A DNA stretch of 64,000 nucleotides from Magnetovibrio sp. (GTDB taxonomy: Bacteria; Pseudomonadota; Alphaproteobacteria; Rhodospirillales; Magnetovibrionaceae): positions 1 to 64,000 of the forward strand of contig JAPHSY010000002.1 in NCBI GenBank assembly GCA_026196495.1, read 5' to 3'. Shown piece after piece: positions 1-64,000 of the stretch. Positions within the stretch are counted from its first letter, which is position 1. Each line of letters begins with the position of its first letter. A program made the position numbers and the translations under genes. The notes below the pieces were generated by a model. It was not told the DNA's origin and did not search any database. It worked only from the letters and a program-made list of their open reading frames with translations.

Positions 1-672
1 GGTGGAGATGGCTGGGCCTATGATATTGGTTATGGTGGTTTGGACCATGTCATTGCATCCGGTGCTAACGTCAACATCTTGGTGATGGATACGGAAGTTT
101 ATTCCAACACTGGTGGTCAACAATCCAAAGCCACGCCAATGGCGGCGGCTGCGAAATTTGCCAGCGCCGGCAAGTCATTACCGAAGAAAGATTTAGGCCT
201 GATGGCGATCAGCTATGGCCATGTCTATGTTGCGTCTGTTGCCCTGGGGGCGAAGGATGCACAAACGGTGAAAGCTTTCCAAGAAGCTGAACAGTTTGAA
301 GGCCCTTCGGTGATTATTGCCAACTCACCTTGTGTTGAGCATGGCTATGAAATGGCGAACGCTTTGGAACATCAAGCCATAGCCGTGGAAAGCGGATACT
401 GGCCGCTGTACCGATTTGATCCACGCTTGATTAATCAAGGCAAAGCGGCGCTACAATTGGACAGCAAGGCACCCACCAGACCCGTGTCTGACTTGTTGGA
501 AAAAGAAAACCGCTTCCGCCAAGTTCAACGCAAAGACCCGGAACGCTTTGCCCGTTTGGTTGCCCAGCTGGAAAGTGAACTCAAACATCGTCGTCAAGTG
601 TTTGAGGCATTGGCAACGGTCAAGTTAGAGCTTGAGGATGAGGACACAACAGAAGCAACAGCGGCGCAATAA
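1..672 (+). CDS. nifJ: Pyruvate:ferredoxin (flavodoxin) oxidoreductase, C-terminal part (cut by window start)
   Basis: The reading frame is open from base 1 and ends at TAA 670-672. Residues 1-40 contain the thiamine-diphosphate binding segment (GGDGWAYDIGYGG, then DTEVYSNTGGQ) typical of the last domain of homodimeric pyruvate:ferredoxin oxidoreductases. SPCVEHGYEM follows, as in NifJ. The family oxidises pyruvate to acetyl-CoA and passes electrons to ferredoxin or flavodoxin in the cytoplasm. The protein is normally about 1200 residues, so only about the last fifth is here. The tail (ELEDEDTTEATAAQ) is acidic and low complexity. It converges with the next gene with only 4 bases between the stops. 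Family call is firm; the electron acceptor cannot be told from this part. Confidence 0.93.
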   Translation, partial: GGDGWAYDIGYGGLDHVIASGANVNILVMDTEVYSNTGGQQSKATPMAAAAKFASAGKSLPKKDLGLMAISYGHVYVASVALGAKDAQTVKAFQEAEQFEGPSVIIANSPCVEHGYEMANALEHQAIAVESGYWPLYRFDPRLINQGKAALQLDSKAPTRPVSDLLEKENRFRQVQRKDPERFARLVAQLESELKHRRQVFEALATVKLELEDEDTTEATAAQ

Positions 673-676
673 GGAC

Positions 677-1504
677 TTAATTCTGTTTGGATTCGACGTA
701 AGTGCCCTTACTCGACAATTTCATTTTGATGCGCATTTCTAAATTGGTGGGCCGATTGTTGACATCGATGAACTTATCGCCCCCCACGGCAGTGGCAAAC
801 TGTGCTTGTTTGGTGAATGCGTGGGCTTCGTCCGTTGTGCCGCGTCCATAAAAATCGACGGCATGGCCTTCCATTTCATGAACCAGTTGAGATGCCACGT
901 CATAATCACTGAACATATCGGGCAATAACAACAAGGTTGAAGACACCATCACCACAAAATTGTTTTGTTTGGTTCTGGGGACAAAAGCCGCAAAGGCAAG
1001 TCCACCACTTGAGGGACAAAAATTGTCGATGATCATGTAGCCGCGGTGCTGTGTCATGGTTTTGACAATGGCCGCAAACGACCTGGGTTTGTGCTGTTCA
1101 ATAATATCCAAAGCAGACTTAAGTCTTTTAAAATAAAGAGTATTGTTGTCTTTATTTGTTTTGATAGGGGCGGAATAATATGGGCTTCCGACAATTGAGA
1201 TTCCCTTATAGCGAATCGCGGGAGATGTATTTGTAGAAAGAAGAGCATGTTTGTTGATTTTCATGGCTTTACAACCGTTTAGAAAATCAACGCCGTGGGA
1301 CTTAATGTGGACATTTTCGAGGTAAAGGTCACGCACGGATGTGCGATCAAGAAGTGTCGTGTCGCTATTTTTAAGATTGGAAAGTTTTTTGTTCAGAATG
1401 TCAATTTGGTCTAAAGCCAGTGCTTCATAAGAGTGTGTTGTTGCAAAAAATATAGCAATAACATATAGGTATGACATTATTTTTTGGTGGTATGCCTGTT
1501 TCAT
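677..1504 (-). CDS. Secreted protein with a zincin-like HExxxH segment, function unknown
   Basis: 275 residues. The N-terminus (lysine, then a hydrophobic stretch at about 9-29 ending near ALA) looks like a Sec signal peptide, so the mature protein is probably periplasmic or exported. Near residue 210 there is LVHEMEGHAVDFYG followed by DEAHAF. This resembles the HExxH...E pattern of zinc metallopeptidases, except that the second His is one position late (HExxxH). Two Cys, in NGCKAM and DNFCPSS, might form a disulfide. It is transcribed convergently with nifJ and divergently from the Crp/Fnr gene. I do not recognise the family; a protease role is possible but unproven, and the irregular metal motif argues for caution. 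Confidence 0.6.
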   Translation of the reverse strand: MKQAYHQKIMSYLYVIAIFFATTHSYEALALDQIDILNKKLSNLKNSDTTLLDRTSVRDLYLENVHIKSHGVDFLNGCKAMKINKHALLSTNTSPAIRYKGISIVGSPYYSAPIKTNKDNNTLYFKRLKSALDIIEQHKPRSFAAIVKTMTQHRGYMIIDNFCPSSGGLAFAAFVPRTKQNNFVVMVSSTLLLLPDMFSDYDVASQLVHEMEGHAVDFYGRGTTDEAHAFTKQAQFATAVGGDKFIDVNNRPTNLEMRIKMKLSSKGTYVESKQN

Positions 1505-1609
1505 AATTAACTCTGTTCTACAACCAAAGACCCGCTCACAGCAACCGAAAGATGTATTACCTAAAAGTAATTGTCAAACTCGTTTTTTTGAACACTTTGG
1601 TGTAACTTA

Positions 1610-1622
1610 TGTCCCGGGGACA
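1610..1622. promoter_or_regulatory. Inverted repeat TGTCCC-G-GGGACA in divergent promoter region
   Basis: Perfect 6-base arms around one central base, in the 145-bp gap between the secreted-protein gene (-) and the Crp/Fnr gene (+), 28 bases before ATG 1650. The position suits an operator, but it is not an FNR/CRP-type half-site and no binder can be named. The gap has no convincing TTGAT-N4-ATCAA box. Confidence 0.3.
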
Positions 1623-1649
1623 CACTATGCTCGGGTGGAGAAGACATAT

Positions 1650-2387
1650 ATGGGGACCGGTCACGAAGACGTCGATGATTTTGAACTGCGTACAGGTATT
1701 ACGCGGGATGATATTCGTCGTCTAGGAAAGCATCCTTTATTTTCTGGTTTATTGCCGGATGCGTTACGTCAGCTGTTAAGCAACAGTTCTGTGCGTCGTT
1801 ATCCCGATCATACAACCCTGTTTATGCAGGGTGACCCTGCGGATCGTTTCTTTATTACGATGGAGGGTTGGGTCAAGCTTTTCCGGCTTAGTGAAAACGG
1901 GCAGGAAGTTGTGATTTCGGTGGCATCCCCAGGCGATAGTTTTGCCGAGGCGGCTATTTTCGACAGTAACATATTTCCGGTAAATGCATCTGCGATTACC
2001 GATGTGCGTTTGTTGGTCGTAAATTCCGAAAGCCTGTTGCGTCAATTGGCTGAAAATACTCAGTTAACCTTTAACATGATGGCCTCTATGTCACGTCAGA
2101 TGCGAAGTAACGTGACGACATTGCATCAGATGTGTTCCATGTCATCAACGGAGCGGTTGGCAGATTTTCTACTCACTTTGACAGATATTCCTGCGGGGCC
2201 AGCAACCATTACATTGCCGTTGGATAAATCCTTAATTGCGGCAAGGTTGGGTATGCAGCCGGAGACCTTTTCGCGGTCATTGTCTAAATTGAAGGCATCA
2301 GGTGTTACCAGTGAAGGCCACAATGTCATCATTAAAGATATTGATGTCTTGCGCGCCATGATCAACAAAACAGCCATGAGCTGCTAA
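1650..2387 (+). CDS. Crp/Fnr-family transcriptional regulator, DNR/NnrR-like
   Basis: 245 residues from ATG 1650. A GTG at 1635 would add five residues, but the strong ribosome site GGTGGAG (1634-1640) is correctly spaced only for ATG 1650. Order: N-terminal cyclic-nucleotide-binding-type beta roll (LFMQGDPADRFFITMEG, then GDSFAEAAIF), dimer helix (about 125-150), C-terminal helix-turn-helix. The recognition helix reads ETFSRSLSKL, giving the E-xx-SR signature that in FNR-type proteins reads TTGAT half-sites. There is no N-terminal cysteine cluster, so an FNR-like Fe-S oxygen sensor is unlikely. This fits the DNR/NnrR branch, which responds to nitric oxide or other signals. A matching box precedes the adjacent hemerythrin gene, the likely target. 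Ligand unknown. Confidence 0.85.
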   Translation: MGTGHEDVDDFELRTGITRDDIRRLGKHPLFSGLLPDALRQLLSNSSVRRYPDHTTLFMQGDPADRFFITMEGWVKLFRLSENGQEVVISVASPGDSFAEAAIFDSNIFPVNASAITDVRLLVVNSESLLRQLAENTQLTFNMMASMSRQMRSNVTTLHQMCSMSSTERLADFLLTLTDIPAGPATITLPLDKSLIAARLGMQPETFSRSLSKLKASGVTSEGHNVIIKDIDVLRAMINKTAMSC

Positions 2388-2435
2388 GAGCTCAAGGATC
2401 AGAAACCCAAGTATCTCAGGGGCAATGCCCAGATT

Positions 2436-3014
2436 TTATAATTCCGGTAATGTGATATTTCTACGTGCTGCCATGCCCCGCGCGAGGGCATATTGATCGT
2501 CTTTGTTTAGGCGAACGCGGGCTAAGTCCAAGACCACCGTGTTTTCCCAGTTTAAATGGGCGAGGTGCGTTTCTGCGAACAGGCGTGCGCTGGATTGGAA
2601 ATCTGGTAGTTCGGATAACGTTTTGCCTTGGGTAATTTGGCGAATGCCTTGGCAAATATCTTTAAATAAGAATAGGTCGCGTTGATGTTCGGTTTGAAGA
2701 ACATGCAAGATTTCAGTGAATCGGTCTTCGGGCGCACAGCGGGCCTGGAGAAGAGGGAATAAATTTTGTTCCTCATCTTCCATGTGATTGCTGAAGTCAT
2801 TTTCGAGATAATTCAGAATCAGTTTTGCAGATTGCAGTGCATCTTCGTCAAAATTGGATATCTGCGCCAAGGCTTTAATCGCACGGCACATTTCACGTTG
2901 GCGGCAGTGATCGGCAAACAAATATTCAATTGGCTCTAACAGCAAGTTATCAGGAATATGCTCAACAATGGTTGAACACACCGATAATGCTGCCTGCACA
3001 CTTTTTGCTGACAT
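2436..3014 (-). CDS. Hemerythrin HHE-domain protein
   Basis: 192 residues. A four-helix hemerythrin-like domain is indicated by ordered metal-ligand motifs: ADHCRQ (about 34), NHMEDEEQNLFP (about 75, HxxxE), QTEHQRD (about 107) and HLAHLNWE (about 152, HxxxE). Such proteins hold a non-haem di-iron centre and bind oxygen or nitric oxide, or help repair nitrosative damage to iron-sulfur proteins. It converges with the Crp/Fnr regulator (48-bp gap) and has an FNR-type box about 60 bases before its start. Together these suggest an oxygen- or NO-responsive pair. The precise role (sensor, scavenger or repair) cannot be read from sequence. Confidence 0.85.
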   Translation of the reverse strand: MSAKSVQAALSVCSTIVEHIPDNLLLEPIEYLFADHCRQREMCRAIKALAQISNFDEDALQSAKLILNYLENDFSNHMEDEEQNLFPLLQARCAPEDRFTEILHVLQTEHQRDLFLFKDICQGIRQITQGKTLSELPDFQSSARLFAETHLAHLNWENTVVLDLARVRLNKDDQYALARGMAARRNITLPEL

Positions 3015-3040
3015 ATATCCATCCCCAGTGACGAACGTGG

Positions 3041-3082
3041 ATGGTAACTAGGCAGAAATAGTGCTGCATTGACGATGATCAA
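3041..3082 (-). promoter_or_regulatory. FNR/DNR-type box with matching -10 upstream of the hemerythrin gene
   Basis: TTGACGATGATCAA at 3069-3082 matches the FNR consensus TTGAT-N4-ATCAA except for one base. On the minus strand, TACCAT (3046 to 3041) could be the -10 element; its centre lies 32 bases from the box centre. That equals the class II geometry (activator at -41.5), with a start near 3034 and a 20-base leader before ATG 3014. The box overlaps the stop codon of the methyltransferase gene. The neighbouring regulator has the E-xx-SR recognition helix expected for this half-site. Confidence 0.65.
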
Positions 3083-3993
3083 TCGCTGTGAGTTTTATCC
3101 ATAACTTGGTCTGGAACGCGCGCAATGGCGTTAATGCCAGAGGCTACGATGCGTATGGGCTGCGTGCACAGGCGTTTCGGTACGATCCATTTTATAAGCT
3201 TCATAATGGTTGTAAGAACGGGAACTGGGAATTGCACAAAATGACCGACAATATAGTCAAGGCTTAGCATTTTATGACCCGGCCTGATTTTGATTTTCTC
3301 AAAACCATTTGTGCCCAACAGTTGTGTCAGGGTTTTGCGGTTGAAATAAAATAAATGTTCCAGTTTATATTCAACCCAATAACGTCCCATAAGGCGCGCT
3401 GATAAGCTGTCCAAACTTGGGACAGCAACAAAAAGAATGCCCCCCGGCCGTAACAAGGTACGCACAAGTTCCAAAAATGCTTTGGGGTCTCGGACATGTT
3501 CGATGACATCTGCCAACACCACGATGTCATAGGACCCGGGTGTGAGATTTAAGTTTTCAAGAAACCCTGCTTGGGCACGGTTTTCCCCCAATGCTTTGTT
3601 GGCCTGGTCAACGGCACTTTGAGAGACATCAATGCCGTGGACGTCATAGCCACGCTGCTGGGCGCTCAAGAGAAAATTGCCCAATCCGCATCCAATTTCT
3701 AACATTTTTGTATGTGAATTGGGCTTGCCCGTTTGCCCGAGATACGTTGCGATGTCATCCAGCTGTAAATGTGCCGTTCCACGTTTCAGATCATTACCTT
3801 GATTGAATAATTCAAGATTGTCGGAACCAATGAAGTAGCTTTCATCGTAGACCTTGGCCAAGGTCTCATCATCGGGTTGGGGGTTGAGCATAGCCAAGCC
3901 ACAAACCCTACAGCGCGCCACATGGCTGTGGTTTGTGTCAAACCAATGTTGGATATCGGTGCTTTGGCACACTGGACAGGTCGAGATGTTCAC
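3079..3993 (-). CDS. Class I SAM-dependent methyltransferase with N-terminal zinc ribbon
   Basis: 304 residues. A Cys4 zinc-ribbon (C6, C9, C28, C31) leads into a Rossmann methyltransferase domain: motif I MLEIGCGLGNFL at about 97, then GIDVSQSAVDQA, VLADVIEHVRDP and LLRPGGILFVAVP. This architecture is common in polysaccharide loci, where such proteins methylate sugars or sugar nucleotides. The basic, hydrophobic C-terminus (VPVLTTIMKLIKWIVPKRL) may touch the membrane. It is the first polysaccharide-type gene after the redox flank and stands alone on the minus strand, divergent from the membrane protein gene at 4111. Substrate unknown. Confidence 0.8.
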   Translation of the reverse strand: MNISTCPVCQSTDIQHWFDTNHSHVARCRVCGLAMLNPQPDDETLAKVYDESYFIGSDNLELFNQGNDLKRGTAHLQLDDIATYLGQTGKPNSHTKMLEIGCGLGNFLLSAQQRGYDVHGIDVSQSAVDQANKALGENRAQAGFLENLNLTPGSYDIVVLADVIEHVRDPKAFLELVRTLLRPGGILFVAVPSLDSLSARLMGRYWVEYKLEHLFYFNRKTLTQLLGTNGFEKIKIRPGHKMLSLDYIVGHFVQFPVPVLTTIMKLIKWIVPKRLCTQPIRIVASGINAIARVPDQVMDKTHSD

Positions 3994-4068
3994 AGAATAA
4001 CGTTTCTTTCATTTGAAGGTCTGTATACATAGACAAGTTAGCCGATCCTTGGAAGAGGTGGCGTTGCC

Positions 4069-4074
4069 TATAAT
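4069..4074 (+). promoter_or_regulatory. Candidate -10 element TATAAT upstream of the 4111 gene
   Basis: A perfect TATAAT lies 36 bases before ATG 4111. No good -35 is seen at 17 bases (TTGGAA at 4049 is 14 bases away), so this is a tentative promoter for the membrane protein, manC and pseC group. Confidence 0.35.
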
Positions 4075-4110
4075 TAAAGTGTTTACGTCGACACTCAGGA
4101 ACACATTGCT

Positions 4111-5919
4111 ATGACAAGCCGTGCTCAACAGATAGCACTCTATATTAACGCTCATGCCAAATCATATCCTTGGGCTTTTATTGGGGTGGTTGGTGTTTTG
4201 ATTGTGGCCGCATTTATAATGTGGGGTGTGGCCATACGGGTGCTTATGTTGGGGCCCATAGGTGTGGAGTTATTGGAAGCTTATGGTGAATCAGGACTAA
4301 ACCGACTAAGCGCGTTGCAGTTGTCAGTATTTTCTGCCCTGGTTTTCACAGGGTTGGTTGGGGTTCTGACACACTGTCGATGGGGCCTGATTTCAATACA
4401 GGGCCTGTTGGAACAATCTCCGTTTCGTTCTTCTAAGTTGTATTGGGGGCTGATTGCACTGTTGATGCTTTTGGTCAATGTCGCGATGCTGTGGGGGCTT
4501 CCCATTATTGCGTGTCTGGAACCAGATACGGTGGGGTATCTCAAGCCCAGTGCTTTGCGTTCAGCGGGCTACATGGTCTTTATCGATGTTGTTGTGGCTG
4601 TGACAGGTGATCTGCGTTGGGTTATGCCCATACAGCTCAATTTAATGTTGGTCAGTTTTGTCGCATTGGGGTGGGCCGTGCGACAACATGTGGACAGCTT
4701 GATCACGGGCTTTGTGGTTAGTGTTGTCCCGATGTTAAGTTCCAGCCTGCTTATTTTGTCCCCGGCTGTGATGAGCGATGCTTTGTTTGTTGCTTTGATC
4801 TGTTTTCATATCTCTGCTGCACTGTGGGCTTTGCGCAGTCCAAGGTGGGTGCCGTTGTTGTGGGTTGGGTTGAGCTTGGGTTTGATGATTGTGGTCAGGC
4901 CAAATGGCATTTCCTTTTTGGTTGGAATTGGATTGCTGGTCTATCTATTGCGCCCACATTGGAAACGGGTGCTGGTGGCGACCATTGTCCCTGTCGTGTT
5001 CATTGCGGGGGGGCAGGGGCTCTATAATGCGGCAACATTTGGTTTTTTTGGTCTACATAAATTTGGGGGTATTTCGCTTGTGGGGAATTATGCCCCGTTA
5101 ATCCGGGCGGATATGGGGGGCGAATATCCTGAATTTAATGCTGAATTGGCGGATAAACTGACAAAATATAGTGTTGATTTTCCAGCTTTTGAGCAAAGGG
5201 GCTATCCGTATGAGATGGCAGAAGTTGCAGCAAACACCGCGGTTGGTGCGATCTATAAAATAATATTGCCATCCATACGAGAACGTTTTGGGTTGCCGGA
5301 ACCGGAGGCGGCGGCGTTTGAATATGATCCTCGTATTAATCAATTGGCCGGAGAAATTGCCCTGACGGCTGTCTTTAATGATCCGTGGGGTGCCTTGAAA
5401 ATTGTTACGAGTAATTTCATTACCAGCTGGCATCTGACACTTCCGGTGCGTGTGCCGATGTCGATCTATTATCCCAGGTGCTTGGATATGAGCCAGAAAC
5501 TAACGGCTCAGTATCCCGATTTGATCCACACAAAAATGAACATGGATATATATCAATCAGCTGATCTTGCGCAGAAAATGAAAATGGTTGCCGATGAGGG
5601 TATCCGCCTTATTGAATACCCACGTTTGTTGATTAGTGTTATCCAGAGCCCACTGGCGTATATCGCCATGCTGCTGGCATTGTGGGGGTTGGTTAAGATT
5701 GTCATTCTGGGCGCAAAATCCAGTTCTGAAATGATTGTTCTGGGTTTTGCGGCTTTGAGCCTACATGCAGGGTATGGATTAATTAGTCTCGGAAACACAG
5801 CATTTACACGCTATACAGTGGTGTTTGATCCTGTGGTGATTCTGATGTTGTCGGTTGCCGTGTTATCAGGCGTGCGATATGTGTTTGAGCCAGAGTGTGA
5901 CCAGAACACTTCGGTTTGA
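4111..5919 (+). CDS. Polytopic membrane protein, possible GT-C type glycosyltransferase
   Basis: 602 residues with roughly a dozen hydrophobic spans. The stretches at 20-45, 75-95, 110-140, 165-230, 235-310 and 495-590 are clearly membrane-like, and a long hydrophilic segment lies at about 320-470. After the third span, an acidic motif CLEPDTVGYL sits where GT-C enzymes (ArnT, PMT and GT39 types) carry a catalytic Asp in the first periplasmic loop. If so, it would transfer a sugar from a polyprenyl-phosphate donor in the periplasm. No family signature is strong enough to be certain. It leads the + strand group with manC and pseC, with a 54-base gap to manC. Confidence 0.6.
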   Translation: MTSRAQQIALYINAHAKSYPWAFIGVVGVLIVAAFIMWGVAIRVLMLGPIGVELLEAYGESGLNRLSALQLSVFSALVFTGLVGVLTHCRWGLISIQGLLEQSPFRSSKLYWGLIALLMLLVNVAMLWGLPIIACLEPDTVGYLKPSALRSAGYMVFIDVVVAVTGDLRWVMPIQLNLMLVSFVALGWAVRQHVDSLITGFVVSVVPMLSSSLLILSPAVMSDALFVALICFHISAALWALRSPRWVPLLWVGLSLGLMIVVRPNGISFLVGIGLLVYLLRPHWKRVLVATIVPVVFIAGGQGLYNAATFGFFGLHKFGGISLVGNYAPLIRADMGGEYPEFNAELADKLTKYSVDFPAFEQRGYPYEMAEVAANTAVGAIYKIILPSIRERFGLPEPEAAAFEYDPRINQLAGEIALTAVFNDPWGALKIVTSNFITSWHLTLPVRVPMSIYYPRCLDMSQKLTAQYPDLIHTKMNMDIYQSADLAQKMKMVADEGIRLIEYPRLLISVIQSPLAYIAMLLALWGLVKIVILGAKSSSEMIVLGFAALSLHAGYGLISLGNTAFTRYTVVFDPVVILMLSVAVLSGVRYVFEPECDQNTSV

Positions 5920-5973
5920 AAGAGTAAAAGCCTTTTGCCTGTTTTGGGGCAACTTGATTGAGATTGTTTGACC

Positions 5974-7392
5974 ATGAGCACCATTGTACCAGTTATCTTA
6001 TCCGGCGGATCCGGCACACGTTTGTGGCCGATGTCACGCACGTTGTATCCCAAGCAACTTCAGTCGCTGTATTCTGATCGATCTATGTTGGTGGAAACCG
6101 CAGCAAGGGTTTCGGGTGAAGGCTTTGGTGAGCCCATAATCATTTGCAATGGTGAGCATCGTTTCATTATTGCGGAACAAATGTTAAAGGCAGGCCTCAA
6201 TCCACGCTCCATTGTTCTTGAGCCTGTGGGCCGAAATACGGCACCAGCTGCAGCGGTGGCAGCTATGATGCTGATTGAAAGTGATCCTGATGCGCTGATG
6301 CTATTGATGCCATCAGATCATTTGATTTCAAAACCGGATGCATTTTTGGCGGCCTGCGCGCAGGCGCAAATAGCAGCCAATGAACATGCCTTGGTTACAT
6401 TTGGAATTGTCCCCAGTGCGCCTGAAACTGGCTTTGGGTATATTCGTCAAGGTGAACCCCTTGTGGGCTATGACGGTTGTTATCAAGTTCAAAACTTTGT
6501 TGAAAAACCTGATTTGGCCACAGCCAAAGGCTACCTTGACGAAGGCGGGTATTTCTGGAATAGCGGTATTTTCTTATTTAAAGCCCAGAATTATTTAGAT
6601 GAATTGGGGCGTTCACACCCAGAAATGATAAGGCTTTGCCAACAAGCGGTCGATAAAGGTCAAAGAGATATGGATTTCTTCCGTCTTGATGACAAAAGTT
6701 TCCATGATATTGTCGGCAATTCGATAGATTATGCGGTGATGGAAAAAACAGACCACGCTGCAGTTGTTCCCGTTGATATGGGCTGGGATGATGTTGGGTC
6801 ATGGTCCGCGCTATGGGCTGTTGGTGAAAAAGATGTGGATCAAAACATCCTTGTTGGCGACGTTGTTACCCACGATGTCAAAAATTCTTACGTGCGAAGC
6901 TCCGGTCAATTGGTGGCCTCAATTGGCATGAAAGATACCATTATCGTTGCCACGGATGATGTTGTCTTAGTTGCTGATAAGGATCGCGCCCAAGACGTTA
7001 AAGAAGTTGTGGCGGAACTCCAAAATCAAGGTCGGGATGAGCATGTTGTCCACAAACGTGTATATCGCCCCTGGGGCTGGTATCAGTGCATGGATATGGA
7101 AAGCCATTTCCAAGTCAAACAACTGTCCATCAAACCAGGCGGGATTTTAAGCCTTCAAAGTCATCAGCACCGCTCAGAACATTGGGTTGTTGTATCTGGC
7201 GCTGCAAGTGTGGTGCGTGGTGATGAAGACATCAAATTGGAAGTCAACCAATCCATTTATATTCCGGCAGGTGTTAAACATCGTTTGGAGAACAAAGGAC
7301 AAGTTGATTTGCGTATTATTGAAGTGCAAACAGGCAGTTATTTGGGCGAAGATGATATCGAACGTTTCGAAGATATCTACGGGCGTCATTAA
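5974..7392 (+). CDS. manC: Mannose-1-phosphate guanylyltransferase / mannose-6-phosphate isomerase
   Basis: 472 residues from ATG 5974 (an in-frame TTG at 5968 has no better ribosome site). N-terminal nucleotidyltransferase domain: VILSGGSGTRLWPMSR at 7-22, then LEPVGRNTAPA, LLMPSDHLI and FVEKPD. C-terminal cupin domain with RPWGWYQ, SLQSHQHRSEHW and the HRLEN segment, as in type II phosphomannose isomerases. It makes mannose 6-phosphate from fructose 6-phosphate and GDP-mannose from mannose 1-phosphate. The phosphomannomutase that links the two steps is not in the window. GDP-mannose feeds Gmd and Fcl at 11-13 kb. Full length for the family. Confidence 0.95.
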   Translation: MSTIVPVILSGGSGTRLWPMSRTLYPKQLQSLYSDRSMLVETAARVSGEGFGEPIIICNGEHRFIIAEQMLKAGLNPRSIVLEPVGRNTAPAAAVAAMMLIESDPDALMLLMPSDHLISKPDAFLAACAQAQIAANEHALVTFGIVPSAPETGFGYIRQGEPLVGYDGCYQVQNFVEKPDLATAKGYLDEGGYFWNSGIFLFKAQNYLDELGRSHPEMIRLCQQAVDKGQRDMDFFRLDDKSFHDIVGNSIDYAVMEKTDHAAVVPVDMGWDDVGSWSALWAVGEKDVDQNILVGDVVTHDVKNSYVRSSGQLVASIGMKDTIIVATDDVVLVADKDRAQDVKEVVAELQNQGRDEHVVHKRVYRPWGWYQCMDMESHFQVKQLSIKPGGILSLQSHQHRSEHWVVVSGAASVVRGDEDIKLEVNQSIYIPAGVKHRLENKGQVDLRIIEVQTGSYLGEDDIERFEDIYGRH

Positions 7393-7403
7393 GAGAGGTT
7401 GGC

Positions 7404-8603
7404 GTGAGCGACAAGTCGCAATTTCTATCCTATGGGCGTCATTTTGTTGATGCAGATGATCGCAAAGCTGTAGACACAGTTCTGCGAGGGGACTGGCTCA
7501 CCCAAGGCGATACGATTGCTCGGTTCGAAGCTACCTTGGCCGAGGCTGTTGGTGCAAAGTATGCAGTTGCTGTCAGCAATGGTACGGCAGGCTTACACTT
7601 GGCTTGTTTGGCAGCCGGATTGGACAAGAACGACCGTAGCCTTACAAGTGCACTGACTTTTGTGGCGTCGGCAAATGCAGGTTTGTATTGTGCGGCACAG
7701 AGTGATGTCGGCGATATTGATCCTCAAACATTGTGTTTGTCTGCAGATGCGGTGAAGTCTGCGGTGGCAAAACATGCCAATACAAAAGTTATCATCCCGG
7801 TACATTTTGCGGGCTTAAGTGCAGATGTGAAGGCCATTCGAGCTGCGGCACCAGATGCTCTGATTGTTGAAGATGCATGTCATGCATTGGGTGGGCAAGA
7901 TGCGGACGGGAACAATGTTGGTTCATGCGCCTACAGTGATATGGTTGTGTTTTCGTTCCACCCTGTAAAGCCCATCACAACGGCTGAGGGTGGCGCCATA
8001 ACGACCAACGATAAAGGCCTCTATCAAAAGCTCATGAAACTGAGAAGTCATGGGATTGAACGTGATGTGCCCCAGTTGATGGAACCCGATCAGGGTATGG
8101 ATGGGGGCGAGTGTGCGCCATGGTACTACGAACAACAAATGCTGGGTTTCAACTACCGCTTGACCGACATCCAGGCCGCATTGGGTTTGTCCCAATTGAG
8201 CAAGCTTGACCGTTTTACCCAACGTAGACGCGAAATCGTAAAGCGATACGATCAGGCTTTTGCGGATGTGAACTATATAAAAACAGCTCAGAATTTGCCA
8301 CATCAGCGCTCCTCATCAGCGCATCATTTATACTTGGGTCTATTTGATTATATGGCTTTGGGGTTAACCCGTACGCAGGTGATGCAGCGGTTACGCAAAC
8401 GCAATATTGGCACCCAAGTTCACTATATTCCGGTCTATCGGCAGCCTTATCACAAACAACGCCTGGGTGACGTGGCTGATCAGTTTCCAAACACCGAAGA
8501 ATATTATGCGCAAGCCTTATCGTTACCCATTTTCCCAAATATGTCCGATGATGATGTGGAGCGTGTTATCACAGCTGTAAAAGAACTTGTACGACAGGCG
8601 TAA
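7404..8603 (+). CDS. pseC: UDP-4-amino-4,6-dideoxy-N-acetyl-beta-L-altrosamine transaminase-like aminotransferase
   Basis: 399 residues from GTG 7404, preceded by GAGAGG. DegT/DnrJ/EryC1/StrS-family PLP enzyme. The N-terminus FLSYGRHFVDADD...GDWLTQG is the PseC type, SNGTAGLH binds phosphate, DACHALGG carries the Asp contacting the pyridine nitrogen, and FSFHPVKPITTAEGG contains the PLP lysine. PseC adds the 4-amino group to the PseB product in pseudaminic acid synthesis. PseB itself is at the far right of the window (62577). The gene follows manC by 11 bases. The family call is firm; the pse assignment rests on motif similarity and on pseB being present. Confidence 0.85.
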   Translation: MSDKSQFLSYGRHFVDADDRKAVDTVLRGDWLTQGDTIARFEATLAEAVGAKYAVAVSNGTAGLHLACLAAGLDKNDRSLTSALTFVASANAGLYCAAQSDVGDIDPQTLCLSADAVKSAVAKHANTKVIIPVHFAGLSADVKAIRAAAPDALIVEDACHALGGQDADGNNVGSCAYSDMVVFSFHPVKPITTAEGGAITTNDKGLYQKLMKLRSHGIERDVPQLMEPDQGMDGGECAPWYYEQQMLGFNYRLTDIQAALGLSQLSKLDRFTQRRREIVKRYDQAFADVNYIKTAQNLPHQRSSSAHHLYLGLFDYMALGLTRTQVMQRLRKRNIGTQVHYIPVYRQPYHKQRLGDVADQFPNTEEYYAQALSLPIFPNMSDDDVERVITAVKELVRQA

Positions 8604-8610
8604 GTAATCA

Positions 8611-8702
8611 TGGTGCACCAATAAAGGCACCTGTTCATATGGTGAACGGATGTTGCATCTTAAGCAATTTTATGAGTATATATAAGCGTTCAAATGGTGA
8701 AC
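8611..8702 (+). promoter_or_regulatory. Promoter with repeated operator-like sites before the wHTH regulator
   Basis: Two near-identical palindromes, GTTCATATGGTGAAC (8633-8647) and GTTCAAATGGTGAAC (8688-8702), are 55 bases apart. A third related palindrome, TGGTGCACCA, is at 8611-8620; all three share ATGGTG(A/C)AC. A -35 like TTGCAT (8653-8658) and a -10 TATATA (8677-8682) with an 18-base spacer lie between the two long sites. The predicted start falls inside the second site. This is the layout of a repressor operator, most simply autoregulation by the wHTH protein starting at 8726. Confidence 0.6.
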
Positions 8703-8725
8703 GTATCTGGTGATAGTGCCGAAAA

Positions 8726-9382
8726 GTGTCAAATTCTAAAGTCATAGAAAAAGAGCTTAAACTTGCTGACCGAGCCACTCTGAGTCTTTTGTCCACTCTG
8801 GAAGAGGGTGAATCGACGACACAGCGTGGCTTAGCATCACGTGTTGGGGTGGCGTTGGGGTTTACCAATAGCTTGCTCAAGCGTGCTGTGCGTAAGGGAT
8901 TGGTGAAGGTCAAAGAGGCTCCGACCAAACGATACATGTACTATGTAACCCCAAAGGGCTTTAGTGAAAAAAGCCGGTTGGTGGCTCAGTACCTGTCCAC
9001 ATCTCTGAGTTTTTTTCGTCGTGCCCGTAATGAATATTCTGAACTCTATAAGCAGGCTGAAGAGCTTGGACATAAACGGGTATTGCTATATGGCGTCAGT
9101 GAACTTGCTGAAATTGCCATTTTGTCGGCAATTGAAAGTTCTGTTGAAGTGAAAGCCGTGGCCCAAGCGGGCAGCAATACTGAGTTCTTCTCAGGATTGC
9201 CAATTCTGAGCCAAATAACGCAAGAGACACTCGAGGACTTTGATATTGTTGTGATTACGTGTTCGGACAATCCTCAGGCTGCTTACGATCAGGTTTGTGA
9301 AATTGTTCCCTCAGAGCGCGTGTTTGCTGCACCGCTTTTGCATATCAGGACACCTGATGTTAAGGCTGAAGAAGGTGCATGA
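8726..9382 (+). CDS. MarR/winged-helix EPS-type regulator fused to a Rossmann-like domain
   Basis: 218 residues from GTG 8726. Residues about 8-80 form a winged helix (TLSLLSTLEEGESTTQRGLASRVG, then a recognition helix and the wing KEAPTKRYMYYVTPKG). This resembles the short MarR-type regulators found beside exopolysaccharide loci. Residues about 85-115 look like a helical linker. Residues about 112-210 form a second alpha/beta domain starting VLLYGVSELAEIAILSAI and including FSGLPILS and DIVVITCSDNP, reminiscent of the N-terminal nucleotide-sugar or CoA-binding folds of PglD or CapD type. The second domain may sense a pathway metabolite; this is inference. It overlaps the rfaH-like gene (ATGA) and is preceded by operator-like palindromes, suggesting autoregulation. 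Confidence 0.7.
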   Translation: MSNSKVIEKELKLADRATLSLLSTLEEGESTTQRGLASRVGVALGFTNSLLKRAVRKGLVKVKEAPTKRYMYYVTPKGFSEKSRLVAQYLSTSLSFFRRARNEYSELYKQAEELGHKRVLLYGVSELAEIAILSAIESSVEVKAVAQAGSNTEFFSGLPILSQITQETLEDFDIVVITCSDNPQAAYDQVCEIVPSERVFAAPLLHIRTPDVKAEEGA

Positions 9383-9879
9383 TGAAACATTGGTATGTGG
9401 CACGCACCAAACCAAACTCTGAGGATCGAGCACAGTGGCATCTCAGAAATCAAGGTTTTGAAACGTACTTGCCTCGTTATCGAAAGCAAATTCGCCATGC
9501 GCGTAAAGTTCAAACTGTATTACGAGCTTTGTTTCCTGGGTATATCTTTGTGAGCATTGATACGAAACACCAAAACTGGGCCAGTATAAATGGTACAGTC
9601 GGGGTGGTGTCACTTGTTCAGTTCGGGGATCGGCCGGAACCTGTATCTGCTGGTATCATTGACGCCATTCGCGATGGTGAAGAAAAAGGCGTCGTCAAGG
9701 TTGCTCCGCAAGGCTTAAAAAAAGGCGACCGTATTGTTGTTCGTGAAGGTGTGTTTGCCGAACATACAGCTCTATTTGAGGAAGAATGCGATGAGAAGCG
9801 ATCATTCTTGCTGCTGGATTTAATGGGCCGTTCCGTGCGTGTGAACGTGGAATCTGAACACTTGATGGCAATTTCTTAA
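9379..9879 (+). CDS. rfaH: RfaH-type NusG paralog (transcription antiterminator)
   Basis: 166 residues from ATG 9379; ATG 9382 is equally possible and better spaced from GAAGAAGG. NusG N-terminal domain (HWYVARTKPNSEDRAQWHL, ALFPGYIFV, SINGTVGVVSLVQFG) plus a C-terminal KOW-type domain (KKGDRIVVREGVF, then EKRSFLLLDLMG). The spacing and the RSFLLLDL segment resemble E. coli RfaH more than general NusG. RfaH loads onto RNA polymerase paused at ops elements and lets it read through long polysaccharide operons. By eye alignment, the position of E. coli RfaH Glu48 is Arg here, and several ops-contacting residues differ, while Lys10 and Arg16 are kept. Two ops-like sites occur at 58.06 and 58.32 kb. 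Confidence 0.85.
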   Translation: MMKHWYVARTKPNSEDRAQWHLRNQGFETYLPRYRKQIRHARKVQTVLRALFPGYIFVSIDTKHQNWASINGTVGVVSLVQFGDRPEPVSAGIIDAIRDGEEKGVVKVAPQGLKKGDRIVVREGVFAEHTALFEEECDEKRSFLLLDLMGRSVRVNVESEHLMAIS

Positions 9880-9894
9880 CGCGCCTTAGGCGGT

Positions 9895-11139
9895 TTATAC
9901 TGGTGCAGTTACTTTACGATGTGAGGCAACGACGGCGTACAGTACGAAGTAGGTTAACAACCACCATGTTGACCAGATCGAAAAATTAAATAAGGCAGAC
10001 CCCCAAAAACCAGCACTCAACGCGAGCAATGCAAAATTAATGCTGGTGTCGCGGTTGGCAAGTACAGAACGGGCCAATCCAATGAAGAGTTTGAATAAGG
10101 TCGCAAGCACTGCACATGTTCCCAAGATGCCTGTTTCAGCAAAAACCTCAACAAGCCAATTGTGGGGGTGAGATGGGATCAGCGGTGGTGGTGCCGTTGG
10201 GCCTTTGAAGCCGGCTCCCGGTTGGAAGTTAATGGTATCAATACCATGCCCAAACCACATTGCATCCATGGCACGTTCTACAGTGAACTTCCAAATCATT
10301 TGACGATGCGGGTCAACCAATGTTGTTGGTAGATATGCATCTGGGTGGTTTAGGAAAGTTGGACCATAATTGAAGAGCCAAAAAAACATTAACCCCATAA
10401 GTATCGGTGCACCTAATAACAAAGGAAAGCGGGTACGCTTTTCACGCAAACCCAACAAGATTGCACCAATAATAATCATGGCCATGAGCCCCGCGATGGC
10501 GGCGCGATTGCTCGTTTCGAAAATCACCACAAAACATAAAATGGCAGCTATGTTTGCAGCCCATTTCCAATATTTACCCAATCGCAGCCCTGCCCAGATT
10601 ATAACGGGTATGAGACACATGCATGATGCGGCAAAAGATTTCAGCCATAAGTCAGGGCGTGTTGCATGATCTTCAAGATTACGAAGTGTGCGGATTAAGT
10701 CTGGCCATGCCAGTAAGCTGATGCATGAGATAATGCCCATGATCAGCGTTATCGTTATCAAAGTCTTGAGCGCAATTGTACGGCTATTGGCATCGTTGTG
10801 GAGAATTGACCACATTACAGCCGCAGCAGCAATAAAGACAAATGTGCGTGACCATGCCTTAAATGATCGAAACCAATCCACGGATTCAAACATGCCCGGC
10901 AACCACATTACAATTGTTAGGCCGAGTAAGATGCGAAATAAGGGATCACCAACGTGGGCTGCGCGTGCAAATGTCCCTGGGATCATGAAGGCCAAAGCCA
11001 ATGTGGCAATTAATGCCAACCCAAGGTCAGCCTGCATAACCGCACGACCAAACATCATCAATGGTACACCTGCACCAATTAAAAATGCGGCGATGATGCT
11101 CAACTGTTTGATTTTTGGGTTTGCAGCTAAATCAGTCAT
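9895..11139 (-). CDS. O-antigen ligase/polymerase-like membrane protein (Wzy_C domain)
   Basis: 414 residues with about 10-12 membrane segments. A long periplasmic loop near residues 255-325 contains the conserved segment SHPHNWLVEVFAETGILG, the hallmark of the WaaL/Wzy_C family. Such proteins join undecaprenyl-linked polysaccharide to lipid A-core or polymerise repeats. The His of HNW is expected to be essential. Since a separate Wzy-like protein exists (22072), the ligase role is more likely here, but the families are hard to separate by sequence. It converges with rfaH (15-bp gap) and follows fcl by six bases. Confidence 0.75.
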   Translation of the reverse strand: MTDLAANPKIKQLSIIAAFLIGAGVPLMMFGRAVMQADLGLALIATLALAFMIPGTFARAAHVGDPLFRILLGLTIVMWLPGMFESVDWFRSFKAWSRTFVFIAAAAVMWSILHNDANSRTIALKTLITITLIMGIISCISLLAWPDLIRTLRNLEDHATRPDLWLKSFAASCMCLIPVIIWAGLRLGKYWKWAANIAAILCFVVIFETSNRAAIAGLMAMIIIGAILLGLREKRTRFPLLLGAPILMGLMFFWLFNYGPTFLNHPDAYLPTTLVDPHRQMIWKFTVERAMDAMWFGHGIDTINFQPGAGFKGPTAPPPLIPSHPHNWLVEVFAETGILGTCAVLATLFKLFIGLARSVLANRDTSINFALLALSAGFWGSALFNFSIWSTWWLLTYFVLYAVVASHRKVTAPV

Positions 11140-11145
11140 AACAGA

Positions 11146-12090
11146 TCAGAGAGCATTTTCTAGATACCATGCATACGATTGAGCCATGCCGTCAGCCAAA
11201 GAGGTCGGGGCCTTCCAACCCAAATCGTGAATGCGAGAGCAATCCATCAATTTACGTGGTGTTCCGTCTGGTTTGTCTGAGTTGTAGACGTAGCCCCCTT
11301 CGTAGCCTACAGCTTCGGCGATGGTATCCGCCAGCTCACGGATGGTCACTTCATCGCCACTGCCGATGTTTATATGTTCGGCTTCTGAATAGTGTTCCAT
11401 CAAGTAGACCAAACCGTCGGCAAGGTCATCAACATGAAGGAATTCACGTTTAGGCGTTCCCGTACCCCAAATTTCGATATTTTCAGCACCATCTAGTTTG
11501 GCTTGATGTGCTTTCACCAGCAAAGCCGCAGCGACATGACTGGTTTCCAAATTGTAATTATCACCCGGTCCATACAGGTTGGTTGGCATGGCAGAGATAT
11601 AATCGCGCCCGTGCTGCTTTCGGTAGGCTTGGCACAGTTTTATGCCAGCAATTTTTGCAACTGCATACCACTCGTTGGTGGGTTCCAATGGTCCCGTTAG
11701 CAGTACGTCTTCGGTCATGGGTTGAGGGGCCATTTTGGGATAAATGCACGATGAGCCCAAGAACAACAACTTTCCCACGTCAGCCAAATGAGCCGCATGA
11801 ATGATGTTTGTTTCAATCATCAGGTTGTTATAGAGAAAGTCCGCAGGCCATGTGTCGTTGGCATAGATGCCACCGACTTTAGCAGCTGCTAAGAAAATGG
11901 CATCTGGTCGGTTTGTGTCCATCCAGGTTTCAACGGCATCTTGGCGCAATAAGTCTACGTCATCACGTGTTGCGGTAATGACGTCACAATCGACTTTCTC
12001 TAAGCGCCGCATTAGGGCAGAACCCACCATGCCGCGATGGCCTGCTACCCAGATACGTTTGCCACTGAGGGAGTAGAGTGGATCATTCAT
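11146..12090 (-). CDS. fcl: GDP-L-fucose synthase
   Basis: 314 residues from ATG 12090, chosen because the longer frame would run 53 bases into gmd; this start overlaps the gmd stop by eight bases. Extended short-chain dehydrogenase: NAD(P) motif [10 protein letters not shown] near residue 18, SSCIYP, and catalytic YAVAKIAG (YxxxK). [10 protein letters not shown] and the C-terminal DLGW are typical. It epimerises and reduces GDP-4-keto-6-deoxy-mannose to GDP-L-fucose. Gmd, just upstream, supplies its substrate, and a GT11-like protein (27553) may use the product. Full length for the family. Confidence 0.95.
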
Positions 12091-13150
12091 GGCGGTTTTG
12101 ACGGTTAATTTCTTGTTCGACCAATTCCAAATCATACTCCACCATTTCCTTCACCAGATCGGTGAAGGGCGTAGTGTGCTTCCAGCCTAATGTCTCATGG
12201 GCTTTGGTCGCGTCGCCGAGGAGATACTCCACCTCCGTCGGACGGAAGTAGCGTGGGTCGATTTCGATTAAGACGTCTCCACTGTCGGCATCAACACCGG
12301 TTTGGTCGACACCTTCTCCTTTCCACTCGATGGTCCGTCCAATGTGTGAAAATGCCAGCTCGACGAATTCACGAACAGAATGGGTTTCTTCGGTGCACAG
12401 TACAAAGTCTTCAGGTTCATTGTGCTGAACAATGCGCCACATGCCTTCTACATAGTCACGGGCGTGGCCCCAATCGCGACATGCATCCAAGTTGCCCAGG
12501 TATATTTTATCTTGCAAACCCCGTTGAATAGCAGCGACAGCACGACTGATTTTTCGGGTTACAAAGGTTTCGCCACGGGTAGGACCTTCGTGATTAAACA
12601 AAATACCATTGGAAGCATGGATGCCGTAGGCTTCGCGATAGTTGCGCACGATCCAGTAACTGTAGAGTTTTGCCGCTGCGTATGGGCTGCGGGGCTGGAA
12701 CGGTGTGGTTTCACTTTGGGGTGCAGGAGCATCACCAAATAGTTCAGAGGTTGAGGCCTGATAAAAACGAGTTTTCTTTTCAAGACCCAGAATACGCATG
12801 GCTTCCAACAAACGCAGGGTGCCAATAGCGTCGGCATTGGCTGTGTACTCAGGAGTGTCAAAGCTAACTTGGACGTGGCTTTGTGCTGCCAAGTTATAGA
12901 TTTCATCTGGTTGTGTTTCTTGGATCAAGCGGATGATGTTGGTCGAGTCTGTTAAGTCGCCATAATGCATGAAGAAGCGTACGTCATCTTCATGAGGATC
13001 ATGATAGAGGTGATCGACACGTCCTGTATTGAAGGATGATGAGCGACGCTTAATGCCGTGAACTGTGTAGCCCTTGGACAATAAGAGTTCCGCAAGAAGG
13101 GCTCCATCTTGGCCCGTGATTCCAGTGATAAGCGCAGTTTTGCCTGACAT
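12083..13150 (-). CDS. gmd: GDP-mannose 4,6-dehydratase
   Basis: 355 residues, close to the normal family length. N-terminus [21 protein letters not shown] binds [39 protein letters not shown] (YxxxK) and [20 protein letters not shown] are all Gmd hallmarks. It converts GDP-mannose to GDP-4-keto-6-deoxymannose, the step before Fcl. It overlaps fcl and is 29 bases downstream of a GT2 gene. The product could also feed other 6-deoxy sugars such as rhamnose or perosamine, but the adjacent Fcl argues for fucose. Confidence 0.96.
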
Positions 13151-13179
13151 GTAAGTTTCGTCCTAGTAAATCGTTTCGT

Positions 13180-14079
13180 TTATGCGGAAGCTTCTGTTTC
13201 GTGGTCAACGCGTGCCGAGTGCGAGTATGGCAAAAGGCGTTGAAATATCTGCGCGAACATAACATTCGGCAATATGCGGTGAAGTAATATCCAGCCAAAA
13301 TACAAACTGAGGGGATATGTTGACGGCTTATTGCGCCAGTTCCACCATGTTTTAACGAGGCGCCCAATAGAGTATGCTTTAGGGTTTTTCCTTTGAATGG
13401 AGCCCCAAAGCTTTCCGTGTTTATTGCGTGAAATGCTTTTTAACATCCCGGTTTGGCTGACGCGATAGTGAAACAGCGGATCTTTCATCGGTACGCCAAA
13501 ATAGCCGTGACGGCCTAGACGGATGTTAAATTCCCAATCTTCATAACCCTGACGCATGCTTTCGTCATAGCCTCCCAACTCATGCCATGCAGATTTGGGC
13601 ATCAATAGGCAATAGGGTAGTTGATTGAGAAACAGTTGCTCAAAGAAGTTATAATTTTTGCGCAACACCCCAGTGACATCTCCAAAAACATCCAGATGGC
13701 TGAAGACCACGGTCTTTGGCGGGCTGCTTTTGAGCGTTTGATACGCCGTTTCCAAATAGTTGGGTTCCAGCCAATCATCACAATCAAGGGGTAATACGTA
13801 TGTTCCGCGGGTATTGCGGAATGCTGTGTTGCGTGCTGCGGGTAACCCCATGTTGATCTGGCGGATCATGCGTACATCATTGCCAAGATTGTCTAAGAAT
13901 TTAATGGTTTCGGGATCATCTGAACCATCATCGACAAGCACAATCTCGAAATCTTTGAAACTCTGTGCGCGCAAACTGTCCAGCGTCTCACCCAGATGAA
14001 GATGGCTGTTGTAACACGGCAAAATGACCGAGATAGCAGGTGCTTTTGTATCTTGAATGGCAGTCTGGGTTTCGGGCAT
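13180..14079 (-). CDS. Glycosyltransferase family 2
   Basis: 299 residues. GT-A fold: ISVILPCYNSHLHLGETLDSL at about 16, FEIVLVDDGSDD, then AARNTAFRNTRGTYVLPLDCDDW with the DxD-like DCDD motif near 108, and GGYDESMRQGYEDWEFNIRL near 180. The EDWE segment is the usual catalytic-base region. It transfers a sugar from a nucleotide donor in the cytoplasm; donor and acceptor are not predictable. First gene of the GT2-gmd-fcl-ligase minus-strand group, with a divergent neighbour at 14230. Confidence 0.85.
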   Translation of the reverse strand: MPETQTAIQDTKAPAISVILPCYNSHLHLGETLDSLRAQSFKDFEIVLVDDGSDDPETIKFLDNLGNDVRMIRQINMGLPAARNTAFRNTRGTYVLPLDCDDWLEPNYLETAYQTLKSSPPKTVVFSHLDVFGDVTGVLRKNYNFFEQLFLNQLPYCLLMPKSAWHELGGYDESMRQGYEDWEFNIRLGRHGYFGVPMKDPLFHYRVSQTGMLKSISRNKHGKLWGSIQRKNPKAYSIGRLVKTWWNWRNKPSTYPLSLYFGWILLHRILPNVMFAQIFQRLLPYSHSARVDHETEASA

Positions 14080-14126
14080 GGAATCGCTTGAATTTTCCGA
14101 GGTGCTGAAGGGTAGCGGATTATAGT

Positions 14127-14143
14127 CATTTCATTGTGAAATG
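14127..14143. promoter_or_regulatory. Inverted repeat CATTTCA-TTG-TGAAATG in divergent intergenic region
   Basis: Seven-base perfect arms with a three-base centre, in the 150-bp gap between the GT2 gene (-) and the GT4 gene (+). It could be an operator serving both directions. Further on (14170-14195) the + strand has AGGG-AAAAAC-CCCT then GTTTTT, a small terminator-like hairpin. Both are weak, sequence-only calls. Confidence 0.3.
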
Positions 14144-14229
14144 TGGAAAAACTTTTACCATTTTTTGAGGGAAAAACCCCTGTTTTTATGGCTTGAAGAG
14201 AGCATTTCCCTAATGGCTTAAGTTATGGC

Positions 14230-15339
14230 ATGTATACATTCATGTTACGTGATCCATTGTTTAAAAAAATTCTGCGTATGGGCTGGGGGATTGCCCTTGG
14301 TATCCATAGTGTTTTGAACCTGCTTTTGCCTAGGTCCAGAACGCGCGTGCAAGTGTTTTTTGGTGGTGCGCGCCCCGGTGATGTCGGTGGACCGTTGGTC
14401 AAAGTTAAGCGCTTGCGCGCTTTGTTTCCCGAACAATTTTGGGGGTTCAACCTTGTTTATACCCTGTCCAACACCCCGTATTTGCCCAATTTTGCGCTTT
14501 GGCTGTTGAAAGTACGCCGTGTTCCCATTGTTCATAACCAAAATGGGGTGTTTTATCCCGGTTGGTATGATGGTGATTGGGAAGGGCAAAACCGCCGAAT
14601 GGCGCGGACATTTCACCAAGCTGATTATGTTTTTTATCAAAGTGAATTTTGCAAGCTATCTGCTGAAAAGTATCTCGGTGTCCGAAAGGGTGCCAGTGAG
14701 ATCTTGTACAATGCCGTGGATACCCAATTCTATCGCCCGGCTTCTGACTCCAACGAACGTTCTCGACATGGAGCTTACTGTTTTTTGCTGACAGGTAAGA
14801 TTGATGATCACATGTACTATCGGGTTGAAAGCTCGATCCGGGGTTTGGCAGCAGCCAAAGACTTAAATGCAGAGCTTATTGTTGCGGGTTGGATGGCTGA
14901 AAATGCCACAACTCAGGCTGAAAGCCTTGCCCGGGAACTGGGCGTTATTGACCGGGTGAAGTTCACGGGGCGCTATACTCAGGAAGAGGCACCTGAAATT
15001 TACCAATCGGCTGATGTGTACATCATGATGAAGCACAACGATCCATGCCCCAACACTGTGCTGGAGGCGTTGGCCTGTGGGTTACCTGTATTGTATTCAG
15101 ATACAGGAGGTGTCTCGGAATTAGTTGGTGATGCTGGTATCGGGCTAGACTGTGAACAAGGTTGGGGCGCACCGGAAGTTCCTAAAGCTGGGGTGATTGG
15201 CCAAGGCATGGTTGATATTGTCACCCAACTGGAGACATTATCTGCAAATGCCCGCAAACGGGCTGTTGAGCGGTTTGATATTTGCCACTGGGAACGCCGT
15301 CATGGTGAAATATTTGCCCAACTGTTGGAACAAAATTAA
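14230..15339 (+). CDS. Glycosyltransferase family 4 (GT-B)
   Basis: 369 residues. The C-terminal Rossmann half carries CFLLTGKIDDH, ELGVIDRVKFTGRYTQEEAPEIYQSADVYIM and the donor-binding NTVLEALACGLPVLYSDTGGVSELV (E-x7-E motif). The N-terminal half has FFGGARPGDVGGP, as in GT4 acceptor domains. It transfers a nucleotide-activated sugar in the cytoplasm; sugar unknown. It starts a short + strand group with two methyltransferases, and its TAATG stop/start overlap with the next gene suggests translational coupling. Confidence 0.85.
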   Translation: MYTFMLRDPLFKKILRMGWGIALGIHSVLNLLLPRSRTRVQVFFGGARPGDVGGPLVKVKRLRALFPEQFWGFNLVYTLSNTPYLPNFALWLLKVRRVPIVHNQNGVFYPGWYDGDWEGQNRRMARTFHQADYVFYQSEFCKLSAEKYLGVRKGASEILYNAVDTQFYRPASDSNERSRHGAYCFLLTGKIDDHMYYRVESSIRGLAAAKDLNAELIVAGWMAENATTQAESLARELGVIDRVKFTGRYTQEEAPEIYQSADVYIMMKHNDPCPNTVLEALACGLPVLYSDTGGVSELVGDAGIGLDCEQGWGAPEVPKAGVIGQGMVDIVTQLETLSANARKRAVERFDICHWERRHGEIFAQLLEQN

Positions 15340-16103
15340 TGCGTAAACTTCTATTAGCCGTGATCTGGCTTTTATCTTTGCCGTTCTATCTCATCCCGGC
15401 CAAGTTACGCTTGGGTTTGATTAAGGGTCTAATGGTTCTGGATTCCCGTGTCGGCCAACCAGCCGATGCGATGCGGCGCCAATTCCAGGTGTTGGATATG
15501 GCGGATAAGGTTATTTCCGAACGGGCAATGGCTTTTGGTGATGGTGTGCATCCCAAACACCGTTTGACCCGCTACCATGATTTTTTTGTCGAAAACATTC
15601 AAAGCGATAGCACGGTCCTGGATGTCGGTTGTGGCTATGGTGCTTTGGCGCGTTCGATTGCGGCACGGGTTGATGGTGCCAAAGTTACCGGTATTGATAG
15701 TGATGAGGGGCGCCTGTCCCAAGCGCGCGCCACAGACAATCCAAATCATGTGACATTTGTATTGGGGGATGCTCTGAAAGACTTACCCAATGGCGACTGG
15801 GATGTGATGGTGTTGTCGAATGTGTGGGAACATATTGAAGAACGGGTTGATTTTATGCGAGGGCTGCTCACAAAGGTGCAGCCAACAACGGTTCTGATAC
15901 GTGTTCCTGTGTTCGAACGCCATTGGCATCTACCAATGCGCAAAGAACTTGGGATATTTTATTTTTCGGATACCACTCACTTTATTGAACATACAATGGC
16001 GGAATTTGCCGACGAAGCTCAACGTTCTGGTCTCAGTATTTTAAGCCAAGATATTCGTTGGGGTGAGATTTGGGCCGTGTGTGAACCGACAAAGGATACA
16101 TGA
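15339..16103 (+). CDS. Class I SAM-dependent methyltransferase
   Basis: 254 residues. Residues 1-30 are hydrophobic with basic ends (LLLAVIWLLSLPFYLIP), so the protein may be anchored to or lie on the inner membrane. Motif I TVLDVGCGYGALARSI is near 87, then VTGIDSDEGRLSQA, FVLGDALKDLP and VLSNVWEHIEE. The WEH segment resembles the DVxEH of sugar-modifying methyltransferases. It is coupled to the GT4 gene before it (start overlaps the stop) and lies one base from the next methyltransferase. It probably methylates the glycan or a lipid-linked intermediate. Confidence 0.8.
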   Translation: MRKLLLAVIWLLSLPFYLIPAKLRLGLIKGLMVLDSRVGQPADAMRRQFQVLDMADKVISERAMAFGDGVHPKHRLTRYHDFFVENIQSDSTVLDVGCGYGALARSIAARVDGAKVTGIDSDEGRLSQARATDNPNHVTFVLGDALKDLPNGDWDVMVLSNVWEHIEERVDFMRGLLTKVQPTTVLIRVPVFERHWHLPMRKELGIFYFSDTTHFIEHTMAEFADEAQRSGLSILSQDIRWGEIWAVCEPTKDT

Positions 16104-16104
16104 T

Positions 16105-16776
16105 ATGCGTGTTGGTGACAGCACCAGACTAGATGTACCTGCAGGCGTGACTTTGGATCCTCATGGCGATATCTGCGCCATGGCTTCGGGAAAGCGGGTA
16201 TTGAATGTTGGGGCCGCTGGTAACGCTGCGTTTTATCGGGAAAATGGTGCCGAGGGTTGGCTTCACGCTGCCCTAAACCAAGTTGCCACTGAGTTGCATG
16301 GGTTGGACCTAGATGGTGATGAAATCAACGTAGCTGCCGATATGGGCTATTCAATCGTGTGCGGCAACTGTGAAGACGCCAAACTGGATCAGACCTTTGA
16401 TTTGATTGTAATGGCAGATGTGTTGGAGCACGTGAATAATCCCGGCTTGGCGCTAACGAATATGCTGAACCACTTAGATTCTGGCGGCCAGATTGTGATC
16501 ACCACACCCAATGCAACGTTTTTGGGTAATGTTGTCAATGCGCTGTTGCGTCGTGGACCCAATGTATTTTGGGATCATGTCAATTTGTATACCCCGGAAA
16601 ACATTCAGGCATTGTGTGACCGCCATGGTTGGCAGATGGGGCCGACACGCATGTTTTCACTTAACGACCGCCGCAGTGGAGCCGTTAGATTAAAAAGTTT
16701 AATCGTGGAAATGGTCGGGAAGGTGTTTCCCAGGCTGCACAGTGGATTTTTGTGCGTGATTTCTCAAAAATCGTAG
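16105..16776 (+). CDS. Class I SAM-dependent methyltransferase (second of a pair)
   Basis: 223 residues from ATG 16105, one base after the previous stop; the longer frame from 16063 would overlap that gene by 41 bases. Motif I is unusual, VLNVGAAGNAAFY instead of G-C-G-x-G, but the rest is clear: ELHGLDLDGDEINVAADMG, FDLIVMADVLEHVNNPGLAL and GGQIVITTPNATF. Its 3' end overlaps the convergent GT4 gene by 13 bases. A role in O-methylation of the polysaccharide is inferred from context. Confidence 0.78.
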   Translation: MRVGDSTRLDVPAGVTLDPHGDICAMASGKRVLNVGAAGNAAFYRENGAEGWLHAALNQVATELHGLDLDGDEINVAADMGYSIVCGNCEDAKLDQTFDLIVMADVLEHVNNPGLALTNMLNHLDSGGQIVITTPNATFLGNVVNALLRRGPNVFWDHVNLYTPENIQALCDRHGWQMGPTRMFSLNDRRSGAVRLKSLIVEMVGKVFPRLHSGFLCVISQKS

Positions 16777-17918
16777 CGCTGGCTGTAGACACGACGGTAC
16801 AAATCTTCATAACGATTGACCATGGTCGGCAGTGGAAAGTGTTGCAGGATTCGCAGGCGGGCTTTGGACCCCAAATCATGACGTTGTTCGGGCGACAGTT
16901 CAGCCAACTTTAGTAACGCTTCAGCCAAAGCATCTGCGTTTCGTGGTGGGACAACCGTGCCGGTATCACCAATGATAAAGGCGCTATCACCTACATCGGT
17001 GGCAACGCATGGGACTTCGGCCGACATAGCCTCGCCCAATACGTTGGGGGCGCCCTCACCGTATGCAGAACTCAATGCCAAAACATCCATTGCAGAATAA
17101 AGTGAGGTGATGTCGTCCAGCACACCTAAAACATGTGTGCGATCTTGTAGACCTGAAGCCGTGATCGCTGACATTAGCTCTGTATTTTCTGACGTAATTT
17201 GATCCCCACACAACACAAACTGTGAGTTGGGCAGGCGATTGGCCACAACTGTTGCCGCTTCGATAAAGGTTTTATGATCTTTTTGGGGATCATATCGAGA
17301 AGGATTGCCGATTAAGATTGTATCATCGTCAATCCCGAGTTTCCGTCGAAACTGGCTACGCAGGTTATGACATGGGATGTAGCGTTCGGTATCAAAGCCG
17401 TTATGTAAGACCACCATTTTGGTAAAGTCATACCCCATTTCAGTATGTACTTTTCTTGCAGATTCAGAGCCGCAGACAATGGTGTTGGGTATGTTTGGTG
17501 ACAGCTTTGCGCAAGCGTTGGCGGTGCGTATGGTGCTGCGTTTGCTGTGTTGGGGGTCCAACGTACTTTGGCGTAAATTCCACAACACGGGTGCTTTGGT
17601 GGATAGTCGAGCTGCGATGCCACCAATCAAGTCGGCATGATACATCCAAGATTGCACCAAGTCTGGCTTGCTGTTTCGTAGTTCACGGCCCAACTTGGAT
17701 ACGGGACCCAAGTTGGCAACGCCTTTTTCGAAATTCATTGCTGAAACCGGGATGCCCACATCTTGCAACTGTGCGCCCAAAGGGCCTAGGTCAGTCAGCG
17801 AGATAACGCTATTTTTAAAACTATCGCTATTCATATCGCGCACCAAACGCAATAGAACCTTTTCGGCACCGCCAATGGATAACCCGGTGATGATGTGAGC
17901 AATATGAATACGGTTCAC
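16764..17918 (-). CDS. Glycosyltransferase family 4 (GT-B)
   Basis: 384 residues. N-terminal HIAHIITGLSIGGAEKVLLRLVRDM is the classic GT4 acceptor-domain start (GGAE). The C-terminal half has ILIGNPSRYDPQKDHKTFIEAA, FVLCGDQI and GEGAPNVLGEAMSAEVPCVATDVGDSAFI (E-x7-E). It transfers an unknown sugar at the cytoplasmic face. Last gene of the long minus-strand array; its ATG overlaps the stop of the Wzx-like gene by four bases, so they are probably co-translated. Confidence 0.87.
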   Translation of the reverse strand: MNRIHIAHIITGLSIGGAEKVLLRLVRDMNSDSFKNSVISLTDLGPLGAQLQDVGIPVSAMNFEKGVANLGPVSKLGRELRNSKPDLVQSWMYHADLIGGIAARLSTKAPVLWNLRQSTLDPQHSKRSTIRTANACAKLSPNIPNTIVCGSESARKVHTEMGYDFTKMVVLHNGFDTERYIPCHNLRSQFRRKLGIDDDTILIGNPSRYDPQKDHKTFIEAATVVANRLPNSQFVLCGDQITSENTELMSAITASGLQDRTHVLGVLDDITSLYSAMDVLALSSAYGEGAPNVLGEAMSAEVPCVATDVGDSAFIIGDTGTVVPPRNADALAEALLKLAELSPEQRHDLGSKARLRILQHFPLPTMVNRYEDLYRRVYSQRYDF

Positions 17919-19258
17919 GAAAAAGATGTCCCGGTGGTCATGTTTGGCCGATACAGCCGTTGATACAAAAATGCGATACCCAAAATGTGGATGACATTGA
18001 TAGCAACTAAGGGGGCATATAACCCTAGTGTGGGGAACAGCGCAAATAGGAAAATCACCTTAGCGATGGTTTCCAGGCCAGTCACTGCGACCAATGGCTT
18101 CAAATTAACCGTAGAAAAAGCAAAAACTGCGGGTAAGCGGGCAAGTACCATCCAAAATATGGCCCCCCCTGCCAAGGCGTAAGCCCAAGGTAAATCGGGC
18201 GTATTTTCAGTGCCAACCCATAATTCAACGATGGTTTGGCCTAAAAGTGCGAAACTAAGGCCGCTGATCGCCGCCAACGCCAGCATAATTTTTTGAGCTG
18301 AGGCATAAATTCTGACCATGCGTTTGTGTTCGCCTTTCGCATCCATTTGGATCAGATAGGGGACGAGCGTTTCGGGCAATCGCCACAATATTTGCATGCC
18401 AACATCTGCGATCTTCCATATCAAAATGTAATCAGCGACCAGGGCTGCTCCGCCAATGGCCCCTAAGATCAATGTGTCGGCTTGCAGTAGCGTTAGAAGT
18501 AATGCGCCATACACGGCATAACCCAGTCCCATGGGGCCCAACAATCGTTTCAAGATTGCGCGTTCGGTGCCGTCTTTGGAAAGGATGGGCTGACGAATGC
18601 GTATCCCCCGTTTGCGAACAAGAATATGCGACAAGGCACGTGCTACAAGGGCTCCGCCCAAAAAGGCGATCATGACTTCGCTCAGTCCACCATTGTTGAG
18701 GAGGATCGGAATCACAGCGCATGCAAAAACCAATAAGGATACAATGCTGAGGATATTGGCCCAGGCTTGCTTACCAACCGAAATGAGAACCAAACGGTCG
18801 ACATTGAGATCATAAAGTACGATGACATAAATCGCGCCAATCCCAATCATCTGTAAGACTTCAGTACGAAGTTCCGGTGTATCCGCAAAAAAACTGTCTT
18901 GCAGGACCCAGGCGGTACTATAGATGCATATCGCCGTGATGACGGCGTAACCGGCAAACATATATTTGGTGAGGCCAAATGTTCGCATCAAAGCGGGTAA
19001 ATCATCGACGGCAAATTGCTCTCCCATGATGCGTTGCACTCCGGAAGATATCCAAGCAACACCCAAGCCTAAATAATTAATGGCCGATATAACAATCATC
19101 AGCACACCAAATTGAGGCTTGCCAAGTGTGCTCAAATACAATGGAACCAGGGCAATTTGGACAATAATGTTGAGGGCCATATGCCCATAGCTTGATGCGA
19201 GGCTCCAACCATAGTCTGGATTGTTGGTAAGACGGGTACGCAGGTTTTGCAACATCAT
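17915..19258 (-). CDS. Wzx-type polysaccharide flippase (MOP superfamily)
   Basis: 447 residues with about 12 hydrophobic segments spread over the whole length. It starts with a cytoplasmic lead (LRTRLTNNPDYGWSLASSYGHMALNIIVQIALVPLYLSTLG), as in polysaccharide export proteins of the MATE/MOP type. It would flip undecaprenyl-linked repeat units to the periplasm for the Wzy protein. Four-base overlaps at both ends with its neighbours indicate one operon. An ABC flippase is also present at 50366, so the locus has two potential export routes. Substrate unknown. Confidence 0.8.
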   Translation of the reverse strand: MMLQNLRTRLTNNPDYGWSLASSYGHMALNIIVQIALVPLYLSTLGKPQFGVLMIVISAINYLGLGVAWISSGVQRIMGEQFAVDDLPALMRTFGLTKYMFAGYAVITAICIYSTAWVLQDSFFADTPELRTEVLQMIGIGAIYVIVLYDLNVDRLVLISVGKQAWANILSIVSLLVFACAVIPILLNNGGLSEVMIAFLGGALVARALSHILVRKRGIRIRQPILSKDGTERAILKRLLGPMGLGYAVYGALLLTLLQADTLILGAIGGAALVADYILIWKIADVGMQILWRLPETLVPYLIQMDAKGEHKRMVRIYASAQKIMLALAAISGLSFALLGQTIVELWVGTENTPDLPWAYALAGGAIFWMVLARLPAVFAFSTVNLKPLVAVTGLETIAKVIFLFALFPTLGLYAPLVAINVIHILGIAFLYQRLYRPNMTTGTSFS

Positions 19259-21129
19259 GGCTGTATGCCTAACTGAGCGAAACGCTGCAAAGCGTAGAGT
19301 TTAGCCATCAATATAGTTGGAGTATTGGGGCTTCGGTGATCAAAATTAGATTTGATTTTCTTAAGTGCATTCACATTCAACAGGCCATCAAAATCAAACG
19401 GGTCTGTGAAGGCCTTGTCTACGTGATGCTTCCAGGGGCCACGCAGTACGGTCTCCTCTTGGACAAAATACCCAAATCCACGTTTGGGGGCATACAGCAG
19501 ATCATGGGGTAGGCGTTCTTGCAGTGCGCGTTTTAATATCAGTTTTCCACCGCTTTGATCAGATGAAGTACGCACCTTGTCAGCATAGGGCGTTGTGAGT
19601 GCCAGATTGATGAGGTGGCGATCCATGAATGGGCACCGGACTTCGACCCCATGGGCCATGGCGGGAAGATCGCCGGATATTGTTATGGCATGGGCGTTTT
19701 CTTGAACAAGGCCCAAATAAGCGGCCTCATCAATATAAGCTTTTGGTGCACCGTGTTTAAACCAGGGCTGAACCCAATTGGAAATGGCATCTGAAGATGG
19801 CTGCGTATTGAACAGACCTGGCCAGATGTTTTGAGCTTCGTGCTTATACAGAGCGATTTTGCGATTACCAGGATCATGTGCAAACACGCGTAGAGCATCG
19901 CCGATTTGTCCGTTATCGAACAATCTCAACAATGTCCTTGCCAATGGTTTTGTCAGAGCACTTGGAATTTTTTGATCTAAATTAGACAGGCGCAATAGGT
20001 TCTGTGCACCGTCATAACCATAGAAGGCTTCATCCGCGCCGTGGCCTGCCAACACAACTTTTAGGCCATCATTGTGGATGGCTTCGAATAGCATGTGCGC
20101 ATGCGTTAGTGGCAAGGCCATGATGGGTTGCCCGTGTTGGGTCAACACTTCATCAAACAGGTGATGTTGGTGTTGGGCATCAAAATAAAACTCACTGTGA
20201 CGTGTTCCCAACATGTCTGCGGCCTTGCGTGCGCGGACAAGTTCTTCATCGTCTTTATCAGAACCAAAGGCATATGTGCGAACAGCGGTTGCCCCTTGGC
20301 GGTTGAGGCTGTCAACAATGGCGGTTGAATCCACACCACCTGACAGCAGGGCCCCCACTTCTACGTCTGCAATGCTACGTTGCGCAACGGCACGATCAAA
20401 AGCTTCCAGAACATCGTTCGGCTGGGTTCGTTCGGGCGTAAAACTCGGTTGCCAATACGTTTGGGTGTTTATGACTTGCCCGCGAGCAATAGTCATTGCG
20501 TGACCGGGAGAGAGACTTCGAACACTTTTATAAAGGGTCAGAGGGTCTGGGATGTTGCGTATATTGCGCAACAAAAACAAACCAATGGCATCTTTGTCAT
20601 AGCTCAAATCAATATTCGGCAGGCTGAGTAATGCCGGAATTTCAGAAGCAACGGCAATTCCATCTGTCATCTTTGCATAAAAAAGAGGTTTTTTGCCGAG
20701 TGGATCACGTGCACAAAACATTTGGCCATTGCTGTGGTCAAGAATGATGAAAGCAAACATGCCATCCAATTTAGTGAGGCAGTCTGCGCCCATTTCTTCA
20801 TACAGGTGCAAGATCACTTCACTATCAGAATGTGATCGGAACTGATGGCCTTTTGATTGAAGCTGGCGACGTAATTCGTTGTGGTTGTAGATTTCTCCGT
20901 TGCAGATCAATGATAAAGATTGATCCTCATTGACCAATGGTTGGCGCCCATGGGTACTGAGGTCAATGATGCTTAAACGGCGATGCGCCAGTGCGGTGCA
21001 CTGGTCTGATGTAACGATGTTGCCATGGTCGTCAGGCCCGCGATGGGCAATGCGCTGTGCCATGCCTTCTACCAAATCAAGTATGTTGGCTGAAGGTTGG
21101 TTTAAGTTGATGCCAGCAATGCCGCACAT
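19255..21129 (-). CDS. asnB: Asparagine synthase-like glutamine amidotransferase (paralog 1)
   Basis: 624 residues. Begins MCGIAGINL, so Cys2 is the N-terminal glutaminase nucleophile after Met removal. NGEIYNHNELR and HSDSEVILHLYEE follow. The synthetase half has the PP-loop ALLSGGVDSTAIVDSL near 250 and AGHGADEAFYGYDG. Free-standing AsnB makes asparagine, but in polysaccharide loci this family more often amidates sugar carboxylates (WbpS-like). Three paralogs occur in this window, which supports that reading. It sits between Wzx and a GT2 with an overlap and a 7-base gap. Confidence 0.88.
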   Translation of the reverse strand: MCGIAGINLNQPSANILDLVEGMAQRIAHRGPDDHGNIVTSDQCTALAHRRLSIIDLSTHGRQPLVNEDQSLSLICNGEIYNHNELRRQLQSKGHQFRSHSDSEVILHLYEEMGADCLTKLDGMFAFIILDHSNGQMFCARDPLGKKPLFYAKMTDGIAVASEIPALLSLPNIDLSYDKDAIGLFLLRNIRNIPDPLTLYKSVRSLSPGHAMTIARGQVINTQTYWQPSFTPERTQPNDVLEAFDRAVAQRSIADVEVGALLSGGVDSTAIVDSLNRQGATAVRTYAFGSDKDDEELVRARKAADMLGTRHSEFYFDAQHQHHLFDEVLTQHGQPIMALPLTHAHMLFEAIHNDGLKVVLAGHGADEAFYGYDGAQNLLRLSNLDQKIPSALTKPLARTLLRLFDNGQIGDALRVFAHDPGNRKIALYKHEAQNIWPGLFNTQPSSDAISNWVQPWFKHGAPKAYIDEAAYLGLVQENAHAITISGDLPAMAHGVEVRCPFMDRHLINLALTTPYADKVRTSSDQSGGKLILKRALQERLPHDLLYAPKRGFGYFVQEETVLRGPWKHHVDKAFTDPFDFDGLLNVNALKKIKSNFDHRSPNTPTILMAKLYALQRFAQLGIQP

Positions 21130-21136
21130 AAGATTT

Positions 21137-22075
21137 CTATCCGAACCGTTTTATAAGACCTAATGACTTCGCCAAGCTGACGAGGCGTGCCGTCATGGCT
21201 TTACCTAAGATGATGAGTGTGAGCGCTGCGAAGCTTTCCAGAAGAGATGATAGGCTCGCAGCCTTTTTCCAAAGTGCCCAGGCCTTGGAACGATCACCAG
21301 ATAAGGCCGTGTAGACGGCTTGACGCAAGCGACGTTGCTGATACTTGGTCGGTGCGATTGTTTGGTAATCATCACCAAAATCTTCAAATACCAAATCATA
21401 ACACCGAGCAATTTGTGAAGCCGTGTGTGATTGGTTTCGGGAATGGGTTACGGATCCTGGGCGGTCATAATGATAGATGCGCAATATCTCAGAACTGATC
21501 CATGCGGAAGCTTCTTTGGTGACCCCTAAATAGGTCCACATTTCACACCCCCAAGGCATTTCTGGATCGCGGTAGCCTTTACGAGCACGAAGGTCATCGC
21601 CACGGAATATAGGTAAGTACTCACCTGTGTGTCGTTCGTTTAGGAGATCTTCGAAATGCAGCGGACCGTTATAGTTTGGTTCCGCCACAGTGCTTTGTCC
21701 GGTATGGGTGCGACACGCACTGAAACATAAGGGGGCTTCGATCGGCCATGTTTTTAAAATTTCTGCAAGTGTTGCCGGCCAATGATCAACCAAATGATCA
21801 TCCGCATCCAACATGATCACGATCTCACCACAGCTATGCGGTACGGCTAAGTTCATCGCGGCACATTTGCCTTGGTTCGGACTGTGACTGATGTATGTAA
21901 CCTCTGTATATTTTTCAGTGACTTCACGTTGTTTTTCACCATCGGGGCTGCCGTCATCGGCAACAAGCACATCCAACTTCCAATCTTGCGGCAAGGCAGG
22001 TGTGAAAATTGAACGCAATGTTGTGTCCAAAGTTTCACTGGCTTTGTAAGCTGGAATGATAAAAGAGATGATCAT
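21137..22075 (-). CDS. Glycosyltransferase family 2
   Basis: 312 residues. GT-A motifs: IISFIIPAYKASETLDTTLRSIF at 2-24, LDVLVADDGSPDGEKQ, NQGKCAAMNLAVPHSCGEIVIMLDADDHLVD (DADD near 93) and PEMPWGCEMWTYLG in the acceptor region. The C-terminus has a short hydrophobic patch (SFAALTLIILGKAMTARLVSL) that may contact the membrane. It overlaps the Wzy-GT4 fusion gene by four bases. Confidence 0.85.
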   Translation of the reverse strand: MIISFIIPAYKASETLDTTLRSIFTPALPQDWKLDVLVADDGSPDGEKQREVTEKYTEVTYISHSPNQGKCAAMNLAVPHSCGEIVIMLDADDHLVDHWPATLAEILKTWPIEAPLCFSACRTHTGQSTVAEPNYNGPLHFEDLLNERHTGEYLPIFRGDDLRARKGYRDPEMPWGCEMWTYLGVTKEASAWISSEILRIYHYDRPGSVTHSRNQSHTASQIARCYDLVFEDFGDDYQTIAPTKYQQRRLRQAVYTALSGDRSKAWALWKKAASLSSLLESFAALTLIILGKAMTARLVSLAKSLGLIKRFG

Positions 22076-24585
22076 TTTAATTTTGAAAACAATGTCCGGG
22101 AACGTTCTAGACTTGCGGAACCGTAACGTTGGCGCAGTTCGGGGCTTTGTGCAAGTGTGACCATTGCGTTAGATAGGTCTTGTTCGAATGCAGAGGTATC
22201 GGCCAACCGTGCTGCTATACGAACTTTGTTCGTATCAGAGAACAAAGAACTCGGTTTTGTGCCAGACCAAATGGACAATGGTGGTGTGCACAAAATGCCA
22301 TTCTTGCCGTCCTGCACCAATTCAGGAAGGGCATAGATATCAGTTGTGATAACGGGAAGCCCATGAGCCAGAGCCTCTAATACCACCATGCCAAACGAAT
22401 CAAAATATGTGGGGTGTACCAACACATGGTGGGTGCTTAGGAACTTTTGGGATATTTCATCGCGTGTGAGATTGGCTTCGTGCACATAGATGTTTGGATG
22501 TGCGTCAACTCGATCTTGAAATGCGGGGGGAAGATGCGTGACCAAATGTAGTTCAACGTTTGGAACCGTTTTGGAGAGTTCCTCAAAAGCATTGAGGAGT
22601 GCGGCGCCACCTTTGATTTCAAATTGTGTTGAAATAAACAAAAATTTACATGGCCCTTGCGATTGAGATATAGGACTGTCAACGGCGGGAGGCATTTCGG
22701 GGTAGGCCACAATGGATTTTCCTGCGGCGACTTCACCATACTCTCGGCGCACACCATCCAGACAAGCTTGGCTTAAACAACGAATTTGCAAGCATCTTGG
22801 GCTTTCCAAGAAAACACGAATGATGGGGCGATACAGTTTAACGGCCAGGGTATTGTACGCACAAAATGCATATGGGTTGTCGATGTCAGTGATGAACGGC
22901 CCTTTGGTGATCAATCCTCCCCAGACATAAACCGTAGCATTTTCCGGGGTCTGCTTTGGGCGGCGTTTGAGATTGATGAGCGGTAAGGTGGATTTCCATG
23001 ATTTTTTGTTTGTGCTGAAAGCTTGATCACGGGTGACTTGTGCGCCTGCACGCCCTGACACGATATCTGCGTTGCTGATGTTGTCTTGGGGCCAATTTGA
23101 AATGGTATCCATTTGACGATCACGAAGATATGCATGTGGATAGAAAAATACATGAGACGTGCCCCACCATTTTCCACCAACCAGACCGACGGCCTCACCT
23201 GCCAAACCGAATGCTGCATGTAGTGAGTGGCGCATGCCAAACAAAAGGATACATGGAATAGAAAATAGGATAATGCTTTGGATGATGATGGTCCCGCCAC
23301 GAACCCAGTTAAACATATATATGAAAATAAATAGGGCCAAGGCAATCTGAGCGGGGTGGGATGCACGGTCCCAAAATGTTCGTTCGCTCACCCCGAGCAA
23401 TCGGCCAAATACAAAAGCTAAAACCAGCGCAAAGAGAATGCCAAAGCCAAATGAGAAATCGATGGCGAATGACATGGGGATTGCTGCCGTTGCAAATCCA
23501 TCCCGAAATACTTCCGGGTATAACCACAGGGTTTGGCCAAGGCCGCCATAGTTGACGGGTTTGGAAGCCCAAATTGCTCTGGGGATCAGGGCTGCACCTG
23601 AATTGAAAAACCAACTCATGCCATGATCAATGCCAAATAAGAGCTGTTGCCAAGATACACGTTCAAACATGCGATAGATGTGATCAACACCTTCAAATGT
23701 GCTTGAGACATAGGAAAGAAACTTGGTTCCAAAAATAATCTGAAATGTTGATGAAATATTGTCCCAAACAGGGCTGTTTGAAACCTGTTCATGGGATGAG
23801 AACTTATTGTAAACGATATAAAATGTCTGGCGTAGAAAATCTAGAATGCTGGATGCCAGAACAGTTGACAAAATGCCAGCAAGAGCCAATGGCCATAACT
23901 TTGCATTGCGGACAACCGCATAAATAAAGACAGCAAATATTGCTGCTGACATGAGCCTTCGGGTGAAGAGCATGTTGGACGCCCAAAATGTTAGGGCAAC
24001 AAGCACTATCAACAATCCATACAGTAGGATTTTGGCTTCAAATTTTGGACGGCTGATTAACCAGGCAATGTAGCCAAGGGTGGCATACAAAATAAATTCA
24101 GGTAACAGCCACAGAGCACCACTTCCCATACGACTGCTTTGGTACTTAATCCCATCAAAATCAGCAAGGCTTGTGGAGCCAATTGCAAAAATGGCTCCAA
24201 TGCCGGATACGCAAATAACCAACAAACCGATCATTAAACGTAAACCGGGAACAGAAGCCGTGAGGTGGGCTGAGGCAGTCGGTTGTGATATCCGACGTGT
24301 TTGTTTCCATCCCACATAAACGCAAGCCCAAAGGCTTAAAGCGAATATCAAGGCAAGAGATAATATCGTTTGATCAAAATTGTATCCCAAATCTGGTGGG
24401 ATTGTTTGTAAGTCGATCATTTGTCGATCGATGAGATATGCCCGCAGAGCAAAGGCAATTATGAATAAAAAAGAAAAGTACCAAAACGGAGACAGTACGA
24501 CCTTATGAATTGGATGGGCCTTGGCATCCAAGATCAATGCCCCAACGGGGATCAAGATTGTGAGAATGATGATGACATCGATCAT
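22072..24585 (-). CDS. Fusion of an O-antigen polymerase-like membrane domain with a GT4 glycosyltransferase
   Basis: 837 residues from ATG 24585, which overlaps the asnB stop (ATGA); a longer frame to 24678 is unlikely. Residues about 1-430 hold some 10-12 membrane segments with long loops, including a loop near 260-340 (SSTFEGVDHIYRMFERVSWQQLLFG), as in Wzy/EpsG-type polymerases. Residues about 500-837 are GT-B/GT4: CKFLFISTQFEIKGGAALLNAFEEL, IYVHEANLTRDEISQKFLSTHHVLVHPTYFDSFGMVVLEALAHGLPVITTD. The two activities sit in different compartments or at the membrane, so the join is unusual. No stop or frameshift is visible between them. Function is inferred from each half. Confidence 0.75.
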   Translation of the reverse strand: MIDVIIILTILIPVGALILDAKAHPIHKVVLSPFWYFSFLFIIAFALRAYLIDRQMIDLQTIPPDLGYNFDQTILSLALIFALSLWACVYVGWKQTRRISQPTASAHLTASVPGLRLMIGLLVICVSGIGAIFAIGSTSLADFDGIKYQSSRMGSGALWLLPEFILYATLGYIAWLISRPKFEAKILLYGLLIVLVALTFWASNMLFTRRLMSAAIFAVFIYAVVRNAKLWPLALAGILSTVLASSILDFLRQTFYIVYNKFSSHEQVSNSPVWDNISSTFQIIFGTKFLSYVSSTFEGVDHIYRMFERVSWQQLLFGIDHGMSWFFNSGAALIPRAIWASKPVNYGGLGQTLWLYPEVFRDGFATAAIPMSFAIDFSFGFGILFALVLAFVFGRLLGVSERTFWDRASHPAQIALALFIFIYMFNWVRGGTIIIQSIILFSIPCILLFGMRHSLHAAFGLAGEAVGLVGGKWWGTSHVFFYPHAYLRDRQMDTISNWPQDNISNADIVSGRAGAQVTRDQAFSTNKKSWKSTLPLINLKRRPKQTPENATVYVWGGLITKGPFITDIDNPYAFCAYNTLAVKLYRPIIRVFLESPRCLQIRCLSQACLDGVRREYGEVAAGKSIVAYPEMPPAVDSPISQSQGPCKFLFISTQFEIKGGAALLNAFEELSKTVPNVELHLVTHLPPAFQDRVDAHPNIYVHEANLTRDEISQKFLSTHHVLVHPTYFDSFGMVVLEALAHGLPVITTDIYALPELVQDGKNGILCTPPLSIWSGTKPSSLFSDTNKVRIAARLADTSAFEQDLSNAMVTLAQSPELRQRYGSASLERSRTLFSKLK

Positions 24586-26516
24586 CTCTGTTGGCCTTGC
24601 TCCATCCACCCTTGGAACATCAATACCGTCCACAAGGCATATTGCCAGTTGTGACGCCCTGATAGATGTTCGTCCCACATGGATCGTACAGCTTTAACAT
24701 TAAAATAGCCTTCAGATTGAAGACGGTTTGTGTCCAATAGGTGTTCGGCCCAATCGCGTAGATCCGTGCGAAGCCAATTGGCAATGGGAACACCAAATCC
24801 CATTTTGGGGCGTTCCATTAATTCTTGTGGGACATGCCGATATAAAACATCGCGTAAGATTGCCTTGCCTTGACCATTCCGAACCATAAATTCGCGCGGT
24901 AGGCTCCAAGCAAATTCAACAACGCGGTGATCTAACAGCGGGACACGTGCCTCCAATGAAACGGCCATAGAGGCTCGATCCACTTTTGTAAGGATGTCGT
25001 CCGGTAAATACGTCAGCATATCCAACATTTGCATACGACCAATGGCGTCGGGTCTGTCATTTCGAGTTTGTGGATCCCACAACAAACCTTGATACTCACT
25101 CCCTTGAGCCACCCCCGTTGCGGGGTCAGGCCATTGGCTGACAAGGCGGCGGTAAACCGTATCAATACTGTCGGCCCCCAGGACACCCGCAATTTTGTGG
25201 AGCTTGTCTCCGAATTGGGGTGGCAAGCGTTTGGATGGTACGGCTTTGCCCAATCCATCCCACACAACCGGAGAAATGGCTTTGATCAGGTTTGCACTTA
25301 AGTTGCGTACGGGGCGCGGTACTTTGTTTGCATAATTCCAAATTTTGGTGGCCCAAAAGTATCGATTGTATCCAGCAAATACTTCATCGCCCCCGTCACC
25401 GGATAATGCAACGGTGACATGGTTTCGTGTTAAGCGGGATAACAGTAGTGTTGGTATTTGTGAGCTGTCGGCAAAAGGTTCATCGTACCACTTGGGCAGT
25501 TCAGGAATAACGTCCAGTGCATCTTGTGGTGTAACGTACATTTCCGTGTGATCGGTTTTAAGGTGTTCAGCTACCGCCTTTGCATGAGCAGACTCGTCGT
25601 AACCTTTTTCATGAAATCCGATTGAAAAACTTTTGACGGGGCGTGTGCTGCTGGCTTGCATGAGAGCAACAACCGCAGATGAATCAATGCCGCCCGACAA
25701 AAAAGCCCCTAAGGGAACATCCGCAATCATCCGTTTTTTGACGGCATCAAGAAGGTGTTCTTCGAGTTGCTGCACGGCATCATCGTAGCTGCCTGTAAAA
25801 GAGTGTGTAAGACCTGAGTGGGCAATCGAGCGGATATCCCAATATTGGCTTAAGGTTGGTTCCTGGCCATGGGTGTATGTGAGAATGTGGCCGGGTTCTA
25901 ATTTGTGAACGTTCTCAAAAATGGTGTGGGGGGTGGGCACGTAAGCATGACGCAAGTAACTGGCTAAGGCGGAACGATCGATCTGTTCATTAATGAGATT
26001 AGAGGCCCGTATAGCCTTAAGTTCAGAACCAAATACCAGGCACCCATTTTGGTGGGTCCAAAATAATGGCTTAATGCCCAGGCGATCACGGGCGAGAGTC
26101 AGTGTTTGGGTGTCGCGATCCCACAGAGCAAAAGCAAACATACCGATGCAGCGACTCAGTGTTTTTTCAACACCCCAAGTGGCGCATGCTTCTAACAACA
26201 CGGCCGTGTCAGACCCGCCCTTAGGTGTGTGTCCTGCCTGTGTCAGTTCTGCGGCAATATCGGAAAAATTATAAATCTCCCCATTGTACGCAATGATGAA
26301 GCGTTCATTGGCGGATACCATAGGCTGATGCCCGGCGGGACTGCAGTCGATGATGGCAAGGCGACGATGGCTGAGTGCAATTCCCGTTTCAACATCTGCC
26401 CACACTCCGCTGTCATCTGGGCCGCGCATTTTCATTGTATCGGCCATGGATTGCGCAACCTGGCCAATATCTTTCAGATTTTTGCGGGGGGCATATATGC
26501 CTGCAATACCACACAT
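24582..26516 (-). CDS. asnB: Asparagine synthase-like glutamine amidotransferase (paralog 2)
   Basis: 644 residues. MCGIAGIYAPRKN places the glutaminase Cys at position 2; AYNGEIYNFSDIA and GGSDTAVLLEA follow. The PP-loop AFLSGGIDSSAVVALM is near 265, then DEPFADSSQIPTLLLS, LSGDGGDEVFAGYNRYFW and KVDRASMAVSLEARVPLLDHRVVEFAW, all standard AsnB/PEP-CTERM-AsnB type motifs. It is more AsnB-like overall than paralog 1, and may amidate a sugar acid or make asparagine. It overlaps the Wzy-GT4 gene and is six bases from a GT9. Confidence 0.9.
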   Translation of the reverse strand: MCGIAGIYAPRKNLKDIGQVAQSMADTMKMRGPDDSGVWADVETGIALSHRRLAIIDCSPAGHQPMVSANERFIIAYNGEIYNFSDIAAELTQAGHTPKGGSDTAVLLEACATWGVEKTLSRCIGMFAFALWDRDTQTLTLARDRLGIKPLFWTHQNGCLVFGSELKAIRASNLINEQIDRSALASYLRHAYVPTPHTIFENVHKLEPGHILTYTHGQEPTLSQYWDIRSIAHSGLTHSFTGSYDDAVQQLEEHLLDAVKKRMIADVPLGAFLSGGIDSSAVVALMQASSTRPVKSFSIGFHEKGYDESAHAKAVAEHLKTDHTEMYVTPQDALDVIPELPKWYDEPFADSSQIPTLLLSRLTRNHVTVALSGDGGDEVFAGYNRYFWATKIWNYANKVPRPVRNLSANLIKAISPVVWDGLGKAVPSKRLPPQFGDKLHKIAGVLGADSIDTVYRRLVSQWPDPATGVAQGSEYQGLLWDPQTRNDRPDAIGRMQMLDMLTYLPDDILTKVDRASMAVSLEARVPLLDHRVVEFAWSLPREFMVRNGQGKAILRDVLYRHVPQELMERPKMGFGVPIANWLRTDLRDWAEHLLDTNRLQSEGYFNVKAVRSMWDEHLSGRHNWQYALWTVLMFQGWMEQGQQR

Positions 26517-26522
26517 GGCGGC

Positions 26523-27536
26523 TTAGGTTCCCTTTCTCTTATCCAAAAGTGATGTGGCGGCATGGATCACCTCTGCGGGCGTGATTTGCAACATGCATTT
26601 GTGGCCTTGATCGCACCATCCTGCGTTGCCACACGGGGCGCAATCAACATGCTTGCACAGTGTGACTTGATCATCTGGGTAGCCAATAAACTCTGGTATC
26701 GTTATGCCACCCCAAAGAATGACAGCAGGCGCATTTACGGCTTTGGCGGCATGCATTAGCCCACCTTCTGTACCCATAAACAATGCGGCCTCTTTAATAA
26801 TGATGCTGACTGTGCGGAAATCGGTTTTATTGGTTAAATCAATAACGTCGTTTAGAAGTCCACCCCGCCCCATACCGATTTGAACAATTGTGATGTTTGG
26901 GTATTGTTTAGACAGCTTGTCGCAGACGTCCTGCCAGCGCGACATTGGCCAAGCACGCAGATCACCAAACCAATCTCGGTTGGTATCCGGTTCAACGGCA
27001 ATGAATGGAGACCGGATGTTGTGTTGTTCCAAGATTGTAGATGCATTTTTAATCTCAGAATCTTGGAAGGTTAATTGAGGTTCGGGTTTAACATGTGAAA
27101 TGTTAAATGGTTTGGCCATGGCCTCTTCTGCGCGCCCTGGCTTCCAAAATGTTTTTTGCTTGGTCTGATGAGAAGCATAGGAATGAGCCTGCATGTCTAT
27201 GTGGACAAAGTGCTGCCCTTTGCTTTTGAACAATGCCTCTGTGCGTCGGAACACCCATCGTTCATACCGCCGTCGTAAAGCCGGTATCTTTAAGACAGCT
27301 TTCAGCGCTATATCCAGTGCTCGCGACAGTATGGATTTAGGTTCGGTGTCCGTAAACGCGATATCGGGATTAAAACGAAAGATAGGATCGTCACGCAGTG
27401 AAATGGAACGATCATGATAAACACCGGCAATGAGATCCGATAACCCTGGCATGTTACACGCAATAGGGGGTGCGTTGTCGTGCTCGCGGATAGCCGCAAG
27501 AACAGATGTCCAGATTAAATTACCCCCTAATCCCAT
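26523..27536 (-). CDS. Glycosyltransferase family 9 (heptosyltransferase-like)
   Basis: 337 residues from ATG 27536; GAGGAAAG seven bases upstream sets this start, and a longer frame to 27617 would enter the previous gene. GT9 features: MGLGGNLIWTS at the N-terminus, EPDTNRDWFGDLRAWPMSRW, ITIVQIGMGRG, and FMGTEGGLMHAAKAVNAPAVILWGG (the donor-site segment). A Cys-rich tail, CKHVDCAPCGNAGWCDQGHKCM, recurs in several GT9 proteins. Members usually add heptose or similar sugars to lipopolysaccharide core. Actual donor unknown. Confidence 0.8.
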   Translation of the reverse strand: MGLGGNLIWTSVLAAIREHDNAPPIACNMPGLSDLIAGVYHDRSISLRDDPIFRFNPDIAFTDTEPKSILSRALDIALKAVLKIPALRRRYERWVFRRTEALFKSKGQHFVHIDMQAHSYASHQTKQKTFWKPGRAEEAMAKPFNISHVKPEPQLTFQDSEIKNASTILEQHNIRSPFIAVEPDTNRDWFGDLRAWPMSRWQDVCDKLSKQYPNITIVQIGMGRGGLLNDVIDLTNKTDFRTVSIIIKEAALFMGTEGGLMHAAKAVNAPAVILWGGITIPEFIGYPDDQVTLCKHVDCAPCGNAGWCDQGHKCMLQITPAEVIHAATSLLDKRKGT

Positions 27537-27552
27537 CTTTGATTTTCTTTCC

Positions 27553-28470
27553 TCAATAGTCCCAGGGAATAGGGGTGTCGATAAATGAAAGTTTCGCCCC
27601 CTCTTGAAGCAACACATTGCTTACACCCATCCACGGCAAACCTGCGGCAAATGCAGCCCAGCGTGAGAACGTGCTGTTACTTGGGCCAATGAGACGATCA
27701 CAGTGCATCATTGCGCACAAGTCATCCAATTGATCACCTTCATTGATGTAGATGTTGAGTCCATTGAACGGTTCTTTGATTTCTTTATAAAAGTCGTCAT
27801 TGCGAAATGATTCATCAGAAAAAAAGACAAATAGAGTTGTTTTGGGATCAAAGTCGACAACATCGCGAACAACATTGGCGAAGTCTTTGGGCATCATGTA
27901 ATGACGCCCACCTGATGCTTTGCGGAAATCGGTCAATCGATTGTGGATGCCGATGACTTCGGAATACTGAGCATGCCAGCACTGTTGAGTGATGGACCAC
28001 TTGGTCCGTAAACTTTCGGGTAATTCAAAAAATTTGGTAATTTCTGTACGATGTTTACGCACCCAATCGACACAACGCGTTTTGAATCCATTCATAAGAA
28101 TGGTTGGGTGTGCATCATTGAATTGGCGAAATGTATCCGTATCCAGTCGTGCGATATCCGGATCACCCTTGCCCCAGTGTTGCGACCAATAATTCAAAAA
28201 TGGACCTGTTCCGCGTGGGCGTGTTTTATGTAACCATTTCAAGACATCTGGGTTGGAGAGAAAGCCTTCTGGAAGAGGAGGCATCGTGCCATCTGCAAGA
28301 AGTGGATACGTAGGCAGCTTTGCATCTGCCAAACGTGGAAATTTCTTGGCAATATCCAGCAACCCCCAATCGACGACCGTTTCACCATATTCAAGTGCCG
28401 CGGCATAGACATGAGCCCTGGAAAACAGTCGATTGCCCAACTGACCATTACGGTTGATGTTGTACCACAT
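27553..28470 (-). CDS. GT11-like glycosyltransferase (alpha-1,2-fucosyltransferase superfamily)
   Basis: 305 residues. GQLGNRLFSRAHVYAAALEYG at the N-terminus, VIGIHNRLTDFRKASGG near 170 (the place of the fucosyltransferase HxRRxD motif, here HNRLTD), LFVFFSDE, and DLCAMMHCDRLIGPSNSTFSRWAAFAAG near 265. This order matches alpha-1,2-fucosyltransferases. GDP-fucose genes (gmd, fcl) in the same locus fit. The second motif Arg is replaced by Leu, so donor or activity may differ. It is 16 bases from the GT9 gene and 57 bases from the next. Confidence 0.65.
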   Translation of the reverse strand: MWYNINRNGQLGNRLFSRAHVYAAALEYGETVVDWGLLDIAKKFPRLADAKLPTYPLLADGTMPPLPEGFLSNPDVLKWLHKTRPRGTGPFLNYWSQHWGKGDPDIARLDTDTFRQFNDAHPTILMNGFKTRCVDWVRKHRTEITKFFELPESLRTKWSITQQCWHAQYSEVIGIHNRLTDFRKASGGRHYMMPKDFANVVRDVVDFDPKTTLFVFFSDESFRNDDFYKEIKEPFNGLNIYINEGDQLDDLCAMMHCDRLIGPSNSTFSRWAAFAAGLPWMGVSNVLLQEGAKLSFIDTPIPWDY

Positions 28471-28527
28471 GTCGGTCCTTCTTTATGGCGGTGTAATCAA
28501 GACTGTTGTCGAGATTACACCTTACAA

Positions 28528-29496
28528 TCATTTCTGCTTTATTAATGTTGCACCTAAGCCCATGAGAACTAAAGGCAGTAAACTGATGGCATGCAAAATA
28601 ATGGATATAGCAATAGCAAGATTTAGCTCCACCTGCCATGGCGATAAGGCAAAGATGGCAAGCCCATGAAAAACACCAATCGCGCCGGGTGATGATGGTA
28701 TGGCAAGTCCAAAGTTAGTCAGTACGGTAACAGATAAGGCAGGCAGAACAGTTGGGATCAAGTTAAATGCCATGAGGCAGAAATAGATTCCAATAATGTT
28801 TAAAGACCATGCACATGCCGAAATAAGTGCAGTTTTAAAAAATAGACCGCCTTCGAAGTGGTTGGCACGGTAAAAGATTGCTGAGGCTTCAATATAGTGT
28901 TTGGTTTGGCGATACAACATCCGCGCAAGCTTGGGTGAAAACCAGCTTCCTATACGATAAGCCCAATATCGTACTAAGCGTTTAAACCGTCCTAGTACGA
29001 TGGTCATTGCCGCAAATATAAAAATCAAGGCCATCAATATCCCTAGGGTCACAGTCATCTCTTTGGGCAAGTCGATCTGGGCAATCAGTACCAGACCCAC
29101 GAGGCTCAACGTGGCAATATCAGCAATGCGCTCGAATAACAAAGTTGCAACAGCGCGCCCTCCATTCCATCCCGGAAGTTTGCGAATAAAATTGATGCGA
29201 TAAAGATCACCCGCACGTAGGGGCAGAACCATATTGAACATGTGCCCAATCATCAAATTGCGAAATGATTGTGGGTAGCTTACGGGGCTTATATGACTGA
29301 TAAGATACTGCCAGCGGTAGACAAAGGTGGTGTATGCAAGCGTGACGAATAGGGCTGCTATTAACACCAAGATCCAATTGGCTTGTTGAAGAGCCTGAAC
29401 AAAATCATGCCAGTCAATAATGTATGCCAGCGTGAAGATGGCAACGGCTGAAACACCCCAGCCACCATAACGGCGCAGCAAAGACAAAATGTTCAT
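28528..29496 (-). CDS. UPF0104 / lysylphosphatidylglycerol synthase TM-like membrane protein
   Basis: 322 residues from ATG 29496; the longer frame runs into the next gene. About 8-9 membrane spans. YPQSFRNLMIGHMFNMVLPLRAGDLYRI near 80 and LTNFGLAIPSSPGAIGVFHGLAIFALS near 260 are the two signatures of the UPF0104/AglD/LPG-synthase TM family. Members act in lipid or polyprenyl-sugar flipping or synthesis at the inner membrane. It is followed on the same strand by a B12-type radical-SAM gene eight bases upstream. Function here unknown. Confidence 0.7.
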   Translation of the reverse strand: MNILSLLRRYGGWGVSAVAIFTLAYIIDWHDFVQALQQANWILVLIAALFVTLAYTTFVYRWQYLISHISPVSYPQSFRNLMIGHMFNMVLPLRAGDLYRINFIRKLPGWNGGRAVATLLFERIADIATLSLVGLVLIAQIDLPKEMTVTLGILMALIFIFAAMTIVLGRFKRLVRYWAYRIGSWFSPKLARMLYRQTKHYIEASAIFYRANHFEGGLFFKTALISACAWSLNIIGIYFCLMAFNLIPTVLPALSVTVLTNFGLAIPSSPGAIGVFHGLAIFALSPWQVELNLAIAISIILHAISLLPLVLMGLGATLIKQK

Positions 29497-29503
29497 TGTT
29501 TGA

Positions 29504-30916
29504 TCAGTTATTGGCAAAACCCAAAATGCGTCCAACCATGGACCAACCTTCGATGGCCAACATGCGCATTTGGAAGAATGTGCGAATGCCCAAAATATTG
29601 CGCACAATCAGTTTGGGACGGGCGTAAAATTTGCGGTATGCCAATGCGCGCAGCTCGGCGACTTCTTCCGGGGAAAGTTCATCGGTTTTCAGAACCGTTG
29701 TTTGCGACCCGTCGTAGCTGGCTTCTTCAGAGGTAAGCCAGCCTTGTTCTAGGGCTTCATCGCGAAGTTTGGTGCCGACGATGGGTAATGGGGTGTTGAA
29801 CGATGCATAATCAACATCAAGTTCCAACGCCCAATCAATGGTGCGCAGAACATCTTCACGGGTTTCACCGGGCAGACCGATAATGAAATACCCGATGGTG
29901 CGAATGCCATTTTCACGCGCCAGTTTGGTGGCTTTTTTGTATTGATCCAATTGGATGCGTTTTTCGTAACGATCCAAAGTTTCTTGGTTGGCACTTTCCA
30001 CACCCATGTGGACAGCATAACAACCCGTTGCCTTCATCAGCGGCACGGTGCCTTCGTCCAAAGCATCGGCCCGCATTTCGGCTAACCATTTAAAGCCGTA
30101 GTTGCGCTCAACCATCTTTTCCATCAATTCGATGCCTTTTTTGCGCGTGGCCAAAAAGACATTATCGCGGAAATAGACTTGTTTCACGCCTAAGCGATTC
30201 AGTTCATCCAATTCTGCGATTACATTATCAGGGTCGCGATAACGATAATTGATAGAACCAGACACACAGAACGAACATGTCGCCGGGCATCCAAAGCTGG
30301 TGAGTACAGAGGCCATGGGTGTCGAATACCCATGGGACAGTTGATATTTTTTCAGCGGCAGTTGTTTGTGCATGGGAACGCCATAGCCGTAACCATGTTG
30401 GGGATAGGTTTTTGCCGTTTCTACAACTTGATCACCATCGCGATATACAAGGTTTTCGATGCCTTCCAATTCGCTCTGGAAATACTTCCGAATGTCTTCG
30501 GTTACGAAGCTCAACAAACAGGCGTCAAGCTCAGGCAATTCTTCCATTTCAGATTTTGGACTGTGATACAAAATGCCCCCGCTGCCAACAATTTTGGCAT
30601 CGGGCATCTTGGATTTTAGTGCGCGGATAAAATTGTAATCTTCCGTGCGAACAGACATCCCTACAGCAACCACAATACCTTTTGGATTGTGGCTGGCGAT
30701 CATGTCGACGGTGTCGCTTGGGGACAGTTTTTCTGTCATGGCGTCGATCATGATCACATTAAAGTGATCTCGCAAAATCCCTGAACAAGCCAGCAAGTCT
30801 GTATTGGGCCAATTGTAGTGGCCTTTGGATATGGTGCTGGAGTACATGTCCCGCTGTACGAGGACATCACTGGGAGGAGCAACGAGAACAATTGTTTCCA
30901 TGATCTGACCGTTCAT
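29504..30916 (-). CDS. B12-binding-type radical SAM protein
   Basis: 470 residues. N-terminal Rossmann-like region (IVLVAPPSDVLVQRD, VVAVGMSVRTEDYNFIRAL, AKIVGSGGIL) of the cobalamin-binding type, without a clear DxHxxG motif. The radical SAM core starts SFGCPATCSFCVSG near 208 (CxxxCxxC), then GVKQVYFRDNVF, MHMGVES-like VHMGVESANQETL, and GYFIIGLPGETREDV. The 4Fe-4S cluster and SAM would generate a radical for C-methylation, epimerisation or rearrangement. ATG overlaps the SDR stop by four bases. Substrate unknown; a sugar or lipid carrier modification is inferred from context. Confidence 0.8.
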   Translation of the reverse strand: MNGQIMETIVLVAPPSDVLVQRDMYSSTISKGHYNWPNTDLLACSGILRDHFNVIMIDAMTEKLSPSDTVDMIASHNPKGIVVAVGMSVRTEDYNFIRALKSKMPDAKIVGSGGILYHSPKSEMEELPELDACLLSFVTEDIRKYFQSELEGIENLVYRDGDQVVETAKTYPQHGYGYGVPMHKQLPLKKYQLSHGYSTPMASVLTSFGCPATCSFCVSGSINYRYRDPDNVIAELDELNRLGVKQVYFRDNVFLATRKKGIELMEKMVERNYGFKWLAEMRADALDEGTVPLMKATGCYAVHMGVESANQETLDRYEKRIQLDQYKKATKLARENGIRTIGYFIIGLPGETREDVLRTIDWALELDVDYASFNTPLPIVGTKLRDEALEQGWLTSEEASYDGSQTTVLKTDELSPEEVAELRALAYRKFYARPKLIVRNILGIRTFFQMRMLAIEGWSMVGRILGFANN

Positions 30917-31890
30917 GACTTAAAGAACTCTATGGTTTCTTTGATGGTTTCGCGCAGCGGGGTCTGGGGAAGTCCAAGTACATCCCGCGCTTTAGCGGCG
31001 TTACAATACGAGTGACGTTTCTTAAAAGAAACCACTTTTTTTGGTGTGACCGGGGCTGGGCGCCCTGTCAGTTTTTCTATAACCAGAAATAGAGTTGCCG
31101 CTGTGTAGGCCACAAAAGTAGGCATCATGAAAGTAGGGGCTTTTTGACCCGTGATTTCAGCAATGATTTGATAGATTTCGCGCATGGTTGCATTTGTGCC
31201 GCCAAGGAAATATGTCTCGCCAGTATCCCCATGGGATAAGGCCGCAACCGTGGCTTTAGCGGCGTCATGCACATCGACAATATTGATGCCACCATCCAGA
31301 TAAAACTTCGCTTTTCCGGCCATAAAATCGCGCACCAAAGCCCCAGCAGGTCCGGGTTTATGGTCACGCCCGGCCATGATGGCAGTAGGGGATACGGTGA
31401 TGGTTTCGATGCTTTCGGTTTGTGCAGCCTCGCACACGGCCTGTTCAGCTTGTAATTTTGAGGCCATATAGCCATCAGCGTCTTCGAATCTGATAAAGCC
31501 TGTGGTTTCGTCGGCTGTTTTCGGATTGTGGGCAGAATTGTGGGTGCCACGAGAACTGACAAATATGAAGCGTTTTTGCTTTGCATTTTGGGCTTCGCTC
31601 AACAGGTTCAGGGTTGCGTCATGGTTGATGCGCATATGTTCACTTGCGTTGCCGCCAAAGGATACAGCGGCTGCTGCATGGATGGTTGCCTGACAGGTCT
31701 TCATCACATCAGCATAACTGCTGGGCTCACAGACATCGCCCCGAACGTAGTCGACACCTGCGATTTTATGAGCAGGGTCTTTACGGACCAAGGCTTTGAC
31801 ATCATAACCTTGCTGGATCAGTTCCTCTGCCACATGGTTGCCCAGGTGGCCGGTGACACCAGTCAGAAATACAGTTTGAATTTCAGACAT
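30913..31890 (-). CDS. NAD-dependent epimerase/dehydratase (extended SDR)
   Basis: 325 residues. Nucleotide-binding GVTGHLGNHVAEELIQQGYDVKALVR near 11, VDYVRGDV, FVSSRGTHN, and the YxxxK segment DGYMASKLQAEQAV near 150. The pattern resembles dihydroflavonol reductase or sugar-epimerase types (including HpnA-like). It uses NAD(P) to oxidise, epimerise or reduce a sugar or lipid-linked sugar. It is coupled to the radical-SAM gene and three bases from asnB paralog 3. Substrate unknown. Confidence 0.78.
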   Translation of the reverse strand: MSEIQTVFLTGVTGHLGNHVAEELIQQGYDVKALVRKDPAHKIAGVDYVRGDVCEPSSYADVMKTCQATIHAAAAVSFGGNASEHMRINHDATLNLLSEAQNAKQKRFIFVSSRGTHNSAHNPKTADETTGFIRFEDADGYMASKLQAEQAVCEAAQTESIETITVSPTAIMAGRDHKPGPAGALVRDFMAGKAKFYLDGGINIVDVHDAAKATVAALSHGDTGETYFLGGTNATMREIYQIIAEITGQKAPTFMMPTFVAYTAATLFLVIEKLTGRPAPVTPKKVVSFKKRHSYCNAAKARDVLGLPQTPLRETIKETIEFFKS

Positions 31891-31893
31891 GAT

Positions 31894-33849
31894 TTATGCA
31901 GCTCCTGACAAGGATGGGAACTCAATACGGTCCAGTTGGGCGATGGGATTGTCTGTACCTCGACCCAAAATCCGGGCATTGTGCCAAGCTGACAAACACA
32001 TGAGCCCCCACAGTTCAAAACCATATTGTGCTTTGTTGTCGCTGTGTAGGTTTTTGATTTTTATCACGTGGTTCGCATCCAAAAATGGCATGTCTTTAAG
32101 GCGCTGTGGTGAAAGTAGTTCTTCCATAATATGGCGGGCTTGATGGCGCAGCCATGTGTGGACAGGAATAGAAAACCCTTGTTTTTTCGCTTGAGAAATT
32201 CGGGTTCCATATTTTTGCGCGGCGAGTTGGCGCAAAATATGCTTCGGTTTGCCTTTGGCGGGCATCTTGTAGTCATCGGGCAAGTTGATGCCATATTCAG
32301 CCAGTTTTGGGTATAGGAATGAGGCGCGCGATTCCAAACCAAAAGCCATGGTGGTTCGGTCTGTTTTGGTCAGGATATCATTTGGCAAGTACTCAACAAT
32401 ATCGGTGCGTTGTAATTCATCGAGGCTAGGGTGTGCGGGAATGGCATCGCGTTGGGTGATGGCTTTGAGCACGCCCTTTGCCAGTTCGCCATATTCAGGG
32501 TCGGCAAAAAAGCGTGTGGCTTCGTTTGGCAGCCATGTGCCGTTCCAGGTGAAATGGGCTTCAGCCGGGTCTAAGTCGAGGGCGCGTAAGAACCGTCTTG
32601 CTTTATAGCTGGTGCTGACTTTGGTGGCCGATACTGGGATGTGCGGGGCGACCGCTGCCAACAGTTTACGCACAGGGTGTGGCATCATTGCCGAAACCTT
32701 GTTGTGCAGGGCTGTCGCCTTGTATGTCAGATAGCCCCCAAACAATTCATCGCCGCCGTCACCGCTGAGCACCACTTTATAGTCTTTGGCGGTTTCCCGC
32801 GCCAAGGTCCACACCGCCAGCGCAGACGAATCTGCCAAAGGATCGTCCAGGCGTTCTGCAATGGGTAAAAACTCTTCAAGGGCATCCGCAGTTAGGGGTA
32901 CACGCCGCAGGTCAAGGCCTAAGGTATCCGCGGCATATTTGGCGGCGTCATATTCACTGTAAGTGGGTTCGGTAAAGTCTAAGCAGTAAGCATGTTCCAC
33001 ATCACTTTGGCGTTTAACGCTATCGGCGATTAGGGTGGAATCAATGCCGCCCGACAAAAACAAGGTTACCGGAACATCACTGCGCAGTGACAATTTGACG
33101 CCTTCATCTAGCAAAGTTTGGGTATGCGCCATTGCATCCGTGAAGGAGGTGTTTTCAATTTTTGAACGGCTAGGGTGCCAGTAACAGTACTGACGCACTT
33201 GGCCGTTGGCATCGTACTTACGCCAAGTGGCAACAGGAAGACGTTTAATGCCCTTGGCCAAGGTGTCTTCACCGGGGACGTAATTTAGGCATAAGTAACC
33301 GCCCAATGCCGCTTGGTCGACTTCTCCTTTATGGTTGTCCAATTGGTTAAAAGCGCCAAGCTCTGATGAGAATGTAACGGCCTCTGCATCGTCTTTGATA
33401 AACAGGGGCTTTTCGCCAAATCGGTCGCGTGCCAAGAATAAGCCGCCATTGATGCGGTCTGCAATCGCAAAGGCAAACATGCCGGTCAGATGCTCACATA
33501 GCCCTTCTCCCCAGTGTTTGTAACCTTCCAGAATAACCTCGGTGTCGGAATCCGTTTTAAAGACGTGGCCCAGCCCGATGAGTTCTTGGCGTAGTTCGAT
33601 GTAGTTGTAAATTTCACCGTTAAACGCAATGACATATTGGCCGTCTTCGCTGACCATGGGCTGTTGTCCATGGTCCAAGTCGATGATGGATAGCCGTCTG
33701 TGGCCAAAATAGTATTGCCCTTCTGACCACCAACGGCCACTGTCCGGGCCGCGGTGGGTCAGGTAATTGGTTGCGCGACACAAGCTTTCAACCCGTTGTG
33801 GATCAAAGCTGTTGGTCGTTTTCAGGAATTGGCCAAAGATGCCGCACAT
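31894..33849 (-). CDS. asnB: Asparagine synthase-like glutamine amidotransferase (paralog 3)
   Basis: 651 residues from ATG 33849, so that MCGIFGQF puts the catalytic Cys second; a longer frame to 33867 would block this. AFNGEIYNYIELRQEL, KTDSDTEVILEGYKHWG, PP-loop LFLSGGIDSTLIADSV near 265, LDDPLADSSALAVWTLA and LSGDGGDELFGGYLTY follow. It is close to the AsnB form used in exosortase/EPS clusters. Third amidotransferase of this family in the window. It is seven bases from a GT2. It may make amide-containing sugars or link amino acids to a uronic acid. Confidence 0.9.
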   Translation of the reverse strand: MCGIFGQFLKTTNSFDPQRVESLCRATNYLTHRGPDSGRWWSEGQYYFGHRRLSIIDLDHGQQPMVSEDGQYVIAFNGEIYNYIELRQELIGLGHVFKTDSDTEVILEGYKHWGEGLCEHLTGMFAFAIADRINGGLFLARDRFGEKPLFIKDDAEAVTFSSELGAFNQLDNHKGEVDQAALGGYLCLNYVPGEDTLAKGIKRLPVATWRKYDANGQVRQYCYWHPSRSKIENTSFTDAMAHTQTLLDEGVKLSLRSDVPVTLFLSGGIDSTLIADSVKRQSDVEHAYCLDFTEPTYSEYDAAKYAADTLGLDLRRVPLTADALEEFLPIAERLDDPLADSSALAVWTLARETAKDYKVVLSGDGGDELFGGYLTYKATALHNKVSAMMPHPVRKLLAAVAPHIPVSATKVSTSYKARRFLRALDLDPAEAHFTWNGTWLPNEATRFFADPEYGELAKGVLKAITQRDAIPAHPSLDELQRTDIVEYLPNDILTKTDRTTMAFGLESRASFLYPKLAEYGINLPDDYKMPAKGKPKHILRQLAAQKYGTRISQAKKQGFSIPVHTWLRHQARHIMEELLSPQRLKDMPFLDANHVIKIKNLHSDNKAQYGFELWGLMCLSAWHNARILGRGTDNPIAQLDRIEFPSLSGAA

Positions 33850-33856
33850 GTGCGTG

Positions 33857-34828
33857 TTACTCGGCACCCCAAATTTTGCGGATTTTATAGGCCGTACGCC
33901 CCCCTTCGGAGAAGTACATACGTGCCATCAATTCACTGATGATGCCGCCAATCAGCAATTGGATTGAGGCCAGATAAAGGATAACGCCGACCACAAACAG
34001 ACCACTGTGTTCTCGCACAACCGGGATGCCTGTGCTGATCCATAAAATGAAAAGGTACAGAGTGATCAAGGCGGCAATTGAAAACAAGACCATGGCAATT
34101 TTGCCAAAAATGCGGATTGGGCGATCCAGATAGCGGGTGTAAAAGTACAGGAAAAACAGATCCATGAACACATTCAGGGTGCGGCTGATGCCATAGTTTG
34201 ATTCACCATGTGGGCGTTCAATATTTTGGATGGGCACTTCTTCGATGCGTGCGCCAACGACTTTGGCAAATACTGGCACAAAACGGTGATTTTCGCCCAG
34301 CAACACAATGTCGTCTAAGATATCTTTTTGATATGCGCGGAACGTGGTGCCAACATCGTTGATGGTTAGGCCTGAAATTTTGCGGATCATCCAATTTGCA
34401 ACTTTGGAAGGCCAGCGACGAATAACGCCTTCTTGGCGGTCGTGGCGCCAGCCGCAGACCACATCCACACCGGCCTCGATACGTTCCATAAACATTGGAA
34501 TGTCTTCGGGGAAGTGTTGAAGGTCGGCGTCCATAGAAATGACGATAGAGCCCTTCGCCTCGTCAAAGCCGGCCTGAAGGGCGGCCGTTTGGCCGTAGTT
34601 GCCGCGTAGCTCAACAACGCGTAAGCGTGGTTCTTGTTCAGCAAGTTTCTTGGCAATGCTGAGACTGTCATCTTTACTGCCATCGTCAATAAAGACGAAT
34701 TCATAAACGTAATCGCCAGGTACAGTTAAGATCGCATCCTGAAGCCGTTTCAGTAGGGCTTCCAGGGCATCATCTTCGTTGTAGACGGGGATTACGATAC
34801 TGACCAGAGAAGGGCTTTGGTCGTTCAT
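33857..34828 (-). CDS. Glycosyltransferase family 2, DPM1/ArnC type with membrane anchor
   Basis: 323 residues. GT-A motifs LVSIVIPVYNEDDALEALLKRL at 8-29, FIDDGSKDDS, GQTAALQAGFDEAKGSIVISMDADLQHFPEDIP (the DAD core), and ISGLTINDVGTTFRAYQKDIL near 150. Two C-terminal membrane spans (about 235-260 and 270-295) match polyprenyl-phosphate sugar synthases such as ArnC, GtrB or dolichyl-phosphate mannose synthase. It would make an undecaprenyl-phosphate sugar at the inner membrane. This could feed the GT-C-like protein at 4111, which is inference. Preceded by a 120-bp gap. Confidence 0.85.
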   Translation of the reverse strand: MNDQSPSLVSIVIPVYNEDDALEALLKRLQDAILTVPGDYVYEFVFIDDGSKDDSLSIAKKLAEQEPRLRVVELRGNYGQTAALQAGFDEAKGSIVISMDADLQHFPEDIPMFMERIEAGVDVVCGWRHDRQEGVIRRWPSKVANWMIRKISGLTINDVGTTFRAYQKDILDDIVLLGENHRFVPVFAKVVGARIEEVPIQNIERPHGESNYGISRTLNVFMDLFFLYFYTRYLDRPIRIFGKIAMVLFSIAALITLYLFILWISTGIPVVREHSGLFVVGVILYLASIQLLIGGIISELMARMYFSEGGRTAYKIRKIWGAE

Positions 34829-34948
34829 TTGATTGTCTCCGCGGATATCTGGGTGCAGTTGGGCAAGATATAGCCTAAAGATTCGATGTTGTGTTTACAG
34901 AATGGACTTTACGCGACTGAGAATAAAGTACCTGCATAATATTAGGGT

Positions 34949-36172
34949 TTAATGATTAACTTTTTTCTGTGTTTGATCAGGCGTCAAAAGCCCTGATTTT
35001 TTTGCAATGGTCTCAATGTCATTGGCATCACGAGGGAATTTTTTCTTCCATTCTAATAACCCAATTTGAATCTTCTTCAAATGCTCATCGAGCATATCTT
35101 GTTTCAGCATAACGCCAAAGCCCTCATTCCCGCCGTCCATACGATCCAGTATCTTTTGGCCGATGGGTTCCCGAAAATGAATTTGATCGCGATACCAGAT
35201 CATTCTTGACTGTTCTCCGGGGGCGGGAACTGGATCTAAAGCATAAGGATGAAAGCCGCTAAAATCCCATGCCGTAAAGTGATCATTTTCAGAGGCCATT
35301 AATGTCAATATACGTTTCCAGTTCTCGAATTGATCCCAAATACCAACAACGTTAATGACACCAAGTGCTCGCGCATGGGACGGGGAGATCACCAAATCGA
35401 CCCGAATGCCTTTTGCTTTAGCGATTTTGATAATTTTTTCGAGATTAGATATGGGGGATGGGCGTGCATCAATCTGATCAAATGAGAATTTCTTGTGTGG
35501 TGGGGGTAAATAACCGCGTTCAATGTGATAGCGATCTATATTGTGCATTTTATCGAATAATGGGGTGTTTGTTTTCATGCTATCGAGGCCAATTTTATTG
35601 GCTGGAACGCCCACACGACCTGGCGGTTGCGTTGTTATGGTTTCGATTGAATCGATAAACGTATCAATAGAAAAGGTATTTGAGACCCGTTTAAACTGTG
35701 CCGTAGGATTGAAATTACCTTCAGAGGTGATGTCTAGGATGTCTTCGCGAAAATCTACCGTGGGACGGCGATAAGCATTGAAGCTGAAAAAATCAGCAAG
35801 GATGAGAATATGCTTAATATCGTTGTTGGCTTCTGCATGCTGAAAGTATCTGAGCATCTCATAGCTGTTTGAACCGGCTATCGCCAGACGGTATACAGAA
35901 TCACTTTTATAGTATGGATGGCTGGTGGGGAGACCTTCTGCGGTGCTTGCGCCCAGCACTAAAACATCAAACTTTTCTTTTAAAATATCAGAGGCTAAGT
36001 GCAGCCGAATGTTGTTGCCCAACGCAAATTTGTGAAAGTTGATGCCGTGAATACGGGGGCTGGAAGCATAGACATGGTATGGGTCGATAAACCAATTTGT
36101 GGCAACAACAATGGCCATCAGAACAAAGCTGATGATGCCAAGACGTTTTAAATAGTTTTTGTATATCGACAT
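34949..36172 (-). CDS. Membrane-anchored SGNH/AlgJ-like protein paired with MBOAT
   Basis: 407 residues. One N-terminal membrane span (about 8-28, ISFVLMAIVVATNWF), then a soluble, probably periplasmic domain. VLGASTAEGLP near 70 could be the SGNH Ser block, and WYRDQIHFREPIG near 330 the D-x-x-H block. It lies one base from an AlgI-like MBOAT gene, as AlgJ/DltD-type partners do. Such pairs pass acyl groups across the membrane to a polysaccharide. Catalysis is likely but not proven. Confidence 0.65.
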   Translation of the reverse strand: MSIYKNYLKRLGIISFVLMAIVVATNWFIDPYHVYASSPRIHGINFHKFALGNNIRLHLASDILKEKFDVLVLGASTAEGLPTSHPYYKSDSVYRLAIAGSNSYEMLRYFQHAEANNDIKHILILADFFSFNAYRRPTVDFREDILDITSEGNFNPTAQFKRVSNTFSIDTFIDSIETITTQPPGRVGVPANKIGLDSMKTNTPLFDKMHNIDRYHIERGYLPPPHKKFSFDQIDARPSPISNLEKIIKIAKAKGIRVDLVISPSHARALGVINVVGIWDQFENWKRILTLMASENDHFTAWDFSGFHPYALDPVPAPGEQSRMIWYRDQIHFREPIGQKILDRMDGGNEGFGVMLKQDMLDEHLKKIQIGLLEWKKKFPRDANDIETIAKKSGLLTPDQTQKKVNH

Positions 36173-36173
36173 G

Positions 36174-37733
36174 TCAGAAACGGAAGTAAATAAATTCGCT
36201 GATTCGATTGAGGCTTAATAGGCAGATCACACCAATTCCAGCCATCGAAAATACCCAAAATGGGGTGGGGCGCCATTGCCATTTTGTTTCGGAAGGTGAT
36301 GGAAGCTGTCCATTGTAAACCGGCAGGGCGGGCTTGTAGCGTGCGAACAGTTGTTGTGTATTGGGGGCTATGACACAAATCAGACCAGCTATTAGAATGA
36401 GCGGTATGCCCAACGTGCGCCAATCTTCCAAAGTGACGATATTGTTTCCATCAAATACCACACCCAGACTGCTGAGAATTCCCGCCAGCGACCCCAGGCG
36501 TTGTTCTGCAGGTGCGGGGAAGGACAGTCCGTTGAACCCTGCCATACTCTTCCAAACGATGATGGCTGCATCTAGTGTTTCTGCACGAAACACCACCCAA
36601 GCCGCCGTTACAGCAATAAACGTGGTTGCCCAGGATAGGGTGGTGAACACATGCCTCAAAGGACCTACTTCAAATCGGATTTCTTTGGTAGCCTGTCGCC
36701 AAGCATGATTGATGACCAAGTATGTTCCATGCAATGCGCCCCAGATGATAAAGGTCCATCCCGCACCATGCCATAAGCCGCCAAGCAACATTGTGGCAAG
36801 GAGTGCGGCAAACATTCGCGGTGCACCGTGGCGATTGCCCCCCAGTGGGATGTACAGATAGTCCAACAAGAAGCGTGACAAAGTCATGTGCCAGCGGCGC
36901 CAGAACTCAACGATGTTTTGTGCTTTGTAGGGGGAATTGAAATTGATGGGCATTTTTATGCCAAACATTAATGACAGCCCGATGGCCATATCTGAATAAG
37001 CAGAAAAATCAAAATACAGTTGGAAGGTATATGCCAGTGCTGCGGCCCAGGCTTCAAAGAATGTGAGTGTCTCACCTTGTAATGTGGCATCAAAAACGGG
37101 GGTCGCAACAAGGGCTAGGTTATCTGCAATCAGAACCTTTTTGGCGAGACCTATGATCAAAATAGACAAGCCAATTGAAACATTGCGGCTGTTGATGCCA
37201 CGTGCTCCCTTGGCAAATTGGGGCAACATTTCCGCATGATGAATGATGGGGCCAGCGATAAGGTGTGGAAAAAATGTCACGAACAAAGCGTAGCGTGAAA
37301 AGTTAACTTCTCGGGCCTGCTGACGATAGGAATCAACCAAAAATGCAATTTGCGTAAACGTGTAAAAGGATATGCCCGCAGGTAATACCACGTTAATGGC
37401 AGGGGGAGGCATATCAGCAAATACAAACAGATTCTCAATGACAAAATTGGAATACTTGAAGTAGCCCAGTAATCCCAGGTTCGTCGCAATAGCGGCAAAC
37501 AGAAGACGTGGGTCTGGGCTTCGGGCTAGGTGTATTCCGACACTGAAATTGAATGCAATGGACGGCAAGATAACGAGTAAATGCCATGGTTCACTAATGC
37601 CATAAAACACGAGTGAAATAAAAGCCAGCCAACCAATACCCGCAGAGCGCCCACCAAGGCGTTCCAAAAACCAATACCCAAATAAAGCTATGGGCAGGTA
37701 CAGTAGTAAAAATTCGTAAGAATTAAAAAGCAT
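36174..37733 (-). CDS. MBOAT O-acyltransferase (AlgI-like), first copy
   Basis: 519 residues with about ten membrane spans. Family hallmarks NIVEFWRRWHMTLSRFLLDYLYIPLGGNRHG near 275 and LLGGLWHGAGWTFIIWGALHG near 315, the latter with the catalytic His. FNSYEFLLLYLPIALFGYW at the start is common in this family. It moves acyl groups (often acetyl) across the inner membrane for O-acylation of exported polysaccharide. The downstream SGNH-like gene is the probable transferase partner. Acyl donor and target glycan unknown. Confidence 0.88.
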   Translation of the reverse strand: MLFNSYEFLLLYLPIALFGYWFLERLGGRSAGIGWLAFISLVFYGISEPWHLLVILPSIAFNFSVGIHLARSPDPRLLFAAIATNLGLLGYFKYSNFVIENLFVFADMPPPAINVVLPAGISFYTFTQIAFLVDSYRQQAREVNFSRYALFVTFFPHLIAGPIIHHAEMLPQFAKGARGINSRNVSIGLSILIIGLAKKVLIADNLALVATPVFDATLQGETLTFFEAWAAALAYTFQLYFDFSAYSDMAIGLSLMFGIKMPINFNSPYKAQNIVEFWRRWHMTLSRFLLDYLYIPLGGNRHGAPRMFAALLATMLLGGLWHGAGWTFIIWGALHGTYLVINHAWRQATKEIRFEVGPLRHVFTTLSWATTFIAVTAAWVVFRAETLDAAIIVWKSMAGFNGLSFPAPAEQRLGSLAGILSSLGVVFDGNNIVTLEDWRTLGIPLILIAGLICVIAPNTQQLFARYKPALPVYNGQLPSPSETKWQWRPTPFWVFSMAGIGVICLLSLNRISEFIYFRF

Positions 37734-37804
37734 GGGATGCAGATATGTTGTGTTTAGGCCCTAATGTTGCATCAATGGTTCAGTTTTTGTGCAACAGACG
37801 TGCT

Positions 37805-38833
37805 TTATCTCAAAATTTGATTGAGGGCGTAGGTTAGTGGGTTTCGCCACAACTGACGATGTTTGACGATGGCAGAGCGCATTTCGGATAGTTCATCAAA
37901 AAGTTGGAGATAACGTTGAACCATGGTGCTTGCTGTGTGCGGATAGAATTTTATGTTGGCTTGATGTACTGGATAGTTCGACATCATTTTTTCAAGTGCA
38001 CCTGCAAAATCATCAGGACCATTGAAGACTTCACCAAAGCCTTTGCAATATTCATCCATGCAACCACTGCCTCGATAAATTAACGGCAGTCCGCACAAAG
38101 CTCCTTCGTTTTGGTGGTTTCCGCCTGGCTCGTTCATCGAAGCTGTGACGTAAACATGATAGCTACTTAAAGTGTTGTTGAGGTGTTGGGCGTCTTGCGG
38201 TTCCAGCAAACGGGCATTTCTAAATGTGAAGCCTTTGGGGACATTACCAATGTAATCAAACTGGATACGGTCTTTCCATTGTTCCGTTCCCAACATCTCA
38301 TCAATCTGTTGATAGACGTCAAAGCCTTTCATCCAATTTCCACCCCAATGGTGTGTAACCAATTTTAATGGGCTGTCACCATCCCAAGCTTGGTAACCCT
38401 GGTCATTGAATATGGTTTCGTCTGCGCCATTGAGTATGACGCTGTTGTCACGATGGTCATCGGCTGTCCACACGCTGAGATCCTTCAGCCAGCTGCCAAC
38501 AAACACGGTGTGGTCTGCAGCATAATTGGCGGTGCGAAGGCGAAAATTCATGGTTTTTGTTTTTTTACGCTGATCACACTCGTTGATGCGGTGGATCGCG
38601 ATGGCATTGGGGTTTTTGAACGTGAGATAACGTAAAATTTCTCCACCGGCAAAGGTGAAGAGGTCCAGTCGTGAGCGCGGGTCAATCATCAAAATGATGT
38701 CAATGTCGTCATCATCTAAATTATGGACGACCTGGTCTCCGCGGGCTGTTAGAGCATTTATCAGTGAATTGACAAAGCGGTTACCACCACCCCAGGGGCC
38801 TTGTTGTAACTTATAACCGATGGCGACTTTCAT
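37805..38833 (-). CDS. GT4-like glycosyltransferase
   Basis: 342 residues from ATG 38833, whose ATGA overlaps the previous stop; six extra residues upstream are doubtful. MKVAIGYKLQQGPWGGGNRFVNSL at the N-terminus, HRINECDQRK, TVFVGSWLKDLS, VILNGADETIF (GT4-like hinge) and VYVTASMNEPGGNHQNEGALCGLPLIYRGSGCMDE near 260. The E...G...P region resembles donor binding in GT-B enzymes, but the usual E-x7-E is altered. It lies between two MBOAT/SGNH pairs. Donor unknown. Confidence 0.68.
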   Translation of the reverse strand: MKVAIGYKLQQGPWGGGNRFVNSLINALTARGDQVVHNLDDDDIDIILMIDPRSRLDLFTFAGGEILRYLTFKNPNAIAIHRINECDQRKKTKTMNFRLRTANYAADHTVFVGSWLKDLSVWTADDHRDNSVILNGADETIFNDQGYQAWDGDSPLKLVTHHWGGNWMKGFDVYQQIDEMLGTEQWKDRIQFDYIGNVPKGFTFRNARLLEPQDAQHLNNTLSSYHVYVTASMNEPGGNHQNEGALCGLPLIYRGSGCMDEYCKGFGEVFNGPDDFAGALEKMMSNYPVHQANIKFYPHTASTMVQRYLQLFDELSEMRSAIVKHRQLWRNPLTYALNQILR

Positions 38834-39747
38834 GGGCGGTATCCAAAACAAGCGTGCAGAATGTTATTCGTAAACATTTCTGCACCTGTAATGTTGAGAT
38901 GATCGGGGTCTAAGAATACGTCGTTATCATATGCAGACGTAAAATTGAGGTATTTGACACCGACGTTTTCCGCCAATGTTTTATAGAATTCAAGACCCTG
39001 CTGATAAGAAGTGGTCTCTTTACTGATGCGCAAATAGTTTGAGCTGACGGGAAACGAAACCAAACAAACATCTATGCCGGTCTCTTTTAGTTTTTGGATA
39101 ACGTCAGTGTATGTCTTTGCATAATGTGTTTTGGTTACATCATTGACCGGCAATTGAAGCCCAGCGCGGATTGATGCTTTTTTATCTGCCTCATAGACTG
39201 ATAAGTCGCTAAACCGAATATCAGCATTGGAAATTTTGTTTTTTGCATCACGTGGACTGGGAAACAGAAAACTCAGGATTAAGCTTTTCCAATAGTTCAA
39301 AAGGTACTGGCGATAAACCGGACGATAGAATTGCAACCATGGTTTTTCAGGATCAAACAGTTCGCTGCGCATCAACGATTGATTGCGGCTTAGGCGGTAA
39401 CTGGCAAAGTGATGCGGATCGGCTTGAATGATGACGCCTTTGCTTGTGGGGCGCTTGGCAAAAAAATGTGCTTTTTCGACGATGGTAATTAAGTTGTCTC
39501 CGGCCGTGGAAAAATTTTCAAACTGATCGTGGGTCACAAAACCATTGTCACCTCGTGAATCTGCAAATCCAGCAAAGGGCTTATTTGATGAATGCAGCCG
39601 AGAGGTGATGTCATCAAATGTGCTGTGGGGTACGACAGTGGTCCGCACGATTATTTCGCTGCCAATAACAAACACCACGGCACCCACCATGAACATCGTG
39701 ATGAAGCCAATGGAGAAGCGTTTAGAATTGGAAATAGATGAACTCAC
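38830..39747 (-). CDS. Membrane-anchored SGNH-like protein paired with second MBOAT
   Basis: 305 residues. One N-terminal membrane span (about 12-35) then a periplasmic domain. FADSRGDNGF near 61 may be a Ser block (GDS-like order changed), and FLDPDHLNITGAEMF near 282 gives the D-x-x-H pair of SGNH hydrolases. It overlaps the second MBOAT gene by 26 bases and the GT4-like gene by four. It is not closely similar to the other SGNH-like protein (34949), so the two pairs may use different acyl groups or acceptors. Confidence 0.6.
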   Translation of the reverse strand: MSSSISNSKRFSIGFITMFMVGAVVFVIGSEIIVRTTVVPHSTFDDITSRLHSSNKPFAGFADSRGDNGFVTHDQFENFSTAGDNLITIVEKAHFFAKRPTSKGVIIQADPHHFASYRLSRNQSLMRSELFDPEKPWLQFYRPVYRQYLLNYWKSLILSFLFPSPRDAKNKISNADIRFSDLSVYEADKKASIRAGLQLPVNDVTKTHYAKTYTDVIQKLKETGIDVCLVSFPVSSNYLRISKETTSYQQGLEFYKTLAENVGVKYLNFTSAYDNDVFLDPDHLNITGAEMFTNNILHACFGYRP

Positions 39748-41302
39748 CAGATTGCCCTTGCAATAGGATGGTTGTGAGAAACAGTGCGGCTAAGCCGAAA
39801 GCGGCCCCCGCTTTTAAGGATGGCTGCCAGGCCCAAACTCTTTTGCCCAATATCTGGGGTTTGCGATTTGTGTCGAAATCCAAAGCCGGATCGAATTTGC
39901 ACATAAATTCCTGTGTGCTGGGCATTAGCCAAACAAGCATCAATACACCAACGATCCAAACCAGTTGCATACCGCCACCGTAATGCGGAATGTTGGCAAA
40001 CCCCACACCCAGTGAGGCTATGCTTGTCCCCATATCCCCCATAATTTCCTGGTAATGGGGGGGGAGGACAATGCCGTTAAACGTGAAGAGGCCCTTATAA
40101 ATACGTATGGCGCTATCAAGACTTTCGGCGCGGAATAAGGTCCATGCAAAACTAACAGAAAGCAAAGTCACGATGCGTCCGGTCCAACGTTTGGTGCGCC
40201 CCAGACGACGGCCTTCATGCTCATCGCCATGGCCGACGATGTTCCACCACAGATGATTTAAGGCTAAGTAAGCACCGTGCAGGATGCCCCACAAAACAAA
40301 TGTCCACCCTGCTCCATGCCACAGTCCGCCGAGGGCCATAACAATCATGAGATTGGTGTAGCGACGCGCACGTCCGTTTCGGTTTCCCCCAAGAGGGAAA
40401 TAAACATAGTCACGGAGAAAACGAGATAACGTCATATGCCAACGTCGCCAGAAATCAACAATGTTGGTTGCTTTGTATGGCGAGTCGAAATTCAGTGGCA
40501 AGCGGATACCAAACATACGCGCGAGCCCAATGGCCATATCGGAATAACCGGAAAAATCGAAGTAAATTTGGAAGGTGAAGCTAATTACCCCAACCCAGGC
40601 TTCGATAAATGTTGGGTCCCCGCCCAGTTGTGCGCCATTGAATACACGGTCGGACCAAAATGCCATTTTGTCGGCAATCACCACCTTTTTAAACAGGCCA
40701 ATGGTGAAGATGGTCAGTCCAACCGATATATTGCTCCACAATTCATTTCCACGGGCAAAGGGCTTTTTAAACTGACCCATCATTTCACTGTGATGGACAA
40801 TAGGCCCCGCAACAAGTTGGGGAAAGAACGTGACAAACAGACTGTAAGATAGCAAATCAGTCTCATCAGCTTGTTTGCGGTATACATCCACCAAATAAGC
40901 AATTTGCTGGAAAGTGAAAAATGAAATCGCTAATGGCAATATGATGTATATGCCATCGAATGTTTTGCCACTTAACGAGGTGAACGTATCAATAAAAAAG
41001 TTGGTGTATTTGAAAAAGCCAAGAGCGCCTAAGTTGGTTGAGACACCAATAATAAGCAAACTTTTGGCAGTTCGGCTTTGTTGCGTCTGTTTGGATAATA
41101 TGCGCGCAATAACGAAGTTGAAAACGATCGATGATGTAATGAGCAGCAGGTAAGCGGGTTCCCACCAGCCATAGAAAAATAGCGAACTGACCACCAAAAA
41201 ACCGATACTCGCACGGGTGTGGCCTGAGGCATTGATAAACACAAAGCCGCCCAGAACGATGGGCAGAAAGATCAATAAAAATTCTGGAGAGTTAAAAAGC
41301 AA
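39722..41302 (-). CDS. MBOAT O-acyltransferase (AlgI-like), second copy
   Basis: 526 residues with about ten membrane spans. NIVDFWRRWHMTLSRFLRDYVYFPLGGNRNG near 280 and ALGGLWHGAGWTFVLWGILHG near 320 (catalytic His). Clearly paralogous to the copy at 36174 by shared motifs, yet different in the N-terminal half, which suggests older divergence rather than recent duplication. It is 12 bases downstream of a GT4 gene. Likely O-acylation of the same polymer at another position. Confidence 0.88.
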   Translation of the reverse strand: MLFNSPEFLLIFLPIVLGGFVFINASGHTRASIGFLVVSSLFFYGWWEPAYLLLITSSIVFNFVIARILSKQTQQSRTAKSLLIIGVSTNLGALGFFKYTNFFIDTFTSLSGKTFDGIYIILPLAISFFTFQQIAYLVDVYRKQADETDLLSYSLFVTFFPQLVAGPIVHHSEMMGQFKKPFARGNELWSNISVGLTIFTIGLFKKVVIADKMAFWSDRVFNGAQLGGDPTFIEAWVGVISFTFQIYFDFSGYSDMAIGLARMFGIRLPLNFDSPYKATNIVDFWRRWHMTLSRFLRDYVYFPLGGNRNGRARRYTNLMIVMALGGLWHGAGWTFVLWGILHGAYLALNHLWWNIVGHGDEHEGRRLGRTKRWTGRIVTLLSVSFAWTLFRAESLDSAIRIYKGLFTFNGIVLPPHYQEIMGDMGTSIASLGVGFANIPHYGGGMQLVWIVGVLMLVWLMPSTQEFMCKFDPALDFDTNRKPQILGKRVWAWQPSLKAGAAFGLAALFLTTILLQGQSGEFIYFQF

Positions 41303-41314
41303 ATACGTGCAACT

Positions 41315-42463
41315 TTAAATGACTTTTTTTGAGAGGGATAATGTTTCGGCCTGGGTGCGAATGATGGTTTCCAGGGCTTGTTCCATACGTGAAATGGAGA
41401 AATGTTTTTCAACGGTCTTACGTGCTTCAATTCCCATGCGCGTGCGGAGTTCTTCGTCCCTTTTAAGGAGGTGAATTGCATCACCCAAAGCATTGGAGTT
41501 ACCAGGGGGAACCAAAAGACAATTGGTGCCTGATTTCAATATGTCCCGGTCCCAAAGCCCTTTGATGTCAGAGACAATAACAGGTTTGCCACATGCCATG
41601 GCCTGTAGTGTGACGCTGCAGCCAGTGGGTTGCCATACATCTTGAAGTGGGACCACGACCAGTTCCGCGTTTTGATAGAGCTCACGTAACGATGTGTCTG
41701 TAATTGGTGATTGATTGAGATTCCCACGTACAATTTCGATGTTTGACTTCTCAGTAGGGGCTTCAATATTAAGGCGCGTAATAATACGGATGGGGTCATC
41801 AACATTTGATTGCATCAATGTGTTGAAATCGCGATTGATGTCGCTACCGATGGATAGGATGCCACCGGTTTGAATGGATGTTTTGGCTGGGTGCCAAAAA
41901 CCAGCATCAACACCAAATGGGTAATACGAAGTCTTCTCTGGTGGAATGTTGAATTTCTCAATCGCCACTTGGCGATCCACTTCACCAGAAAAAAACAAGT
42001 GATCCAACCCAGACAAGGCTTTAATGATTTTCTGTGTTGCGTAGCCTTTTATGGCTGGTGGAACACGCTCAGGTATGTCCGAAAGGCCGTGGAACCCACC
42101 CATAAGCAATGTGTCGCTTTTCACTTTGTTGCGATAAAGCCCCATCGACAAACTGAAGAAGTCATTAAAGCTGAGCGCCATATCGAAAGCTGCTATTTCA
42201 TCGGCTAAAGCCATGACCCTTGATGATGCCAATCCAAAGTTCAAAAAACGATTGCGAACTTTTTCGAAATACAAAATAGCCTGACCAGATACGTTCGATG
42301 GATCCTTGCGACTATTGCCGATGGCAACTTTGAAACCCTGTTCTTGAATATGAGTAAGGCCATAGAAGAAATCTTTTGGCGCTTCCCCCGTTTTGACAGC
42401 GTCCAGACGCACCTTACGGGCTTCGCCCGGATATATGAACAGGACAGAAGGCAAAGTTTCCAT
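41315..42463 (-). CDS. Glycosyltransferase family 4 (GT-B)
   Basis: 382 residues. PSVLFIYPGEARKVRLDAVKTGE at the N-terminus, then DHLFFSGEVDRQVAIEKFNIP and TSYYPFGVDAGFW (hinge), ILSIGSDINRDFN, LYQNAELVVVPLQDVWQPTGCSVTLQAMACGKPVIVSDIKGLWD near 275-310. The donor region fits GT4, with the first Glu replaced. Final helix EKHFSISRMEQALETII is typical of GT-B proteins. It transfers an unknown sugar. Between the second MBOAT and a radical-SAM gene. Confidence 0.78.
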   Translation of the reverse strand: METLPSVLFIYPGEARKVRLDAVKTGEAPKDFFYGLTHIQEQGFKVAIGNSRKDPSNVSGQAILYFEKVRNRFLNFGLASSRVMALADEIAAFDMALSFNDFFSLSMGLYRNKVKSDTLLMGGFHGLSDIPERVPPAIKGYATQKIIKALSGLDHLFFSGEVDRQVAIEKFNIPPEKTSYYPFGVDAGFWHPAKTSIQTGGILSIGSDINRDFNTLMQSNVDDPIRIITRLNIEAPTEKSNIEIVRGNLNQSPITDTSLRELYQNAELVVVPLQDVWQPTGCSVTLQAMACGKPVIVSDIKGLWDRDILKSGTNCLLVPPGNSNALGDAIHLLKRDEELRTRMGIEARKTVEKHFSISRMEQALETIIRTQAETLSLSKKVI

Positions 42464-42501
42464 GAGCTACAGTTCAGCCTGATTTCCTATAGGAAAAATG
42501 C

Positions 42502-43584
42502 TTAAGCCTTTTTTTGTTTCTTCATCAAATCGCCAAGGATGGTCATATCACATTGGGAACGACAGAAGTGCTCTTTTGGCAAGGTACCTTCGGCATGCAT
42601 CTTGCGGAAATTCTTATATGTGTCCGAATGCCAAATTTCTTCCAATGAATTTTCGCTCACATGCCCCATGCGCATGACACCATCATAGTCGAGCGGGCAT
42701 GGGATAACCGTGCCGTCATATTGCAATGAGGTTGAGTTGAACGGATATTCACAGAAACAATGGGTGTGTGTGGATGTGTTTTCCGGTGTGTCGTCTTCTT
42801 CGTATAGCCAACGATGGTGGCTATTTTTGATGTAAACGTACACGTTTCGGCTTTGCCATCTTTCTAAGAACTCGCGCTGTTGTTCTTTATTTGCGCCAAA
42901 TTCCAGCATGGTTAGGACCAATACCGTTTCGTATCCACCGCGCTCAATGGCTTCAATACTTTTTTCGAAGCGTTCGTAGATTTCATCTACGACCATTTTT
43001 CGGCCGCGGTATTTATACAGCGTGTCTTCATCCAAACCATCGAAGGAATACTTTACGTAACTGACACCCGCGTCGAGAACGTCCTGGAAAAACTGATCCT
43101 TCATATTCATTGGGTTGCAGGAAAAATACGTTGGAATGTTTTTCTCAGAAGCCAAGCGGATGCGTTCAATCAGCTCTAAGTCCATCGGGGGTTCGCCGAA
43201 CCCGTGGAGTGTGAGTGCGCTGGCGCTGACAACATAATGGAAAAAATCTTCCTCTTCACCACTTAGGATGCTGCTGGGGAAAAGATCAAGATTCAAGAAG
43301 CGCTGCCATTTCAAACGATCAATGGGGGAGAACGGTTCGATCTCCTCAATAACCTTTTTGTACAGGTCCATTGGCATGTGACCAAGCTTGCGCGTCATCT
43401 TGTCCGTGCGTGGGCACATGACACATTTCATGTTGCAGTGATTGGTCGTTTCGACTTGAAAAACTACAGGTTTTTGGGAAATGTAGCTTTCGAACAGAGC
43501 CGCCATGTCAGCGTCTTCCATCCGTCCCTCCATGACCTTTCTCTTCGTCTCAAAAGAGCGGAGATAGTAGTTGATATCCTGCAT
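42502..43584 (-). CDS. Radical SAM/SPASM protein
   Basis: 360 residues with GAAGGAAA as ribosome site. Radical SAM cluster NHCNMKCVMCPRTDK near 48 (CxxxCxxC), LTLHGFGEPPMD, YVKYSFDGLDEDT. The C-terminal SPASM-like region CFCEYPFNSTSLQYDGTVIPCPLDYDG plus CRSQC gives Cys for extra clusters. SPASM enzymes often modify peptides or oxidise substrates, and in sugar loci they act on sugars or aminoglycoside-like precursors. A second one lies at 45911. Substrate unknown. Confidence 0.82.
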   Translation of the reverse strand: MQDINYYLRSFETKRKVMEGRMEDADMAALFESYISQKPVVFQVETTNHCNMKCVMCPRTDKMTRKLGHMPMDLYKKVIEEIEPFSPIDRLKWQRFLNLDLFPSSILSGEEEDFFHYVVSASALTLHGFGEPPMDLELIERIRLASEKNIPTYFSCNPMNMKDQFFQDVLDAGVSYVKYSFDGLDEDTLYKYRGRKMVVDEIYERFEKSIEAIERGGYETVLVLTMLEFGANKEQQREFLERWQSRNVYVYIKNSHHRWLYEEDDTPENTSTHTHCFCEYPFNSTSLQYDGTVIPCPLDYDGVMRMGHVSENSLEEIWHSDTYKNFRKMHAEGTLPKEHFCRSQCDMTILGDLMKKQKKA

Positions 43585-43740
43585 TGTTCGTTTCCTTCAA
43601 GTCGCCTGCAACAGAGTCATCCGTTGTTCAGCCAGGCATTCAGTTCATTGTGGGCTTTGAGAGAGAAAGGCCATGCTTAATTTGCAAGCTTGCCAGAATT
43701 TCACATTCGCAAAGATACTTTAGAATCATTTTATTGTCAC

Positions 43741-45159
43741 TTAACCTTCGCGTGTTTTGCTTGATTTATGCGCTTTATCATAAATTTTGCGTAAAACCGA
43801 ATCTATTACTTCGCTATATGGCTTACTTGGGGGAGATACGAAATAGCTAATATCACGTTCAAGCACTTTGAGGTAATCCAGGTCTTCGGTGCTGGCCAAT
43901 AATTCTACTGATTTTTCAATTAGTTCCTTTTGGCTGGTTGCCACAGGAAATGTGTCGGATCGAAAAATCTCTTCGAAGTGCACCATGCCGGAAAAAATTT
44001 CAAAAATACTGCCTTGTTGCTCTTGATCCAGCGGCATGAAGCAAAGTGGCGGTTTCCCGTGTAATGCAGCTTCGAGAATGATGGTTGATAAGGGTGAAAT
44101 AACGGCATCTATGTGTGTCAACACATCGTGGGTGCGGCTATAAGGCGCATCTAAGAAAATGCGGCAATCACCTTTTGCAACCCGTTCCACATACGGTGCC
44201 ATGCTGCGTTCAATTTCAACATGTTTCCAATTGGCTGATTGCATTCGTTCACCATCCTTGCCGCATTCTCCCCATGGATGGGGGCGGTATAGGATGCTGG
44301 TGTTTTTTAAGATACCTTGTTCGCAGGCCTCATTGAGAACACTTAGGTGGCTATATTCATCAACTTTTTTGCTCGAACCAGCATACATCAAAATTTTGTG
44401 ATTGGGGTCAATACTGTGTTCTGCACAAAATGCCTCACGGTCCAGGCTCGGAGGTTGGCGAAAGATATCAAACTGTGCTGCGCCTGCTTTGATGAGGTTT
44501 TCGTCTGGAATGTTCATATAACGTTTACAATGGGCGGCTGTCTGCTCCCCCCACACGACGCATTTATCAGGGATACCGGCAACGGTCTGTTTGATGCTGG
44601 GGTTGTCCCATGAATTCATGATCAAAACAGACGGGATATCCTGCTGAGCACTTTCTGCTATCACGTCGTTGATGAAGTATCCGTCAAACGTACTGGGATG
44701 AATGACTAGATCGGGACGTTCTTCTTTCAGCAAGGTTGTCAGTTCGGTACAGGGGTTCTTTTTCAGCCGTGAAAAAATATTGCGTTTGAAAATTTGAAAG
44801 ATGCCAGGCAAGCCATACACAGTCAGTTGAACGGATGCCTTCCAGCCCAACAAGTGACGGACATACCGACGTCGTTCACCGTAATCTCGACCAGGACGTA
44901 GCATGAGTTGCTGCGCTTGGAACAATCGTTTCCACAACCAAATGCGTTGGCGGGATAAAGTCAGCCGACGAAATGGTGCGTTGAGCGGGAGGTTCGTCGG
45001 GTCAAGTGTTATACGGTTCCAATCTTCTGGTGGAAAAATAAAGGTTACATCATGGTTTTGGGTGAGCTCTTTTAGGGCCCCTGTCAAAACGAAGTGACGG
45101 ATGCAAATGTCTGATTCAATAAAGACAAACAGCTTCATACGCTTGCTTTGTTCAAGCAT
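43741..45159 (-). CDS. GT-B-like glycosyl- or glycerophospho-transferase, uncertain family
   Basis: 472 residues from ATG 45159 (MLEQSKRMKLF), overlapping the cytidylyltransferase stop by eight bases; ATG 45138 is an alternative. MKLFVFIESDICIRHFVLTGALKEL, LVIHPSTFDGYFINDVIAESAQQDIPSVLIMNSWDNPS, KILMYAGSSKK, ILYRPHPWGE and DAVISPLSTIILEAALHGKPPLCF resemble GT-B folds of the epimerase/glycerophosphotransferase or Kdo-transferase kind. The HP and S-S-T-x-x-x-E-A segments would bind donor phosphate. Donor is perhaps the CMP-sugar made by the next gene; this is inference. A 156-bp gap follows. Confidence 0.6.
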   Translation of the reverse strand: MLEQSKRMKLFVFIESDICIRHFVLTGALKELTQNHDVTFIFPPEDWNRITLDPTNLPLNAPFRRLTLSRQRIWLWKRLFQAQQLMLRPGRDYGERRRYVRHLLGWKASVQLTVYGLPGIFQIFKRNIFSRLKKNPCTELTTLLKEERPDLVIHPSTFDGYFINDVIAESAQQDIPSVLIMNSWDNPSIKQTVAGIPDKCVVWGEQTAAHCKRYMNIPDENLIKAGAAQFDIFRQPPSLDREAFCAEHSIDPNHKILMYAGSSKKVDEYSHLSVLNEACEQGILKNTSILYRPHPWGECGKDGERMQSANWKHVEIERSMAPYVERVAKGDCRIFLDAPYSRTHDVLTHIDAVISPLSTIILEAALHGKPPLCFMPLDQEQQGSIFEIFSGMVHFEEIFRSDTFPVATSQKELIEKSVELLASTEDLDYLKVLERDISYFVSPPSKPYSEVIDSVLRKIYDKAHKSSKTREG

Positions 45160-45868
45160 CGCTACTGTCTTTCTGTGCAAACATGAAATCTGCCAACAGT
45201 AAATCGTACGGCGTGTCAATATTGGCCATTGTTTCGTTGATCACCTGGGCACCGGTTCGTTTGCCCAAAATGGTTTTCTGGTTAACTAAGCATTCACGTG
45301 TAAAGGCATAAGCAACCCCATTTCGGTGATAAACCGGTGTGAGCTGCTGGCGTGCAATGATGTTAGCCCCATCGGGATCATAAAATGCCAGTTCGTTGTC
45401 ATCTATGGTGAGCTGTTTGAGGGGGTGTCCCTTTGAATCCGTTTCCGAAACACTCCACACAGCATCCCAATTTCCTTTGATTAACATTTCCATGCAATCG
45501 GTTACGTGTTTTGCCGTGCGCATGGGTGATGTCGGTTGCAGCATTAAAATGATATCGTACTGAATTTGATCAATGTCTTCCATCGTTGCCAAAGCATGAG
45601 ACATCACTTGGTAGTCGCTGATACGATCACCGGACAACTCTTCCGGACGGCGAAATGGTGCATCAACGCCTGATTCTTCAGCAATGCGTGCAATTTCATC
45701 GTGGTCGGTGCTGACAACGGCTCGATCAATTTCTGGGATTTGGCTCACGACATCACCAACCAAGGCAACCATGGGGCGGCCGTTTACGGTTTGAATGTTT
45801 TTAAGTGGAATACCTTTCGAGCCCCCGCGTGCGGGTACGACTGCGAGGATACGCTTGTTACCAATCAT
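45152..45868 (-). CDS. CMP-sugar (acylneuraminate-type) cytidylyltransferase
   Basis: 238 residues, the usual NeuA/PseF/LegF length. ILAVVPARGGSKGIPLKNIQTVNGRPMVALVGDVV (CTP-binding P-loop-like motif), VVSTDHDEIARIAEESG, ILMLQPTSPMRT and NRNGVAYAFTRE-like segment HRNGVAYAFTRECLV. It activates a nonulosonic-type acid with CTP. Its neighbours (synthase-cupin 47613, HAD phosphatase 46966) are the upstream steps. Whether the sugar is Neu5Ac, Leg, Pse or a KDN-like acid cannot be told. Confidence 0.9.
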   Translation of the reverse strand: MIGNKRILAVVPARGGSKGIPLKNIQTVNGRPMVALVGDVVSQIPEIDRAVVSTDHDEIARIAEESGVDAPFRRPEELSGDRISDYQVMSHALATMEDIDQIQYDIILMLQPTSPMRTAKHVTDCMEMLIKGNWDAVWSVSETDSKGHPLKQLTIDDNELAFYDPDGANIIARQQLTPVYHRNGVAYAFTRECLVNQKTILGKRTGAQVINETMANIDTPYDLLLADFMFAQKDSSDA

Positions 45869-45910
45869 GAAATAAATCCAACTTTGATGCTGATGCGCAG
45901 GTTAACGATC

Positions 45911-46903
45911 TCATAGGGTGTCGATGTCGTTTTCCAACTCAACAATATGGTCCGGGTGGTTGTTGGGTTGACCTACTTTTCGCGATGTATTGCTTGAATA
46001 TACCAGTGCGTCTTGGCGATCATAAATCTGATCACATCCATCGCAGAGTAAGCCACACCCATCATAAGAATTGTCGCGGTGGATTTGGCGAATATGTTCC
46101 ATTTTTTCGCCAGTCAAAATATCTTGCAATGACATTTCATTGAGATTGCCGACAATGAGTTTGTGATTGAAGTCAAAACAACACACAGTCAAATCACCGT
46201 TGACCTTTACCGAAGGATTGCCTTTGAAAGGTCGTCCGCAAGAATGCTGATTGAGGTGTTGATCACGAGAGCCAGAGCGGAATGCATATTGTTCGATTGA
46301 GTCTGCGCCGCCGTAGTTGTGTGGGCGCCAGATGGCGATTTCATCAACCCGTGGCTCCCAATATTCTTTCCATGCTTCCGCTTCACCTTGGTTTTCATCC
46401 AGCATCAAAAAACTCATCATGGTATAGGGCCGCTGGCCAGGGGGGCGTTCCAAAAGGTTGTGGATATTATCCATGACCTTTTCATATTTTAGTTTGCCTC
46501 CGTGTACAGCTTCATAACTTTCCTTGCTAAATCCGTAATTGCTAATGCGGATGGTATCAAAATACTTCAGAGCCAAATCGAATTTTTTGCCCTGCATCGC
46601 GTGTGCGGTGGTGGACGTGTAGATTTTGATTTCTGGATATTTATCTTTTACGTACGCTAGCTTTTCATCAACTTTTGGGTCTAAGAATGAATCGCCAAAT
46701 CCAGTCAAATCAAGGGAGATCACCCCAAGCTCTGCTGCTTGGTCCATGGCCTTGATGAACAGGGGCGTGCTCATATGGGACCACTTCTCATCGTATTCTT
46801 CACGCGGGCACATGCAGCAATTGGCGCCACAGTGGGTGGAATTTTCGATGGTCAGTTCCCGGGAGGTGATTTCCCAGTCGCCGTTTTCGTTTTGATGGAT
46901 CAT
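45911..46903 (-). CDS. Radical SAM/SPASM protein (second)
   Basis: 330 residues. THCGANCCMCPREEYDEKWSHM near 23 (CxxxCxxC), LDLTGFGDSFLDPKVDEKLAYVK, TIRISNYGFSKESYEAVHGG. C-terminal Cys-rich region SCGRPFKGNPSVKVNGDLTVCCFDFN and GCGLLCDGCDQ binds extra clusters. It sits inside the nonulosonic-like cassette, between the CMP transferase and HAD genes. This suggests it modifies that sugar or a precursor, for example by dehydrogenation or epimerisation. Not the same subfamily as the 42502 protein by eye. Confidence 0.82.
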   Translation of the reverse strand: MIHQNENGDWEITSRELTIENSTHCGANCCMCPREEYDEKWSHMSTPLFIKAMDQAAELGVISLDLTGFGDSFLDPKVDEKLAYVKDKYPEIKIYTSTTAHAMQGKKFDLALKYFDTIRISNYGFSKESYEAVHGGKLKYEKVMDNIHNLLERPPGQRPYTMMSFLMLDENQGEAEAWKEYWEPRVDEIAIWRPHNYGGADSIEQYAFRSGSRDQHLNQHSCGRPFKGNPSVKVNGDLTVCCFDFNHKLIVGNLNEMSLQDILTGEKMEHIRQIHRDNSYDGCGLLCDGCDQIYDRQDALVYSSNTSRKVGQPNNHPDHIVELENDIDTL

Positions 46904-46965
46904 TGTTTATGTAGGCTCCGGTACAGCCGCAAGGCTTCAAGAACGAGCGTGTTTTACCCTATGTG

Positions 46966-47607
46966 TTATGCCAAGGATAGAAGTGCGGGGAGTTGCGCAA
47001 GATCATCAAGCTTATCTCCTCCGTCCTTAACGGATCGTGCCTCAAAAACAGGGACAAAGTTACATCCTGTTTTTATCGCACTATCCGCGTCATCCTGCCC
47101 ATCCCCTACAACCACAGTGTTGCAAGGTCTAACCTGTTCGCTGTTGAGGATGCTCAGAAGGTTTTTCTCTTTTGCGATCGGGCCCCCATATACGCCCCTG
47201 AAATATGGACTTAACTCCATTGCGTCAACGACCGTTTTCAAAGCATTTTGGGGTGTTGCGGAATTCATGAACATATTGATATTCAAATCGAACAGGGTGT
47301 TGAGGGCTGTTTTCGCACCCTTCATATAGTTACAGTTCATGATTTCTTCAAAGCAATACTGCGAGTAGCGTTCAGTCAGCGTCAGGCCTTCTTCTTTGGC
47401 AAGGCCAAGGTATTCGGTAAAGGTTTTAAAAATCGCGTGACGATCCCCTGGGGAAGGGCCATTAAAGATGTTGTCCAACACTTTATGGCTTCCTGGAATA
47501 TCCTGCGTCACGGCATAAAAACCATCGCGTTTGATGTGATTGGAATCTACCAATGTGCCGTCAAAATCAAAGACAACGCATTTGATATTTTTATCCAAAC
47601 CAAACAT
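46966..47607 (-). CDS. HAD-family phosphatase
   Basis: 213 residues from ATG 47607, five bases after the synthase stop; a longer frame would overlap that gene. HAD motifs: CVVFDFDGTLVDSNH (motif I, catalytic Asp pair), MFMNSATPQNALK (II), GGPIAKEKN (III Lys) and VVVGDGQDDADSAIKTGC (IV). Placed between the synthase and the CMP transferase, it may remove a 9-phosphate, as in the NeuNAc-9-P or KDN-9-P routes. That role is inference; PGP/beta-PGM-like phosphatases have many substrates. Confidence 0.8.
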   Translation of the reverse strand: MFGLDKNIKCVVFDFDGTLVDSNHIKRDGFYAVTQDIPGSHKVLDNIFNGPSPGDRHAIFKTFTEYLGLAKEEGLTLTERYSQYCFEEIMNCNYMKGAKTALNTLFDLNINMFMNSATPQNALKTVVDAMELSPYFRGVYGGPIAKEKNLLSILNSEQVRPCNTVVVGDGQDDADSAIKTGCNFVPVFEARSVKDGGDKLDDLAQLPALLSLA

Positions 47608-47612
47608 TAATC

Positions 47613-49163
47613 TTAGGCCTCGGATGAGCCCGTTACGATATCGACGAGTTGAATACGGCCCCAATGATCAACGGTTGTCTTGCGTTCCGAGCGTTCGAGT
47701 TTTTCAATTTGGGGATCGCGATAGACAGAATCGTTGTTGAAATGTGTTGTTGAGACTTCTTCAAACACACACCCTGTATCGGTCCAAAAACGGTGCCACA
47801 CGCCAGGCATCACCAATTGGGTATCTCCTGGTTGTAATGTTTTTGTACGACCGTCCAATTCAGTTTTCAATTCCCCCCACAAGACTTGGAAAGTTTCTTC
47901 CTTGCGTTTGTGGTAGTGTGATGGGTGGTGCTGCCCCGGCAATTGGACAAGAATTTTTTTACAATACTCACGGTTAATGCAGCTGATGATAACAGTGCCA
48001 GTTTCCAGGAAGTTCTTGAAACCATAGTGGTGTGAGTATTCAACTTCGAACTCACTACCCAATTGAACGCCAGCGACATTCAATAAGGCTTTAACTTCGT
48101 GAACGGCTGATTTAAGCACCTGAACGTCAGATACCGGTGGGATGGTTACGTTGTCATAGCCAACAGGATCGTTGATGTTGAGGGTATCATTAAGGATGAT
48201 ACCGTCTTTCCACTCACCACTGGACATCTGTCCCTCTTGGTAGGGCATGGCGAAAAAGACGTCGTCACGACTTAGGGGCTGCCCGGCTTCAACTTCCGTT
48301 TTGATGAAAATACCGCGTTTTAAACCATCAATGGCATCGACTTCTTGAGGAATTGGCGCCAAGCGCGATGTGGAACCGCAAAGTGTGTTTGCTTTCTTCC
48401 AGGCTTTAACCCATTCGTCGACTTGTGCGGGTGTTGATGAATAAGCGTTCAAGCTAATCTCATCCGTGACCAGACCAATATGGCGTTCAAACATTTGTGC
48501 GCCCTTGGCAACGGCTGCGATGATCGGGTCGGTATCATCTTGGTCTTCGTGGGTGGACCAGCCGATGACTTTGCTTGGGTAACGGTGCTTGAACATTCCA
48601 ATGTTGCTGATGTTACACAGCTCACTGGGGGTCGGATAAATCGGCACGCAGTGCATGATGGCGTAATCTGTTCCACGGTGGTCAAAGAAACTCACCATAT
48701 CATCAACTTCGGATTGTTTGATTCCGCCAGTGGAAAAAATGACCGGTTTTCCGGTTTTGGCAACGGCTTCAAGTAACGGCCAGTCTCGTGCTGAACAACT
48801 TGCAACTTTGATGATATCGAAATCCATATCGACAATTAAATCGACTGATTCCTCATCAAAAGGCGTGCACATGGAAATCATGCCAGCGTTTGTTACGGCA
48901 TCCTTCAGTTGACGGTAGTCATCCGCAGACAAGCGCGTGGAAATGAAACGCGGAATGTGTTTGTTATCGCTATCCACTTTATGGTCTGGATGGATAAAGG
49001 TCTCAATATTGCGGAACTGGAATTTAAGGGCAGCACGTACCCCATGCTTGGCAATCACTTCACCATGTTGTCGAACAATGTTAAGGCCGTGTTGAAGGTC
49101 ACCTTGGTGATTGTTAGCCATATCCAGAACAAAGAGGTCTTGGAAGTCAAAATTATTAATCAT
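47613..49163 (-). CDS. Nonulosonic-acid synthase-like protein (NeuB family) fused to a C-terminal cupin
   Basis: 516 residues from ATG 49163; an upstream ATG at 49187 lacks a ribosome site. Residues 1-280 are a NeuB/PseI TIM barrel: FVLDMANNHQGDL, ALKFQFRN, ISMCTPFDEESVD, IIKVASCSARDWPLL, FSTGGIKQSE, HCVPIYPTPSEL, GWSTHEDQDD and MFERHIGL. A partial SAF-like stretch follows (AGQPLSRDDVFFAMP). Residues about 375-470 are a cupin: HHPSHYHKRKEETFQVLWGEL and PGVWHRFW give a metal-binding His/Glu set. The enzyme condenses PEP with a sugar aldehyde; the cupin may bind or isomerise the sugar. Several NeuB motifs are altered, so the product could be unusual. Confidence 0.8.
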   Translation of the reverse strand: MINNFDFQDLFVLDMANNHQGDLQHGLNIVRQHGEVIAKHGVRAALKFQFRNIETFIHPDHKVDSDNKHIPRFISTRLSADDYRQLKDAVTNAGMISMCTPFDEESVDLIVDMDFDIIKVASCSARDWPLLEAVAKTGKPVIFSTGGIKQSEVDDMVSFFDHRGTDYAIMHCVPIYPTPSELCNISNIGMFKHRYPSKVIGWSTHEDQDDTDPIIAAVAKGAQMFERHIGLVTDEISLNAYSSTPAQVDEWVKAWKKANTLCGSTSRLAPIPQEVDAIDGLKRGIFIKTEVEAGQPLSRDDVFFAMPYQEGQMSSGEWKDGIILNDTLNINDPVGYDNVTIPPVSDVQVLKSAVHEVKALLNVAGVQLGSEFEVEYSHHYGFKNFLETGTVIISCINREYCKKILVQLPGQHHPSHYHKRKEETFQVLWGELKTELDGRTKTLQPGDTQLVMPGVWHRFWTDTGCVFEEVSTTHFNNDSVYRDPQIEKLERSERKTTVDHWGRIQLVDIVTGSSEA

Positions 49164-49210
49164 GTGTGACTCACTACTTCCACTCATTTAAACAGACAGA
49201 GTTTCAAGGA

Positions 49211-50308
49211 TTATACAGATTGCAATGCAGATAATGTATAACCTGCATCGTAGTTGATTTTAACTGTGATATTTTCGCGGGCAGATTTCCGTGCTGCGGC
49301 AACCACTAGCATGGTATCCAGGCCACGATCTATAGAAATTGAAGAATCTTTCGGATTGCTTTTTAAAGCGGCTTCGACGTGCGTCAATTCCTTAATGAAG
49401 TCATCAGGGCGGGTTTTTTGGAAAAGATGTTCTTGGCTGTCGCCATCATGTCCACCTTCGATAACGGCGTCAGTTCCTGGCTGATAGCCGTTGCGCCATT
49501 CAACATATCCCTTTGAGCCTTGTGCGCGCGCCCACTTTTTCGTGGGGTGGGTGAAAAGGTCTTGTACCACCCGGCCGCACAAACCGTTCTCGGTCTTGAT
49601 ATTGAACAGGCACATTTCGTCGTAGTCGATGTTGTCGCCCGTGACGAATTGCATCATGGCCTGTACTTCGCTGACACGTCCTGCACCAGTGGCGTGGGCA
49701 AAATGCTGCCACAGGTTCATGGCGTGGGATTGTTCGCTGGTGGCACCGCCGCCGAGTTCTTTTTGGCCCAGGTAACAATCTTCAGGGCCGCTCAGCCATG
49801 GATGTGCGGCAAACAATTCTCCAAAAAACTCACGAAACTCAACGTCCAACGTATAGATGTCTCCAAGTGCTCTCGACGTCAAAATTTCTGTCATCTTTTC
49901 GGTCGCCATACCTACGGTATTGTCATAGCCCGTAAAAACGGCAACGTTCTGCTTCTCAGCGGCGTCATAAAATCCCTGCGCCCCATTCAGATCAGGAGAG
50001 CAGAAAGGTTTTTCCATAAAGATGGCTTGTGGTTTTTCCTTCAACGCTTCCATCGCCAGCTCGATATGTGTGTGGGGCGGAGTGCCTACCATGATCATAT
50101 CGTATTCGCCTTTGGGGACTTCATCGTTGGTGAATAAACGAATGTTGTTATCCCAGTGGCCATAGCGTCCTGGGAAGATTTCATTTTTGGTACGCTCCAG
50201 GGCTTGTGGGTCGAGGTCGCACAAATCGACGCTCCAACCCAACGTGCGGCTGGCATGCGAAAGGTGGTTGCCGATAGAGCCTGCGCCTAAAATTTTGACC
50301 TTATACAT
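49211..50308 (-). CDS. Gfo/Idh/MocA-family oxidoreductase
   Basis: 365 residues. Rossmann GAGSIGNHLSHASRTLGW near 5, MVGTPPHTHIELAMEAL, AIFMEKPFCSPDL (the EKP motif with catalytic Lys near 98), and DVEFREFFGEL in the C-terminal domain. It uses NAD(P) to oxidise or reduce a sugar nucleotide or free sugar. Adjacent to the synthase-cupin gene (47-base gap), it is probably a step making or altering the nonulosonic precursor. Substrate unknown. Confidence 0.8.
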   Translation of the reverse strand: MYKVKILGAGSIGNHLSHASRTLGWSVDLCDLDPQALERTKNEIFPGRYGHWDNNIRLFTNDEVPKGEYDMIMVGTPPHTHIELAMEALKEKPQAIFMEKPFCSPDLNGAQGFYDAAEKQNVAVFTGYDNTVGMATEKMTEILTSRALGDIYTLDVEFREFFGELFAAHPWLSGPEDCYLGQKELGGGATSEQSHAMNLWQHFAHATGAGRVSEVQAMMQFVTGDNIDYDEMCLFNIKTENGLCGRVVQDLFTHPTKKWARAQGSKGYVEWRNGYQPGTDAVIEGGHDGDSQEHLFQKTRPDDFIKELTHVEAALKSNPKDSSISIDRGLDTMLVVAAARKSARENITVKINYDAGYTLSALQSV

Positions 50309-50365
50309 GGAAACGAAAATACCTTAATGATGTTGATGATGATATTGATGCAAAAGGGAACGTGA

Positions 50366-52228
50366 TCAACATAATTCTGCTTCTGGGGCCGAAGTATGAA
50401 GATTGACCATTTTTTTGAAAATGGGATTGTCTCGTTTCAAATTTTCATATGAATCACGACCATTGATTTCCCCTTCCGAGAGCAACAAGATCTCGTCACA
50501 CCATGAAATGGTGGATAGGCGATGGGCAATGATGACGGTGGTGATTTTCCCATGCAAGTTGCGGATGGCCTCTTGCACTTCTGCTTCGTTGATGGTGTCC
50601 AGTGCACTGGTGGCTTCATCCAGAACCAAGATGTCCGGGTTTTTGTAAAGTGCGCGGGCAATGGCGATGCGCTGGCGTTGGCCGCCCGATATTTTTGTAC
50701 CACGATCACCGAGCGGCGTGTCCAGCCCCTCAGGCATGGAGGATTCCAGATCAGCGATATTGGCGAGTTTCATACAAGTCCTGACGTGTTCATCATCTAC
50801 GTCTGCGGCTTCTATGCCAAAGGCAATATTGGCGCGTAGAGAGTCATCCGACATGAATGGGTGTTGCGGAACATAGCCAATGCGTTTGTGCCAGCTGTTT
50901 GAAGAAATATTACTCAGGGTATGGTTGCCGACGGTAACGCTGCCCTGTGTTGGTGTCAGAAGGCCCAGCAAGATATCAGCAAGCGTTGTTTTTCCGGCTC
51001 CAGAAGATCCGGCAAGCCCATAGGCTTTACCCTTTTCGAATTTCAGATCAATGTTGAATAAGGATGGTGTATTGGCACCGGGGTATTGAAAAGAGACATC
51101 CTTGAAGTCGATGCTCGACCATGTCCAGTCTTCGGGCAAAATTTCGTTGCCGGAAATTTGGGCGGCACGGGCGCTTTCGATAGATTGTTTTAACTCAATC
51201 AAACCACTGACAGCAGGGTAGGCATCTAACAACAACGCAACATCTGAAAAAATCCGATTCAAAGCAGGTACCAAACGCGATGCCACCAATGCAATCAGAA
51301 CTGTTTGTTCGGCAATGTCGATGGCAGGAACATCAGATGCCCAAAGCATGGTAACGATGGTGATGACCCCGAGCTGTCCAAACACCAGCAAAAAAATTGG
51401 TAGGGATTGTTGGATCGTTGCCCGGCGGGCCGTTACGTCGGAGATGGTGGTGAAGGCGTCACTGAACAGATTGACGAAAAACGGGCTGCGGTGGCTGAGC
51501 TTAACGTCTTTAATACCGTTCAGCATCTGTAAGATGTTGACCATAGCGGCATCTGATTTCTGAATCTCCACCCGTGCGTAGCGATCCATGCTGGGGCGTA
51601 CGACCTTCATCAAAATGCCGAAAAACACAAAGCCTGCAAAAATTGCCACCAACCCGGCCATGGGTGCCAGGGAAACGATCAAGATCGCGGCGATAAGTGA
51701 TAGTGTGAACGTTTGCACGATGTTGAACAATCGTGAAATGAAATGCGATCCCCAGCGCGTGGTGTCTTGGTTGATTTGGCGTGCGACAACCGAAGAGTTG
51801 CGGTCCAAGAACCATGTTAGCGGTGCATCTGCACACAACGTGGCGATGGTGGATGCCAAACGCTTCATGCAGCTTGCGCCGAAGTGATTGACCAAGTGGC
51901 GAATGATAACGTTGCCGATCGCGGCGATTATTAAAAATCCGGCAATGCCGATGGCCAGTGAAGGGATCACAACGGAAAGTTCGGGATGGCCCAAGAATTC
52001 GAAAACATCCGATAAGATCGGCTTCGTCACCCAAGTGTCTGGAGAGGTGATCAGCCCCAAAAGTGGTAAAATCGATGACAACGCCAATAAGTCAATGGCA
52101 CTGAATACCAAAACGCCAATGGCAACCTTCCAGGCGAACTTACGTTCGTTGGGGGTCATCATAAACCACCCCACACGCAATTGTTCAATGCGTGAGGTCG
52201 AAGTTCCGGTGTCGGTTTTTAAACTCAT
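50366..52228 (-). CDS. ABC transporter, fused permease and ATPase (PglK/MsbA-like flippase)
   Basis: 620 residues. Residues 1-340 have six membrane spans; residues about 370-610 form the ATPase: Walker A GLAGSSGAGKTTLADILLG, Q-loop GYVPQHPFMSDDS, signature SGGQRQRIAIARAL, Walker B ILVLDEATSALD and H-loop IIAHRLSTISW. Homodimeric half-transporters of this kind flip lipid-linked oligosaccharides (PglK) or lipid A (MsbA). In a glycan locus the former is likelier. Both Wzx (17915) and this protein could export lipid-linked intermediates. Confidence 0.85.
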   Translation of the reverse strand: MSLKTDTGTSTSRIEQLRVGWFMMTPNERKFAWKVAIGVLVFSAIDLLALSSILPLLGLITSPDTWVTKPILSDVFEFLGHPELSVVIPSLAIGIAGFLIIAAIGNVIIRHLVNHFGASCMKRLASTIATLCADAPLTWFLDRNSSVVARQINQDTTRWGSHFISRLFNIVQTFTLSLIAAILIVSLAPMAGLVAIFAGFVFFGILMKVVRPSMDRYARVEIQKSDAAMVNILQMLNGIKDVKLSHRSPFFVNLFSDAFTTISDVTARRATIQQSLPIFLLVFGQLGVITIVTMLWASDVPAIDIAEQTVLIALVASRLVPALNRIFSDVALLLDAYPAVSGLIELKQSIESARAAQISGNEILPEDWTWSSIDFKDVSFQYPGANTPSLFNIDLKFEKGKAYGLAGSSGAGKTTLADILLGLLTPTQGSVTVGNHTLSNISSNSWHKRIGYVPQHPFMSDDSLRANIAFGIEAADVDDEHVRTCMKLANIADLESSMPEGLDTPLGDRGTKISGGQRQRIAIARALYKNPDILVLDEATSALDTINEAEVQEAIRNLHGKITTVIIAHRLSTISWCDEILLLSEGEINGRDSYENLKRDNPIFKKMVNLHTSAPEAELC

Positions 52229-52240
52229 CGGCTTTTCTTC

Positions 52241-53371
52241 TTATTCAATCGGCTGGCGATGGATCCAGTTGCCGTGATTATCTTTTTGCCAGACATCATC
52301 ATTGCGGAACTTTTCAAGGGTTTCGTCGAAATCTTCGCGTGACATTTCAAGGAAGTCGCGAACTCGTTCAAGGTAGTGTTCGGAACATTTCCCATCATAT
52401 TTTTTCACCAACTCAATTGCTTCTTCCCTTTTGACGGAGCCTTCTTCCATCTCGCGGATGTCATGGCTGAGCTGTTGTGTGGCAAAGGAAAATCCAAACT
52501 TCAAATATTTCAGATATTGATGAACGAAAATGAAGTCTTCGTCCAGGCAGGCATATGGGTGAAGTGATCCGGTGTTCGCCGGGTCTGCACCAAAGCCATC
52601 GCGGCATTTGAGCCCCTTGTCGATGGAGAACTTGGCATTGGGCGTCACACCCCAATCATCAATATAATAACCCAAATAGATGAAACGAATTTTGTTGGCT
52701 TGCATCTGATCGACGCTCGGTACTGAATAAAAGTGCAGATCGTTTTCGGTAAACCCTTCATCAATGAAGTGGGATAAATCCCCACCGCCAATGGTGTTGA
52801 GCATGGCAAAGTTGGTGGCGTCGCCATCTGTGGACCCGCATTCACTGCCAGATGTCACAAACGGGTTTTCACCACCACAAGCAAGCGGAATGCCATGAGT
52901 GATGGCCATGCGCGGCATACTCGTGATGAGGAAGAACTCAGTCGCTTTTGCCCAGTTGCCGAATTTTTTAAATGCAAACTGCATCATCTTGCGGCATGTA
53001 TCGGGGGCAACATTGATGGTTTCCAGATCAAAACCACATTCGATGATATTGGCGAGGTTGTATGCACCGAGGTCTGTCATTTGTTGCGGGATATAAGTTG
53101 CACAAACCAACAACGGATTAAGTCCAAGTTCACGCAGGAAGTAAGCTAGGCGGACACTGTCTTTGCCGCCGGAAACGCCGAGTACGCAATCGTATTTACC
53201 GGTCCTGTTGGCTTTGGCCCATTCGGCAATTTCTTTGATTTCACGTTTGCGTGCGTCCCAGTCGACGGGAACTTTGTTCAGGGCATATTGGCACGGGGTG
53301 CAGATGCCGGACTCGTCAAAGACCTGACCCGGGCGGGTGTCGGGCTCCAGGCAGTTCTTACACCAACGCAT
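52241..53371 (-). CDS. N-acetyl sugar amidotransferase (WbpG/PseA family), copy 1
   Basis: 376 residues. Zinc-binding Cys at 4, 7, 24 and 27, then the PP-loop ATP site VLGVSGGKDSVRLAYFLRELG near 65. CYPQ-like ATYIPQQ and the C-terminal DIREMEEGSVKREEAIELVKKYDGK are typical. Family members use ammonia from HisH2/HisF2 to turn an N-acetyl group into an acetamidino group on sugars such as Pse or Leg. It overlaps the second WbpG-like gene by 14 bases and is 12 bases from the ABC gene. The ligand sugar is unknown. Confidence 0.88.
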   Translation of the reverse strand: MRWCKNCLEPDTRPGQVFDESGICTPCQYALNKVPVDWDARKREIKEIAEWAKANRTGKYDCVLGVSGGKDSVRLAYFLRELGLNPLLVCATYIPQQMTDLGAYNLANIIECGFDLETINVAPDTCRKMMQFAFKKFGNWAKATEFFLITSMPRMAITHGIPLACGGENPFVTSGSECGSTDGDATNFAMLNTIGGGDLSHFIDEGFTENDLHFYSVPSVDQMQANKIRFIYLGYYIDDWGVTPNAKFSIDKGLKCRDGFGADPANTGSLHPYACLDEDFIFVHQYLKYLKFGFSFATQQLSHDIREMEEGSVKREEAIELVKKYDGKCSEHYLERVRDFLEMSREDFDETLEKFRNDDVWQKDNHGNWIHRQPIE

Positions 53372-54668
53372 TGTTCGTCACCTCATCCAGAAAAGTTCTT
53401 GTTGTCCATTCCTTGGCTGGTGGTCGGTGTGGGCCTTCTTCGTGGACGTACCCTTTGCCGATCAGCATGTATTGGTTTTCATCTTGTTCGGGGGCACGCG
53501 AAGGCGTGATGTGAAATTGACACTCTTCCTTCGGTGTGATGTCGCCAGCGTCGGTTGTGTCCAGAACGCTGTTCTTTTGGCGCCAAGTCGAGCCGTCCTT
53601 TTCCCAAAACAGCGGATTGCGGTGTTGGTCGATAAGTTCCCACAGTTCATCATGGCTCATACCCTGCCAGTCGAGAAACAGTTGTTCATCCGGTGCATCG
53701 TGATCGGCATAAGCCTTGACCAAATCCAACCCTTGTTGACGGCTTAAACGTTTGAGACGAATTTCGCGGGTTGCATGATCCGTGACCTTGCCGTATCCGC
53801 ACTTGGCGTACTTGATGCGGTCATGCAAGCCACTGTAATGGTGACAGTCGATATCGTTGTAGGTATCGAAGGTACCTGCTTGAGAGTGGGTTTCGTATCC
53901 AAAATTGCGGATCATACGTTCATGCTGTGCTTTGCTGTCCCAACGAATAAAATTGTTGAGATAAATACCGCGCACACCGACGCGTTGCAGGTCACTGTCG
54001 TCAGGATAAAAAAACGTATCCAAATCGAGGTCGTTCAGTTTTGGATGCGCCCTGAGAAGGTCTTCGGCTTCCATGCCCATAAGGTCATGGTTCTTGCGGT
54101 ACTTGCGCGTCATTTCGACTTCTTCAGTATGCGAAAACATGCCAACTTGATCGACACCTTGATGTGCACCCCAGATGATCAAGGGGATTTTGTAGTGTAC
54201 AGCCGTTTTCACAGGGAATGCTGTGCGACCGGCAAGGACATGCCAATAGATGCTGCCCATAGATTCCAAAGTGGCCCGGTTCAATGCGCGGATGGTCTGT
54301 GGTTTGGTGGTGCGTTCGACCAGGTCACAGTTGAAAGCAATGCGCATGTACGCCGTATTGCGAATGCCCAAGGGCGTATTGTAGTGCTTGTTGTAACTGA
54401 CCAGCAGGGGCTTCAGCTTCAAGATATTTTTGACAACATGAACGATAAAATAGCTGTCTCTTCCACCGCTCACAGGGACGATGCAATCATAGCTCTGACC
54501 CGGTGTGCGATATGCATCGGCAATGGCTTCCAGTCGTTTCCAGCGTGTGCGCCAATCGAAGATATCTTTTTCTTCGTGAACGCGGCATCCACTACAAATA
54601 CCTTCGTCATCAATGACCAGGTTTAACGGATGGTTTTCTGGATAGAGACAGCGCTTGCAATACTTCAT
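53358..54668 (-). CDS. N-acetyl sugar amidotransferase (WbpG/PseA family), copy 2, longer
   Basis: 436 residues. Zinc Cys at 4, 7, 25 and 28; PP-loop IVPVSGGRDSYFIVHVV near 63; HYNTPLGIRN and DIDCHHYSGLHDRIKYAKCGYGKVTDHATREIRL follow. A C-terminal extension (about residues 370-436) is absent from copy 1. Its start overlaps the hisF2 stop by one base (TAATG). Two copies with one HisF2/HisH2 pair suggest two amidination steps or two target sugars. Copy 2 is translationally tied to hisF2, so it is probably the main partner. Confidence 0.87.
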   Translation of the reverse strand: MKYCKRCLYPENHPLNLVIDDEGICSGCRVHEEKDIFDWRTRWKRLEAIADAYRTPGQSYDCIVPVSGGRDSYFIVHVVKNILKLKPLLVSYNKHYNTPLGIRNTAYMRIAFNCDLVERTTKPQTIRALNRATLESMGSIYWHVLAGRTAFPVKTAVHYKIPLIIWGAHQGVDQVGMFSHTEEVEMTRKYRKNHDLMGMEAEDLLRAHPKLNDLDLDTFFYPDDSDLQRVGVRGIYLNNFIRWDSKAQHERMIRNFGYETHSQAGTFDTYNDIDCHHYSGLHDRIKYAKCGYGKVTDHATREIRLKRLSRQQGLDLVKAYADHDAPDEQLFLDWQGMSHDELWELIDQHRNPLFWEKDGSTWRQKNSVLDTTDAGDITPKEECQFHITPSRAPEQDENQYMLIGKGYVHEEGPHRPPAKEWTTRTFLDEVTNNALV

Positions 54669-55522
54669 TATGATGCCTCCTTGATGGCGGAGGGAAGGTG
54701 CATTTGATTGCTCAAAACACGTCCATTGTTTGTTTGTTCGATGGCGTCATAATGCAAAACCCGGTGTTTTCGAACGGCATAATCAAGGTCGTGCAGGGCG
54801 TGTTTCACCAAGGCGATACTGTGTTCGAAGTGTTGGAAATAGTTTCCTGCAGCAGCGGCAGCACAGGGGCCTTTCAAAACTTCGGCAAAATCGTTTGGGG
54901 CACCCGCACCACCCAGTGAGATCAGAGGCACATCCAATTGTTCGTGGGCTTTGTGTACCAAATCTAGATCATAGCCTGCACAGGTCCCGTCTTGGTCGAC
55001 GGAAGCCAAGAGAATTTCTCCCGCGCCCATCTCTTCTGCACGTGCCGTCAGGGCAAAAACATCTTCTCCGGCAAGATCCGGACGGGCGTTGGAATACGAA
55101 GCCCAAATTCCAGCTGTTTTATCTTTCACCGCGTCGATGGAGACGATGATGCATTGGCGGCCATAAATATGAGCCGCTTCTGATATGAACTGTGGGTTTT
55201 CCAGGAAGACTGTATTGAGAACGATTTTATCGGCGCCGTTTGCCATCAGCTCGGCGATCTGTTCCATATTTTTTATGCCACCGCCCACGGCCAAGGGAAT
55301 GCGGGCAGCACGCGCGACTTTTTGTACCAAGGCTGGATCAATGGATTGTTCGTTTCGGCTTGCACCGATGTCCAAAAGGACAATTTCATCAGCCCCCCAA
55401 CGGTCAAGATATTCAGCAGTGATGACGGGACAGCCAATTGGCAAGTAACGTGAAAAGCCGTAGCTTTGCACGGCGATGCCGTTGCGGACCAAGATGGTGG
55501 CGATGATGCGTTTTTTGACCAT
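54668..55522 (-). CDS. hisF2: HisF-like cyclase-type subunit for sugar amidination
   Basis: 284 residues, TIM barrel. VKKRIIATILVRNGIAVQSYGF replaces the HisF start RIIPCLDVKDG, so the catalytic Asp11 of true HisF is Leu here, while the second Asp region IIVSIDAVKD is kept. LAVGGGIKNMEQIAELMANGADKIVLNTVF and LISLGGAGAPNDF bind phosphate. The loss of Asp11 argues against imidazole-glycerol-phosphate synthesis. It fits HisF2/WbpI-type partners that pass ammonia from HisH2 to WbpG. Its context, between hisH2 and WbpG copy 2, agrees. Confidence 0.88.
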   Translation of the reverse strand: MVKKRIIATILVRNGIAVQSYGFSRYLPIGCPVITAEYLDRWGADEIVLLDIGASRNEQSIDPALVQKVARAARIPLAVGGGIKNMEQIAELMANGADKIVLNTVFLENPQFISEAAHIYGRQCIIVSIDAVKDKTAGIWASYSNARPDLAGEDVFALTARAEEMGAGEILLASVDQDGTCAGYDLDLVHKAHEQLDVPLISLGGAGAPNDFAEVLKGPCAAAAAGNYFQHFEHSIALVKHALHDLDYAVRKHRVLHYDAIEQTNNGRVLSNQMHLPSAIKEAS

Positions 55523-55552
55523 GGTAATCGTTTTATTTCTAACGGCTGAAGG

Positions 55553-56203
55553 TTAAGCAGCTGCGGAAGCGATATCTAAGAAGTTGTTCAAAAGGATGTG
55601 CCCGGACGACCCGCTAATTTCAGGGTGGAATTGCACCCCCATGGTATTGCCCTGTTCGATCACCGCAGTGAATGTAGAACCATATCGACAAGTCGCGGCA
55701 GAAACCGAATTGGCCGTGTCGGTATAGGCAAAGCTGTGATCAAAATAAAAGCTGTCGTGCTCATCCAAGCCGCGCAACAGGCGACTATCGGAATTCGTAA
55801 TTTGAATGCTGTTCCAGCCCACATGTGGCAAGCGGTGCGTGTGGTCGTGACTGAGTTCTTGGACCCGGCCATCCAGAAAACTCAGACCTTCATGCCAGCC
55901 ATATTCTTGGGAACCTTCCAGTAGCATTTGCATGCCAAGGCATATGCCGAGAAACGGTTTGCGCTGGTCTATGACGACTTTACGCAGAACCTGATCTAAG
56001 TTTTTGGCGCGTAAGCTGTCCGTGGCGGCTTGAAAAGCGCCAACACCGGAAAGCACAATCGCGTCAGCATTCTCGATTTCGTCTATGACGGAAGTCTTCG
56101 ACACCTCAACACCACGGTCCAAGCGTCCAAACGCGTTCATCAAAGATCCGATGTTGCCGATGCTGTCGTCGATGATGACGATTTTGATGTTTGAACTTGT
56201 CAT
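55553..56203 (-). CDS. hisH2: HisH-like glutaminase subunit for sugar amidination
   Basis: 216 residues. Class I glutamine amidotransferase: LSGVGAFQAA, LGICLGMQMLLEGSQE (nucleophile Cys near 88), VGWNSIQ, FYFDHSFAY and GVQFHPEISGSSG (His and Glu of the triad). It releases ammonia from glutamine for HisF2 and the WbpG-like proteins. Nine bases from the 56213 gene and 30 from hisF2. Histidine biosynthesis is unlikely given the altered HisF partner. Confidence 0.9.
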   Translation of the reverse strand: MTSSNIKIVIIDDSIGNIGSLMNAFGRLDRGVEVSKTSVIDEIENADAIVLSGVGAFQAATDSLRAKNLDQVLRKVVIDQRKPFLGICLGMQMLLEGSQEYGWHEGLSFLDGRVQELSHDHTHRLPHVGWNSIQITNSDSRLLRGLDEHDSFYFDHSFAYTDTANSVSAATCRYGSTFTAVIEQGNTMGVQFHPEISGSSGHILLNNFLDIASAAA

Positions 56204-56212
56204 TGTGTGCGC

Positions 56213-57865
56213 CTAGAGGATGTTCCCCATTTGGTAGCCATCAGCCGTTTTGATTTTGAAGACGTGATAGCGGAAATCGCCAGCATCGAACCATTTGCGG
56301 ATGGTTTCGATTTCTTTGTTGAGTGAGTCTTTGTGGGTGTTGATGAACTCCTCGACATCGAAATAGATGTCTTGGCGTCCCGAGTCATCATTGAAAATAC
56401 AAGTCTTTTGCCAATCGGGCAGACAGAAGTACCAACCCAAAAATTGTTTGGCGTGACGGGGCATTTGATTCGTGTCGAACTCATCCCACCATGACGTACC
56501 CAAAAGACGGATATAGTCTTCCCGAGATTTGGATGTGACACCGACATCCAAATGGCCGTACCAGCCACGTTCCGCCAACAACACAGGCTTGCCCTGAGCC
56601 GGGAACTCAAATCCGATGGAGCCGGTACACGTAACGGCGCCGTCAATGGATTCCATAATCTTTTGCCCATTCCAGTCTTCCGGAACATATCCGATATTAT
56701 CGGCGGGTTGGACCTTGAGCATGGTCTTCAACTGGTCTTGTTCAGGAATATTGTAGATGCGGTCGCACGGGTGGGATTTGAACAACCAATTGACATCCGT
56801 ATTGGCGTGCGCTGCGGCCAAAGTCACTTGGATCCAATCATAAAAGTCGCGAAACGAATCCAATCCCAGGTAACGGGGGAAGTCGAACCAGTTTTGGGCG
56901 TAGACGCAAATGATGGGCTTGTCCGGCGACCAATTAAAGGTTTTGAGAATGTCTTCGCGGGTGATGTTGGTGTTGTTGACCAAGTAGGCCTGCTGCGCGC
57001 CGATGTCATTTGTTTGACCACTGATGCGCCGGATCAGCTGGTCATAACCCAGTTCGGCCAATCGGTCACGCTTATCTTGGTCCAGGGAGAAAAACTCATC
57101 ACGCGCAGGGACGTGGCTTTCGGTGAACAATTGATCGGTATCGGTAATGCGCAAGAAACGTTGTGAACCGAAATCACCGTACAAGCAGGCGATGTCTATA
57201 CCCTTTTTGATGGCAAACCACGCAAGACTGCCATATTCCACACCAATGGCATGGCTGGCGATCAACAGATCCGCATCGGTGTTTTCGATAACGCGTTTTG
57301 ACGTTTCAATTTGTGTCAGTGCCCGTGCGACGTATTTTTCCAATTTTGGATTGTCCAGTTCAGCGACACCTTTTCGCATCCATTTTAACAGGCTGTCATA
57401 CAACAAACCGCCAGGAACGCCGCCTGGCAATTCCCATTCCAACATGTCATCCGGAGTTTGCGTTTGGTTGAGCAATTCACGTGCACGCGCCCGTTGGCAG
57501 GGGATCGTTTTTTTGATGGCCGCTAAGTCTTGAGAGACTTCAATGCCAAAACGGGAAAAAGAGCCACGCACTTCGGGACGCGCAAAATGACCGAGCAATC
57601 CTTCCTTCTTTGTGTTTTCAAGACCAAGAGCAGGGATCGTTAAGTTCAGTCGGAACCAAAAATTTGGATTGTCCCACGTTCCATCAATCAGCACTTTTTT
57701 TGCAGTCGCTGTGCGGGGCTTTTGTGCACTGGCATCTTTGGCAAAATCCAGCATGGCATGTTCTGCTTTTTTGCGAACCGTAAAATATCGGGCACGGTTT
57801 ATATAGCGGTGCTTGTAGCTATTCAGCAGTGAAAGCAATGCGCTCGATTTTGAAATGATGGTCAT
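56213..57865 (-). CDS. Surface-carbohydrate biosynthesis protein, possibly GT-B (capsule/Kdo-transferase-like)
   Basis: 550 residues. The N-terminal half has no clear motif. The C-terminal half reads ICVYAQNWFDFPRYLG, WLFKSHPCDRIYNIP near 340, ADNIGYVPEDWNG and DGAVTCTGSIGFEFPAQGKPVLLAERGWYG near 410. The HP and G-S-x-G-x-E-x-P-x-x-G-K-P segments resemble phosphate-donor sites of KpsC/S-type and related GT-B proteins. It is the first gene of the 41-kb minus-strand array and starts 190 bases after the minus-strand ops-like site. Function uncertain. Confidence 0.55.
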   Translation of the reverse strand: MTIISKSSALLSLLNSYKHRYINRARYFTVRKKAEHAMLDFAKDASAQKPRTATAKKVLIDGTWDNPNFWFRLNLTIPALGLENTKKEGLLGHFARPEVRGSFSRFGIEVSQDLAAIKKTIPCQRARARELLNQTQTPDDMLEWELPGGVPGGLLYDSLLKWMRKGVAELDNPKLEKYVARALTQIETSKRVIENTDADLLIASHAIGVEYGSLAWFAIKKGIDIACLYGDFGSQRFLRITDTDQLFTESHVPARDEFFSLDQDKRDRLAELGYDQLIRRISGQTNDIGAQQAYLVNNTNITREDILKTFNWSPDKPIICVYAQNWFDFPRYLGLDSFRDFYDWIQVTLAAAHANTDVNWLFKSHPCDRIYNIPEQDQLKTMLKVQPADNIGYVPEDWNGQKIMESIDGAVTCTGSIGFEFPAQGKPVLLAERGWYGHLDVGVTSKSREDYIRLLGTSWWDEFDTNQMPRHAKQFLGWYFCLPDWQKTCIFNDDSGRQDIYFDVEEFINTHKDSLNKEIETIRKWFDAGDFRYHVFKIKTADGYQMGNIL

Positions 57866-58055
57866 GCAGCTTGGTCCAAGGCGTAATTTATGAAGGTTAT
57901 CGGGGGCATGGATAATTGGTCGCCCTGCTTTTATCTCTCTTGAGGCATTACGCTTAAATCAACAGGGTGTAGTGGCTTACAATTTTTTGGGGTATCTCGA
58001 TGGGGGGGGCAGGGGCCATGTGTTCACTGGATTTGAGAAAAGTTCCAAAATTTAG

Positions 58056-58068
58056 GCAAGCTACCGCA
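58056..58068 (-). promoter_or_regulatory. ops-like element, minus strand (TGCGGTAGCTTGC)
   Basis: On the minus strand, 58068 down to 58056 reads TGCGGTAGCTTGC. The E. coli ops is GGCGGTAGCGTG; 10 of 12 positions match, including the hairpin core GCGGTAGC. It lies about 190 bases before the first gene of the minus-strand array (start 57865) and points toward it. The plus-strand partner at 58316 differs by one base. Confidence 0.65.
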
Positions 58069-58121
58069 GGACAGGTGAAAATGGTCCATACCAAATTCTA
58101 CGCAATCCAGAATCAGGTCGT

Positions 58122-58150
58122 ATAGTTCACATTTTGAACAACATGGTCAA
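58122..58150 (-). promoter_or_regulatory. Candidate sigma70-type promoter for the minus-strand array
   Basis: On the minus strand TTGACC (58150-58145), a 17-base spacer, then AACTAT (58127-58122). The -35 is good (5 of 6), the -10 poor (3 of 6). The predicted start (about 58115) is some 50 bases before the minus ops-like site, the order expected for an ops leader. Confidence 0.3.
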
Positions 58151-58200
58151 GAGGTCTCTGTAAGGGGCGGTTTGATTTGTATTTTGGCCTGAATGAGGCT

Positions 58201-58229
58201 GTGACCAGCGAAATTCTATGAACTGTAAT
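58201..58229 (+). promoter_or_regulatory. Candidate sigma70-type promoter for the plus-strand operon
   Basis: GTGACC (58201-58206), a 17-base spacer, TGTAAT (58224-58229, 5 of 6). The predicted start near 58236 is 80 bases before the plus ops-like site and 400 before ATG 58637. An alternative -35 TTGACG at 58249 lacks a good -10. Confidence 0.4.
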
Positions 58230-58315
58230 TTGGCGGTGTTAAAAAGCCTTGACGACAGCGTTCGCAGCGTGAACACTGTGTCGCGTTTGTGGGGGGCGAA
58301 GGGTGTCACCCATAG

Positions 58316-58328
58316 TGCGGTAGCATGC
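58316..58328 (+). promoter_or_regulatory. ops-like element, plus strand (TGCGGTAGCATGC)
   Basis: TGCGGTAGCATGC matches the E. coli ops GGCGGTAGCGTG at 10 of 12 positions with the full GCGGTAGC core. It points toward the + strand operon starting at 58637, 308 bases away. An inverted repeat GGGTG-T-CACCC lies just upstream (58301-58311). Confidence 0.65.
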
Positions 58329-58506
58329 GTACAGTATATGGAATTGTCTGTTACCAACCACGATGAGTGGTGCGATGCACATTATTATCGAATGTTTCTA
58401 GAGAATAAGATGCATTTGGGAGCGCTTCGGTTGCGTTCGGTTTAGGACGATTTTGTTCTTTCTCTCTGAGTGGGGCTGGATTGTTCAATTCTATTGGGTT
58501 TACCCA

Positions 58507-58529
58507 CTTGTCTAGATGTGTTAGACGAG
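58507..58529 (+). other. Hairpin in the plus-strand leader
   Basis: CTTGTCTA (58507-58514) can pair with TAGACGAG (58522-58529) over a 7-base loop, eight pairs with one G-U. No T-run follows, so it is not an intrinsic terminator as drawn. It could be a leader structure. Confidence 0.3.
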
Positions 58530-58565
58530 GCAATTGGTGAGATGCGCCAAAACTATGAATTATGC

Positions 58566-58588
58566 TGACATATGAATGACTTATGTCA
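58566..58588. promoter_or_regulatory. Inverted repeat TGACATA-N9-TATGTCA
   Basis: Seven-base perfect arms (58566-58572 and 58582-58588), 49 bases before ATG 58637. It could be an operator or an RNA hairpin. No regulator can be assigned. Confidence 0.3.
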
Positions 58589-58636
58589 TTTTTGGCAGTA
58601 GGTGTTTTGAATATTTAACTCTACCGGAGAAATTTT

Positions 58637-59401
58637 ATGGCGGACGTCGAATTCGGCGGAAATATGCAGACATTTGAGATGTCTCGCTACATTGACTTAG
58701 ATCTCTACCACGCTGTTGAACGCACACATCCATATTATGTTGAAATGATTGATGAAATTCAGCGCTTGCTGGGTGAAACTTCAAATGGAAGTGATGTGCT
58801 GAAAGCATGGGAATTTGGTGCAGGCACTGGTCTTGCGACGGAAGAGTTTATTAAGCACGAAAATTTGGTTATTGATGCATTGGACCTTGATAGCGACTGT
58901 AAAGCTATTTTGGAAAGCCATATCGCTCCAAAAGCCGCAGGACGCGTCAACTTTATTTTGGGTGATGCGACCACCTATAAAGGTGAAGAGCCATATGATG
59001 TGGTAATGTCAGTATTCGCACACGATCATATCCCTTACGAAAAAGGTGAGGATCTGGCGAAAAACATTTCAGACAATTTGAAGCCGGGTGGTCTTTATAT
59101 CATTGGTGGCGAGTTGCTGCCGTTTTACACCAGCGAAGAAGAGCGTCAAGAAGCCTTGCATCTCTACCACGGCTTTATCGTGAGCAAAGCTTTACGTGAC
59201 GGTTACTTCGAACTGGCACAAATTGAAATCAATGCCCTGAAGTCCGGGTTGGAAAAAATCGGAGACTTCAAGCGCCATGAGGAACAGTTTGAGCAAGAAA
59301 TGCTATCCCAAGGCTTTAAAATGCACACCAAAACCAAATTGGGGCCGGTGGACAAAAATGACGTAGGTGGCGTGTTCGTCTACGCCTTTGAAAAACAATA
59401 G
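58637..59401 (+). CDS. Class I SAM-dependent methyltransferase
   Basis: 254 residues. GGAG at 58626 gives a good ribosome site. Motif I AWEFGAGTGLATEEFI near 58, DALDLDSDCKAIL, FILGDATTYKGEEPYDVVMSVFAHDHIPYE and NLKPGGLYIIGGELL. The DHI segment replaces the usual EH. First gene of the + strand operon that continues with a radical-SAM gene 35 bases later. Target unknown; methylation of a sugar or of a product of the radical-SAM enzyme is inferred. Confidence 0.8.
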   Translation: MADVEFGGNMQTFEMSRYIDLDLYHAVERTHPYYVEMIDEIQRLLGETSNGSDVLKAWEFGAGTGLATEEFIKHENLVIDALDLDSDCKAILESHIAPKAAGRVNFILGDATTYKGEEPYDVVMSVFAHDHIPYEKGEDLAKNISDNLKPGGLYIIGGELLPFYTSEEERQEALHLYHGFIVSKALRDGYFELAQIEINALKSGLEKIGDFKRHEEQFEQEMLSQGFKMHTKTKLGPVDKNDVGGVFVYAFEKQ

Positions 59402-59436
59402 CAAGAACCTTCACAGAGAAAGTCAGAGTAGGCGAT

Positions 59437-61272
59437 ATGTCCAAGTACGATACCGTCCTGGTCAATACCCCCGTTTCCAGCCCGTTGCATGCGCAGTTGA
59501 ATCTGCCGTTGTTGAAGGGATACCTGAAAGAAAACGGTTACACGGCCAAGGTTATTGATGCCAACATTGAATTTTACTACGACTTTCTCGATGGTAAATT
59601 TCCCAACTTTACCATTGATGACTGTAACCACAACCCGTTGGAACTTCTGGAATATTACAACCAGATAGAAAATGCGTTGATGGACAAGTCTAAAGAATAT
59701 GACAGCTTGCATGTTGGGCTACGTTCTTTGGCGATGAAATATGAACGGATCAACTTTGATGACGTTTTGGCGGCTTTGGACGATCACGGTGCAAACCCGT
59801 TTTTGAATTTCTTCAATCGAATGGTGGATGAGCAAATTGCACCGACTGAAGCCAAGGTCGTCGGCATCGCCATCACGTTCCAAGATCAAATCATTCCCGC
59901 GTTTTCGTTGGCGAAGGCCATTCGTGACAAACTGCCCCAAGTGAAGATTGTTTTGGGTGGTCAGATGATCACGCGTTGTTATGACAGCCTGATGGAAGAA
60001 CACGGTATTTCAGCATATTTCGACTACTTGTGCCTTTGGGACGGCGAAGTTCCTTATTTGAATGTGCTGCGCGATGTTTTGGGGGCTGATGAAAAGCCTG
60101 ACTTTGTGAATGTCATCAAGCAAGGCGATCCCAAGCCACTTATTGAACGTGGTGGGGCGTCTTTGAAATCCGAAGGTGTGCCTAAGGCTGACTTCGATGA
60201 CATACCTTTCAATAAGTATCTCTATCCGGAATATTTGGTGCCGCTGCAAACCACACGCGGGTGTTATGCGCGTTGTGCGTTTTGCGCCATTCCCTATGGC
60301 TCCAATGCCTACCGGGTCCGTGATGTTGAAAAAATCATTGAAGAGATCAAAGAAGTTCAAGCCATTACTGAAAAACGTTATGGTCGCAAAGCAACTTACT
60401 TCAAGTTTATGGAAGATACCTCTTCCCCATCTTTGTTGTTTGCTCTGTCAAAAGCTATCGAAGAGCAAGGCATTGATGCCAAATGGGAAACGTTTGCCCG
60501 TTTGGAAAAAGCGTTTTCGAAGCCCGGGTTTATGGAGCAGCTTTACAGAGGCGGTTGCCGTAAAATCCATTGGGGCTTGGAAACCAATGATCCTGCAATC
60601 TTGAAAACCATGAACAAAAAGACGGAAAGTTCGTATACGGATCAAGTGCTGAAGCTGACGGCTGACGCGGGTATTATGAATTTCTGTTTTGTGTTGATCG
60701 GCTTCCCTGGTGAAACTGATCAACAGCGGCGCGATTTGACCGACTACATTGTTGGAAATCCGCATATTCATACATTGACGATCTCTACTTTTGATCTGAC
60801 GCGTAAATCACCGATGGAAGAAGAGTTCACGCCCGATAACGTTTATGGCTTGGATGCGGTTCCTGCGACGGGTTTCCAGGTGCGACTGCCGTACACAGTT
60901 GATGGCCGTGAATGGAAAAATGAAATTGTGCCTGCGGCTCACCGGGTGATGATCGATATCGTTCGTGACCGTCCCGACATTGGTTTTGTGACGCTGTTCC
61001 CCGATCAAATTCGGGCTCAATTCTGTGACCAGTATGGTGCCGATTGGGGACGTGTGTTTGTTGAACGTTATGGTGAAGAAAACATTCGTGAAATGCTTTC
61101 GAACACTGAAAAATATGTTCAGAACTTTGAAAACAAAACAGAAGTGGATATTGCCACGTTGCCTGAACCCCTCAAGCGGGAACACTTCCGCACCAAGGAA
61201 GATATGGCGCTCTTGGCACAAGCTGTATTGCGTCGCCGTACTTATGAACAACGCCGAGTGGAGCAAGTCTAA
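59437..61272 (+). CDS. B12-binding-type radical SAM protein
   Basis: 611 residues. N-terminal alpha/beta region (VLVNTPVSSPLHAQLNLPLLKGYLKENGYTAKVID, VVGIAITFQDQ, VKIVLGGQMITRCYDSLM) of the cobalamin-binding type without a clear DxHxxG. Radical SAM core TTRGCYARCAFCAIPYGSN near 270 (CxxxCxxC), FKFMEDTSSPS, IHWGLETNDPAILKTMNKK and FVLIGFPGETDQQRRDLTDY. A long C-terminal tail (about 480-611) has no known motif. Its stop overlaps the start of the next gene (TAATG), so the two proteins probably act together. The reaction is unknown. Confidence 0.8.
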   Translation: MSKYDTVLVNTPVSSPLHAQLNLPLLKGYLKENGYTAKVIDANIEFYYDFLDGKFPNFTIDDCNHNPLELLEYYNQIENALMDKSKEYDSLHVGLRSLAMKYERINFDDVLAALDDHGANPFLNFFNRMVDEQIAPTEAKVVGIAITFQDQIIPAFSLAKAIRDKLPQVKIVLGGQMITRCYDSLMEEHGISAYFDYLCLWDGEVPYLNVLRDVLGADEKPDFVNVIKQGDPKPLIERGGASLKSEGVPKADFDDIPFNKYLYPEYLVPLQTTRGCYARCAFCAIPYGSNAYRVRDVEKIIEEIKEVQAITEKRYGRKATYFKFMEDTSSPSLLFALSKAIEEQGIDAKWETFARLEKAFSKPGFMEQLYRGGCRKIHWGLETNDPAILKTMNKKTESSYTDQVLKLTADAGIMNFCFVLIGFPGETDQQRRDLTDYIVGNPHIHTLTISTFDLTRKSPMEEEFTPDNVYGLDAVPATGFQVRLPYTVDGREWKNEIVPAAHRVMIDIVRDRPDIGFVTLFPDQIRAQFCDQYGADWGRVFVERYGEENIREMLSNTEKYVQNFENKTEVDIATLPEPLKREHFRTKEDMALLAQAVLRRRTYEQRRVEQV

Positions 61273-62519
61273 TGGGTGGGGGCTGTGCACTTGATGGGGT
61301 GACCCATCACGATCAAATTACGCTGGCGCACTATTTGAAAGAAGCAGAAGCCAAGGTTGGCTGTCCCAGTCATTCTGGTTGGTATGCAAAACTTGGTGAA
61401 AAAGTCCAAGAGGGCAAAGCCCATTTTGAAAGCTGCAGCAATGAAGAAAAAGTTCGCTTAACCCGCCTGTTTGAAGACTGGGTTCGGACTGAAGAACTGA
61501 AAGCTTGGTACGGTGAGCCGGAAAATGGCTCTTTGTTTCAAGGGACATCTGTTTCGTCGCTGACCATTCCAGCAGAGTATGACGCACCACTGGAAATCCG
61601 AAGTGTCCAAGACCTCGAAGAGGCGATTGCTGATCAATATATTGAGCAGCATGATCGTTATGAGGCTGATGTCAAAAACGCAATCATGGAAGATACGTCC
61701 AAATGGCGCCATGAAGGCTTGTACTATGGCGTTGTCGTTGCATCGAAATTGTTGTCTCAAGCCTTTGACTTAAGCATCAAAGCCGAAGATGCCGTGTTTG
61801 AGGTTGATGGGGTTGTCGTTGATCCACATGAAATCACAACCTATCCAGCTGAAATTCGTGAAAAGTATTTTGAACAATGCTTAGAACGGATTGATTGCTT
61901 TGCAGATATCCCCAACCTGACGCAGGCCGAACTGGAATCCAGTCTTGTTCTCGCCGATATCAGCAAACCGAAGATCGAAAAGTTTGATCAACGGATTTTG
62001 TTAGGCCCGATTCGTTGCAATGAAATTTGCACCGTCATATCAGAACATGTTTGTGATCTGATCGAGTACAAATCGGGTGGACGCATTCATCCACGCAGCT
62101 TGCAAGTTACCATTTACGATACGGATACACCGTACACTTACAATCAAATCATGGGCTATTATGGCCGTGAAATGTCACCGTCTTTGCCGGGGCTCGTCGT
62201 CCTTGGCAGCAGTGGCACCATTGATGCTTTCCGTTGGTTGTATGCTTATCGTGTGAGTTTGCTAAGTCAGAAAATTATGAAAAGCTCGCTTTATTCGGAA
62301 GTGGCAAAGCGTTTCATACCCTTTGTTTATTTTGGTGTTTTGGTTGAACGGGATGCTGAAATTTTGCTTGAAATGGATAATTTAAGCAAACTGCGCTACC
62401 CCGGAAACATATCCCCGTTTATTGAGTTTGCTTACCTCATTCCAAAATTGGTGGATTATGTGAAGGCCACATCCGATGCGCCATATGAAGATGACTTAAA
62501 GAAAATTCTAATTTCGTAA
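61272..62519 (+). CDS. Orphan protein coupled to the radical-SAM gene, function unknown
   Basis: 415 residues. I do not recognise the family. The start TAATG overlap ties it to the radical-SAM gene. N-terminus MGGGCALDGVTHHDQITLAHYL has Cys and paired His that could bind metal. The middle is acidic and helical (DLEEAIADQYIEQHDRYEADVKNAIMED), and the later part has GLVVLGSSGTIDAFRWLYAYRVSLL. No signal peptide or membrane span. It could be a partner or substrate-presenting subunit of the radical-SAM enzyme. Confidence 0.6.
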   Translation: MGGGCALDGVTHHDQITLAHYLKEAEAKVGCPSHSGWYAKLGEKVQEGKAHFESCSNEEKVRLTRLFEDWVRTEELKAWYGEPENGSLFQGTSVSSLTIPAEYDAPLEIRSVQDLEEAIADQYIEQHDRYEADVKNAIMEDTSKWRHEGLYYGVVVASKLLSQAFDLSIKAEDAVFEVDGVVVDPHEITTYPAEIREKYFEQCLERIDCFADIPNLTQAELESSLVLADISKPKIEKFDQRILLGPIRCNEICTVISEHVCDLIEYKSGGRIHPRSLQVTIYDTDTPYTYNQIMGYYGREMSPSLPGLVVLGSSGTIDAFRWLYAYRVSLLSQKIMKSSLYSEVAKRFIPFVYFGVLVERDAEILLEMDNLSKLRYPGNISPFIEFAYLIPKLVDYVKATSDAPYEDDLKKILIS

Positions 62520-62537
62520 GATCGCCATGTCGATCTT
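62518..62537 (+). terminator. Hairpin AAGATCG-N6-CGATCTT after the orphan gene (possible attenuator)
   Basis: Perfect seven-base arms (62518-62524 and 62531-62537) start in the stop codon of the orphan gene. A T-rich stretch follows only after GAGAC (ACTTATTTTG), so it is a weak intrinsic terminator at best. It may reduce read-through into pseB. Confidence 0.35.
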
Positions 62538-62576
62538 GAGACTTATTTTGGGTCGTACAATCTGAAAGAGAATCCA

Positions 62577-63617
62577 TTGTCTATAAACGTTGATTTTATC
62601 CGAGATTTTAAAACGGATCTGAGCTATCTGGATGGAGCAAGCATGCTCATCACAGGCGGTACGGGTTCCTTTGGCCAACACTTTATTCGCTATTTGTTAA
62701 AGCATGCGAACCTGTCACGTTTAGTAGTCTTTTCTCGCGATGAGCAAAAGCATTTCGACATGGAGCAGGACTTCCGTGATCTCGATGAGAAAAAAATTCT
62801 GCGCTACTTTATTGGTGATGTAAGAGATATTGGCCGTTTGGAAATGGCGTTGCGCGGGGTGGATTATATCGTTCACGCTGCTGCGATGAAGCACGTTTCA
62901 CTGGCAGAATACAATCCATTTGAATGTGTTCACACAAATATCCTTGGTGCTGAGAATGTGGTTCGTGCAGCCATCAAAAGCGGTGTGAAACACACCATCG
63001 CCCTGTCCACGGATAAAGCCGCAAACCCCATTAATCTTTACGGGGCATCAAAGCTGGCATCTGACAAAATCTTTACCGCTGCAAATAACCTAAGTGCTGC
63101 AACAGGGCAGTTTTTTTCGGTTGTTCGTTACGGAAATGTGATTGGATCTCGCGGAAGTGTGGTTCCGCTGTTCCAAAAATTGATTAAAGCAAAATCTGAC
63201 CACCTTCCGATTACAGATATGCAGATGACGCGGTTCTGGATTACGTTGCAGCAAAGTGTTGATTTTGTCCTTTCTTCTCTGAAAATGATGCAGGGGGGCG
63301 AGGTTTTTGTTCCAAAGATTCCAAGCATGCGTGTTCCGGACTTGGCGGAAGCGATGGCCCCCGGATTGGAACAGCGTGTTATTGGAATTCGACCTGGTGA
63401 GAAATTGCATGAAATCATGATCGGGCGTGACGATGCAATTCATACGATTGAGATGGATGATCGTTATATCATTGCTCCGTCATGTGCATTTTGGATACAG
63501 GGTGAAGCCCCACAATACGAAGGCAAAACAGTCTCTGATCGGTTCGAATATACCAGTGATGCAAATGAAGAATGGTTGGATGCTGATACGATGCGGGACT
63601 TCTTGGCGCAATCCTAG
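62577..63617 (+). CDS. pseB: UDP-N-acetylglucosamine 4,6-dehydratase (inverting)
   Basis: 346 residues from TTG 62577 with AAAGAG upstream; ATG 62643 would give a start closer to the NAD motif. ASMLITGGTGSFGQHFIRYLL near 22-42, RDEQKHFDMEQDF, YFIGDVRDIGRLEMAL, HAAAMKHVSLAEYNPFE, ALSTDKAANPINLYGASKLASDK and NVIGSRGSVVPLF are FlaA1/PseB hallmarks. It makes the 4-keto-6-deoxy sugar used by PseC (7404). The N-terminal extension of about 20 residues is unusual if the TTG start is right. Confidence 0.92.
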   Translation: MSINVDFIRDFKTDLSYLDGASMLITGGTGSFGQHFIRYLLKHANLSRLVVFSRDEQKHFDMEQDFRDLDEKKILRYFIGDVRDIGRLEMALRGVDYIVHAAAMKHVSLAEYNPFECVHTNILGAENVVRAAIKSGVKHTIALSTDKAANPINLYGASKLASDKIFTAANNLSAATGQFFSVVRYGNVIGSRGSVVPLFQKLIKAKSDHLPITDMQMTRFWITLQQSVDFVLSSLKMMQGGEVFVPKIPSMRVPDLAEAMAPGLEQRVIGIRPGEKLHEIMIGRDDAIHTIEMDDRYIIAPSCAFWIQGEAPQYEGKTVSDRFEYTSDANEEWLDADTMRDFLAQS

Positions 63618-63654
63618 ATCGTTTCCGACTTTTAAAATTTGAGTGGTAAGCACA

Positions 63655-64000
63655 ATGACAGTTGCGGTGATCGTTCAGGCGCGTATGACCTCCACCCGGT
63701 TACCTGGGAAAATCCTCATGGAACTTGGCGGTGAAACGCCGCTGTTTTATGTGCTGAAACGATGCGCCATGATTCCCGGTGTCGACGTTGTTTGCTGTGC
63801 TATTCCGGACACTCCAGAATCCGATCCAATTGAAACCGAGGCCAAACGATGTGGGGCTGAGGTTTATCGGGGCTCTGAAAGCGATGTTTTGGATCGTTAC
63901 TATCAAGCTGCCAAAATGGTTAATGCCGATACCATTATTCGCATCACCAGTGATTGCCCGCTGGTTGACCCTTGGGTGTGTGGTGAAACGCTTGAGCTGT
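63655..64000 (+). CDS. SpsF/PseF-like cytidylyltransferase (cut by window end)
   Basis: Open frame from ATG 63655 to the window end (115 codons). VAVIVQARMTSTRLPGKILMELGGETPLFYVLKR at the N-terminus is the SpsF-type nucleotide-binding motif. VVCCAIPDTPESD, YRGSESDVLDRYYQAA and IIRITSDCPLVDP follow. Such proteins activate sugars for spore coat or flagellin glycans and often sit beside pseB, pseC and pseG. A second cytidylyltransferase lies at 45152. The rest of the protein and its neighbours are outside the window. Confidence 0.85.
   Translation, partial: MTVAVIVQARMTSTRLPGKILMELGGETPLFYVLKRCAMIPGVDVVCCAIPDTPESDPIETEAKRCGAEVYRGSESDVLDRYYQAAKMVNADTIIRITSDCPLVDPWVCGETLEL

Follow-up and report, generated by a model that had tools for sequence, protein, structure and literature searches.

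Within the window, i.e., the whole stretch of 64,000 nucleotides of Magnetovibrio sp. DNA that was analyzed, lies a gene for a NeuB-family synthase joined to a cupin, and we read this fusion, with a probability of about one half, as a two-step isomerase-synthase on a route to Kdn or a relative of it. The direct support comes from the order of the surrounding genes and its conservation, from predicted folds, from active-site residues kept and lost, and from phylogeny.

Gene Organization of the Locus

The first-pass annotation had proposed a cassette in the order CMP transferase, radical SAM/SPASM enzyme, HAD phosphatase, NeuB-cupin fusion, and Gfo/Idh oxidoreductase. The open reading frames and their Pfam matches place all five genes there, on the minus strand (Table 1), and both Pfam and the predicted structure agree that the fusion of synthase and cupin is real.

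Table 1. Genes and domains of the locus and the evidence for each assignment
Feature	Coordinates	Strand	Evidence and remarks
Gfo/Idh/MocA oxidoreductase	49211-50308	-	Pfam GFO_IDH_MocA 8.5e-11; first gene of the module
NeuB-cupin fusion, 524 aa	47613-49187	-	Pfam NeuB 2.3e-42, Cupin_2 3.1e-12, Lyx_isomer 5.5e-8
NeuB TIM barrel with SAF domain, fusion residues 12-349	48141-49154	-	Predicted model aligned to 3g8r
Cupin/isomerase domain of the fusion, residues ~350-515	47643-48140	-	Predicted fold; K411, H424, H426, K429, E431, H465, E477
HAD_2 phosphatase	46966-47607	-	Pfam HAD_2 1e-13; motifs DFDGT, GDGQDD
Radical SAM/SPASM protein	45911-46903	-	Pfam Radical_SAM 1.3e-8, SPASM 1.4e-10; CX3CX2C at residue 25
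CMP-sugar-acid cytidylyltransferase	45152-45868	-	Pfam CTP_transf_3 1.3e-22
Probable glycosyltransferase	43741-45159	-	NCBIfam BFO_1060_trans 44 bits, under the cut-off of 200

For the HAD_2 gene, whose listed start (TTG at 47664) overlaps the synthase gene, the sequence makes the ATG at 47607 the likelier start. The ATG at 45159 of the probable glycosyltransferase gene overlaps the end of the cytidylyltransferase gene; Pfam gave no match for this ORF, whose product may be the enzyme that transfers the activated sugar acid. The best PDB match of the cytidylyltransferase is a CMP-Neu5Ac synthetase (6ifd), and the PseF and NeuA models outscore those of KdsB, which score weakly; the PseF score (TIGR03584, 130.8 bits) lies below the equivalog cut-off of 205.7. 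Also within the window, ORF 5968-7392 carries a MannoseP_isomer domain and probably encodes a type II mannose-6-phosphate isomerase; a type I enzyme was looked for and not found.

The NeuB and SAF Part of the Fusion

The fusion scores 145.6 bits against the NeuB model PF03102 (gathering score 22.1), and the Pfam SAF model does not reach an E value of 0.001. The first-pass annotation took the SAF region to be partial, with the cupin in place of the C-terminus. This is contradicted by the predicted structure, which aligns with NeuB enzymes up to residue 348-349 (with residues 5-340 of 3g8r and residues 7-349 of meningococcal NeuB, NmNeuB), and on this alignment a partial SAF domain was rejected. 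According to this model, the cupin (residues ~350-515) is an extra C-terminal domain behind a complete NeuB and SAF enzyme. The NeuB part matches 3g8r with a Z of 34.6 over 328 residues (rmsd 4.1 Å), and its fold is closer to NmNeuB (Z 28.0) than to the best KDO8P synthase (24.2); the whole-protein AlphaFold model is of moderate confidence (pLDDT 72.7, pTM 0.59).

The motifs singled out earlier as altered, GWSTHEDQDD and FERHIGL, are indeed present, but they do not amount to a loss, as the metal histidines are kept in GWSTHED (H213) and FERH (H236). In NmNeuB numbering, the residues for PEP and metal (K53, T110, K129, S154, S213, H215, E234, and H236) are found in all 27 aligned fused sequences, the window included. 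At three further positions the same 27 sequences depart from NmNeuB: Arg314 is replaced by M, I, F, or V (M in the window), Phe288 is absent from every one (G in the window), and position 247 holds Asn instead of Asp throughout. Eleven further fused sequences all keep K53, K129, H215, and H236 and are changed likewise at 247, 288, and 314. Position 314 is also variable in standard NeuB sequences (R in two, K in two, and S in one, n = 5), and human NANS, also a Kdn-9-P maker, is not known to have Arg there. Arg314 of the meningococcal enzyme is described as contacting ManNAc, whose N-acetyl group it may position, and Phe288 as lining the active site (PMC6795526).

The Cupin as an Isomerase-Type Domain

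The cupin was first described simply as a cupin, a label that omits its isomerase type. When modeled alone (pLDDT 80.4, pTM 0.76), it matches the D-lyxose isomerases best (Z 16.6-17.0), among them 7nzo from Thermofilum (Z 17.0, 141 residues, 2.1 Å, 26% identity), 2y0o from B. subtilis (Z 16.7), and the entries 7nzq and 7nzp with D-mannose and D-fructose, respectively. The E. coli isomerase follows at 15.1, the L-ribose isomerases at 13.3-14.5, and other cupins at about 12 or less, with the KdgF types at about 10.4; a generic cupin was rejected, since in fold the domain resembles lyxose isomerases more closely than any other cupins.

The sugar and Mn contacts reported for the Thermofilum enzyme are K62, H75, H77, K86, E88, H143, E156, and D163 (PMC8378251). 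From spacing and the 2y0o alignment, seven of these eight have identical equivalents in the cupin, and the equivalent of D163 is shifted, perhaps to D486. K411, H426, E431, H465, and E477 are invariant in the 27 aligned fusions, in which H424 is Q in eight and K429 is R in one; the same residues are conserved in the 11 further fusions, with Q for H424 in 3/11. The whole protein scores 32.7 bits against PF07385 (gathering score 20.8), although no single stretch passes 0.001 alone, the D-lyxose/D-mannose isomerase equivalog NF051472 is reached by only 27.8 of 350 bits, and by profile scores alone short generic cupin matches equal or beat lyxose isomerase. Taken with the predicted fold, the domain looks like one of the D-lyxose/D-mannose isomerase type.

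Phylogeny and Spread of the Fusion

Because the fused architecture recurs in 27 sequences, the window among them, and in 11 more, with conserved neighbors, it is not a chance joining. The family of the window protein, 33 sequences in the tree, splits from the NeuB, PseI, and SpsE sequences with support of 100/100 and a stem of 2.31, so that grouping with these standard synthases, tested in a tree that held no characterized LegI, did not occur; the earlier suggestions of a non-standard synthase and an atypical sugar-acid route are borne out to this extent.

The structure 3g8r groups with a sister clade (100/99), whose genes often adjoin an acetolactate-synthase-like TPP enzyme and near which no relative of the window cytidylyltransferase was seen. 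A small third fusion group of three loci has support of 98/98. None of six other long NeuB ORFs among the relatives has an isomerase domain, one being a GNAT-NeuB fusion. A plasmid search gave 91 matching records, none covering 80% of the query and all below 60% identity; one match that was examined (Alistipes) is a standard neuC/neuB locus.

Conservation of the Neighborhood

Relatives of the neighboring genes were counted within 8 kb of the synthase at 15 window-like loci, among which the window matches itself, and at 17 standard NeuB controls, a total in which L054 and L095, being one and the same locus, count once; for several controls the sequence available to one side falls short of 8 kb. 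A Gfo/Idh relative is found at all 15 window-like loci, with only 54 bits in one (L045), and at 1/17 standard loci (15 bits). The phosphatase had been taken as a hint of a phosphate intermediate, and its distribution supports that hint: a HAD relative is present at 11 of the 14 uncut window-like loci (in L042 the contig ends inside the synthase gene) and at none of 31 comparison loci, namely 10 of the sister clade, 4 without cupin, and 17 standard NeuB. The corresponding Fisher values, 4e-8 for HAD and 3e-11 for Gfo/Idh, ignore the kinship of the loci and are therefore not probabilities.

Among the three uncut window-like loci with no HAD relative within 8 kb, L026 has a His_Phos_1 phosphatase in its place, L023 has a relative about 10 kb off, and the other is L043. 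The third fusion group, which is in neither the 14 nor the 31, has a HAD relative in one of three loci (47 bits) and a cytidylyltransferase in two. In a second phylum, five window-like loci, chosen after the fact from 11 by cupin score (at least 188 bits), have HAD in 5/5 and Gfo/Idh in the 3/3 that have upstream DNA. The glycosyltransferase has a relative at 7/15 window-like loci.

A scan with the window cupin as query found no stand-alone isomerase at the four cupin-less loci (L049, L050, L051, and L078). Six neighbors at cupin-less loci are, by Pfam, of TPP, AAA, PhyH, aminotransferase, and epimerase types, with one methyltransferase. Because the cupin-less loci form a separate clade, this result is neutral for a two-step enzyme.

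Proposed Route and Alternatives

We infer each reaction, the involvement of a phosphate, and what the product is. The cupin would be a metal-dependent aldose-ketose isomerase supplying a 2-hydroxy aldose, for which mannose or mannose-6-phosphate, derived from the fructose form, is the most likely candidate. The NeuB and SAF part would join this aldose to PEP, giving a 3-deoxy-2-ulosonic acid that is most likely Kdn-9-phosphate. From it the HAD protein, whose gene adjoins that of the synthase as suits the phosphatase of a Kdn-9-phosphate route, would strip the phosphate, the cytidylyltransferase would then make the CMP-sugar, and the neighboring gene may encode its glycosyltransferase. The Gfo/Idh enzyme probably oxidizes or inverts one hydroxyl, earlier or later in the route.

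Some observations were counted against this route. Characterized D-lyxose isomerases are known to work on free sugars, whereas the phosphatase implies phosphates. Arg314 is not universal in standard NeuB, and HAD is missing at three window-like loci. Mannose-6-phosphate may need no second isomerase, because the window already encodes the MannoseP_isomer protein.

A self-feeding isomerase-synthase could tentatively be given another product, an ulosonic acid outside Neu, Leg, Pse, Kdn, and Kdo, e.g., a Kdn that the Gfo/Idh enzyme has altered at one carbon, or a C8 acid built on lyxose-5-phosphate; if so, the sister clade would put the same scaffold to a second sugar.

Somewhat unlikely is a pentulose substrate, by which the same two-step enzyme would convert D-xylulose-5-phosphate to D-lyxose-5-phosphate and then to the phosphate of an eight-carbon, Kdo-like 3-deoxy-octulosonic acid. 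The nearest cupin folds are D-lyxose isomerases, the order phosphatase then cytidylyltransferase also suits a Kdo-type route, KdsB models do score, if weakly, on the cytidylyltransferase, and the window's own mannose-6-phosphate isomerase domain counts on this side as well. One D-lyxose isomerase is reported to be highly lyxose-specific (PMC8378251). The fold of the NeuB part, however, resembles that of nonulosonate synthases more than that of KdsA, and the cytidylyltransferase scores better with the PseF and NeuA models than with KdsB.

It is doubtful that the cupin acts on the product, by epimerization, ring opening, or ketonization, and not in aldose supply: many sugar-modifying enzymes are cupins and KdgF types appear in the fold list, but KdgF trails the lyxose isomerases by about 6 Z units, and the cupin retains the residues with which the latter contact sugar.

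A conventional synthase of an N-acylated nonulosonic acid (Neu, Leg, or Pse type), with a merely structural or regulatory cupin, is improbable. The synthase does belong to the NeuB family, and the same gene run holds HisF/HisH-like genes and two WbuX-type amidotransferases, kinds of gene associated with acetamidino sugars. Against this stand the separate clade, the replacement of Arg314, Phe288, and Asp247, the absence of NeuC-, PseB-, or LegB-type genes among the five genes of the cassette, and scores far under the equivalog cut-offs for N-acetylneuraminate synthase (TIGR03569, 138 of 399.65 bits) and pseudaminic acid synthase (TIGR03586, 115.5 of 340.25 bits), though 10 standard-type sequences also miss the former (258-351 bits).

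Least probable is the original reading in full, in which the radical-SAM enzyme modifies the sugar acid itself: its gene lies between those of the phosphatase and cytidylyltransferase, but a close relative occurs at only 2/15 window-like loci (the window and L039, 501 bits, where it sits behind the glycosyltransferase), the other 13 have none, and weaker relatives (38-83 bits) lie near 6/17 standard NeuB genes, so that a core step was rejected as unsupported and the gene is accessory.

Relation to Known Systems

The nearest structure, 3g8r, a putative SpsE of Chromobacterium violaceum, is of the same synthase family and likewise is without Arg314, Phe288, and Asp247; it is a structural-genomics entry whose title gives no function, and its solved chain of 350 residues, unlike the fusion and its own clade mates, is without the cupin. 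NmNeuB (1xuu) shares the barrel, the SAF domain, and the PEP and Mn residues but has no cupin, and its Arg314, Phe288, and Asp247 are those replaced in the fusion. The isomerases 2y0o and 7nzo share the fold and 7/8 named active-site residues with the cupin, and they are stand-alone enzymes whereas that of the window is fused to a synthase.

A parallel is reported from Serratia marcescens KL1/KL2, whose NeuB has an added sugar-phosphate isomerase domain of a different type (COG1082) and is required for sialic acid and capsule, with KDN in the capsule at ~20:1 over Neu5Ac (PMC9000132); the word "phosphatase" is absent from the main text of that source. Condensation of Man-6-P with PEP to Kdn-9-P is a known route (Bacteroides BT1714, Prymnesium, human NANS) with the same logic of synthase, phosphatase, and CMP-transferase, and the relevant passages of its source mention neither an isomerase fusion nor a Gfo/Idh partner (PMC6200933). 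Among the literature matches listed, none describes a NeuB-cupin fusion, and the co-mentions of "cupin" and "NeuB" are apparently unrelated.

Implications

About 50 polysaccharide structures of prokaryotes, most of them environmental bacteria, are reported to contain Kdn (PMC7845648), and few Kdn synthases are characterized in the literature examined. The locus points to a way, little studied so far, in which bacteria may make Kdn or another deaminated sialic acid, and for this a widespread fusion with an apparent isomerase of its own is a directly testable candidate. If this is true, such sugar acids would become predictable from genomes, in which these genes are probably annotated only as members of the N-acetylneuraminate synthase family, and the synthase-isomerase design would have been arrived at with two isomerase types, here and in Serratia.

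Synthase part and active site

The NeuB part of the fusion scores 145.6 bits with the Pfam NeuB model, and the protein falls below the cut-offs of the NeuB equivalog (138 bits; cut-off 399.65) and the PseI equivalog (115.5 bits; cut-off 340.25), although the former is also missed by ten standard-type rows, at 258-351 bits. Among solved structures, the closest to the window's protein in sequence is 3g8r, a putative SpsE of Chromobacterium violaceum (280.6 bits, against 85 for the N-acetylneuraminate synthase NmNeuB). Compared with 3g8r, the whole-protein AlphaFold model (pLDDT 72.7) can be aligned across 328 residues (Z 34.6), and its alignment to NmNeuB extends as far as residue 348; thus, the barrel and the SAF domain, the latter read as partial in the first-pass annotation, both look complete in the model. 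In a tree of 58 rows, none of them a characterised LegI, a family of 33 splits off at 100/100, on a stem of 2.31, from the standard rows (NeuB, PseI, and SpsE); it comprises the 27 fusions, 3g8r, four relatives that lack a cupin, and a truncated row.

In the alignment, all 27 fused rows, the window included, retain the residues that bind PEP and metal in NmNeuB. In all of them M, I, F, or V takes the place of Arg314, Phe288 gives way to a residue that is small or polar, and Asp247 is replaced by Asn; the same three positions are altered likewise in 11 of 11 further fusions. According to excerpts of a study of NmNeuB (PMC6795526), Arg314 interacts with ManNAc and may position its N-acetyl group, and Phe288 lines the active site. 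The replacements therefore point to an acceptor without an N-acetyl group, a reading for which these sequence changes argue, short of proof. Since position 314 is R, R, K, K, and S in five standard NeuB rows of the same alignment and position 247 is Asp in all five, the replacement at 247 marks the fusions more cleanly.

Cupin domain

Modelled alone (pLDDT 80.4), the cupin finds its best fold matches among D-lyxose isomerases (7nzo, Z 17.0 over 141 residues at 2.1 Å; 2y0o and 7nzq, both 16.7), followed by the E. coli isomerase (15.1) and L-ribose isomerases (13.3-14.5); archaeal phosphomannose isomerases reach about 12, and the remaining cupins among the matches listed at most 11. By sequence, the match to 2y0o covers both motif regions (E 1.2e-6; 1.9e-10 with a profile), and in the profile search a generic cupin, quercetin dioxygenase, outscores it, though over stretches of ~53 residues. 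Seven of the eight sugar or manganese contacts named for the Thermofilum lyxose isomerase, in the part of the source used for comparison, have counterparts: K411, H424, H426, K429, E431, H465, and E477. Across the 27 fusions K411, H426, E431, H465, and E477 are invariant, K429 is Arg solely in L048, and H424 is Gln in eight, all in the sister clade, as well as in 3 of the 11 further fusions.

Gene neighborhoods and spread

The genes for Gfo/Idh, NeuB-cupin, HAD_2, radical SAM/SPASM, and CTP_transf_3 proteins form a single minus-strand run. The same run also holds an MBOAT pair, likely for glycan acylation, and WbuX-type amidotransferases with HisF- and HisH-like genes, a combination found in acetamidino-sugar synthesis.

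Features of the window and of selected related loci
Feature	Positions	Strand	Remark
ORF with MannoseP_isomer domain	5968-7392		165 bits
Two MBOAT O-acyltransferases	36174-37733, 39722-41302
Probable glycosyltransferase	43741-45159		overlaps end of cytidylyltransferase; best model BFO_1060_trans, below cut-off
CTP_transf_3 cytidylyltransferase	45152-45868	minus
Radical SAM/SPASM protein	45911-46903	minus
HAD_2 phosphatase	end 46966, start probably ATG 47607	minus
NeuB-cupin protein	47613-49187	minus	524 residues
Gfo/Idh oxidoreductase	49211-50308	minus
Two WbuX-type N-acetyl sugar amidotransferases, HisF- and HisH-like genes	52241-56203
Second NeuB, standard-type (L003, L052)	G000:C40:70338-71117		same contig, just beyond window; 351 bits with NeuB model
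Cupin-less clade of the synthase family	L049:2115-3380, L050:9574-10704, L051:2283-3371, L078:9187-10275		Ser at Asp247 position; TPP enzymes adjoin in 3/4
GNAT acetyltransferase domain with NeuB fused behind	L083:1762-3333

Among the 15 window-like loci, the window included, a Gfo/Idh relative occurs in all (in L045 at 54 bits only), the cytidylyltransferase in 12, and a HAD relative within 8 kb in 11 of the 14 uncut loci. As for the other three, in L026 a His_Phos_1 phosphatase adjoins the Gfo/Idh gene, in L023 a HAD relative lies ~10 kb away, and in L043 none was seen. No HAD relative was found in the 10 sister-clade, 4 cupin-less, and 17 standard NeuB loci, where Gfo/Idh gave one match, at 15 bits in a standard locus; a small third group of fusions (L046-L048) is mixed, with one HAD match (47 bits) and two cytidylyltransferase matches. 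The 11 fusions from the phylum of locus L025, besides its own, divide similarly: where the cupin score is window-like (five fusions), HAD adjoins the synthase in all, Gfo/Idh is present in 3/3 with upstream sequence, and the cytidylyltransferase in 4/5, while the remaining six have HAD in none, a TPP enzyme in four, and a cytidylyltransferase match (26 bits) in one.

Radical SAM relatives (38-83 bits) are a recurrent partner of standard NeuB genes, lying near 6 of the 17 examined (L052, L090, L092, L095, L096, L097); that at L052 scores 83 bits against the window's protein.

The sister clade (L041, L069-L077), ten loci with lower cupin scores, groups with 3g8r in the tree. In the DNA fetched, an acetolactate-synthase-like TPP enzyme adjoins the fusion in 7/10 loci, with a B12-binding radical SAM protein in 7/10, a methyltransferase in 5/10, and a radical SAM/SPASM protein in 4/10; for the window's cytidylyltransferase, no relative was observed in these loci. 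This clade probably makes a different product with the same scaffold. Further fusions outside the tree (L110-L113) likewise often lie beside such a TPP enzyme, and across the two sets together Gln replaces H424 in many members.

At 1e-60, cupin-less matches included, relatives occur in 10 of 385 genomes of the window's class and 13 of 398 of its phylum (its own genome counted in both), in 11 of 297 from the phylum to which L025 belongs (the genome of L025 among them), and in a candidate Uhrbacteria record.

Proposed route and product

Isomerase, NeuB, phosphatase, and CMP transfer fit one compatible pathway, in which the cupin isomerase would supply an aldose, the NeuB part would add pyruvate to it from PEP, the phosphatase would act after this condensation, and CMP transfer would follow. 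The product is most likely Kdn because, in the excerpts available, named Kdn-9-P synthases use Man-6-P (PMC6200933) and both sialic acid and capsule depend on a Serratia NeuB in KDN-containing strains (PMC9000132), and because D-mannose is a ligand in the isomerase family matched by the cupin. The Serratia enzyme also carries an added isomerase, of type COG1082, unlike the cupin of the fusion. Against Kdn, the ORF with the MannoseP_isomer domain probably encodes, judged on that domain, a type II mannose-6-phosphate isomerase, which may make the fused isomerase dispensable as a source of mannose-6-phosphate; moreover, the Thermofilum isomerase prefers lyxose, and plain Kdn synthesis has no place for a Gfo/Idh step.

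Pfam and NCBIfam models name single parts of the fusion and none names the whole, and in the literature searched, cupin and NeuB are rarely named together. The fusion is classed here as a variation on the nonulosonate-synthase kind, and its product would decide whether it is more than that.
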